Assembly: GCA_020072925.1 (NCBI GenBank)
Contig: JAIQGA010000058.1
Span: forward strand, 1 to 36,600
Source of the DNA: Terriglobia bacterium
Lineage (GTDB): Bacteria; Acidobacteriota; Terriglobia; UBA7540
Reading direction: 5' to 3'
Length of the DNA stretch: 36,600 nt
Shown here: positions 1-36,600 of the stretch, piece after piece
How positions within the stretch are numbered: the stretch's first letter is position 1
Layout of the letters: every line of letters starts with the position of its first letter
The notes under the pieces: model-generated
What the model was told of the DNA's origin: nothing
What the model saw: only the letters and a program-made list of their open reading frames with translations
Database searches by the model: none
Position numbers and translations under genes: made by a program

Positions 1-1
1 G

Positions 2-1891
2 GCGGAGATCGGCCTCGCCGTCATGGCCACCACGTTCACCATCCTCGCGGTGTTTGTGCCCGTGGCCTTCATGGGCGGAATCGTCGGCCGGTTCTTTTTC
101 CAGTTTGGCATGACGGTGGGATTCGCCGTGCTGGTCTCGCTATTTGTCTCCTTCACGCTGGACCCGATGTTGTCGTCGCGCTGGTACGATCCCGCCATCG
201 AGGCGGGCCGACGGCGGAACTGGGTGAGCCGCGGACTTGAGCGGTTCAACGCGCAATTCACGCGCCTGCATGGCGTGCTGGGCAGGGCGCTGGGGTGGTC
301 CCTGGCGCATCGCGGCGTGGTGCTGGCCATTGCCGGATTATCAATCGTCGCGAGCTTCGTGCTGTTCGGGCGGGTGGGAAGCGCGTTTTTCCCCGATTAC
401 GATCGGGCAGAATTCCAAGTTTCTTTCAAAATGCCTCCCGGCACCACCCTGCACGAGACCACTGAGGTGGGTCGTCGCCTCTCGACGCTTTTGCGAGGCC
501 AGCCCGGCGTGAGTTACACCTTCGTGACCATCGGCGCAGGAGGAACAACGCCGGTAAACGAGGGAGCGACGTATGTCAGGCTGCTGCCGACCCGCCAGCG
601 CAACATCACCGACCTGCAATTGCGGCAGCGCGTGCGCGAGGAGTTGGCGCGCTGGTCCACGCTGCGCTCGAGCGTGGAGGAAGCCGAGCAGATGGGCGAG
701 GCGCGGCCCATCCAGATCAGCGTGCGCGGCAACGACTTGGACCGCCTGAACCAGGTGTCGGCGCAAGTGCTTCAGCAGACCCGCGCGACGCGAGGCACCG
801 CGGACATCGACTCGAGCCGCGAAGACCCGCGTCCCGAGGTGCGCGTGAAACTGGACCGCAAGGCCGCTTCGGACCTCGGGCTGGATCTGGGCACCGTGGC
901 CTCGATGGTGCGGGGGCTCGTGGCGGGCGAAGTCGTCTCGCAGTACCAGGACGTCGATGGCGACGCCTACGACGTGCGTGTGCGACTGGAAGAAGACCAG
1001 CGCCGCTGGCGCGAGGACCTCGAGGAAATCTATCTACCCGCGCCGCGACGCGCCCTGCCTGCGCCGATCCTTCCCACCTCCATCGCCGCGCCGGGCGTGC
1101 CGCTCTCGCAGGTGGCGGCGCTCGAGGATTCCGAAGCCCCTTCGATCATCCGCCGGCGCGACCTGATGCGCGAGGTGCGCGTCATGGCTTCGACGCAGGA
1201 CCGGCCCCTCGGCGACATCGTGAATGAGTTGCGCGCCCGCAACGCCCAACTCAAACTTCCGGCCGACGTGCAGCTCGAATACACCGGACAAGCCGAGGAT
1301 ATGCGCGAGACGTTTTATTACATTTACCGCGCGCTGATTCTGGCCATCATTTTCATTTACGCGATCCTGGCGTCGCAATTCCGCAGCTTCTTCCATCCCC
1401 TGGCGATCATGTTCTCGCTGCCGCTCTCGCTCCTGGGCGTGGCGCTGATGCTTTGGATGGCGCGCGACACGCTCAACATCATGTCCATGATCGGGGTCAT
1501 CATGCTGATGGGCCTGGTCACTAAAAACGCCATCCTGCTGATCGACTACGCGAATCGGCAGCGGCGCGAAGGTGAGACCCGGACGCGCGCCCTGATTGCC
1601 GCCGCGAAAATCCGCTTGCGGCCCATCATCATGACCACGGTGGCGATGATTTTCGGCATGCTGCCGCTGGCGTTCGAGATTGGCGCCGGCTCGGAGATGC
1701 GCGCGCCCATGGCCCGCGCGGTCATCGGCGGGCTCATTACTTCCACGCTCTTGACGCTGCTGGTGGTGCCGGTGGTGTACACCTACCTGGACGACTGGGG
1801 CGCCAGGCTCCTGGCGTGGTGGCACAAAGATGCGCCCGTGCCGGTTGCGGCAGTTTCTGATGACGTCGAGGGGAGACGCAACCCCGCCTGA
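2..1891 (+). CDS. RND-family efflux transporter, C-terminal part (5' end outside window)
   Basis: This is the inner-membrane, proton-driven pump subunit of a tripartite efflux system. The reading frame is open from base 2, before the first ATG at 23, so the gene is cut by the window edge; about 630 residues of the usual ~1,000-1,050 remain. The visible part starts in the EIGLAVMATTFTILAVFVPV transmembrane segment that ends the first membrane half of AcrB/MdtB-like pumps. It continues through the periplasmic porter/docking region (around residues 120-430) and ends with the last membrane bundle, including a GLVTKNAILLIDYAN segment typical of the hydrophobe/amphiphile efflux branch. The substrate cannot be told from this half. 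The gene converges on the osmolyte operon, and only 57 bases separate the two stop codons. Confidence 0.93.
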   Translation, partial: AEIGLAVMATTFTILAVFVPVAFMGGIVGRFFFQFGMTVGFAVLVSLFVSFTLDPMLSSRWYDPAIEAGRRRNWVSRGLERFNAQFTRLHGVLGRALGWSLAHRGVVLAIAGLSIVASFVLFGRVGSAFFPDYDRAEFQVSFKMPPGTTLHETTEVGRRLSTLLRGQPGVSYTFVTIGAGGTTPVNEGATYVRLLPTRQRNITDLQLRQRVREELARWSTLRSSVEEAEQMGEARPIQISVRGNDLDRLNQVSAQVLQQTRATRGTADIDSSREDPRPEVRVKLDRKAASDLGLDLGTVASMVRGLVAGEVVSQYQDVDGDAYDVRVRLEEDQRRWREDLEEIYLPAPRRALPAPILPTSIAAPGVPLSQVAALEDSEAPSIIRRRDLMREVRVMASTQDRPLGDIVNELRARNAQLKLPADVQLEYTGQAEDMRETFYYIYRALILAIIFIYAILASQFRSFFHPLAIMFSLPLSLLGVALMLWMARDTLNIMSMIGVIMLMGLVTKNAILLIDYANRQRREGETRTRALIAAAKIRLRPIIMTTVAMIFGMLPLAFEIGAGSEMRAPMARAVIGGLITSTLLTLLVVPVVYTYLDDWGARLLAWWHKDAPVPVAAVSDDVEGRRNPA

Positions 1892-1927
1892 TTGAAAGCC
1901 ACGAGCCGATGGCGGCGCGATCTTCGC

Positions 1928-1952
1928 AGACGGCCCGGCGGGCCGTCTCTAC
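1928..1952 (-). repeat. REP-like GTAG-footed hairpin at the end of the osmolyte operon
   Basis: On the minus strand GTAG (1952-1949) is followed at once by a palindrome with 9-base arms AGACGGCCC/GGGCCGTCT (1948-1940 and 1936-1928) and a 3-base loop. The TAG of GTAG is the stop codon of the phosphatase gene. There is no T-run on either strand, so a classical intrinsic terminator is not supported. It may still block transcription between the convergent genes. Confidence 0.6.
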
Positions 1953-2803
1953 ACGTGTAGCAGCGCGCGCACGGCGCGATTCCAGCCCGCAGGCCCGATT
2001 CCACCCGCAAGACGGGCACGGGGGACGGCCAAATGAGTTTCCGCATCATAGCGGCCGCCCGGGCGCGCAACCAGGAAAGCGATATGGACGGCGCGGAGCA
2101 ACGGGATATCATTGGGACTGTCTCCCAGACCCACAGCGCGCGCACGCTTGCGCCCCGCTCGCCGATACCAGGCCAGCAGCCGGCGAACCGCCGCGCCTTT
2201 GTCGTTCCGACCCAAAATATGGAAGAAGCGACTCCCACGCGTGGCAGTCAGTCCCTCCCTGCGGATTTCCCGCCGCAGCCGTATCCAAGCCTGCGGAACC
2301 GGGTCTAGAATTTGAAACGGCTCGTCGTACTCGCGCTGCATGGCGCGTCTTGCGGCACGAAGGTTCAGACCCGTGAGATTCGCCACCTCGCGAGCGGTCA
2401 TCTTCGCAAAACCTCGCACGCGCACTCCCGCCCGGCGCGCGGCGCGTGCGAGCGCCCGCAGGAGCGCCCGGCGTTGAGTCCCCAAAGAAACACGCCACCA
2501 ATCTCCCTCCGTGCGCCGCGCTTTCTCAATCTTGAAGGGAAAGTAAGCGGCAGGGAGATAGATTGCGCCGCCATTTTCCGCCACAAAGGGCTCGCGCCGG
2601 CGGAGGTCGCGCAAGACTGGGATGACCTCCGCGCGCGTCTTGCTTGTGACGATAACCAGGGGAATCTGCCGGTGACGCAGGAGGTCCAGAGCCGGGCGAG
2701 CTGCGTCCCACCGATACGTCGCGTGGTCAAGCAGCGTGCCGTCAAGGTCGGTGAAGACTACCCAGTCAGGACGCATAGGCGGTCGCTGGGACACCTTAGA
2801 CAT
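1949..2803 (-). CDS. HAD-superfamily glucosyl/mannosyl-3-phosphoglycerate phosphatase
   Basis: Predicted to remove the phosphate from glucosyl- or mannosyl-3-phosphoglycerate, the last step in making glucosylglycerate or mannosylglycerate. All HAD IIB/MpgP motifs are visible: FTDLDGTLLD (nucleophile and acid-base Asp) near the N-terminus, VIVTSKTR (motif II), an NDKG region, and GLGDSPNDIPLL (metal-binding motif IV) near the C-terminus. The length of ~284 residues is normal for the family. The chosen ATG (2803) overlaps the stop of the upstream channel-like gene by 8 bases, implying translational coupling; a second ATG at 2776 is a possible start. The C-terminus ends inside a repeat. Glucosyl- rather than mannosyl-phosphoglycerate is favoured because of the GpgS-like enzyme in the operon, but sequence alone does not settle this. 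Confidence 0.85.
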   Translation of the reverse strand: MSKVSQRPPMRPDWVVFTDLDGTLLDHATYRWDAARPALDLLRHRQIPLVIVTSKTRAEVIPVLRDLRRREPFVAENGGAIYLPAAYFPFKIEKARRTEGDWWRVSLGTQRRALLRALARAARRAGVRVRGFAKMTAREVANLTGLNLRAARRAMQREYDEPFQILDPVPQAWIRLRREIRREGLTATRGSRFFHILGRNDKGAAVRRLLAWYRRAGRKRARAVGLGDSPNDIPLLRAVHIAFLVARPGGRYDAETHLAVPRARLAGGIGPAGWNRAVRALLHV

Positions 2804-3503
2804 GCCGCATGGGATCTTCGGCTTCGGAACCCTGGCGGGGTCCAAACTGCGACTGCAAGAACTCGCGCGCCAGTTCCCGCCCGCCGAGGCCCAGGGCAAT
2901 CGCCGCCGCGGTCACAAGGCCACCGAAGAGAATCGCGAAGGTAACAATGATGGTGGTGCGGCCGATTCCTACCTCATCCAGGGCCGCCACGATCGCCAGG
3001 ACAATAACAAAAAACCGCGTCAGTCCTGCCAGCAAGCGTGCCGAAGATATTCCGGCATTAACGGCGGCAATCAACACACTCCGGCCCAGGAAGCGGCTCA
3101 CCAGTACGCCTACCACCAACACCAGCAGTGCCGCCAGCAAGTGGGGCAGGTACAGGAAGAAGCGCTCGACCAAATTCGTAGTCCACGGGGTGCGCATGGC
3201 ATTTAAGCCCGCCAGCAAGGCGGTGAGAATGATGATTCCCTGCACGATTTGCCCGGCCAGGTAAGAGCTGGAGCGCGCCAATCCAAGGCGTTCAATTTCC
3301 CGTTCAATACCCAGGCGGTCGCACAGCCGGTCGAATCGGACAAGGCGCAGGATGCGGTAAACCAGTTCCTTGGCCAGCCAGCCGACGACGAGCCCTAATA
3401 GGATCAGGATGAGCACGCCGATCAGACTGGAAAGGCTGACCAGCGCTTGCTGGCCAAGCTCGCGGAGAGGTTGCAGAATCGCCTGATACCAGAAATTTTT
3501 CAT
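2796..3503 (-). CDS. Small MscS-like membrane protein lacking the soluble beta domain
   Basis: A 235-residue protein with four or five hydrophobic segments (roughly residues 20-45, 75-100, 115-140, 155-180 and 190-212). It carries the pattern of mechanosensitive-channel 'conserved TM helix' proteins: a glycine/alanine-rich last helix followed by LGLGGRELAREFL. In full MscS this pore helix leads into a beta domain and a cytoplasmic cage; here the protein ends about 25 residues later, so it is membrane-only. The ATG at 3503 has a GAGGAG ribosome site and overlaps the upstream glycosyltransferase stop as ATGA. Its place between solute-synthesis genes suggests a role in osmotic adjustment or solute release; this is inferred. 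Channel activity without the beta domain is unproven. Confidence 0.72.
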   Translation of the reverse strand: MKNFWYQAILQPLRELGQQALVSLSSLIGVLILILLGLVVGWLAKELVYRILRLVRFDRLCDRLGIEREIERLGLARSSSYLAGQIVQGIIILTALLAGLNAMRTPWTTNLVERFFLYLPHLLAALLVLVVGVLVSRFLGRSVLIAAVNAGISSARLLAGLTRFFVIVLAIVAALDEVGIGRTTIIVTFAILFGGLVTAAAIALGLGGRELAREFLQSQFGPRQGSEAEDPMRHV

Positions 3504-4789
3504 GGCGCTCTCCTCTTTTCGGCCGCCCGGAGCGGCCACTGAGTAACCAGGTACGACTTTACCTGTTCAAAGATAATGCACAGCCTCTCAATGCGGTCTT
3601 CGACCTGGGCGGCCGACTCATTCTCGGTCTGTCGCGCGAAGGATGCCACCCAGCCGAGATAGAGCGGAGTCAGCGATTTCAACAGATGCTCCCGGTCAAG
3701 CACGCGGCGGTGGTAGGCCAGCACAAAATCGTAGATGACGGCAGCCCAAGTCTCCTCGGAGATACTGAACTCTTCCGGCGGCAAGGCCGCACAATCCTGC
3801 AATGTCTTCACTCGGCTGGGCGCCATGATCTGCTGATAGATCGGCAAGAGATCGCGAATGCCTTGCTGAAATGCCGCAAGCATGCGGCCCCGGTTAATCG
3901 GGACAGGTTCCAGGCCGACCTCGAAGGGAAAGCCGAACAGGGGGGCCTCGAGAGAGCCAGAAACGCTTCGCCACACTCCCTCGTAGGTCTCGATCAGACT
4001 GAAGACCGACCCCACCACCTGCACCAGCATTTGGCTCAGGTCGGAGCCGGGATCTTTGGCGTCGTGAATCTTGGCGCCGAGATACGCCTGACAAATGTGG
4101 TAATTCTCGGCGATGGCCGTGGTGGTCATCCAGATGTCAATTCCGTAGCGCGCCACGTCGCTCGTCCACACGTCGCGGGTGAGGAGGCGTTGTGCCAAGC
4201 GACCGGAAAGGCCGAAGTCCCCGCCGATCGGTTGGCGCACGCGTCGCCCGTAAAGCGCGCGCGTGAGAGGGTAGACGATGCTGTTGGTGATTGTGCCGTC
4301 ATATTTGTGACGCTTGTAGTAGGGCGCGACGTAATCAAACTCCCGGTCCAAAACCGGTCGAAGCAGCAGGTCAAACCACTCGGGGGTAATACTGCGCAAG
4401 TCGGCATCCACCACCGCGCAGGCGCGAGCCCCGACCATTTCAGCGATGCGGAAGATCGTGCGGAAAGCACTCCCCTTGCCGGGCAGGCCGTGATAGGGGG
4501 TCGTGAAGCGATGCACCGGGTGAAGCGGGTGGCTTACCAACAGGAGCGCTTGGGTATCCAGGCGACACTGCTCGACGACTTCAGGCGTTCCATCCTTCGA
4601 TCCGCCGTCCGAATTAACCACCAGCGCCGGGCGGTCAGGGAAATATTTCAGCAGTCCGGCGTGCGCCGCCTGAACAACCTGCCCAATCGTGCGGGCGTTG
4701 TTGTAGCTGGGGATGCCCACGACAATGTCCGCGGCCCGAACGCGGGCGACCTTTTCCCTCACCTCTGCTTTTAAGATTTCCTCCGGCAC
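3500..4789 (-). CDS. GT-A glycosyltransferase of the osmolyte operon
   Basis: A nucleotide-sugar-dependent glycosyltransferase with a GT-A fold. Visible motifs (numbered from the GTG at 4789) are IPSYNN near 26-31, NSDGGSKDGT near 59-68, and DAD at 128-130 as the metal/nucleotide-binding DxD. A QPIGGDFGLS stretch and a GIDIWMTTTAI stretch follow. This order, and the long helical C-terminus, recall mannosylglycerate synthase-like enzymes (GT78) and distant GT2 proteins. A TTG at 4798 is also possible, but GTG 4789 has GAGG nine bases upstream. It starts just after the GpgS-like gene and ends in an ATGA overlap with the channel-like gene. A second sugar transfer onto glucosyl-(phospho)glycerate, as in mannosylglucosylglycerate synthesis, is possible but not shown. 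Confidence 0.75.
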   Translation of the reverse strand: MPEEILKAEVREKVARVRAADIVVGIPSYNNARTIGQVVQAAHAGLLKYFPDRPALVVNSDGGSKDGTPEVVEQCRLDTQALLLVSHPLHPVHRFTTPYHGLPGKGSAFRTIFRIAEMVGARACAVVDADLRSITPEWFDLLLRPVLDREFDYVAPYYKRHKYDGTITNSIVYPLTRALYGRRVRQPIGGDFGLSGRLAQRLLTRDVWTSDVARYGIDIWMTTTAIAENYHICQAYLGAKIHDAKDPGSDLSQMLVQVVGSVFSLIETYEGVWRSVSGSLEAPLFGFPFEVGLEPVPINRGRMLAAFQQGIRDLLPIYQQIMAPSRVKTLQDCAALPPEEFSISEETWAAVIYDFVLAYHRRVLDREHLLKSLTPLYLGWVASFARQTENESAAQVEDRIERLCIIFEQVKSYLVTQWPLRAAEKRRAP

Positions 4790-4800
4790 GGTGGGCAACC

Positions 4801-6009
4801 TCAGGCGTTGTCGTTTTCGACGGCGTCGTTAAGCCGCGTGAAGATATCCGGCACGGCCGCGACCACCCGATTCCAGTTCGGAATGAGCGGCTGGCCCAGC
4901 GGGTCTTGCAAGTAGCTGTCGGCCGCCAAGCGCAAGCCTCGCACAAAGGCGTGGACAGCATCCTCTTCGGCATGACGGTCAAAGCGCAAGCCGTTGATCA
5001 GTGCGTCGGCGTGGTAACGCGTGATGATGTCCTCGGCAGTGCGCACATACTGGGCCTGGAGCGTTCGAAAGATCCCCTCGGTGAGCACCACGCCTTCGGC
5101 GGCGAGGGTCCGGAAGAGGGTCTTGCAGATGTCCACGGTCATCCGCATCACTCCCTTCTGGGGGTCGTCCGCGGAGAGAGTCTGATGCTTGTGCTCGTAG
5201 TTGTCGCACAGGTCGACCTGGCAGATGCGTTTGACCGAAAAGTTGCGGTAGACTTCCGCGAGCACGCCAACCTCCAGCCCCCAATCGCCCGGAATCCGGT
5301 TCATGCGCGCCATGTCAGTGTACATGCAGAACTCACCCGCCAACGGGTACCGGAAACTGTCGAGGTAGGTGATGAATCGATGTGGTCCCAGCACCCGCTC
5401 GAGGGTGCGTAACAGGGGCGTCAACAGCAGACGAGTGGCACGCCCATGCATCCGGTCCGTGACGCGCGAGTAGTAGCCCTTCGAAAAAACAAAGTCGATT
5501 CGGATGTCGGCCACGGGGTAACACAGGCGCGCCAGCATCTCCCGCGAGTAGGTCAGGATATCGCAGTCATGCAGGGCAATGACCTTCGCGCGGTTGCTGG
5601 CGAGTACGTAACCGTACGCCATCCAACACGATCGGCCTTTGCCATCCTCACCGATGGGAAGGTCGCCCGCCTTGAGTTCGTCGTAGATCTTCTTCAGGCG
5701 AGGTCCGTCATTCCAAAGCACCCGCACATGCTCGTGCAGGCCCGCCACCCGTCGGCGGGCTTCAGCGAATTCCTCCGCGTTGGCCGGGCCGAGGGTTACC
5801 ACAACCTGGCTAAGATAAGGAACTCGAGCCACTTCCTCCAGGATGCGAGGCATGGCGCGGCCTTCAAACTCTGAGAAGAGGGCCGGCAAGACCAGGGCGA
5901 TCGGCTGGACGCGGGTGAACTCGCAGAGGTCCTTCTCAAGCGATTCCAGGGAACGGTTGCCCAGCCGATGCAAAGTAGCGATAGGCCCACTCTGATAAAA
6001 ATCCGACAT
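4801..6009 (-). CDS. gpgS: Glucosyl-3-phosphoglycerate synthase-like glycosyltransferase
   Basis: Likely transfers glucose from a nucleotide sugar (UDP- or GDP-glucose) to 3-phosphoglycerate, the committed step of glucosylglycerate synthesis in the cytoplasm. The 402-residue protein matches the GT81/GpgS layout: LPALFSEFEG near residue 41, the metal-binding DCD at 148-150 inside ALHDCDILTY, then GDWGLEVGVLAEVYRN around residue 240 and a DNYEHKHQ motif that lies where the acceptor-site histidines of the family are found. The ATG at 6009 has AGGAG eight bases upstream. It is the first gene of the four-gene operon 6009-1949, followed by the second glycosyltransferase, the small channel-like protein and the phosphatase. 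The mannosyl-3-phosphoglycerate synthase family is the main alternative but is less like this sequence. Confidence 0.8.
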   Translation of the reverse strand: MSDFYQSGPIATLHRLGNRSLESLEKDLCEFTRVQPIALVLPALFSEFEGRAMPRILEEVARVPYLSQVVVTLGPANAEEFAEARRRVAGLHEHVRVLWNDGPRLKKIYDELKAGDLPIGEDGKGRSCWMAYGYVLASNRAKVIALHDCDILTYSREMLARLCYPVADIRIDFVFSKGYYSRVTDRMHGRATRLLLTPLLRTLERVLGPHRFITYLDSFRYPLAGEFCMYTDMARMNRIPGDWGLEVGVLAEVYRNFSVKRICQVDLCDNYEHKHQTLSADDPQKGVMRMTVDICKTLFRTLAAEGVVLTEGIFRTLQAQYVRTAEDIITRYHADALINGLRFDRHAEEDAVHAFVRGLRLAADSYLQDPLGQPLIPNWNRVVAAVPDIFTRLNDAVENDNA

Positions 6010-6128
6010 CTTACGGTCTCCTGGCCCTGGACTCTTGACGTGCTATGAAATTCCCGCCCGCGCTCCTCAGTATGCGCTCGGGTAGAGCTGGAGCTCGATG
6101 AGCCGATTGTGAAAGCGGAAAAGGCGGG

Positions 6129-6356
6129 TCAACTCTCCGCCCGGAGAAGCGCCTGTCCGGCGGGGGTTGCCATGTAAGCCCCTGCCTTTTCCTCGACCAG
6201 CCCCGCCTGCACCATCTCCCGCGCGCCGCTGCGAATGCGATAAAGGGGCAAGCCGGATTGCCGCGCTGCTTCCTCGAGCGTGATGGGGCGAGCCAGGGCG
6301 GCGAGAATCCGTCGCCCTGACTCGCTCAGTTTTCCGCTGCCGTCGATACAGGGCAT
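6129..6356 (-). CDS. Small winged-helix-like protein
   Basis: A 75-residue protein with an ISESGRRIL-like first helix (LSESGRRILAAL). A helix-turn-helix of the form ITLEEAARQSGLPLYRIRSGAREMVQAGLV follows in two consecutive stretches, then a wing-like EEKAGAYMATPAGQALL. The pattern is that of the winged-helix part of MarR/ArsR-type regulators, without any effector domain. It lies 119 bases upstream of the osmolyte operon in the same direction, so it could regulate that operon or be cotranscribed with it; neither is shown. The family was not recognised beyond the fold. Confidence 0.6.
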   Translation of the reverse strand: MPCIDGSGKLSESGRRILAALARPITLEEAARQSGLPLYRIRSGAREMVQAGLVEEKAGAYMATPAGQALLRAES

Positions 6357-6374
6357 TCGATTCCTTCCCTTAAA

Positions 6375-6523
6375 CTGTAGCGGCGGTCTATGACCGCCGG
6401 TGGTTTCTTCGCGCGGCCGGAGGTAACTTGGCTACCCGACCATAGAAGATGCCAGGGGGTGAAAGACGGCGGTCATCGACCGCCGCTACAGCGACAAATG
6501 CCGGGCTAAAGCCCGCCGCTACA
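6375..6523. repeat. Cluster of three GTAG-footed REP-like palindromes
   Basis: Copy 1 (6377-6399, plus strand) is GTAG followed by CGGCGGTC and its complement GACCGCCG. Copy 2 (6467-6489) is the same unit inverted: 21 of 22 bases match the reverse complement of copy 1. Copy 3 (about 6500-6522, minus strand) starts GTAGCGGCGGGCT and closes with AGCCCG. The first two form an inverted pair 67 bases apart, the arrangement called BIME/REPIN in enterobacteria. The cluster lies between the winged-helix gene and the end of the peroxiredoxin gene and holds no gene. Confidence 0.7.
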
Positions 6524-6531
6524 GAACAATG

Positions 6532-7179
6532 CTACAGGCTCTTCTTGCTGAAGTACCAGTCCTTCGTTTCGAGGCCCGCGTGCATGCGCGCTTCGGCATC
6601 CTCGGTGGTCTTGGGCGGAGGGACGATGACCTTGTCTCCCGGCTGCCAATTGGCCGGCGTCGCCACGCCGTGCTTGTCGGTGGTTTGCAGAGCATCGATG
6701 AGGCGCAGGATTTCCCGCATATTGCGCCCGGTGGTCAGCGGATAGTAGATCATGGCGCGCAGGACGCCATTGGGATCGATGACGAACACGCAGCGGCTGG
6801 TCTCCGTCTTGCTCTCGCCCGGCATAATCATGCCGTAGAGGCTCGCCACTTCCTTGTTCAGGTCGGCGACGACCGGGAACGGGACTTTCACCCCGAAGTT
6901 CTGCTCAATATTGCGAACCCAGGCAATGTGCGAGAACGTGCTGTCGATGCTCAAGCCCAGCAATTCCACGTTGCGCTTCTTGAATTCGGGCGCGAGCTCG
7001 GCGAATCCGACGAACTCGGTGGTGCACACGGGCGTGAAATCCGCCGGGTGCGAGAAAAAGACAAGCCAGCTTCCCTTGAAATCTTCCAGCCGGATGGTTC
7101 CATGCGTTGTTTCGGCCTCAAACAATGGCGCAGGCTGTCCCAGGCGCGGAAGACTTTGATTGGCCTTTTCGGCTTCCAT
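6532..7179 (-). CDS. 1-Cys (Prx6-type) peroxiredoxin
   Basis: Reduces hydrogen peroxide and organic peroxides in the cytoplasm. The 215-residue protein has the AhpC/TSA domain with the peroxidatic motif DFTPVCTTEF (Thr49, Cys52) and a C-terminal Prx6-type extension (NWQPGDKVIVPPP) that archaeal and bacterial Prx6 proteins use for dimer formation. The only other Cys is in SRCVFVIDP, so the C-terminal cysteines of the archaeal enzymes are absent and an external thiol reductant is expected. The ATG at 7179 was chosen over the one at 7209 because AAGGAGG stands at the right distance. It is transcribed alone, or together with the genes that follow it at 6356. Confidence 0.92.
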   Translation of the reverse strand: MEAEKANQSLPRLGQPAPLFEAETTHGTIRLEDFKGSWLVFFSHPADFTPVCTTEFVGFAELAPEFKKRNVELLGLSIDSTFSHIAWVRNIEQNFGVKVPFPVVADLNKEVASLYGMIMPGESKTETSRCVFVIDPNGVLRAMIYYPLTTGRNMREILRLIDALQTTDKHGVATPANWQPGDKVIVPPPKTTEDAEARMHAGLETKDWYFSKKSL

Positions 7180-7410
7180 GCTTTCCCCTCCTTGGTGTGA
7201 TTCGTTCAAGCGAGATTTCTCGAGTGATATTCCCTGAGGGTCATCCCACGGGCGTCGTGCCCTGCGGCAGGATTGTATTCACCTCCGGGGTGCGAAGAAA
7301 AAATTCGGGTCTCCGGTATTTTACACGCTCACTCGAAGAATTGCCGGAGAATCAGCGGGCTCGACGTCGTTCGCCGGATGGCGCGGCGGCTTTCCCTGAA
7401 AGGCCGAGGC

Positions 7411-7832
7411 TCACCGCGTGTCAAGGAGGTTAAGACAGAGGCTGAGGTAGCGTTTGGTATTGCCGGTGATTAGGAAGTGCTCGCGAACGTGCTCGTGTCC
7501 CTGCTCGCCGAGTTTGGCCGCCAGAGCGGGATTGGAGAGGAGGAAGCGGATCTGGTAGGCCGCGCCCTCCACCGAATGCACGAGCAGCCCCGTATGTTTG
7601 TGAATCACCTGGATGGGGATGCCACTCACCGCCGAAGCAACGACGGGTTTCTTCTTCCACAAGCCTTCCGTGACGGTCAGGCCAAAACCTTCGCGGAGGC
7701 TTTTCCGGATAATGATGGTGGAGCCGCGCGCCGGAGATAGTAGCGCGCTTGGTTCTGCTGGTCTTTGCCGACGCGAACCGTCAGGAGACTTGGGAGCGCG
7801 GCAAAAGCAGACTCATCCGTCGTGCGAGCCAT
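7411..7832 (-). pseudogene. Truncated, frameshifted C-terminus of a GT4 glycosyltransferase
   Basis: Only the C-terminal third of a GT4 (trehalose synthase TreT-like) glycosyltransferase remains. From about 7718 down to the TGA at 7411 the frame reads IRKSLREGFGLTVTEGLWKK then PVVASAVSGIPIQV and TGLLVHSVEG, the nucleotide-sugar-binding end of the family. The preceding ~35 codons (starting at an ATG at 7832, two bases after the trehalose-phosphate synthase stop) are in a different frame and read VRVGKDQQNQARYYLRRA, which aligns with the stretch normally just before IRKSLREGFG. A one- or two-base shift near 7720 therefore separates the two parts, and the N-terminal Rossmann half is missing altogether. 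It is unlikely to make an active enzyme. Confidence 0.65.
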
Positions 7833-7833
7833 G

Positions 7834-10143
7834 TTACGAAACAACTTTCCCCGGGGAAGCAGTCTCCGCCGCGGACTTCGGGGCCGTTTGAAGCGCAGGC
7901 TCTTTCTCCACTCGGATTTCCGCAAGCTCCGTGATGAGATCGCCAGCCCAGCGGTAAATGTTGTTCTCCCTGACCACGTGGCGAAGGCGGTGCATCCGGC
8001 CGCGCTGTTCGTCCGAGTCCATTTCCAGGCCATAACGAATAGCCTCGGCCAACTGTTCCGTATCGTAAGGGTTGATGATCAGGGCGTCGCGAAGCTCGCG
8101 GCTGGCGCCGGTGAAACAGCTCAGCAGCAAGACTCCGTGCTCGTCCTGGCGCGCCGCCACAAACTCTTTCGCCACCAAATTCATGCCGTCGTGCAGAGAC
8201 GTCACCAGGCAGATATCCGCGGCCCGGTAATATTGCGCGATCTCCTTGTGGGTGTGATGCCGCTTCAGGAAGACGATGGGCCTCCAGCCCGGCGTCAGGA
8301 AGCGCCAGTTGATCCGCTCGGCCTCCGCCTCGACCTCCGCGAGAAGGTCATGGTAGCGCTTGATGTGCGTGCGGCTGGGCGCGCCGATCTGCACGAAGGT
8401 AAAGTGCCCCTGGTAGGATGGGTACTTTTCGAGCAGCCGCTCCACGCCTCGAAACCTCTCGAGGATGCCCTTCGTGTAATCCACGCGATCGACCCCAACC
8501 CCCATGAAGGTCGCCGAAATCCCCAACTCCTTGAACATCGCCGCGCGCTCCAGATACACGGACTCGCCGGGGGGTGAGCTCTGGGCAGTCTCCGGAAACT
8601 CCACGCTGATGGGAAACGGCCGCACGCGGGTCACGTGGCCGTTGAGGTTGACCGCGAAATGGTCCCAATCGACGCGCGCCTCCAGCGTGCGGTCCACCGT
8701 CTCGAGGAAATTGTTGCAGTGGGACTGGGTGTGGAAGCCCACCAGGTCGGCGCCCAGCAGGCCCTGCAGCAATTCGCGTTGCCAGGGACAGATCCCGAAC
8801 GCCTCCGCATTTGGCCAGGGAATATGCCAGAAGATGGCCACGCGCGCGTCGGGGCGCTGCTCCTTGACCAGCCTGGGCAATAGCGCGAAGTGGTAGTCCT
8901 GCGCGAAGACGGTGGGGTTCTCGGAGCCGGCCATTTCCTGGACGATGGCATCCGAGAACTTCTGGTTCACAGCCTGGTAGTATCCCCAGTCGCTCGCGCG
9001 GAAGGTGGGACGTGTATGGGCAATGTGGCAAAGCGGCCAGAGCCCTTCGTTTGCGAAACCGAAGTAATAGCCCTCTTCCTCCTTCTTTCCCAGCCAGACA
9101 CGGCGCAGGGTATAGGTGGGTTCTTCGGGCGGCACGCGCAGGCGGTCGTGTTCATCCACCGTGTCGCGGTCCGCATCGCCGCTGCCGTGCGCGATCCAGG
9201 TGCCCTCGCAGGCGCGGAGGATCGGCTCGAGGGCCGTCACCAGCCCGCTCGCGGGGACCTGCGCCTCGACCGACTTCCCTCGGTAAACGTGGATATAGGG
9301 CTCGCGGTTGGAGACGGCGTAGAGCGTGCTTCCCTGCAGCTTGCTGTGCACATGGACACGCAGGCGTTCCGCCGTCCACAGGGATTCCGCCGCCTCGCGC
9401 AGCCGGGCTTCCTCCACCGCCGCCGCGCGCGCCACTTCCAGGCTTTTGGCGATGCGCGTGATCTCCTGGGTCAGGGGCTGGAACAAATCCGTCTCCGGCG
9501 GCCTCGTGCGCACTCCGGCCTTCCCGGCGCGCACTTCGCGCATCCATTGCACCGTCCTGGCCACGGGCCCCACGACGCTCCAGCGAATGATGAGCAGCGT
9601 TGTCAAAGCAATGAACAGGGTTTCGACCAGAACGCGCAGGAACGTGTTCTCCCAGAGGCTGAGGTTCTGGTTTTCAATGTAGTCAGCGTTGTGGAAGATG
9701 AGCAGCGCCCCAATCACCCGCCCGTCATACACCAAGGGGCGGGCGTAAACCTGCATGCGCTTGCTCTCCAAGGTGAGGAACTGGCTCACAGGCTCGCCCC
9801 GCTGCAAAGTGAGCCGCGCCGTGGAAGTATCCGCTGCCACGAAGGGTTGCAGACCCGGCGTCATGGCGAGGGGCTTTCCCACGGCGTCGCAGACCTCCAG
9901 GCCGGCAAGATTGGTGCGGCTCCCGAAGCGCCTCACAAAAGTGTCGAGTCCTCGAGGCTCCCGCCGATAGACCAGCGCTTCAACGTTTTGTGCCAACAGG
10001 CTGTCCGCCAGGATCGAGGCCCGGCGCTCCAGCTCTTCGCGCATGGAGCGCTTCTCCTCGCGCACTTGGTAATACGCAAAAAAAGACGCGACGAGAGTGA
10101 TGCCAACAAATAGCGAAACAACCAGCCGTAACGTGATTCGCAC
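7834..10143 (-). CDS. Membrane sensor/HAMP-trehalose-6-phosphate synthase (GT20) fusion
   Basis: A ~769-residue protein. Residues 7-25 form a membrane helix, about 30-165 a periplasmic sensor-like region, about 169-190 a second helix, about 191-245 a HAMP-like linker. From about 273 to the end lies a GT20 domain related to OtsA, which joins UDP-glucose and glucose-6-phosphate into trehalose-6-phosphate. GT20 marks include HIPWPNAEAF, VGFHTQSHCNNFL, VDRVDYTKGI, a GMNLVAKEFVA region and EQLAEAIRYGLEM. The N-terminal loop is SNREP rather than the OtsA SNRLP, so the acceptor could differ. The GTG at 10143 has GGAG eight bases upstream; an ATG at 10260 has no ribosome site. No OtsB-like phosphatase is next to it. 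Confidence 0.82.
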   Translation of the reverse strand: MRITLRLVVSLFVGITLVASFFAYYQVREEKRSMREELERRASILADSLLAQNVEALVYRREPRGLDTFVRRFGSRTNLAGLEVCDAVGKPLAMTPGLQPFVAADTSTARLTLQRGEPVSQFLTLESKRMQVYARPLVYDGRVIGALLIFHNADYIENQNLSLWENTFLRVLVETLFIALTTLLIIRWSVVGPVARTVQWMREVRAGKAGVRTRPPETDLFQPLTQEITRIAKSLEVARAAAVEEARLREAAESLWTAERLRVHVHSKLQGSTLYAVSNREPYIHVYRGKSVEAQVPASGLVTALEPILRACEGTWIAHGSGDADRDTVDEHDRLRVPPEEPTYTLRRVWLGKKEEEGYYFGFANEGLWPLCHIAHTRPTFRASDWGYYQAVNQKFSDAIVQEMAGSENPTVFAQDYHFALLPRLVKEQRPDARVAIFWHIPWPNAEAFGICPWQRELLQGLLGADLVGFHTQSHCNNFLETVDRTLEARVDWDHFAVNLNGHVTRVRPFPISVEFPETAQSSPPGESVYLERAAMFKELGISATFMGVGVDRVDYTKGILERFRGVERLLEKYPSYQGHFTFVQIGAPSRTHIKRYHDLLAEVEAEAERINWRFLTPGWRPIVFLKRHHTHKEIAQYYRAADICLVTSLHDGMNLVAKEFVAARQDEHGVLLLSCFTGASRELRDALIINPYDTEQLAEAIRYGLEMDSDEQRGRMHRLRHVVRENNIYRWAGDLITELAEIRVEKEPALQTAPKSAAETASPGKVVS

Positions 10144-10448
10144 AGGTCCTTCTCCACCCTTGAACTGGTTCCAGAGAGCGATCGCCTTACGCCGGAAGAG
10201 ACTGGCAATATCACGGTATCCAGGAACGGACACCTTGAAAACGATCAGGCCGATAAACATGATTGCCGAGGTTCGGTCTCAGGCGACGGGGGAGCCGCAT
10301 GCGGAACAGTCGTCGTAGCGAGAAGCGGGAGATTCCGCTCGGGCGCCGCCGTCCCCCTGAGCAGCGACGCTCTCGAGCCTGGGCATTGTCCTGCCTGAAG
10401 CCGGTTCAGTTCGCGAGGCCACGCCGGGCCGGCCAGACCCGCAGGTCC
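10144..10448. other. Noncoding stretch between bactofilin and the HAMP-GT20 gene
   Basis: About 305 bases with no gene I can support. The frame of the GT20 fusion stays open upstream to an ATG at 10260, but that extension has no ribosome-binding site. No hairpin with a T-run and no clear promoter was recognised. Confidence 0.4.
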
Positions 10449-10967
10449 TTAATCGTTGGCGGCTTCCACCGCGGAAGCCGAGAAAGCGGCCGCAGCTTCG
10501 CGCGCCTCCTCGCGAAGAATTTCGATACTTCCCTTGAAATAAGCGCCATCTTCGATCGCAATGCCCGGCGCCACCAGGTCGCCCATCACGCGCCCGGTCT
10601 TGCGGATTTCGATCCGTTCGCGGGCGGTGATGTTGCCGGTCACCGAACCTTCAATGATGACGCGTGTGGCCTGGATTTCGGCCTTGACTTGCCCGCGCGC
10701 TCCGATCGTCAGGCAATGCTCGCGGAGATTGATCGTGCCGTCAAACTGGCCTTCGACGAGCAAGTCCTCACTTCCGGTCAGATCGCCTTTCAGCACCACC
10801 GTCGAGCCCAGATTGGTGGGTCGCGACGAAGATGCCGAGCTGGATTCGAGAGGTTTGTACGCAGTTTCCTTCATGGGCGTCTCCACGGGAGGATTAGGAT
10901 TAATGTGCGGAACCGATACCGGATGTGGGCTCGGCAGCGGTGCCTGCGTTTTCTTTTCCCACAACAT
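10449..10967 (-). CDS. Bactofilin (polymer-forming cytoskeletal protein)
   Basis: Bactofilins self-assemble without nucleotide into stiff filaments that position wall-synthesis or polarity proteins at the membrane. This 172-residue protein has a short proline-rich tail (to ~residue 45), then the right-handed beta-helix core in repeating turns: VVLKGDLTGSEDLLVEG, then QFDGTINL, HCLTIGARGQVKAEI, VIIEGSVTGNI, ERIEIRKTGRVMGDL and APGIAIEDGAYFKG. It ends in an alanine-rich tail. The ATG at 10967 has AAGGAG six bases upstream; an in-frame start at 11006 is less likely. It stands alone, divergent from the SDR gene. Confidence 0.9.
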   Translation of the reverse strand: MLWEKKTQAPLPSPHPVSVPHINPNPPVETPMKETAYKPLESSSASSSRPTNLGSTVVLKGDLTGSEDLLVEGQFDGTINLREHCLTIGARGQVKAEIQATRVIIEGSVTGNITARERIEIRKTGRVMGDLVAPGIAIEDGAYFKGSIEILREEAREAAAAFSASAVEAAND

Positions 10968-11100
10968 GGCAGGCTCCTTGAGAATTGAGATTTGGTCGCG
11001 GGCCACTTCCTTGCCCCACCACTTTGAGCGCCCGCGGGCTCGAACGCGTTGAACGGACTCGCACGGATTTACGACGTACCTGGATCTCAGACTTGCGCCG

Positions 11101-11154
11101 ATCTGTTAGATGCTAGCAACCCATCTGCCAGATACCCTGGCTCGATGCATCGAG
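11101..11154. promoter_or_regulatory. Candidate operator: two ATCTGNNAGAT dyads plus a 14-base palindrome
   Basis: In the 395-base divergent region between bactofilin and the SDR gene, ATCTGttAGAT (11101-11111) and ATCTGccAGAT (11123-11133) lie 22 bases apart, two helical turns. The perfect palindrome CTCGATGCATCGAG follows at 11141-11154. This fits tandem binding by a dimeric regulator, but no known operator was recognised. The rest of the region (10968-11100, 11155-11316) shows no gene. Confidence 0.35.
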
Positions 11155-11316
11155 ATTTCAACGCTTTGGGCAGGAGCGTCAGCATTGCGATGCGCTAAGC
11201 CGGGCACAAATTTCTCCCCGCGGGTATATTTTCCAGAGTTGCCACAAAATCCGCCACGGGCAATTACCCGCGGATTCGTTTGCGGCAATTTCACCCTCCT
11301 GCGCCCCCGCCCACTC

Positions 11317-11325
11317 TGCTATCAT
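11317..11325 (+). promoter_or_regulatory. Extended -10 element before the SDR gene
   Basis: TGCTATCAT fits an extended -10 (TGnTATAAT with one change) and lies 37 bases before the ATG at 11363. No good -35 was found, which is normal for the extended type. Confidence 0.4.
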
Positions 11326-11362
11326 TAACAAGTTTGACCGTAATTTCAAGCGGAGTGTCAAC

Positions 11363-12070
11363 ATGGATTTCGAAAATCGCCTGGCCCTCGTCACGGGTGG
11401 GACGGGAGCGCTGGGGAGCGCTGTGGCGCTGGACCTGCTCGAATGCGGCGCGCACACGGTGGTGACGTATCGCTCGCCCGCCGAATGGGCGGCGCTCCAA
11501 GACCGAGCCGGCGCGCACCGGGATAAATTGCTGGGATTTCGCCTCGATCTCCTCGACGCCGCGGAAGTGGACCGCTGCATCGCCGGAATCCTGACGCAGT
11601 TCCAGCGCATCGATTTCCTGGTTTGCGTGGCGGGAGGCTTCGCGGCCGGAAGAAGCTTCGAAACCGACGATGCCACCTGGGCGCGCATGTTCGACCTGAA
11701 TTTCCGCTCGCTCCTCGCGCCGCTGCGGGCCGTCGTCCCGATCATGCTACGCCAGGACTTCGGCCGCATCGTCACCGTCTCGAGTGGCACAATCCTGCGC
11801 GGAGGCGGCGCCGGTGTGGCGGCCTACGCCGTCTCGAAGGGCGCGGCGCTGCAGCTCACCGAGATCCTCGCCGAGGAATTGAAGGGCCACAATGTGCGAG
11901 CGCATTGTGTTTTGCCCGGCACCATGGATACGGAGGCGAATCGCCGTGCCATGCCCGGCACCGACTTCTCCCAGTGGGTCGCGACCCGGGACGTGGCCCG
12001 GGTGATTCACTTCCTGCTCGGCGACGACGCCCGCGCCGTGCGCTCCGTCGCCGTGCCCGTGCTGGGCTAA
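11363..12070 (+). CDS. Short-chain dehydrogenase/reductase (SDR)
   Basis: A classical SDR of 235 residues that should use NAD(P)H to reduce a carbonyl or oxidise an alcohol. The cofactor motif VTGGTGALGSAVAL is at the N-terminus. A CVAGG stretch replaces the usual NNAG, with VSSGTILRGGG holding the catalytic Ser, and YAVSK gives the catalytic Tyr and Lys. The length is slightly short of the usual ~250. It resembles FabG-like reductases, but the substrate loop does not identify the substrate. The ATG has a weak GGAG site upstream. The stop TAA runs directly into an ATTGATTG-type repeat, so it is probably the only gene in its transcript. Confidence 0.85.
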   Translation: MDFENRLALVTGGTGALGSAVALDLLECGAHTVVTYRSPAEWAALQDRAGAHRDKLLGFRLDLLDAAEVDRCIAGILTQFQRIDFLVCVAGGFAAGRSFETDDATWARMFDLNFRSLLAPLRAVVPIMLRQDFGRIVTVSSGTILRGGGAGVAAYAVSKGAALQLTEILAEELKGHNVRAHCVLPGTMDTEANRRAMPGTDFSQWVATRDVARVIHFLLGDDARAVRSVAVPVLG

Positions 12071-12071
12071 A

Positions 12072-12181
12072 TTGATTGCCGATGGTCGATTGAAGATTGC
12101 GGATTTTCGCTTTGCGATTTCATCGGTAACCCCCGGCCGGACCGGGGTCAATCGGCAATCAGCAATCGTCAATCGGCAATT
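12072..12181. repeat. Inverted GATTG-type repeat
   Basis: One arm (about 12072-12105) is made of short units such as ATTGATTGCCGAT, GTCGATTGA and AGATTGCGG. The other arm (12148-12181) carries the complementary CAATCGGCAATC, AGCAATC, GTCAATCGGCAATT. Between them is CCCCGGCCGGACCGGGG, a small GC hairpin. Similar units recur at 33271-33305. No coding content was seen. Confidence 0.6.
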
Positions 12182-12199
12182 GAACCGCGCGCGTCGCCA

Positions 12200-12228
12200 T
12201 TGCAACTTTGGCCAAGCGCCGTTAAAAT
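12200..12228 (+). promoter_or_regulatory. Sigma-70-type promoter of rpmE
   Basis: TTGCAA (12200-12205) and TAAAAT (12223-12228) are separated by exactly 17 bases and lie 32 bases before the L31 start. This is the best two-box promoter match in the window. Transcription would start near 12235, giving a ~25-base leader with the AAAGGAG ribosome site. Confidence 0.6.
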
Positions 12229-12259
12229 AAGTGGTTGTCCTTGATTGCAAAGGAGAAGC

Positions 12260-12517
12260 ATGAAGCAAGGTATTCACCCCAACTATCACGACGTCACGGT
12301 GGTTTGCGCGTGCGGGAACGCGTTCAAGACTCGCTCCACGTACAAGAGCGACGTGCTGCACCTGGAAATCTGTTCCAAGTGCCATCCGTTCTTCACCGGG
12401 AAGCAGAAGTTGATGGACAGCGCGGGCCGCATCGAGCGTTTCCAGCGCAAGTACGCGGGCTTCAAGAAGGCCGAGGCTGCTCCGGCGGCCGCGAAGACGC
12501 CAACCTCGGGTTCCTAA
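12260..12517 (+). CDS. rpmE: Ribosomal protein L31, zinc-binding form
   Basis: Component of the large ribosomal subunit near the subunit interface. The 85-residue protein begins [20 protein letters not shown] and contains the signature [19 protein letters not shown]. Cys16, Cys18, Cys38 and Cys41 form the zinc site, so this is the C+ (zinc-replete) type rather than the zinc-free paralog. The C-terminal Ala/Pro-rich tail is longer than the ~70 residues of many L31 proteins. The start at 12260, rather than 12245, follows an AAAGGAG site. It is followed after 75 bases by thyX. Confidence 0.96.
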
Positions 12518-12592
12518 GCAGGTTACAGGTGTCAAGTGCCAGGTTTCAGGGACTGGCAATCGCGCTGACTGACACCTGGTACCCGAAACCTC

Positions 12593-13378
12593 ATGCCTGA
12601 AATCTACGTCACCAAGCCGCAGGTCTATATCTTCGGCCGCCAGACGGTGGTCCAGGAGGAGTTGACGCGTTTCCTCCAGGATGAGGGATTGACCTTCACC
12701 ACCGACGCCGCGGCTGCGGGTGAGGTCCTCTCGGAGATCGCCGGCCGCACCTGCTACATGTCTTTCGGCAAGGGCCGCAAGACCAACCGCGAATATCTCG
12801 AGAATATTCTCACCTCGAAGCACGGCAGCGTGCTCGAGCATGCCGTGTGGTGCTTGCTCATCACCGGCGTCAGCCGCGCGCTCACGCACGAGTTGGTGCG
12901 CCACCGCGCGGGCTTCGGCTACTCGCAACTTTCCCAGCGCTACGTGGACGAGAGCGAGGCGCAATACGTTGTGCCGCCGCTCTATCAGGAAAGCCCCGAA
13001 CTGCGCGCGAAGTGGCAGCAGACCATCGAGTGCCTCCGCAAAGCCTACGTCGAGCTGGCCGAGGCGACTGCGCAATACGTTCAGGAGAAACATCCGGAAA
13101 TGGAGCCGCGCGACCGCCGCAAGTGGGCGCGGCAAGCGGCGCGCTCCATCCTACCCAATGCCACGGAGACGAAAATCTTCGTCACGGGCAATTCCCGCGC
13201 GTGGCGGCATTTTCTTGAGTTGCGCGGCAGCGTCCACGCCGACACCGAAATCCGCCTGCTCGCCGTCGAGGTTTTCCGCGCCCTCAAAAAGGAAAGCCCC
13301 AATATCTTCCAGGACCTCGAGCTCGTCGACGAACCCGACGGCATGCCCTCTGTCCGCGTCCTGCACTCCAAAGTCTAG
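12593..13378 (+). CDS. thyX: FAD-dependent thymidylate synthase ThyX
   Basis: Makes dTMP from dUMP using methylene-tetrahydrofolate, with FAD/NADPH as reductant, so tetrahydrofolate is not oxidised to dihydrofolate. The 261-residue protein has the family's SVLEHAVWCLLI stretch and the signature region RHRAGFGYSQLSQRYV around residue 103. In the commonly cited form RHR is followed by seven residues and then Ser; here eight residues lie between RHR and the Ser of SQRY. A C-terminal TGNSRAWRHFLELRGSVHAD segment matches the nucleotide-binding part of the family. No ribosome site is visible at the ATG. The 75-base gap to rpmE contains short inverted CAGGTGTCA/TGACACCTG units. Confidence 0.93.
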   Translation: MPEIYVTKPQVYIFGRQTVVQEELTRFLQDEGLTFTTDAAAAGEVLSEIAGRTCYMSFGKGRKTNREYLENILTSKHGSVLEHAVWCLLITGVSRALTHELVRHRAGFGYSQLSQRYVDESEAQYVVPPLYQESPELRAKWQQTIECLRKAYVELAEATAQYVQEKHPEMEPRDRRKWARQAARSILPNATETKIFVTGNSRAWRHFLELRGSVHADTEIRLLAVEVFRALKKESPNIFQDLELVDEPDGMPSVRVLHSKV

Positions 13379-13742
13379 ATCCGCCGGAACGCGGATAGGT
13401 TAGCATATCGATGCGCCTGGCAAGGACAGGCGCCGCCTCGACGATCTTCAATTCTCCTGCAATCCTGGCCTCGTTGCCCCATACGAAATCGGGCAATTCA
13501 TCCTTCCTCTGCTTGTACCCGTCCAGCAGGCTCGGCAGACTGCGGGCTAGGCACTTCCTCACTTCAGGGCCGCTGCCTCGCCTAAGAAGGTCCTCCATGG
13601 CCTTGTTCGAAGTGCTCTCCTTCTGAAGTGCGGAGAGCGTGCGATTCAGCACCGGAGAGCATTGCGCACCCCCCGCGGCTGGCCCTAGAACTCCCCAAAG
13701 CGGGATCGGAACGAGACTCAGACAGACTGTACACCAATTCAT
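13284..13742 (-). pseudogene. N-terminal fragment of a secreted repeat-type protein
   Basis: The frame opens with a plausible signal peptide (MNWCTVCLSLVPIPLWGVLG, then PAAGGAQ) and an AGAGGTG ribosome site. About 85 residues of helix-rich sequence follow (ALQKESTSNKAMEDLL, PEVRKCLARSLPSLL, AGELKIVEAAPVLARRIDML), which recalls HEAT-like repeats. After about residue 117 the frame runs into the 3' end of thyX on the opposite strand and becomes arginine-rich antisense sequence. The gene therefore looks cut at its 3' side, probably by a rearrangement next to thyX. No family was identified. Confidence 0.45.
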
Positions 13743-13840
13743 GGGTCACCTCTGCGGCGGGCACTCCGCCATCGCAGCATGTTATCCATGGTTCACCTGC
13801 TACCGGAGGTCATGTATTGCGAGGAACTTTGCGCACACCA

Positions 13841-14593
13841 TCACATCCCGGCGGCCTTGCGGTATCGCGACATGTGCTGCTGGAACTCGGCATTGGCGGG
13901 GGCTAATTGGAGGGTGCGGGATTGGGTCTTGACGGCATCGGCGAACTTGCCTGACACGTAGTACGCCTCCGCCAGCGTGTCAATGAAGTTCGGCTCTTTC
14001 CACTGCGTCAGTTCCACGGCGCGCGTGGCGTGCTGGAGGGCCTCGGCGGGATTGCGGAACTGGGGATCGTCGCAGGTCGCGTAAAGCCACGCCAGGTTGT
14101 TATGCGCCACGGCGAAATCGGGTTGGAGGCTCAACGCCTGGTTGTAACGCGCAATGGCTTCCGGATACTGCTTCTGCGCCGCATAGAGGTCCGCGAGGAT
14201 TTCCTGGGCCTCCGCGCTCTTCGAGTCCTTGCCCAGGGCTCTCTCGAGGTAGGGGCGCGCCTTCGCCAGATCGCCCTTCGTCTGATAGGCAAAGCCCAGG
14301 CCCAGTTGGGCTTCTTGTGAACCGGGATTGAGGCGCAGGGCTTCCTGGAACTCCCGGATGGCATCGTCAGGGCGTTTCATTTGGAGTAAGAGCTGCCCCA
14401 TCAGCGCGTGCGGGCGCTCGTCCCGCGGCGCGCGCTGGGCCGCCTCCCGGAAGCGCGCCAGTGCCTGCTCCGGCTGGTGCGCGGCCTGAGCGCGCAGGCC
14501 TTCTTGAAGCAGCAGCGCCATCGAGCGCGTGCCGCGATAGTGCTCCGCCGTCGCCACCATCGCGAGCGACACAATGATGATGGGAATGGCCAC
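13841..14593 (-). CDS. TPR-repeat protein, probably the C-terminal half of a broken rhomboid-TPR gene
   Basis: After an N-terminal hydrophobic segment (AIPIIIVSLAMVATA) come about five tetratricopeptide repeats, for example HALMGQLLLQMKRPDDAIRE, AQLGLGFAYQTKGDLAKARP, AQEILADLYAAQKQYPEAIA and FIDTLAEAYYVSGKFADAVK. TPRs form helical scaffolds for protein binding. The first available start, GTG 14593, has no ribosome site, and the frame stays meaningful upstream (ARWWFRPSQAIV). It therefore looks like the continuation of the rhomboid reading frame after a deletion and frameshift, not an independent gene. Confidence 0.6.
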   Translation of the reverse strand: MAIPIIIVSLAMVATAEHYRGTRSMALLLQEGLRAQAAHQPEQALARFREAAQRAPRDERPHALMGQLLLQMKRPDDAIREFQEALRLNPGSQEAQLGLGFAYQTKGDLAKARPYLERALGKDSKSAEAQEILADLYAAQKQYPEAIARYNQALSLQPDFAVAHNNLAWLYATCDDPQFRNPAEALQHATRAVELTQWKEPNFIDTLAEAYYVSGKFADAVKTQSRTLQLAPANAEFQQHMSRYRKAAGM

Positions 14594-14602
14594 GATGGCC
14601 TG

Positions 14603-15050
14603 TGAGGGCCGAAACCACCATCGCGCCGGCGATTCCCATAATCGCTCCCGACGCGCCCGCGGAGACGCTGGGGGACTTGGTCATGGAAAGCAGCGCTCCG
14701 CCCATTCCCATCAGCACGTAGAGGAGCGCAAAGCGCCCGGCGCCGTACACGCGTTCCAGAATGGGGCCGAGGATATAGAGCGCGTAGCTGTTCACCAGGA
14801 GGTGCATCAAGCCGATGTGCAGAAACATCGGCATGACCAGGCGCCAGTATTCCCCGTGGCGAAAATAAGGCCCATAGGCCGCGCCGAAATCCAGAAGCAC
14901 ATCGACGTTCTTCGAGCCTCCCTTCAGCGTCATAAGGAGGAAGATCGCGAAATTCAGCGCCAGGATGACGTATGTGACCGCGGGGAAGGGTCGGCGGATT
15001 GCGACCGAGCCCGGGGGAGTGCCAGGAATGGGAGGAGCTTGGGTGGACAT
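14603..15050 (-). pseudogene. Rhomboid intramembrane protease, truncated after the catalytic serine
   Basis: Rhomboids cleave transmembrane proteins inside the membrane using a Ser-His dyad. The first ~150 residues match: TM1 near 24-42, YWRLVMPMFLHIGLMHLLVN (the conserved loop and TM2), TM3 around 106-122, and GASG with catalytic Ser134 in TM4. Directly after GIAGAMVVS the frame becomes low-complexity out-of-frame sequence down to 14367. TM5 and TM6, with the catalytic His, are missing. The TPR frame (13841-14593) begins at this point in another frame. The simplest reading is one rhomboid-TM-TPR gene that lost an internal segment. An assembly error is also possible. Confidence 0.65.
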
Positions 15051-15070
15051 AGTGGAATACTGAATCAGCG

Positions 15071-15206
15071 AATCATTGAGTGATATAGCGATTTAGTGAT
15101 TTGGTGATTGAAAAAACCAAACTTCGTCCGCCCACCCAGCAGTTGCGGGATCGGGCCTTTGAATTGTTCAATCACTCAATCACCAAATCACTCAATCACT
15201 CAATGG
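15071..15206. repeat. Inverted TGATT/AATCA repeat overlapping the end of the FmdE-like gene
   Basis: One arm (15071-15111) reads as TGAT/TGATTT units on the plus strand. The other (15167-15206) is the complementary AATCACTCAATCACCAAAT-type sequence. The last four codons and the TGA stop of the FmdE-like gene lie inside the right arm, so the repeat forms that protein's C-terminus. The left arm lies just upstream of the rhomboid start. Confidence 0.65.
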
Positions 15207-15779
15207 TTCATAGTACTTCTCGCCCGCGCAACTGCGGCAGAGAATCCGACCATTCACGCGGCGCTCACGACCATCGTTGACACCCTCTCCGCACTGCTCG
15301 CAGGCGACGCGCGTGCGCGGGCGACCGGGCAAGTCGTGACCATCCAACTTGACGCGCACAGGCTGGACGGTGAAGAGTTCCGCGTCGTCCATCACCTTGT
15401 AGGCGGCAAGCTGCTGCCGATGCGGCTCCGCGAGCTCGGGAAACATGGTTCTGGCTTTCTCGCGCGAATCGTCGCGCGCCACCACGCGCACCGCGCGTTG
15501 CGTTTCCAGGTCCACGAAAGTGGCAGCGACTTTACCGTAGTCGAGGAACTTCAGCGAGCGTTTGCCAAGCCGGCAGCCCGTCACCAAACTCACGGCGTCC
15601 GTAGCGCAGCGGTCGATCTCGACGAAGGTCAGCAGGCGCTTGCGGTACTTCCCCGGGTCGTCGATGCCGATGGCCTTTAGCCCCAGCATCGCCATGCGAA
15701 TCCCCAGCACCTGGCCGGGGCACATGTGCCCGTGACTCTCCGCCGCCAGCGCGATGTATTCTTCGAGGGATTTCATCAT
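15192..15779 (-). CDS. FmdE-like protein with C-terminal zinc finger
   Basis: A 195-residue protein with the FmdE fold, named after a subunit of formylmethanofuran dehydrogenase but widespread in non-methanogens. The N-terminal metal-site motif SHGHMCPGQVLGIRM is intact, followed by ATDAVSLVTGCRLGKR. A C-terminal DksA/TraR-like zinc finger has CEQC and, 18 residues later, CRSC. The domain probably binds a metal and a pterin- or cofactor-like ligand; the biological role in bacteria is unclear. The start is one of two adjacent ATGs behind GAGGG. The final residues come from a repeat. Confidence 0.8.
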   Translation of the reverse strand: MMKSLEEYIALAAESHGHMCPGQVLGIRMAMLGLKAIGIDDPGKYRKRLLTFVEIDRCATDAVSLVTGCRLGKRSLKFLDYGKVAATFVDLETQRAVRVVARDDSREKARTMFPELAEPHRQQLAAYKVMDDAELFTVQPVRVKLDGHDLPGRPRTRVACEQCGEGVNDGRERRVNGRILCRSCAGEKYYEPLSD

Positions 15780-15793
15780 CCCTTGCCCTCAAA

Positions 15794-15802
15794 ATTATAG
15801 CA
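15794..15802 (-). promoter_or_regulatory. Extended -10 element of the FmdE-like gene
   Basis: Minus-strand TGCTATAAT is a perfect extended -10 and ends 14 bases before the ATG at 15779. Transcription would start only ~7-8 bases before the ATG, so the GAGGG site would be at the very 5' end of the message. Confidence 0.5.
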
Positions 15803-15829
15803 TCCCGGTGGGAGCAAGGCGCGGGAGGC

Positions 15830-15953
15830 GTCATCCTGAGGAGCCGAAGGCAACGAAGGATCCCGGCATTTGCGTTTTTGTACGAATGCGGTGATTCATC
15901 GCGAAGTCTACCACGAGCGAAATGCCGAGATCCTTCGCTTCGCTCAGGATGAC
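15830..15953. repeat. Inverted CATCCTGAG...GAAGGATC repeat
   Basis: GTCATCCTGAGGAGCCGAAG with GAAGGATC and CGGCATT (15830-15880) faces AATGCCGAGATCCTTCG with CTCAGGATGAC (15921-15953). The arms are complementary with a few interruptions. It fills the gap between the FmdE-like and radical SAM genes; no gene was seen there. Confidence 0.6.
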
Positions 15954-15999
15954 AGTCAAAGGGCTCAGAATGACAAGGCAATGCCTCATCCAGCAACCC

Positions 16000-16953
16000 T
16001 TAGAGCATTCCCAGGCCGCGTGGCCGGCGCGGGTCGAGGCGCTTGAGGCCGGCCCGCCACGCTTCCTCGAGCGCCGACTCGTATTCGGCAGGCGTCAGGC
16101 GGCGATTGATCTCCTTATATTCAAGACGTGAGATTTTCCCGGAGGGATAATACTGAGGCATGACATTCACGTAAGTAGTGGGTGACAGCTCCCGCGCGAT
16201 CCAGCGCATCACTTCGCGCGTGCCCGCGAAGTTCCCGGGCATGACCAGGTGCCGGATCAGCAGGCCGCGCCGCGCCACGCCGTGTTCATCCAGTGTGAGG
16301 TCGCCGACCTGCCGGTACATTTCCTTTATGGTTCTGCGCGCCACCTCGGGATAGTCCGGCGCCCGCGAATACTTCCGCGCGCTCTCGGTGTCCCAGTATT
16401 TGAAATCGGGCATGTAGATATCGACTACGCCATCGAGCAGCGCCAGGCTTTCCATCGAATCGTACGCGCTGGTATTGTAAACGAGCGGGAGGCGCAAGCC
16501 GCCCTCGATTGCCGCGGGCAGCGCCTCCAGGATTTGCGGCACCACGTGCTCCGGCGTCACGAAGTTGATGTTGTGACAGCCCAGCGCCTGAAGCTCCAGC
16601 ATCATGCGCGAGAGTTTGGCGGGCGGTGTGGGCGCACCGCTCACCTGCCAACTGATGTCGAAGTTCTGGCAGAAAACGCAACGGAGGTTGCACCCGGAAA
16701 AGAAAATGGTTCCCGAACCGCGCCGACCGCGCAGGCAGTTTTCCTCGCCGTGGTGAGGAAAACAACTCGAGACAATCGCGTAGCGGCCGGTCTTGCAGAC
16801 CGCGAACTTATTGGCCAGCCGGTTGACGCCGCAATCGCGCGGGCACGCGGTGCAGGATTGGAGCAACTCGAGCGCCCGCTCGACGCGGCGGGCGAGCTCG
16901 CCGCTCTCGTAGGTACGCAAATATGCCGGTTCGAATTGCGTCTTCAGTGCCAT
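16000..16953 (-). CDS. Radical SAM protein of the PflA-like COG1313 type
   Basis: A 317-residue radical SAM protein. The cluster motif CxxxCxxC is seen as GCNLRCVFCQN, preceded by an N-terminal cysteine set CTACPRDCG plus AVCKTG that is typical of the uncharacterised COG1313 (PflX-like) branch. Downstream motifs include NINFVTPEHVVPQILEAL, YNTSAYDSMESLALLDGVVD and IYMPDFKYW. The family resembles pyruvate formate-lyase activating enzymes, but no glycyl-radical enzyme is encoded nearby, so the target is unknown. The ATG at 16953 is chosen because a perfect TATAAT ends only nine bases upstream. Confidence 0.85.
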   Translation of the reverse strand: MALKTQFEPAYLRTYESGELARRVERALELLQSCTACPRDCGVNRLANKFAVCKTGRYAIVSSCFPHHGEENCLRGRRGSGTIFFSGCNLRCVFCQNFDISWQVSGAPTPPAKLSRMMLELQALGCHNINFVTPEHVVPQILEALPAAIEGGLRLPLVYNTSAYDSMESLALLDGVVDIYMPDFKYWDTESARKYSRAPDYPEVARRTIKEMYRQVGDLTLDEHGVARRGLLIRHLVMPGNFAGTREVMRWIARELSPTTYVNVMPQYYPSGKISRLEYKEINRRLTPAEYESALEEAWRAGLKRLDPRRPRGLGML

Positions 16954-16962
16954 CAAACAGAA

Positions 16963-16968
16963 ATTATA
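16963..16968 (-). promoter_or_regulatory. -10 box giving a near-leaderless radical SAM transcript
   Basis: TATAAT on the minus strand ends nine bases before the ATG at 16953. Initiation 6-8 bases downstream would leave a 5' leader of about 1-3 bases. No convincing -35 was seen, and no ribosome-binding site precedes the ATG, both consistent with a leaderless message. Confidence 0.45.
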
Positions 16969-16995
16969 CGACCTGCGCAAACTCCACGCGACCAC

Positions 16996-17073
16996 GTAGC
17001 GCGGGCGTCTCGGCCCGCAAGCGGCTAAGATGGCCGCGCTGCCGTGGGCGCACGGCCGGGACGGCCGCGCTAC
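16996..17073. repeat. Inverted pair of GTAG-footed REP-like elements
   Basis: The 78-base element starts GTAGCGCGG on the plus strand (16996) and ends with the complementary CCGCGCTAC (17073). Each half carries its own GC palindrome, CGGGC/GCCCG on the left and CGGCCG twice on the right. The right-hand GTAG supplies the TAG stop of the secreted-protein gene (17070-17072). Confidence 0.7.
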
Positions 17074-17999
17074 GGGGCGGGCGATTCGGACCCGGGCGTG
17101 TCCCAGATTTCGCGGAGAGTGTCGAGCATGCGGACCTGCGTGTCGAGCTCGCCGATGCGCGTCTCGATGTTGGCGTATTCGATGCCCGCCCGCGAACAGA
17201 ACACGGAGAGAGACCCATCATCGACCGGCCGCGCGCTGTCTTCCAGGACGACATTCAGGTCGCGGCGCATCAGCGCTTCATAGGTGTCAGGATTATTCAC
17301 CAGGAAAAGATCGTAAGGCGAAAGGTCGCGACGATAGTGCAACGCCTGGACGTTGTGAAAATAGCCGTGGCGCTCCACGAAGGTCTCAAAGGAAAAGCTG
17401 GCGTTGGGCTGCGTGCCATTGTTGTGTACGGCGACCACGCGCAACCCGGGCGTGCGCGGTTCCGCGATCAGCCGGCGGAGCGCCTGGCCGAACTGTTCCA
17501 CTTCGTCAACCACCTTCTGACGATTGCGCCGGTTCAGCCGTTTGAAGCGCGAATTCAGCCAAACAAGATTCTGTTCGACGCCCGCTCGGCTGAAGACGCG
17601 ATTGGGGTCAAAAAGATATTTCCGCCTGCCCAGCCGGAAACTCACCCAGCGTTGGCCGGGATTGACCAGTTCGAGCGCGCATCCTTCGTAGTGCTGCAAG
17701 TGCTGCCGCAGGGCGGCGGGCGCGGTCTCCTCGCTGCCGTGCAAAACCACGTAGTGGGTAGTGGCCTCGCCGCAGTCGCCCACCATTCGCATGGTGAAAG
17801 CGTCGCGGCCCACGTGCAGCCGGAAGGATTTTTCGCCCAAGGGACGACGCGGCGCAGCCTCGGCCTGCGCCTTGGCCGGCGATGTTTCTTGCGCGATTCC
17901 GGCGGCGGGTGAGGCAGAAATCAGCGAAAGAAGGAGAAGTACGGCGGGAGGCCATCCCGCCGTCCAGGAGAGGCAGGCTCGAAGCAGGTGTCGGCTCAT
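17070..17999 (-). CDS. Secreted protein of unrecognised family
   Basis: A 309-residue protein with a signal peptide: a short basic start, then a hydrophobic core around residues 18-34 ending in SPAAGIAQ. The mature part begins with an Ala/Pro-rich linker. Notable stretches are HYVVLHGSEETAPAAL, RKYLFDPNRVFSRAGVE, VVAVHNNGT, FLVNNPDTYEALMRRDLNVV and DGSLSVFCSRAGIEYANIE. The HGSE and VHNN patches with a later conserved-looking NIET suggest a hydrolase-like metal or substrate site, but I cannot assign a family. The gene ends in a REP-like repeat that provides its stop. It lies just after the methyltransferase operon on the same strand, 79 bases downstream of the last methyltransferase gene. Confidence 0.75.
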   Translation of the reverse strand: MSRHLLRACLSWTAGWPPAVLLLLSLISASPAAGIAQETSPAKAQAEAAPRRPLGEKSFRLHVGRDAFTMRMVGDCGEATTHYVVLHGSEETAPAALRQHLQHYEGCALELVNPGQRWVSFRLGRRKYLFDPNRVFSRAGVEQNLVWLNSRFKRLNRRNRQKVVDEVEQFGQALRRLIAEPRTPGLRVVAVHNNGTQPNASFSFETFVERHGYFHNVQALHYRRDLSPYDLFLVNNPDTYEALMRRDLNVVLEDSARPVDDGSLSVFCSRAGIEYANIETRIGELDTQVRMLDTLREIWDTPGSESPAP

Positions 18000-18078
18000 G
18001 CGGGATCAGGGGCAGCGCTCATCGCGACCGCACATTTGCGAGGTAACCTCAGTTCCAGATTGAGCCAAAAGGGACCGT

Positions 18079-19356
18079 CTAATGCAGCGGGTAACGGCCG
18101 GAGTCGCGCACGGTTTCGTACATGGCCAGGACGTTCTCGACCGGGACGCGCGCCTGCACGTTGTGGGTGGTGTTGAAAATGTAGCCCCCGCCGGTCCCGA
18201 AGATTTTCAGGCGCTCCGCGACTTCCTTGCGAACTTCGTCGGGAGTTCCGAAAGGCAGCGTGCGCTGCGTATCCACGCCGCCGCCCCAGAAGGCCACGCG
18301 CTCCCCGAATTCTTTTTTCAATTCTGACGGGTTCATCCCCGCGGCCGAGCATTGCACGGGGTTGAGGATGTCGAAGCCGGCGTCGAGGAAGTCCGGGATG
18401 AGCGCGCGCACCGACCCGCAGGAATGAATGAAAGTTTTCCAGGTCGTGTTCCGGTGAATCCAGTTGTTCACCTGCATGTGGAAAGGCTTGAACAAATCGC
18501 GGTAGGCGCGCGGTGAGATGAAGGGGCCGTTCTGCGTACCGAAATCCGTGCCCGTGACAAATGCCGCCGCCGGCTTGTTTCCAACTACTTCGTGAATCTT
18601 GGCGAGATTCTTCAGCCCAATCTCGCATTGGCGCTCGAAGATTCTGTAAACGTGATCGCGGCGCATGGAGGTGCTGACGTACCACTCCTCGACATCGCGG
18701 ATGCCTTTGGGGTGCTTGAGCCAGGGGGCAGGGACCAGCGCGATGTCGCCGAATCCCGTGCCGCCGAAATTCGCCAGGATGGCTTTATCCGTGCCGTCGT
18801 AGAGCCGGTCCAATTCCCGCCGCAGGTGTTCCAGGTCCGCGTCTGAAATCGGCGCGAATTCCTCCAGGTTGTCCTCGACCTTCAGGTTTGCGTCGTCGAG
18901 AGGAGGCTGGCGAATGATGGAATCGAAGTAGAACCCGCCCTTGGGCATGCGCCCGCTGGGCGGAACCGACTTGTCGCCCTCGGGATAAATCAGGATGTCG
19001 CCACGCTCATCCGGTTCGGTATTGAAGCCTTCCGGAACGAGCACGGGCGTGCCCTGGAAAGTCTGCCAGGGCTTCCATCCCTCGTTGCGAAATCCGAACA
19101 GGGTCTTGGGCATGCCAAGGCCGACCACGTCGATGCCGAGCGCGTCCATCAGGTCGGGCTTGATTTCTCCCAGCATCTGATACGGCTCCGTTACCTTGAC
19201 CGGCGTTTCCGGCGGGTCAAGCCGCAGCGCCTGGCGCAAAGCATAGACCGTATCCACTTGCATGCCGGTCACCGCGCTGGCGCCAAGATCCAGCGGGATG
19301 CGGTCCGCTTCGCGGTGCTGAAGCGCCTGGTTTACACGTTGTCGTGAGGTCAACAT
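18079..19356 (-). CDS. UroD-family corrinoid methyltransferase, paralog B
   Basis: A 425-residue member of the uroporphyrinogen-decarboxylase/MtaA fold. In corrinoid systems such proteins move methyl groups on or off a cobalamin-binding partner; heme synthesis is unlikely because it sits beside a corrinoid protein and its activator. Visible motifs: MLTSRQRVNQALQHREADRI at the start, SGRMPKGGFYFD, KGIRDVEEWY, FIHSCGS (His311, Cys313), FWGGGVDTQRTLPFGT, and NTTHNVQARVPVENVLAM (His398). His311 and Cys313 match two zinc ligands of MtaA; the third, Cys in MtaA, is here His398. The chosen ATG has TAGGAG upstream; an ATG-proximal extension to 19464 lacks support. It is the last gene of the operon. 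Confidence 0.85.
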   Translation of the reverse strand: MLTSRQRVNQALQHREADRIPLDLGASAVTGMQVDTVYALRQALRLDPPETPVKVTEPYQMLGEIKPDLMDALGIDVVGLGMPKTLFGFRNEGWKPWQTFQGTPVLVPEGFNTEPDERGDILIYPEGDKSVPPSGRMPKGGFYFDSIIRQPPLDDANLKVEDNLEEFAPISDADLEHLRRELDRLYDGTDKAILANFGGTGFGDIALVPAPWLKHPKGIRDVEEWYVSTSMRRDHVYRIFERQCEIGLKNLAKIHEVVGNKPAAAFVTGTDFGTQNGPFISPRAYRDLFKPFHMQVNNWIHRNTTWKTFIHSCGSVRALIPDFLDAGFDILNPVQCSAAGMNPSELKKEFGERVAFWGGGVDTQRTLPFGTPDEVRKEVAERLKIFGTGGGYIFNTTHNVQARVPVENVLAMYETVRDSGRYPLH

Positions 19357-19478
19357 GCATTTACTCCTAACTAGCTTCCCGGCCCGCAGGCTAGCTCCGT
19401 TCCTGTAAACCGGGGAATTCTTTGATAACAATTTCCGCCCCGCGATCGAAAGCCAACGAGCCATTCATGGCTCCCGGG

Positions 19479-20753
19479 CTATAGCGGGTAGCGCCCGTAT
19501 TCGCGCGCGGTCTCGTACATGGCAAGAACGTTTTCGACTGGCACCAGGGCTTGAACATTGTGGACCGCATTGAAAACGAATCCCCCGCCGGCCCCGAAGG
19601 TCCGGAGGCGTTCACGGACTTCCCGGCGCACGTCCTCGACGGTGCCGAAAGGAAGCGTGCGCTGGGTATCGACACCACCGCCCCAAAAAGTAATGCGGTC
19701 CCCGAATCTTTTCTTCAGCTCGACCGGGTCCATGTCCGCCGCCGAAGTCTGGACAGGGTTGAGGATGTCAAATCCCGCAGCGATGAAGTCCTCGACCAGC
19801 GCCCACACCGACCCGCAACTATGGATGAACGTCTTCCAGGAAGTATGCTGATGCACCCAGTCATTTACCAGTCTGTGAAAAGGCAGGAACAAGTCGCGGT
19901 AGATGCGAGGAGAAACGAACGGGCCGTTCTGCGCGCCGAAGTCCGTGCCCGATAAGTAGGCCACCGTCGGGCGGTCCCCGACCACCTGGTGGATTTTTTG
20001 CAGGTTTGCGAGGTTGATTTCCGTCTGTCGTTCGAAGACTTTGTAGATGTAATCGCGTCGCGTCTTCAGGCTGATATACCACTCTTCCACATCGCGGATG
20101 CCCTTGGGCTGCCGGAGGGCCGGGCCGGGAACCCGCGCGATGTTTCCCAAAGAAAGTCCCCCCAGGTTCAGGACGATGGCCTTGTCGGTTTCTGAATAGA
20201 CTTTCTCGGCCTGGCGCCGGTAATGGTCCAGTTCTTCAGCAGAGATCGGCGCGAACTCTTCCAGGTTGTCCTCGACGTGGAGCGGGCCGTCGTCCAACGG
20301 TGTCTGGCGAATGATGAGGTCAAAGTAGAATCCCCCCTTGGGCATCCGGCCGCTGGGCAGCGCGGAGCGGTCCCCCTGGGGATAGAGCAGCAGGTCGCCG
20401 TTGGGCTCCGGGACGGTGTTGAAACCGCCCGGCACCAGGGCCGGTGTGCCTCCGAAGGACGTCCACTCTTTCCACCCTTCGAGTTTGAATCCGAAGGCCG
20501 TGCCGGTGCCGAGCAACGTGACCGTGTCGATTCCCAGCGCCTCCTGAAGGTCCGGCTCGATCTCCCCGAGCATCTGAAAGGGTTCGATGAGTTTGACGGG
20601 AGTGCCCGGGGGGTCGAGGCCCAGCGCCTGGCGGAGTTTATAGACCATGTCCACGTGCATCCCGGACACGGTGGTTGCGCCGAGATCGCACGGGACGCGA
20701 TCCGTCTCGCGGTGCTCAATCGCCGCTTGGACACGCTGGCGCGAGGTCAACAT
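19479..20753 (-). CDS. UroD-family corrinoid methyltransferase, paralog A
   Basis: A 424-residue close paralog of the next gene downstream; well over half the residues are identical by eye over the full length, so the pair arose by tandem duplication. The motifs are the same: MLTSRQRVQAAIEHRETDRV, FIHSCGS, FWGGGVDTQRTLPFGT and NAVHNVQALVPVENVLAM, again with His in place of the third zinc-ligand Cys. Differences cluster in the segment around residues 95-120 and around 200-225, which may set substrate choice. It follows the corrinoid-protein gene by 56 bases. The 122-base gap to paralog B holds a GAGCCAT/ATGGCTC hairpin just after the TAG stop. Confidence 0.86.
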   Translation of the reverse strand: MLTSRQRVQAAIEHRETDRVPCDLGATTVSGMHVDMVYKLRQALGLDPPGTPVKLIEPFQMLGEIEPDLQEALGIDTVTLLGTGTAFGFKLEGWKEWTSFGGTPALVPGGFNTVPEPNGDLLLYPQGDRSALPSGRMPKGGFYFDLIIRQTPLDDGPLHVEDNLEEFAPISAEELDHYRRQAEKVYSETDKAIVLNLGGLSLGNIARVPGPALRQPKGIRDVEEWYISLKTRRDYIYKVFERQTEINLANLQKIHQVVGDRPTVAYLSGTDFGAQNGPFVSPRIYRDLFLPFHRLVNDWVHQHTSWKTFIHSCGSVWALVEDFIAAGFDILNPVQTSAADMDPVELKKRFGDRITFWGGGVDTQRTLPFGTVEDVRREVRERLRTFGAGGGFVFNAVHNVQALVPVENVLAMYETAREYGRYPL

Positions 20754-20809
20754 GGCTTTCTTCCGTTGCGAGGGCGCGGGCCAGAGTTGAGAATCCGCCG
20801 CCGTGCGCT

Positions 20810-21451
20810 TCAGGCGGTCGCCGCCAGCCGCCGCGCCAACTCCACCGCCGCGGGCGCATCTTTGCCGTAGCCGTCGGCGCCGATGGAATTCGCCCAGGCA
20901 TCGGTGACCGGCGCGCCGCCGACCAGGATTTTGACTTTGTCGCGCAGGCCTGCGGCCTTCAGCGCCTCAATCGAGCCCTTCATGTTCACCATCGTGGTGG
21001 TGAGCAAGGCCGACAAGGCGACGACATTCGCGTTTTCATCTTTCACGGCCTGCACGATCTTTTCCGGCGCCACGTCCACGCCCAGGTCCACGATGCGGAA
21101 CCCCGCGCTCTCCAGCATCATGGCGACGATGTTCTTGCCGATATCGTGCAAGTCGCCTTTCACCGTGCCGCACACCACGACGCCGGCGGCCTGCACGGCT
21201 TCGTCGCCCACGAGCAGGGGACGCAGGAGGTCGGTCGCGGCGCGGGAAGCGCGCGCGGCGATCAACACTTCGGGGATGAAGAATTCGCACTCGCGCATCC
21301 GCCGGCCGACCTCATCCATGGCAGGGATGATGGCGTTCGGAAAGAAATCGCGGGGTTTCTTGCCGCTGTCGAGACCTTTCTTGGTCAGCTCTTTGGCCAG
21401 CGCGGCCTGTCCATTGATGATGGCTTGCTGCAATTCGTCGAACACGGTCAT
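20810..21451 (-). CDS. Corrinoid-binding methyl-carrier protein (MtaC/MtbC type)
   Basis: A 213-residue methyl carrier. The N-terminal ~85 residues are the helical cap (B12-binding-2) domain. The rest is the Rossmann B12-binding domain with GTVKGDLHDIGKNIV, in which His102 is the lower axial ligand of the D-x-H-x-x-G motif, then ALSALLTTTMVNM and VGGAPVTDAWANSIGADGYG. The protein would accept a methyl group on Co(I) from one methyltransferase and pass it to another. It starts 12 bases after the activator gene with a GGGAG site and is followed by the two UroD-type methyltransferases, its likely partners. Confidence 0.93.
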   Translation of the reverse strand: MTVFDELQQAIINGQAALAKELTKKGLDSGKKPRDFFPNAIIPAMDEVGRRMRECEFFIPEVLIAARASRAATDLLRPLLVGDEAVQAAGVVVCGTVKGDLHDIGKNIVAMMLESAGFRIVDLGVDVAPEKIVQAVKDENANVVALSALLTTTMVNMKGSIEALKAAGLRDKVKILVGGAPVTDAWANSIGADGYGKDAPAAVELARRLAATA

Positions 21452-21463
21452 AGGTTTCTCCCT

Positions 21464-22996
21464 TCAATCCCGAGCGTGAACGCTCTGGGGAAAAGTAAGT
21501 TCCTCGACGAAGACGTCCTGGAAGCGCGCGTCCTCATTGAGCGAGACGTGCTCGATGCGGCGCCGCACTTCCTGAAAAGAGCCATCCTCGCCGTCCAGGC
21601 TGAACAAAGCCAGCTTGGCCCCGAGCAGGGCCGTGTTGCCCGCCGCCTCGACTTTCTCCGAAGGAAAATCGATCAAGCCGATGCGGCGCGCGCTGGCCCG
21701 GTTAATATAATTGCCAAACGCTCCCGCCAGATAAAGCCGATGGAGCTCCGGATTACCCCATCGTTCCAGCAGAATTCTCAGGCCCGCGGCGATCGCGGCC
21801 TTGGCAAGCTGCAACTCGCGCACATCGCTCTGCGTGAGGGCCACCGGCGGAGCGAGCATCCATTGCGCGTCGCCGCCGGCCAGGCGCCCGGAGGGCTGGA
21901 TCACCTCGAGTTCCAGCCCGGTGGCCACGGCATCCACCAGGCCGCTCCCGCATAACCCGCGTGGAGCAGCGTTCCCCACCACGTGGCAGTGCAGTTTACC
22001 TTCCTCGGCGGTCACCTCGGAGATCGCCCCGGTCGCGGCGCGCATGCCCATCGAAATTCGCGCGCCCTCGAAGGCGGGTCCGGCGGCCGTCGAAGCGCAC
22101 AGCATTCTCTCACGATTTCCAATCACAATCTCGCCATTTGTGCCGAGATCCACGAGCCCCTGGACATTCTGGCTCTCCGCCAGTTTTGTGGCCATGATGC
22201 CTGCCAGCACGTCGCTCCCCACGAAACCGCCCAGGCAGGGCAAGAACCGCACCGGAGGGTCACCGGCGAATTTCCAACCCAACTCGCGCGCCCCAAGTCG
22301 CGCCAGCCCGGTGCGCTCGGATTCGAAGGGATAATGCGACAGGGGCGCCACGTCGAATCCGCAGAACAAGTGGTGCATCACCGTGTTGCCCACCAGAACG
22401 ATGTCGGCGATTTCGGCGCAAGTGAGACTCGCCGCGAAGAGCAGTTGCTCGATGAGACCACCGATCTGCCGGCGGATCATTTCGGTCAGTTGCCGCTGCC
22501 CGCCGTCGGCGACGCCAAATTGAATCCGGCTCATCACGTCGGCGCCGAAACGCGCCTGCCCATTGAGGGCGGTGCGCACCGCCAGAACGCGGCCGGTCGA
22601 GAGATCGAGCAACTGCGCCACCAGCGTGGTGGTTCCCAGGTCCACGGCCACGCCCAGCCCCGAGCGCGGCTGAAACGCGAAGACGGTGTCGTCCACAAGG
22701 ATGGCCGCGTCCCACTGGAGCAACTCGATAACCAGGTCACTCTCGACGGTGCACTGGCAGGCAAGGCGCCAGCCGGCCTCGATCTCCTCGCTCGAGAGCC
22801 TCTCGCGCTGCGCGGGGTTGATTCCGGCGGTCCCCTCCATCACGCGGACGCGGCAGCCCCGGCAGCGGCCCTGGCCGCCGCAAGGGAATTCCACGCCCTG
22901 CTCGAAGAGCACGTCGCGCAGCGGCGTCCCCGCCGCAGCCCTCAACTCGGCGTGCGTGGGGCGAAGCGTGATGCGGTATGTTTTGTTTTCAGTCAA
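21464..22996 (-). CDS. RACo-type ATP-dependent corrinoid activator with [2Fe-2S] domain
   Basis: Reactivates corrinoid proteins that have slipped to inactive Co(II), using ATP hydrolysis and an electron from its iron-sulfur cluster. The 510-residue protein has an N-terminal plant-type ferredoxin domain with Cys39, Cys45, Cys48 and Cys80 (CGGQGRCRGC, then LACQC). A linker follows, then an ASKHA-type domain beginning GVAVDLGTTTLVAQLLDL with LVDLGTNGEIVIGNRERML and LYLAGAFGNYI. The start is TTG at 22996 behind AGAGGA; an in-frame TGA 17 bases upstream excludes a longer protein. It follows a GTAG palindrome in the gap to the MtaA-type gene. Confidence 0.92.
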   Translation of the reverse strand: MTENKTYRITLRPTHAELRAAAGTPLRDVLFEQGVEFPCGGQGRCRGCRVRVMEGTAGINPAQRERLSSEEIEAGWRLACQCTVESDLVIELLQWDAAILVDDTVFAFQPRSGLGVAVDLGTTTLVAQLLDLSTGRVLAVRTALNGQARFGADVMSRIQFGVADGGQRQLTEMIRRQIGGLIEQLLFAASLTCAEIADIVLVGNTVMHHLFCGFDVAPLSHYPFESERTGLARLGARELGWKFAGDPPVRFLPCLGGFVGSDVLAGIMATKLAESQNVQGLVDLGTNGEIVIGNRERMLCASTAAGPAFEGARISMGMRAATGAISEVTAEEGKLHCHVVGNAAPRGLCGSGLVDAVATGLELEVIQPSGRLAGGDAQWMLAPPVALTQSDVRELQLAKAAIAAGLRILLERWGNPELHRLYLAGAFGNYINRASARRIGLIDFPSEKVEAAGNTALLGAKLALFSLDGEDGSFQEVRRRIEHVSLNEDARFQDVFVEELTFPQSVHARD

Positions 22997-23031
22997 CAGA
23001 CCGTGTCCTCTTCATTCTCGATGCACGCGCG

Positions 23032-23059
23032 GTAGGGGCACGCCATGGCGTGCCCCTAC
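23032..23059. repeat. Perfect 28-base GTAG...CTAC palindrome inside the corrinoid operon
   Basis: Arms of 14 bases (GTAGGGGCACGCCA and its exact complement) with no loop. It occupies the 93-base gap between the MtaA-type gene and the activator gene. It has the GTAG foot of the other REP-like elements. In RNA it would form a strong hairpin, and could act as an attenuator or processing site that sets the ratio of upstream to downstream genes. Confidence 0.75.
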
Positions 23060-23089
23060 GGGCGCGGGGCGCGGTACCCGTGGTACAAC

Positions 23090-24103
23090 TCACGCGGCGT
23101 GCTCGCGCGCGTAGCGCACCAGGGCGCGAACGTTTTCCGGAGGCGTATCGCGCGGCACCTCGCACCCCGCCCCTACAATATAACGCGGTCCGGCCTGGCG
23201 GTGGCATTCTTCGATGGCCGCATATACCGAGTCGGGCGTGCCGTTACGCAACACACGCACGGGATCGATGTTGCCCAGCAGGACTTGCTGCGGCCCCATC
23301 GCCGCGCGGCCTTCGGCGACGGGCGCGAGGAAATCCAGGTCCACGATTTCGCAGCCCAGCTGCCCCATCCCTTGCAGGATGCGTCGCGTGTCGCCGCAAA
23401 TGTGCAGGCGCACGGCGGCGCCCAGCGTGTGGACTTGGTCCACCAGACGCTTCTCGTACGGCCAGACATATTCCTCATAAAAGCCCGGGCCGACGAGCGA
23501 GGCTGCGGCGTCGCCAATACCGATCACGTCCGCGCCGGCCTCGACCTGCGCGCGGGCGAAGCGCCCTTCCATCTCCACCACAAATTCGAACAGGTCGCGC
23601 ACGAAAGCGGGGTCATCATAAAAATCCACCATCAGCGCGTTGATCCCGCGCAAATCGGCGCCTTCCGCCGCCGGGCCCTCGATCCAGCCTTCGACCAGCT
23701 TGTCGCCGCCTACGCGCTGCTTGAGGAGTTCGACGCCACGGACGCGGTTGTGCATGCGCCCGCCCCCCAGGGGATCGGGCGCGGCCAGCCGCGCCAGCCG
23801 GGTCTTGTCGGCGAGCAGCGCATTGGCTTCGTCGATGGCGGGAGGCTGATCGGGGTAGAACCTGACCGCGGCGCCGCAATCGGCGGCCTCGCAACCCGGG
23901 TCGGAAATTACACTGACGTAATCAAAGTCAAACTCTTCCGCCACGCGGCACTGCGCCTCGACCAGCCGGCGATAGTCGGTGGCGTAGTCGCCGTACTTGA
24001 TGCCGGCGCGATCGCCGGCGAACATCATGGTGATGGGCATCGCGGGCAGGGTGTCTACCGGGCGGCCTTCGAGGTGGGCCAGGATGCGCTCGCGGGAGTT
24101 CAC
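23090..24103 (-). CDS. MtaA-type UroD-family methyltransferase
   Basis: A 337-residue methylcobamide methyltransferase-like protein. The zinc site of MtaA is complete: LHICGDTRRIL (His234, Cys236) and GAGCEVPRDTPPENV (Cys314), spaced as in the methanogen enzyme. Other family marks are MNSRERILAHLEGRPVD, GDAAASLVGPGFYEEYVWPY and LLGNIDPVRVL. MtaA/MtbA activate the thiol of coenzyme M; bacteria of this kind lack coenzyme M as a rule, so the thiol acceptor is probably different, for example homocysteine. The start is a GTG whose last two bases overlap the stop of the DUF1638 gene (GTGA). Confidence 0.88.
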   Translation of the reverse strand: MNSRERILAHLEGRPVDTLPAMPITMMFAGDRAGIKYGDYATDYRRLVEAQCRVAEEFDFDYVSVISDPGCEAADCGAAVRFYPDQPPAIDEANALLADKTRLARLAAPDPLGGGRMHNRVRGVELLKQRVGGDKLVEGWIEGPAAEGADLRGINALMVDFYDDPAFVRDLFEFVVEMEGRFARAQVEAGADVIGIGDAAASLVGPGFYEEYVWPYEKRLVDQVHTLGAAVRLHICGDTRRILQGMGQLGCEIVDLDFLAPVAEGRAAMGPQQVLLGNIDPVRVLRNGTPDSVYAAIEECHRQAGPRYIVGAGCEVPRDTPPENVRALVRYAREHAA

Positions 24104-24843
24104 ACGGCCTCCGCCGCGATAATGCCCTCATCGTATCGCGCCGCGATACGATGCCCGGGAGGCACGACCAGAAATTCCTGCGCGTCCCAGGCCCCGCTGA
24201 CCAGGCGCTCGATCATGGCCAGGTTGCCGGCCAATTTCTCGAATTTCCAGCCGCGCTTCGCGGCCTCGTCGCGGGTGCGCTGTTCGAAACTCCCGTCGGG
24301 CTCTACACCCATCTCGATATAGGTGAACTGAGAATAGTTCTGCGTCATGGCGCCAAGTTGTTCCTGGAGGTAGCGCGCGTTGTCCTCGCCGTATTTCGCG
24401 ACCAGCGCCTCATAATTCGCCCCCCAGCCGATGGCTTTCCCGATCGCTAATTGGGTCAACTCGCCGTCGCTTCCGCCGCGCTCGATCCAGCCCGTGGTTT
24501 TGAAGAAAACGCCGGGATGGGAATCGAAATACTCCAGGTAGCGCTTCGAGCTGCCTAGGAAGAGGGTGATGCAATCGTGCGCGCGCGGCACCACCAGAGG
24601 GATCTGCCGCGCGGTCAGGCCCGCGATGCCGTTGTTGCAGAGGCCGTAACCGAGCAGCACGGCTTCGTAGCGCGCGCTGTCCACGCGGTCCACGGCAGCC
24701 TGGAGCTCCGCTCGCATCTTTTCGGTCCCCACGTCGTGCAGGCCTTTGGGCAGGAATTCCACGTCCACGATATGAGGCGAGCGCGCCACCGTCGCCGAGA
24801 ATTCCCGGTAGAAGATTTCGCAGCTTATAAGTTTTAAGCGCAT
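24100..24843 (-). CDS. DUF1638 family protein
   Basis: A 247-residue soluble protein of the DUF1638 family, which is often encoded beside corrinoid methyltransferases in archaea and bacteria but has no established function. Typical patches are visible: LISCEIFYREF at the start, VLLGYGLCNNGIAGL, VPRAHDCITLFLGSSKRYLEYF, and FFKTTGWIERGG. The conserved Cys residues (LISCEI, GLCNNG, HDCIT) could bind a metal or sulfur ligand; this is inference. The ATG at 24843 overlaps the end of the homocysteine methyltransferase gene by 10 bases, and its stop overlaps the MtaA-type start, so all three are probably translated as a unit. Confidence 0.85.
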   Translation of the reverse strand: MRLKLISCEIFYREFSATVARSPHIVDVEFLPKGLHDVGTEKMRAELQAAVDRVDSARYEAVLLGYGLCNNGIAGLTARQIPLVVPRAHDCITLFLGSSKRYLEYFDSHPGVFFKTTGWIERGGSDGELTQLAIGKAIGWGANYEALVAKYGEDNARYLQEQLGAMTQNYSQFTYIEMGVEPDGSFEQRTRDEAAKRGWKFEKLAGNLAMIERLVSGAWDAQEFLVVPPGHRIAARYDEGIIAAEAV

Positions 24844-25733
24844 GCCAGGTTGGGTCCTGTGGATTCGGAAAGTGTGCGCGCGAGCGCGCGGATGAACTCC
24901 GGAGTGGTGCCGCAACAGCCACCCACGAACGCCGCGCCCGCCGTCACCAGCCCGGGCGCCGCTGCGGCGAACTCCGCGGCGGTAGTCTTGTACACCGCGC
25001 GTCCGCCCTCGAACTCCGGCAAGCCCGCGTTGGGTGTGATCCAGATGGGACGGTTCGTGGCGGCGCGCATGCGCCGGCAGATGCCCACGTAGCCTTCGAT
25101 GCCCTGACCGCAGTTGGCCCCGACGACGTCCGCGCCCGCGGCCGTCAGTTCGCGCGCGGCTTGCTCCGGCGTGGCGCCCATCATCGTGCGGTCTTTGTTC
25201 CGGCCCGAGTCAAAGGACATGCAGGCCACCACCGGCAGGCCCGTCGCGCGCGCCGCGGCCACGGCCAGGCGGGCCTCCGCGAGGTCGCTCATGGTCTCCA
25301 CAATCAGCGCGTCGGCCCCGCTGACGGCTAGAACCCTGGCCTGCTCGAGGAAGGCGTCGCACAACTCGCCTTCGCTGACTTCTTTGGTCAGCAGCAGCTT
25401 GCCGGACGGCCCTATCAGTCCAAACACCTGCGCGCGGTCGCCGGCGGCGCGGCGGGAGATCTCCACCCCCGCGCGATTGATTTCCGCGACATCTCGGGCC
25501 AGCCCGTAGCCGGCCAGGGCCACGCGGTTGGCGCGAAACGTATTCGTCAAGATGACCCGGCTGCCCGCCTCCACGTAAGCCCGCCCGACCCCTTCGACGC
25601 GTTCGGGACGCTCCAGATTCCACGCGTCTGCGCAATCCCCCGCTGCAAGGCCCCACTTCTGAAACTCGGTTCCCCAAGCGCCGTCCACAAGGACTGGTCC
25701 GTTGGCGATAAGTTGTTGAATATTCAAGTGCAT
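24834..25733 (-). CDS. Homocysteine S-methyltransferase-domain protein
   Basis: A 299-residue stand-alone Hcy-methyltransferase TIM barrel, related to BHMT, MmuM and the N-terminal module of MetH. The three zinc-binding cysteines are in VGANCGQ and FVGGCCGT. The start motif LVDGAWGTEFQKWG and VILTNTFRANRVAL fit the MetH-type branch. It would transfer a methyl group to homocysteine to form methionine; the donor could be the operon's methylated corrinoid protein, as in MetH, but a small-molecule donor such as a methylated sulfur compound is also possible. It is the first gene of the operon and overlaps the DUF1638 gene. The ATG at 25733 follows AAGG; an in-frame TTG at 25751 is less likely. Confidence 0.88.
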   Translation of the reverse strand: MHLNIQQLIANGPVLVDGAWGTEFQKWGLAAGDCADAWNLERPERVEGVGRAYVEAGSRVILTNTFRANRVALAGYGLARDVAEINRAGVEISRRAAGDRAQVFGLIGPSGKLLLTKEVSEGELCDAFLEQARVLAVSGADALIVETMSDLAEARLAVAAARATGLPVVACMSFDSGRNKDRTMMGATPEQAARELTAAGADVVGANCGQGIEGYVGICRRMRAATNRPIWITPNAGLPEFEGGRAVYKTTAAEFAAAAPGLVTAGAAFVGGCCGTTPEFIRALARTLSESTGPNLACA

Positions 25734-25938
25734 TGAGGCCTTAAGCGGCAAAACGCGCGTCAGGCGATACGGGGAGCAATCGTCGGGCCAAAAGTCCCTA
25801 TTGCCGGTCTGCGCGGCATGACAACATGTCTTCTTGCATCGCGCTTGTGTTTCCTATAAAGAGTGTTTCGTTTCCGCCTGTCGCAAAGGCGTGTATATTG
25901 GTTTGCTCGAAAAAATCAAATGAAGGAAGTGAAAGATT

Positions 25939-27156
25939 ATGAGCCTCAGCCAACTTGCTATGTCAATCAGCGAGTCGCCGACCCTGAAGCTTAACGCCCT
26001 CGCGGCGCGGCTTCGGGAAAAGGGCGAGCCGGTCATTCATCTGGGGGGCGGCGAGCCCAAGAGTAAAGCCCCCAACGACGCTATCGTCCATTGCAAGAAG
26101 CTTCTCGATACCGGAGAAGTGCGTTATACGCCGGCCGACGGGATTCCGTCGCTGAAGAAAGCCATCATCCAATACACGCAAGACCATTATCATCAGGTCG
26201 TTGAGCCCCAGAACATCGTCGTTTCCGGCGGCGCCAAACAAGCCCTCATGGTGCTGCTGCTGGCGATTCTCGACCCGCACGACGAGGTCATTTTTCCGGC
26301 GCCGTACTGGGTCAGCTATCCGGAGATGGTGAGGCTGGCCAGTGGAGCCCCCGTCGTCGTCACGCCGCAAGACGGCAGTTTCTATCCCACGGTTGGGGAA
26401 ATCGAGAGCGCTGTCACGCCGCGCACGAAGGCGATTCTACTCAACAGCCCTAACAACCCCTCCGGCGCCATGTACTCGCGGGAGTTCATCGCCGGGGTTG
26501 TGGACCTTTGCGAGCAGCGCGATCTCTACCTCATCATGGACGACATCTACAACCGCCTGGTCTTCGATAACCGCACCTGTCCGCTGGTGTACGATTTCTC
26601 CAAGAAGCCTCCCGAGCAATCAAAGGTAGTGGTGATCAACGGCGTGTCGAAGATGTACGCCATGACGGGGTTCCGCATCGGCTGGGCCGTGGCGCCGCGC
26701 GCCTTGGCAAAAGCGATGGGAAATATCCAGTCGCAGCAGACCTCCGGGCCCTCTGGGCCCTCGCAGTGGGCGGCGCTGGGGGCGTTGAATGGCGACCAAT
26801 CCGGCGTGGAAGAGCTGCGCTCGGCGCTCGAGGCCAACCGCGCCGTGATACTCGAGAGCCTACGCGCGCTCGACCGCGTCAAGGTGACTAAGCCGGACGG
26901 CACATTTTACTGTTTCCCCGACTTCAGCGCCTACATGGCCGACTCGCAGGAACTCGCGAATTTCCTGCTGGAGAAGGTCCGCGTGGTGACGGTGCCGGGC
27001 AAGGAATTCGGTTTTGAAGGCCACCTGCGCCTAAGCTATTGCGGCTCGGCTAAGGATGTCACGGAGGGGATTGCGCGCATCCAGTGGGCGCTCGATCCAA
27101 ACGCTGGGGCCGAGCTGGCCGTGGGCAATCAAAAGCTCGTGCGCGACTGGGCGTAG
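25939..27156 (+). CDS. Class I PLP-dependent aminotransferase (aspartate aminotransferase-like)
   Basis: Transfers an amino group between an amino acid and a 2-oxo acid. The 405-residue fold-type I protein has the N-terminal HLGGGEPKSKAP (substrate loop), VVSGGAKQALMVL (cofactor phosphate region), NSPNNPSGAMYS (PLP-contacting Asn), and GVSKMYAMTGFRIGWAVAP with the Schiff-base Lys. RLSYCGSAKDV carries the substrate-carboxylate Arg. This pattern suits subgroup I-gamma aspartate/prephenate aminotransferases, but substrate choice is open. An AAGGAAG site precedes the ATG. The TAG stop is part of a REP-like repeat. It is divergent from the methyltransferase operon, sharing a 205-base intergenic region. 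Confidence 0.9.
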   Translation: MSLSQLAMSISESPTLKLNALAARLREKGEPVIHLGGGEPKSKAPNDAIVHCKKLLDTGEVRYTPADGIPSLKKAIIQYTQDHYHQVVEPQNIVVSGGAKQALMVLLLAILDPHDEVIFPAPYWVSYPEMVRLASGAPVVVTPQDGSFYPTVGEIESAVTPRTKAILLNSPNNPSGAMYSREFIAGVVDLCEQRDLYLIMDDIYNRLVFDNRTCPLVYDFSKKPPEQSKVVVINGVSKMYAMTGFRIGWAVAPRALAKAMGNIQSQQTSGPSGPSQWAALGALNGDQSGVEELRSALEANRAVILESLRALDRVKVTKPDGTFYCFPDFSAYMADSQELANFLLEKVRVVTVPGKEFGFEGHLRLSYCGSAKDVTEGIARIQWALDPNAGAELAVGNQKLVRDWA

Positions 27157-27402
27157 GGGAGCACCTATACGGTGCTTCCGTTGCTTGTTCGCCCAGGGAT
27201 GCGTAGGGGAGCACCTTTACGGTGCTCCCGCCTTGCAGCAAACGGTCCATAGGAAAGCGGGAGGGCCGTGAAGGCCCTCCCCTACCACCGCGCCCGTGGT
27301 TTCGTCGCAACGGCATGCGTAGGGGAGCACCTTTACGGTGCTCCCGCCTTGCAGCACATCGGCGCACAAAGAAGCGGGAGGGCCATAAAGGCCCTCCCCT
27401 AC
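27153..27402. repeat. Array of five GTAG-footed REP-like elements
   Basis: R1 (27153-27180), R2 (27203-27230) and R4 (27319-27346) are on the plus strand: GTAG, then GGGAGCACC and its complement around a 4-5 base loop. R3 (27257-27285) and R5 (27374-27402) are inverted: minus-strand GTAG, then GGGAGGGCC and its complement. R2-R3 and R4-R5 form two tandem copies of an inverted pair, repeating every 116 bases. Shared flanks such as CCTTGCAGCA show the pair was duplicated as a block. R1 supplies the aminotransferase stop. The 27403-27600 remainder has no gene; a TACAAT (27510-27515) is a possible -10 for the next gene. Confidence 0.8.
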
Positions 27403-27600
27403 GAAGTCTTTCCACTTGCAACATGGGCCGAGGCTGAGTAGCCTTGGGGGCTGGCGTCGTTTCAGCTCGTCTTCGGCAACCTTTTTAGCATCATCTATCT
27501 TTCACGCCTTACAATAGGCATATGGCGCAGAGGCGTGACCGGGAACGGCGCCGGCACCCTACGCGCCCGCTGCGGTGGCATCGCTGTTCAGGGAGCGACT

Positions 27601-27876
27601 ATGCGGAAACCCAAAGGCGTGGTCATTAACGGTGTGCGGTTTCGGCCCGGCGAGGTGGACTGGGAAGACGCGTTCAGTTCCACGCGCGAGAAGCTGCCGG
27701 ACTTCGACGCCCTGCGCCGCAGCGGCGAGTACCACGGCAGCAAAATCACCTCCACCGGCCTCGTCGCCCGCGTGGGCAGATACCTCATTGTCATCACCGA
27801 AAAGGACGAAGCCCTCACTGAGTTCGATTACACCTTGATCCCGCTTCACCCCAAGATGCAGATTCGCTACCACTAG
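27601..27876 (+). CDS. Small hypothetical protein
   Basis: A 91-residue soluble protein of no family I recognise. It starts MRKPKGVVINGVRFRPGEVD behind an AGGGAG site, which decides against the in-frame start at 27535. It is mixed charged, with a beta-rich end (VGRYLIVITEKDEALTEFDY, then TLIPLHP). The base composition and codon use match its neighbours. It lies between the repeat array and the lipoprotein-like methyltransferase, with 62 bases to the latter. Confidence 0.65.
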   Translation: MRKPKGVVINGVRFRPGEVDWEDAFSSTREKLPDFDALRRSGEYHGSKITSTGLVARVGRYLIVITEKDEALTEFDYTLIPLHPKMQIRYH

Positions 27877-27938
27877 CGCCGCACTCCCGCATGGCGCACG
27901 GCGGCCTTGCAGGGTACAATCGCCAGAGTTGAGGGCAC

Positions 27939-28556
27939 ATGAAGAAACTCCGCGCGGTTCTCTTTCTGGTTCTCTATGCGACAACGCTTTCCGCCTGTCG
28001 CGGACAGGAACATTACCAGGCCAACGCCGACCGGCTCGCGGTCCTGCTGAATTGGCACGCGGGCAGCGTGGTGGCGGAAATCGGCGCGGGCGAAGGCCAG
28101 ATGACGCTCGTGGCCGCAAAAGACGTGGGGCCGACGGGTCGCGTCTATACGACGGAGTTGGACGAGAAGAAGCTGGCGCACCTGAAAGAGTTGGCGGCAA
28201 CAAACCCCGACCTCACGGCGCTCCAGGCCTCGCAGGACACGACGAACCTTCCTGCGGAATGCTGCGATTCCATTTTCTTGCGGCGTGTCTATCACCACTT
28301 CACGCAACCCGAAAAGCTCGACGCCAGCCTGTTGCAGGCCCTGAAGCCGGGCGGGATGCTGGCAGTGATAGATTTTCCGCCGCGCACGGGTTTGCCGGCG
28401 GTGGAGGGTGTTCCCAAGAATCGCGGCGGGCATGGCATACCGCAGAAGATTCTGATCGACGAGTTGACTGCTGCGGGTTTCGAGGTAGAAGGCATCCCGA
28501 CCGACTGGCCCGACGACGATTACTGTGTTGTCTTTCGAAAGCCCGCCGCGAAGTAG
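27939..28556 (+). CDS. SAM-dependent methyltransferase-fold protein with lipoprotein signal
   Basis: A 205-residue protein. The first 20 residues are a lipoprotein signal (MKKLRAVLFLVLYATTLSAC) with a clear LSAC lipobox, which predicts export and lipid attachment at Cys20. The rest is a class I methyltransferase fold: VVAEIGAGEGQMTLVAA is the SAM-binding motif I, YTTELDEKK motif II, and LKPGGMLAVIDF motif III. A HHF region lies near the active site. SAM is not expected outside the cytoplasm, so either the signal is not used or the domain has another ligand there. A TACAAT lies 19 bases upstream of the ATG, leaving a leader of about a dozen bases. Confidence 0.8.
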   Translation: MKKLRAVLFLVLYATTLSACRGQEHYQANADRLAVLLNWHAGSVVAEIGAGEGQMTLVAAKDVGPTGRVYTTELDEKKLAHLKELAATNPDLTALQASQDTTNLPAECCDSIFLRRVYHHFTQPEKLDASLLQALKPGGMLAVIDFPPRTGLPAVEGVPKNRGGHGIPQKILIDELTAAGFEVEGIPTDWPDDDYCVVFRKPAAK

Positions 28557-28621
28557 ATGTAGACGGGTCGACCTCCGAACCGGACGACCCCAGCGGAACA
28601 TTTCAGAGTGACACTTCGTCA

Positions 28622-29059
28622 TTGCTGCACGAGGGACTTGGGTCGAATGCCGCAGCGCAGCTTTTCGAGCGCGTGTGGCGCGCGCTCACCGACTTCCGCG
28701 CGTATCCACAATGGAACGCCTTCATGCAGCCGCTGAAGGGCGAATTGAAGGCGGGCGCGCGCTTGAAGGTCCGCGTTCACCCCTGGCCGTGGTTGGCGAT
28801 TTCCTTTCACGCCCTCGTGCGGCGCGCCGAACCCGGGCACGAGTTGCGCTGGCAGGGCGTGCTGCTCCTCTCCAGCCTGTTTCGGGGCGAACATAGCTTT
28901 GTGATTGAACCGCTCGGGGAGCACCACGTGAGGTTTGTGCAGCGGGAGACCTATACGGGCCTGCTGTCGCCATTGCTGATGGCCATCCTGAAGAAACGCA
29001 ACCGGCACGTGTTTGAAGAGATGAATCGCGCCCTCCGCACCCGCGCCGAACAGGTCTGA
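28622..29059 (+). CDS. SRPBCC (START-like) domain protein, start uncertain
   Basis: The core is clearly an SRPBCC/polyketide-cyclase-like ligand-binding fold: VWRALTDFRAYPQWNAFM, then VHPWPWLAISFHALVRRAEP, LRWQGVLLLSSLFRGEHSF, VRFVQRETYTGLLSPLL and a C-terminal helix with FEEMNRALRTRAE. The first beta strand, usually ending in APPERVW, is replaced by NAAAQLFERVW. No ATG is in place; TTG 28622 would give 145 residues, a normal length. The 5' end may have been replaced or damaged, since the 60 bases before it look noncoding. SRPBCC proteins bind hydrophobic ligands; the ligand here is unknown. Confidence 0.65.
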   Translation: MLHEGLGSNAAAQLFERVWRALTDFRAYPQWNAFMQPLKGELKAGARLKVRVHPWPWLAISFHALVRRAEPGHELRWQGVLLLSSLFRGEHSFVIEPLGEHHVRFVQRETYTGLLSPLLMAILKKRNRHVFEEMNRALRTRAEQV

Positions 29060-29371
29060 TACCAATTTGACGTCATTCGTAGCGCTTCGATTCCGTAGGA
29101 TTGGGTCAGCGAATGGACCTGTTATGGTTGCGGAACCAGATATCAGAACTAGCTCTGTGGCCTCTGTAGCTGGAAAAAGACTGAACACAGAGGTCACAGA
29201 GGCCCTCTGTGGCCTCTGTGTTGAGGCTTGTGAAACCTGATGGCCCGAGAGACTCCCTTTGGGGTCGTCTCCAATCGGCGCGCAGTGCTTTAGGTTTGAC
29301 CGCGAACTGGCATGAGCAATCGCTCCGAAAGCAGTCGCGGGCGCTTCACTTGTCCTGCGGGGAATCTGACC
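29060..29371. other. Intergenic region with a 39-base near-perfect palindrome
   Basis: This 312-base gap between convergent genes contains a palindrome at 29184-29222: two 19-base arms built from ACACAGAGG/CACAGAGG units, one mismatch and a one-base loop. Half copies (CTCTGTGGCCTCTGTA) occur just before it at 29153-29168. The sequence after 29230 shows no gene or promoter I can support. A bidirectional terminator role is possible, but no T-run follows. Confidence 0.5.
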
Positions 29372-29908
29372 TCAGACCAACGCGCGAAAGACCGCCAGCG
29401 GCGCGAGAATTCCCACCGCAAGGCCGTATCCGAGGTCCGCCCAAAAGAATCGCGCGAGGTTCAAGATATAGAGGATGGCAATCACCGGGAAACTGAGGAT
29501 GGCGAGCGCGTTACCTTTTTTGGCTTCCGCGGGCGCGAGTTTCCAGATGTGCTTCATGTCGGTTGTGGAGGGAAAAGCCTGCATGCCGATCGAGAGGCCT
29601 AACCAGTAGAAGAAATAGCCGAGCGGATCGAACGCCTTGAGCTCCCAGACGGGCAGAAACGCCGCGGAGCAGAATACCAGGCAGAGCGCCGTGTTCACGA
29701 AGAAGGGGCCCATCCCGACGAAGAAGACCTTGGTGAAATCATCGCTCGCCTCGTGGAGCACGTAGCCGGCGGGGTTGCCGACCCGGAAGAAGCAAACGTC
29801 GAAGATGGCCAGTTTGAACTTGCGGCAGAAGAGAAAGTGCGCGGCTTCGTGGACGATGACGCCGGGAAAAGTGGCGATCGAGATGAGCCAGCCGGGAATG
29901 AAAAACAT
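29372..29908 (-). CDS. Membrane-embedded HExxH metalloprotease (M50-like)
   Basis: A 178-residue membrane protein with the zinc motif HEAAH (His20, Glu21, His24) in the first hydrophobic segment and three further hydrophobic segments (about 65-90, 98-115, 140-170). The metal's third ligand may be an Asp/Asn in the later membrane part, as in S2P enzymes, but the usual NPDG is not plain. It is smaller than typical RseP-like proteases and has no PDZ domain. The ATG has AAGG upstream and lies 15 bases after the stop of the zinc-ribbon/TPR gene, so the two are likely cotranscribed. The substrate is unknown. Confidence 0.7.
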   Translation of the reverse strand: MFFIPGWLISIATFPGVIVHEAAHFLFCRKFKLAIFDVCFFRVGNPAGYVLHEASDDFTKVFFVGMGPFFVNTALCLVFCSAAFLPVWELKAFDPLGYFFYWLGLSIGMQAFPSTTDMKHIWKLAPAEAKKGNALAILSFPVIAILYILNLARFFWADLGYGLAVGILAPLAVFRALV

Positions 29909-29923
29909 ATCGCTACCTTGGGC

Positions 29924-30985
29924 CTACGGCCCTTTCTTTTCCGGGTGAAACCGCCGGTTGTATTCATCCGGGTCGATAATCTCCCGGGAGTCCAGCCGGT
30001 ACCGCGTCCGCTCTTCAAATTCTTTTTCGCGCGCCAGGTCGGCGGGAGAAGATGCCGCGAGTTGACGCGCCCTGGCGAGCATTTCTTCCGAGCGGGCCCG
30101 AAACGCCGGATCGCCGGTGACGGCATATTTACAGGCGAGGGCACTTGCAACCATTCCGGCATGATCCGTGGAGTCCGGGTGAACCTGGAACGCGTGTTCG
30201 GCAATCCTCAGGAAGCTGTCATAGTCCTTGCGGTCAAAGGCTGCGGCACTTTCCGCGGTGTCGAGCTCTTCGGCCAGCAGCGTCGACTCGGGATAAAGTC
30301 GCACCACCTCGCGCATTAATCGCGCCGCCTCGTCCCATTTCTTGTCTTTGTAGAGCTTTCCCGCCTGGCTTGATTTGTTAAAGGCCTGCGACGCCCGCCG
30401 AAAAATTGTCTGCACTTCATCAGCGAGCTCGCTTTTCTCGAAGCGCCCCTCGCGGTGGCTGACCAGCACTTTCTGGGCGTTCAGGGCATCCCCGGTCAGC
30501 AGGTCGGCTTTGGCCAGGAGGAGCGCGCACTTCTCGCAATCCGGTGCGACCGCGAGCGTGGCCTTCAGGCCCGGAATCGCCTCTCGGTAACGGCGGGCGT
30601 TAATCAAGCGCTCGCTTATCACCAGATCTTTGCCTGCTTTGAAAAAGGGTTTGCCATGAACCAGGGCAACCGCCAGAAGCGCCAACAACCCGATCAGCGA
30701 CAGCCGCAGCCATTGTGGGAAAGGCCGCTCGTAAAGCGCCTCGCGGCAGCGCGAGCAGAACGGCAACCCCCCGACGAGCGGCAGTTCCTGGCTGCCGTTG
30801 TCCATCTGGCACTTGTAACAGATGGTCGGGTCAAGAATGTTCACGACCTCGAGCGATTGCCGCTGGGCCTTGGCCTGCTCCACCGATTGCTGCGTGCAGC
30901 GCGGACACAGTAAATGCTCATCTACGCCCTTAAACGTATTCAGGGCGCCGGTGGCGCCGCACTGCTGGCATTTTCCTTGGAGCAT
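29924..30985 (-). CDS. Zinc-ribbon / transmembrane / TPR-like membrane protein
   Basis: A 353-residue protein. Two treble-clef zinc ribbons lie at the N-terminus (Cys6-Cys9/Cys27-Cys30 and Cys56-Cys59/Cys77-Cys80). A single membrane helix follows at about residues 93-110, then a long helical region with TPR-like pairs (LINARRYREAIPGLKATLAV, LYKDKKWDEAARLMREVVRL, DSFLRIAEHAFQVHPDS). This predicts a membrane-anchored scaffold with zinc fingers on one side and helical repeats on the other. The ATG at 30985 was preferred to 31078 because the zinc ribbons begin right after it. It is the first of a pair with the metalloprotease, which may process it or a partner. No family name was recognised. Confidence 0.72.
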   Translation of the reverse strand: MLQGKCQQCGATGALNTFKGVDEHLLCPRCTQQSVEQAKAQRQSLEVVNILDPTICYKCQMDNGSQELPLVGGLPFCSRCREALYERPFPQWLRLSLIGLLALLAVALVHGKPFFKAGKDLVISERLINARRYREAIPGLKATLAVAPDCEKCALLLAKADLLTGDALNAQKVLVSHREGRFEKSELADEVQTIFRRASQAFNKSSQAGKLYKDKKWDEAARLMREVVRLYPESTLLAEELDTAESAAAFDRKDYDSFLRIAEHAFQVHPDSTDHAGMVASALACKYAVTGDPAFRARSEEMLARARQLAASSPADLAREKEFEERTRYRLDSREIIDPDEYNRRFHPEKKGP

Positions 30986-31052
30986 TTTTGAGGGGGATTG
31001 TGCTCCCGCTCCGAGCGTTTGTAAAGCGGTTTTCTTTCGACAGGGCAGGTTG

Positions 31053-31535
31053 TCACTGGTGCCGCCGGACGTCGGCAAACATTCGACGCAGCAGACGAAT
31101 CTGCGCGGCGTGGTACACGTCGTGGAACGCCACGCCGAAGATCATCGACACAGGAATCTTCCGCCCCTTGCCGCGGAAGAGATCGCCGAGCGCCTTGCGC
31201 AGGTCGCGGTGAGTTTGCTCGAGCAGCTGGCGATCCTGCCGCCAGGCCTTTTCGCTCGGGTCGCCGGGGCGCCGAATCCAGTTGCTGCCCTGGAGCGGAA
31301 ACGACCCGCGCCGCCCACCCAGCATTCGCCGCCGCACCACGTACTTCCAATAGGCGGCGTGAACGGCGATCTCCCAGATATTGTGCCGCCCGGGGCCGGG
31401 CCGCCATGCGGCTTCTTCCACTGTGACGCCGCGCAGCGAGCCCTTCAGATTCGGTCCGTGCCAGGCCCTGCGCTCGTAGCCCTGGTCGAGGATTTCCAGC
31501 AGCAGCGCCGCTTCGGATGAATGCTCGGTTTTCAT
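31053..31535 (-). CDS. DinB-like four-helix metal-binding protein
   Basis: A 160-residue DinB/YfiT-type four-helix bundle. Likely metal-binding histidines are His59 (IAVHAAYWKYVV), His138 and His142 (FHDVYHAAQI), the usual three-His set. An NIWEIAVHAA helix and a C-terminal arginine-rich helix complete the fold. Such proteins include thiol-dependent transferases (bacillithiol or mycothiol type) and uncharacterised stress proteins; the substrate is unknown here. An AAGGA site stands seven bases before the ATG. It is 67 bases upstream of the zinc-ribbon gene on the same strand. Confidence 0.85.
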   Translation of the reverse strand: MKTEHSSEAALLLEILDQGYERRAWHGPNLKGSLRGVTVEEAAWRPGPGRHNIWEIAVHAAYWKYVVRRRMLGGRRGSFPLQGSNWIRRPGDPSEKAWRQDRQLLEQTHRDLRKALGDLFRGKGRKIPVSMIFGVAFHDVYHAAQIRLLRRMFADVRRHQ

Positions 31536-33237
<1,702 letters not shown>

Positions 33238-33270
33238 GGGCCGGCCAGACAGCGCGGGACGGGAAAGGCG

Positions 33271-33305
33271 ATTTCAGATTGCTGATTGTCGATTGCCGAT
33301 TGACG
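33271..33305 (+). repeat. GATTG-type repeat after tpl
   Basis: Units GATTTCAGATTGCTGATTG, TCGATTG and CCGATTGACGG follow each other, the same family as the inverted repeat at 12072-12181. Only one orientation is present here. Confidence 0.5.
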
Positions 33306-33390
33306 GCAGATACGATTAGGCCCGTGGCCGGGAAGCCTGCCCGTGTGCGATATTGCTAATGTAAACGAACGCAAGAAAGTCACAAACGAC

Positions 33391-33452
33391 CCCCTCTCCC
33401 CAGGGGAGAGGGTTGAGGTACTGGTTTCTTACCCTCTCCCTTGGGGAGAGGG
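33391..33452. repeat. Pair of CCCTCTCCC palindromes
   Basis: Two hairpins, CCCTCTCCCC/GGGGAGAGGG (33392-33412) and CCCTCTCCC/GGGAGAGGG (33432-33452), lie 19 bases apart in the tpl-hicB gap. No T-run follows either. The 33238-33536 gap has no gene. Confidence 0.65.
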
Positions 33453-33536
33453 CGGCCCGCAGGGCCGGGTGAGGGGTAAGTGGTCCGCAACGCACGCATG
33501 CTGTAATTTTGCTTTCGACGTTTACAATAGCCAGGA

Positions 33537-33749
33537 GTGCAAATAAAGCTGCTGATCACAATCTACCAGGACGAGGATGGCGTGTTCATTGCAGAATGCC
33601 CGTCCATCCCCGGTTGCGTCAGCCAAGGGAAGACCGAGGAAGATGCGGAAAGAAACGTGCGCGAGGCCATCAAGGAGTGTCTCGAAGTCAGGGCGGAAAA
33701 AGGAATGCCCCTCACCGTGACGACGCGCGAACTGAAAGTCCCCACTTAG
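33537..33749 (+). CDS. HicB-like antitoxin-family protein without HicA
   Basis: A 70-residue HicB-type domain: KLLITIYQDEDGVFIAECPS, then IPGCVSQGKTEEDAERNVREA and IKECLEVRAEKG, the partially degraded RNase-H fold of the antitoxin family. It lacks the C-terminal DNA-binding segment of many HicB proteins. No HicA-like small toxin (a dsRNA-binding fold protein of ~60-80 residues) is encoded in the 300 bases before it or the 47 after it, so it is solitary. The start is a GTG with AGGA immediately before it, too close for a normal site. A TACAAT at 33523-33528 would give a leaderless or nearly leaderless message. Confidence 0.78.
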   Translation: MQIKLLITIYQDEDGVFIAECPSIPGCVSQGKTEEDAERNVREAIKECLEVRAEKGMPLTVTTRELKVPT

Positions 33750-33796
33750 ATGCCTCCTGTCCCCACCCCATCGAAAAGCAACAGCCATGCTACGGC

Positions 33797-35125
33797 TTAT
33801 TGTCGCGGGTAGTTATCGGCGCGAGCCGGTGGAGCGCCGCCCACTTGGGGGGTAGTGAAATACTGTGCCGGCGCTTTTTCCCATTCGACCATACTCAGCC
33901 CGGAGGGGTCGTAGAGAATCCGCCCGGCGCGGAGGGTCATGCGCGCCACGAGTTTCACGTCGCCATCCATGCGGGCATAGCCGCAATCGATGTAGCTGAA
34001 GTGCCCATGGAGCAAGTCCAGCACGGCGATGTCCGCGTCTTTCCCCACCGAGAGCGTTCCCAGCTCCTGGCGACGAATCTCGCGCGCCGGGTTCACCGTC
34101 GAGCGCCGGATGATGTCCTCGAGCGGCACGCCCATGGCCAGAAACTTCGACATCACTTCCGTCATGCTCCGGACCGTGAAGCTGCCCGTGTGCAGGTCAG
34201 TGGACATGGAATCGGGGATGAAGCCCTGCTTCACGGCGCGCACGGCGTTGCGGAACCAGAAGCTGCCCTGGCCATGGCCGGTATCGAAAATCACCCCGCG
34301 CTCCCGCGCCTCAGCCAGGATGGGATTCAGCTTTCCGTCAGGAAGAATGATCGGAAACTGCTGGGCGAAGACGTGCGTGTGAATATCGCCGGGACGTGCC
34401 TTCTTGAGGATCAGGTCGGCGTAAGGCCGCTCCGGGCGCGGCCAGAAATCAAACATCACCGGAACGTTGGCCAGCCGCCCACAAGCTTCGGCGTCGTCCA
34501 CGGCCGCCCAGGGAGTATGTTCCGCGTCCCAGGGCTCGGAGGTCCAATAGTGCGCGGTCTTCACGCCCACGATGACGTCCGGGTATTTGCGGATTGTCTC
34601 CGCGCAGAGCTGCGGATTCATCTGATCGACAGTCTGCTCGAGCCCGCCATTCATGCCGTTGGCTACGATGTTCAGAAATGCCAGCACTCGGACCTTGGCG
34701 TGGTCGATGACCTCTTCCTTCTCCTGCAAGAAAGTGTCGGCCCCGGCGGTTCCGGCGTCGACAAGGGTTGTTACGCCGGCGGTGAGGGCGATGTCGGCGG
34801 GAACTCCCAGCGGCGCCTCGTGCGCGCGCGCCTCGGGAGCAAACCAATTGAGCGGCGCTCCGCCGTGACCCACGTGGAAGTGAATATCGATCAGGCCCGG
34901 CGTGACGTATAGACCCGCGACGTTCACCACCTTCCCTGCTTCCTCAGCAGGAATGCTCTTTTCGACGGCCGCGATCTTTCCCCCGGAAACCGCCACGTCC
35001 ATGACGCCGTCCAGGCGGTTGGCGGGGTCGATCACATGGCCACCTTTTAGAAGCAAGTCGTAACGAGGCGCTTGCGCTCGGACGCCGAGCGGCAAGCCTA
35101 AATTAATCGCAAGGAATAACCCCAT
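33797..35125 (-). CDS. Exported amidohydrolase / deacetylase-type metallohydrolase
   Basis: A 442-residue amidohydrolase-superfamily enzyme with a signal peptide (MGLFLAINLGLPLGVRAQA) and so probably periplasmic. The fold's edges are clear: YDLLLKGGHVIDPANRLDGV near the start, GLIDIHFHVGHGG with the first two metal His residues, VGVKTAHYW (possible metal-bridging Lys), IHTHVFAQQ and GVIFDTGHGQGS. These are followed by STDLHTGSFTVR with the catalytic Asp, then RRQELGTLSVGKDADIAVLD. This resembles the dihydroorotase/D-aminoacylase-like 'amidohydrolase/deacetylase' branch; the substrate is unknown. GGAGG lies nine bases before the ATG at 35125, which decides against the start at 35218. Confidence 0.87.
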   Translation of the reverse strand: MGLFLAINLGLPLGVRAQAPRYDLLLKGGHVIDPANRLDGVMDVAVSGGKIAAVEKSIPAEEAGKVVNVAGLYVTPGLIDIHFHVGHGGAPLNWFAPEARAHEAPLGVPADIALTAGVTTLVDAGTAGADTFLQEKEEVIDHAKVRVLAFLNIVANGMNGGLEQTVDQMNPQLCAETIRKYPDVIVGVKTAHYWTSEPWDAEHTPWAAVDDAEACGRLANVPVMFDFWPRPERPYADLILKKARPGDIHTHVFAQQFPIILPDGKLNPILAEARERGVIFDTGHGQGSFWFRNAVRAVKQGFIPDSMSTDLHTGSFTVRSMTEVMSKFLAMGVPLEDIIRRSTVNPAREIRRQELGTLSVGKDADIAVLDLLHGHFSYIDCGYARMDGDVKLVARMTLRAGRILYDPSGLSMVEWEKAPAQYFTTPQVGGAPPARADNYPRQ

Positions 35126-35330
35126 CGATGCCTTCCTCCAAATCGACAAGATAGGCCTCCTATTCGCTGCGGTCCGTTGATGTGCGGGTAGTGTAATGAC
35201 TTGAACTCGAATTGTCACCTTCCTGGCGAGCGATGCCCTCGACAGCCACCTTGAAATGCCCTCGACGGTAGCATAGTCTAAGAACGCTTTCCCCGGCCCC
35301 GAAGTCTACCCGCCCCCGTGGAGTTGCTCT

Positions 35331-36503
35331 ATGAATCGTCGTAACTTCGTCACGAGCGCTTGCCTTGGCAGCGCCAGCTTGGTTCTGGACCGTCTTGTGC
35401 CCGCCGCCCAGAAAGGCGCAGAGCGTCCGCTTCCCCCGATCAAAGTACACGCTCTATCTCAGCGTAAACCGTCGCCGCTCGGCATGCCGGGATTATTCCC
35501 CGGACGGGTCGTGGAAGTTTTCGATCCGGAGGCCATGGCGGATCATCGCGTCTCGCAGCCCGTCGTGCGCCACATGCTCGAGCGTGGAATGCTGGAGCTC
35601 ACGGGAGAAAACTCCGTGCAGGCGGCATGGGCGAAATTCCTTACTCCTGCCGACGTGGTGGGAATCAAGATTAATCCCTCGGGTGTTCCGGCCTGCGGCA
35701 CCTCGCCGGAGCTTATCCGGGAAGTCATTCGATCCGTGGAACAGGTTGGCGTTCCCCACCGCAACATTGTGGTGTACGACCGGTTCGACTTCCAGATCAA
35801 AACGGGCGATTACCGCAAATCGCTGCCGACGGGAATTCGAATCGTGGGCATCGAGAGCGAGTACGACCGCACCGGCCGCAGCCTCGAGGGCTACGATCGG
35901 AACGTCTACTGGGAGGCGCGGCTTTTCGATGAGTCGGAGGCGCGCTCTTACATGGCGAGCGTTGTCTCGCAGCAAGTCACCAAGATCATCAACCTGCCCA
36001 CGCTGAAGGACCACTCAGCCGCGGGTGTGACCGGTTGCCTGAAGAACCTGAGCTACGGTTCATTTAACAACATGGGCCGCACTCATCAGCCACCTCACAC
36101 GTTTACAGACCCGTTAATCGGGATGATGTGCGCGATGGACCCCCTGCGGTCGAAGGCGGTGCTGCACATCATGGATGGGATGAAGCAGGTGTGGCATGGC
36201 GGCCCGCTGACTCAGCTTCCGGAATTCATCGCGGAAACCAAAACGCTTTATCTGGGGACCGACCCCGTCGCCGTCGATATGATCGAGTTGGAGTCCATCG
36301 AAGCGAAACGGCGGCAAGAAGGCGCGCCTTCACTTTGGGAATGCCGCCCGGAGAGCCTTACACTGAACGAAGAAGAGTTCTACCACAACCCTCGCAAGAA
36401 CCTCTTCTGCCGGCAGCCCGAACATGTCGCGGCGGCGGGCAAGCTGGGCCTGGGGATCTCCGACCGCAAACGCATCGATCTCGCGCGGATTCGCCTGGGG
36501 TGA
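35331..36503 (+). CDS. DUF362 family protein with Tat-type signal
   Basis: A 390-residue protein with an N-terminal MNRRNFVTSACLGSASLVLD, a twin-arginine-like signal (RR followed by N-F and a hydrophobic stretch), so export in folded form is predicted. The body matches DUF362: VVGIKINPSG, SPELIREVIRSVEQVGVP, KIINLPTLKDHSAAGVTGCLKNLSYG, and LYLGTDPVAVDMIELE. DUF362 domains often accompany ferredoxin-like clusters; no Cys cluster is seen here. Function is unknown. GGAG stands seven bases before the ATG. It is divergent from the amidohydrolase, with 205 bases between, in which I see no further gene. Confidence 0.88.
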   Translation: MNRRNFVTSACLGSASLVLDRLVPAAQKGAERPLPPIKVHALSQRKPSPLGMPGLFPGRVVEVFDPEAMADHRVSQPVVRHMLERGMLELTGENSVQAAWAKFLTPADVVGIKINPSGVPACGTSPELIREVIRSVEQVGVPHRNIVVYDRFDFQIKTGDYRKSLPTGIRIVGIESEYDRTGRSLEGYDRNVYWEARLFDESEARSYMASVVSQQVTKIINLPTLKDHSAAGVTGCLKNLSYGSFNNMGRTHQPPHTFTDPLIGMMCAMDPLRSKAVLHIMDGMKQVWHGGPLTQLPEFIAETKTLYLGTDPVAVDMIELESIEAKRRQEGAPSLWECRPESLTLNEEEFYHNPRKNLFCRQPEHVAAAGKLGLGISDRKRIDLARIRLG

Positions 36504-36573
36504 GGTTCGTCAAGGCAGGGCGAACTGATTTGTAGCGGAATCAATCAGCGCGGAAGCAGGCGAGGCACGCTGG

Positions 36574-36600
36574 ATGGCGACGACCCACAAAACCGACACT
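36574..36600 (+). CDS. Possible start of the next gene, cut by the window edge
   Basis: An ATG preceded by GAGG at eight bases opens a frame that stays open for the nine codons to the window edge (MATTHKTDT). It is 70 bases after the DUF362 stop, on the same strand. Too little is present to call a product. Confidence 0.3.

Follow-up and report, generated by a model that had tools for sequence, protein, structure and literature searches.

Gene content and organization of the operon

The window, i.e., the whole 36,600-nucleotide stretch of DNA that was analysed, derives from a soil-type acidobacterium and contains seven ORFs between positions 25751 and 18079. As proposed in the initial annotation, all of them lie on the minus strand and are co-directional, in the following order of transcription (E-values refer to the family named before them):

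24834..25751, minus strand: HcyMT (mtgE-like), stand-alone homocysteine S-methyltransferase; PF02574 (S-methyl_trans), 2.1e-65
24100..24843, minus strand: DUF1638 protein; PF07796, 6.4e-38
23090..24103, minus strand: short UroD-superfamily methyltransferase, MtaA-like (Mlp); PF01208 (URO-D), 2.9e-60; TIGR01463, 6.3e-49 (below cut-off)
21464..22996, minus strand: RACo/RamA-like corrinoid reductive activase with N-terminal [2Fe-2S] domain; PF14574, PF17651, PF00111
20810..21451, minus strand: corrinoid protein (MtgC/MtbC-like), methyl carrier; PF02607, PF02310; NF047996 MtgC, 1.6e-65 (below cut-off)
19479..20753, minus strand: long UroD-type protein 2 (UroD-2), proposed MT1 (methyl-donor:corrinoid methyltransferase); PF01208, 4.8e-14
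18079..19356, minus strand: long UroD-type protein 1 (UroD-1), proposed second MT1; PF01208, 9e-16

All seven products exceed their Pfam family cut-offs, with the RACo and B12-binding families matched at 1.3e-66 and 1.7e-30, respectively. NCBIfam agrees with this picture; every named equivalog scores below its own cut-off, and consequently no gene can be called MtaA, MtgC or AcsV outright.

HcyMT starts either at TTG 25751 or at ATG 25733. The DUF1638 start was set at ATG 24843, because the orthologs share the N-terminus MRLKL, and this gives a 10-base overlap with HcyMT, the stop of which is at 24834; the short UroD gene, starting at GTG 24103, overlaps DUF1638 by 4 bases. The reported overlap of the first three genes is thereby borne out, as is the gap of 12 bases between the activator and the corrinoid protein gene. 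Alignment places the start of UroD-1 at 19356 and not at 19464. For each gene, the comparison of the window with two relatives (L106 and L206) gives dN values of 0.14-0.27 and dS values of 1.15-3.6, indicative of purifying selection; with dN far below dS for all genes and a conserved order, the gene set is not a product of chance. No riboswitch or other RNA element was found in the window or, in a relaxed search, in the region 25700-25960 preceding the operon, and the RNA search in the relatives returned a tRNA, two Acido-Lenti-1 RNAs and nothing else. The promoter scan gave no match, the search of a plasmid collection gave no useful one, and no transporter adjoins the window operon.

The homocysteine methyltransferase and DUF1638

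The zinc ligands of HcyMT, C214, C279 and C280, are invariant across 13 orthologs. Among solved structures, the HcyMT module of Thermotoga MetH gives the best match (5.9e-48), and the HcyMT sequence is nearer to MetH-type HcyMT modules than to BHMT. HcyMT is proposed as the final methyl acceptor enzyme, with homocysteine as the likely acceptor.

Purified Bmt of P. inhibens converts DMSP or betaine to methionine in vitro without any cofactor (PMC12366255), and by analogy HcyMT could be a direct betaine- or sulfonium-homocysteine methyltransferase that exchanges no methyl group with the corrinoid protein, in which case only co-transcription would link the two halves of the operon. This appears very unlikely, given the greater closeness to MetH-type modules than to BHMT, the retention of HcyMT with the corrinoid protein, activase and DUF1638 across the family (including one fusion to DUF1638), and the in vivo role of the P. 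inhibens HcyMT homolog as part of a split synthase.

The fusion of HcyMT with DUF1638 occurs in the relative G330 (locus L203). In DUF1638, residues C14, H42, C75, D96 and C97 are near-invariant among orthologs. The structural model (pLDDT 87) gave no match under E 0.001, and no function could be read from the fold, because the best Z of 7.4 is at background level. DUF1638 is probably a corrinoid reactivation helper or a partner of HcyMT.

The activator, the corrinoid protein and the short UroD-type protein

The [2Fe-2S] cysteines of the RACo-type activator (C39, C45, C48 and C80) and the cobalamin-motif residues D100 and H102 of the corrinoid protein, whose closest solved chain is 1y80, are invariant in the orthologs. 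The short UroD-type protein is 27% identical to M. mazei MtaA (4ay7) over 316 residues, and its MtaA-type His-Cys-Cys zinc site (H234, C236, C314), described as complete in the initial annotation, is indeed so and is invariant across 9 orthologs. Its role would lie in thiol chemistry, as an extra S-methyl donor site or a second acceptor site.

This site, which Kountz and Balskus tied to S/Se chemistry (PMC10418091), together with the likeness to MtaA, raises the alternative that the operon is a type 1 mlp-like cluster with S/Se chemistry. Such clusters share with the window an MtaA-like His-Cys-Cys protein, a corrinoid protein and Ram, and no H4F methylase (PMC10418091); the window likewise has the corrinoid protein and Ram with no H4F methylase nearby. 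However, type 1 clusters contain at least two Mlps, that is, MtaA-like proteins more than 25% identical to coenzyme M methyltransferase, and are found in obligate anaerobes only (PMC10418091), whereas the window has a single one, at 27%, accompanied by long UroDs, HcyMT and DUF1638, in a host genome that encodes several haem-copper oxidases. Furthermore, the two long UroDs are only ~16-17% identical to MtaA 4ay7 in structural alignments, and locus L200 retains the operon without any MtaA-like gene. An assignment to the type 1 mlp clusters is thus decidedly unlikely.

The long UroD paralogs

UroD-1 and UroD-2 are 68% identical to each other, and UroD-1 is 76-80% identical to its orthologs in relatives. 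In the tree, the two form separate ortholog groups, which suggests two substrates. UroD-2 carries the MtaA-type pair H311-x-C313, with H398 in place of the third MtaA cysteine; H311 and H398 are invariant, and C313 nearly so, among 80 long-UroD relatives. The RQAGR motif of uroporphyrinogen decarboxylases is absent from all three UroD-type proteins of the operon.

A single-protein sequence search found no solved relative of the long UroD at E 0.01, and a PDB profile search gave weak UroD and MtaA matches only. For the AlphaFold model of UroD-2 (pLDDT 95.7), Foldseek ranked MtaA 4ay7 best (E 1.3e-12), followed by UroD decarboxylases, whereas a second structural aligner gave Z values of 24.9 to a UroD decarboxylase and 23.1 to MtaA. 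Since the second aligner places MtaA and the decarboxylases close together, the fold alone carries no verdict on function. UroD-1 and UroD-2 are likely the donor enzymes.

In other phyla, long UroDs adjoin corrinoid proteins at seven loci (L110, L113, L115, L117, L126, L128 and L153), and in KSB1 and Phycisphaerae there are clusters in which MtaB and a corrinoid protein accompany a long UroD. A corrinoid protein is nearby in about 9 of the 80 long-UroD loci retrieved, and the long-UroD family could therefore function without the hub. Among the 94 genes lying directly beside long UroDs in other phyla, 11 belong to the PF00083 sugar porters and 12 to MFS_1; for 94 genes more than 4 kb away at the same loci, the 25 families listed do not include PF00083, and MFS_1 is represented by one gene. 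The host genome itself encodes, at C210, a further long UroD (72% identical), whose neighbours include a glycosyl hydrolase-like protein, a protein weakly similar to glucuronate isomerase and a hydrolase weakly similar to glucuronoyl esterase.

The abundance of sugar transporters, the lack of a corrinoid gene within 10 kb at most long-UroD loci of other phyla, and the nearly equal structural Z values would fit long UroDs that are not corrinoid methyltransferases at all, e.g., decarboxylases or sugar-modifying enzymes. This is extremely improbable, considering that the decarboxylase signature is missing, that nearly all 80 relatives keep the MtaA-type H-x-C pair, and that corrinoid proteins adjoin long UroDs both in the family of the window and in several other phyla.

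Conservation of the operon and variable donor modules

Loci around HcyMT orthologs were retrieved and read for gene order, with L106 and L210, which are one contig, counted once. The operon is found in 14 of the 39 genomes of the acidobacterial family to which the window belongs; HcyMT orthologs (56-68% identical) occur in 13 of 40 genomes of the order, and the 14th operon is that of G299 (L214). A gene order that is not conserved in relatives had been named in advance as evidence against the unit. The order is in fact kept, and in L106 (JAJYHU010000185.1, an acidobacterial MAG), the contig of which begins within HcyMT, it is identical for the seven genes, with 65-79% identity to those of the window. 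This supports the proposal of a single, jointly conserved operon for corrinoid methyl transfer that supplies donor, carrier, acceptor and reactivation functions, the roles of the short and long UroDs in it being putative.

Loci L205 and L212 read HcyMT-DUF1638-MtaA-RACo-Cor-UroD1. In L206, the order is MetF-pterinMT-FNT-HcyMT-DUF1638-three MtaA-like-RACo-Cor-UroD2-UroD1, with a formate-tetrahydrofolate ligase upstream. The aminotransferase flanking the window operon also adjoins that of L206. In L203, MtaB adjoins the HcyMT-DUF1638 fusion, and L207 reads corrinoid-MtaB-HcyMT-DUF1638-RACo; L208 and L209 combine corrinoid-MetF-pterinMT-HcyMT with RACo, and L209 also has DUF1638. The operons of G298 and G299 contain at least two MtaA-like genes. 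Overall, three modules accompany the core: long UroDs (L106, L200, L203, L205, L206, L212, L214 and L218), MtaB (L203 and L207), and Fhs-MetF-pterinMT-FNT (formate channel), which is complete in L206 and partial in L200, L201, L204, L208 and L209. No operon with its relevant end assembled lacks HcyMT, and the constant core consists of HcyMT, RACo and the corrinoid protein, nearly always with DUF1638. As this core is constant while its neighbours vary, the surrounding enzymes are exchangeable. Clear orthologs of the pterin methyltransferase (at least 69% identical) occur in seven genomes of the family, all of them operon-bearing.

Genomic context of the host

The host assembly comprises 6.5 Mb in 456 contigs, with 95% completeness, and its gene content was judged by family searches. 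It contains three corrinoid proteins, 30 matches to the UroD superfamily, an HcyMT-MTHFR fusion (C262), a split MetE pair (C202), and MttB-like sequences or MttB-corrinoid sets at C142 and C277, the former being an MttB-corrinoid-DUF1638-MttB set. The family searches found no MetH corrinoid domain in the host genome. The pterin methyltransferase (MtgD) is missing from both the window and the assembled genome, where the enzyme of the relatives finds no match; the sole PF00809 match, located at a contig end, is a folP-like fragment. With neither a recognisable pterin methyltransferase nor MetH, the genome offers no identifiable acceptor other than homocysteine. Within the limits of the assembly, it has retained the homocysteine exit and no recognisable folate exit, and with 456 contigs at 95% completeness a pterin gene could sit in a gap.

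The split MetE pair rules out the operon as the sole methionine synthase of the cell, and methionine need not derive from it. A family-wide replacement of MetH is ruled out as well, since 7 of the 14 relatives with the operon also encode a long ORF of the MetH type.

The folate-related genes beside the core in L206 (Fhs, MetF, pterin methyltransferase and formate/nitrite channel), and parts of this set in five further loci, speak for C1 catabolism, in which the methyl groups stripped off by the UroD and MtaA-like enzymes would mainly be burned, or leave the cell as formate by the route of methyl-H4F, MetF, Fhs and formate channel, with HcyMT as a side exit priming the methionine pool; in Ruegeria, MtgCD has a part in catabolism as well as in methionine formation (PMC12478193). 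For the operon of the window this is fairly unlikely, because no folate branch lies beside it, no pterin methyltransferase is detectable genome-wide, and it is HcyMT that persists wherever the relevant operon end was assembled.

Comparison with known systems

In P. inhibens, methionine rescues mutants in the PF02574, corrinoid, pterin, RamA-like and DUF1638 genes, each of which the cell requires for methionine (Price et al., PMC5764234). This split synthase shares with the window a stand-alone HcyMT with PF02574 and three zinc cysteines, a stand-alone corrinoid protein (cap plus B12 domain in the window), a DUF4445/RamA-like activator with a ferredoxin domain, and DUF1638 (PMC5764234). It differs in having a pterin subunit, which the window lacks and seven operon-bearing relatives possess, and in its genes being scattered over several loci, whereas in the window four of the components are clustered in a single operon that also encodes the three UroD-type methyltransferases.

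Ruegeria mtgC and mtgD mutants require methionine (PMC12478193), and the corrinoid hub of this organism also accepts glycine betaine methyls via an MttB-family enzyme (Mausz et al., PMC12478193). The MtgBCDE system of Ruegeria and Sinorhizobium thus resembles the window in its MtgC-like hub for a donor enzyme and homocysteine, and in reactivation by RamA and DUF1638 (PMC12478193). Its donors are of the MttB family, in contrast to the UroD superfamily of the window, where none of the seven genes belongs to PF06253 (MtgB/MttB) and the genome is without MtgD.

On the donor side, known systems for methoxyaromatics and chloromethane combine a UroD-superfamily MT1 with a corrinoid protein and RACo-type activator, and deliver the methyl group to a pterin (PMC8630106, PMC13222342). 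The likeness of the window to these systems (Mto/Mtv/Odm and Cdm) is at the superfamily level; Mto has two MT1 paralogs of 47-48 kDa, as the window has two long UroDs. Their acceptor is tetrahydrofolate or tetrahydromethanopterin, reached via a dedicated MT2, in contrast to HcyMT in the window.

The earlier statement that no known named system has this gene set was consequently too strong, as the HcyMT-corrinoid-RamA-like-DUF1638 core is already known from the split methionine synthase (PMC5764234) and the MtgC/MtgE hub (PMC12478193). What stands is that three UroD-type partners are unusual: on the donor side, UroD enzymes stand where the known systems have MttB or pterin enzymes. A search of the open-access literature found no report of UroD donors coupled to a homocysteine exit.

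Proposed mechanism and candidate methyl donors

The identity of the genes, their unity as an operon and their assignment to a corrinoid methyl-transfer system are well supported, and gene content, active-site residues, operon conservation and the lack of a detectable folate exit were observed directly in this analysis. Taken together, the operon is probably a corrinoid methyl-transfer hub with homocysteine as its recognisable exit. It would amount to a split cobalamin methionine synthase that receives its methyl groups from UroD-type enzymes and not from methyl-folate. From these genes we infer the reactions, their directions, the role of DUF1638 and the donors of the following model. UroD-1 and UroD-2 would take methyl groups from one or two small methylated compounds and load them onto the Co(I) of the corrinoid protein. 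HcyMT would then pass the methyl group of CH3-Co(III) on to homocysteine bound to zinc, so that methionine is formed and Co(I) regenerated. Co(I) that becomes oxidised to Co(II) would be re-reduced by RACo, using its [2Fe-2S] cluster and ATP, with the help of DUF1638. The short MtaA-like enzyme, through its His-Cys-Cys zinc site, may act on a thiol, serving either a further S-methyl donor or a second acceptor.

The initial annotation named no methyl donor, and the present analysis concurs. The sugar-transporter neighbours of long UroDs, the surroundings of the C210 gene and the KSB1 and Phycisphaerae clusters hint weakly at methylated carbohydrates; the literature search found no paper on corrinoid demethylation of methylated sugars. 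A tentative extension, itself rather doubtful, is that the long UroD clade comprises widespread corrinoid-dependent demethylases of O-methylated carbohydrates (e.g., 4-O-methylglucuronate or methyl glycosides), whose methyl groups would pass to methionine without folate in these Acidobacteria.

The two conserved long UroD groups offer a defined route to the class of methyl donors involved, and the HcyMT-DUF1638 fusion, together with the tight linkage, makes the long-open role of DUF1638 directly testable. If the proposed hub is correct, Acidobacteria that encode respiratory oxidases could channel methyl groups of environmental methylated compounds into methionine by way of a B12 hub whose donor modules can be exchanged, bypassing methyl-folate. 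The marine connection between betaine and methionine would then take in a further enzyme superfamily and a phylum that is abundant in soil.

DUF1638 and methionine-related genes

Within the alignment of DUF1638 orthologs, a set of cysteine and histidine positions is near-invariant, corresponding to C14, H42, C75, D96 and C97 of the window protein. This Cys/His set could serve in metal binding or provide redox thiols. The structure model of DUF1638 displays no clear known fold. The domain is also encountered in two further arrangements, one in the operon locus of an acidobacterial relative (L203) and one elsewhere in the window's own genome (L038), listed here with a third locus, L100, also of the own genome:

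L203, 8883-10526: homocysteine methyltransferase-DUF1638 fusion, one ORF of 547 aa
L038 (contig C142), 4477-8122: MttB-like gene, DUF1638, corrinoid protein and second MttB-like gene, together
L100 (contig C202), 1462-3587: two adjoining MetE-like halves, 338 and 370 aa

The C142 set is likely a betaine-type system having its own DUF1638. The C202 pair is apparently a split MetE, a form described mainly from archaea.

Genes and RNA matches near the operons

L208 (relative), 9464-12018: pyruvate-type ferredoxin oxidoreductase, two subunits, directly after the homocysteine methyltransferase and RACo genes
Window, 16000-16995, minus strand: radical SAM protein, 1.1 kb downstream of the operon
L204 (relative), 5983-6027: Acido-Lenti-1 RNA match, in or near the operon
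L206 (relative), 15111-15161: Acido-Lenti-1 RNA match, in or near the operon

The ferredoxin oxidoreductase is a possible source of electrons for corrinoid reactivation. The radical SAM protein, which scores under every NCBIfam cut-off, resembles activating enzymes or the AmmeMemoRadiSam enzyme.

UroD-superfamily genes outside the operon

L041 (own contig C210), 4716-15497: long UroD gene neighbourhood
Own contigs C57, C58, C110, C199, C210, C420 and others: UroD-superfamily matches

The C210 long UroD, 72% identical to UroD-2, adjoins a second UroD and a GHL6/GH42-like protein; neighbouring genes encode an amidohydrolase and a hydrolase, weakly similar to glucuronate isomerase and glucuronoyl esterase, respectively. 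In the Phycisphaerae and KSB1 loci (L113, L115 and L126), a single run of genes encodes a corrinoid protein, an MtaB-like protein, a long UroD and a further protein with weaker UroD similarity, joined by RACo in both KSB1 loci, with genes for sugar or organic-acid catabolism upstream. Across the 6.5 Mb own genome, about 30 UroD-superfamily matches are found versus only three corrinoid proteins, which suggests either that one carrier is served by many donor enzymes or that UroD proteins have functions without corrinoid.
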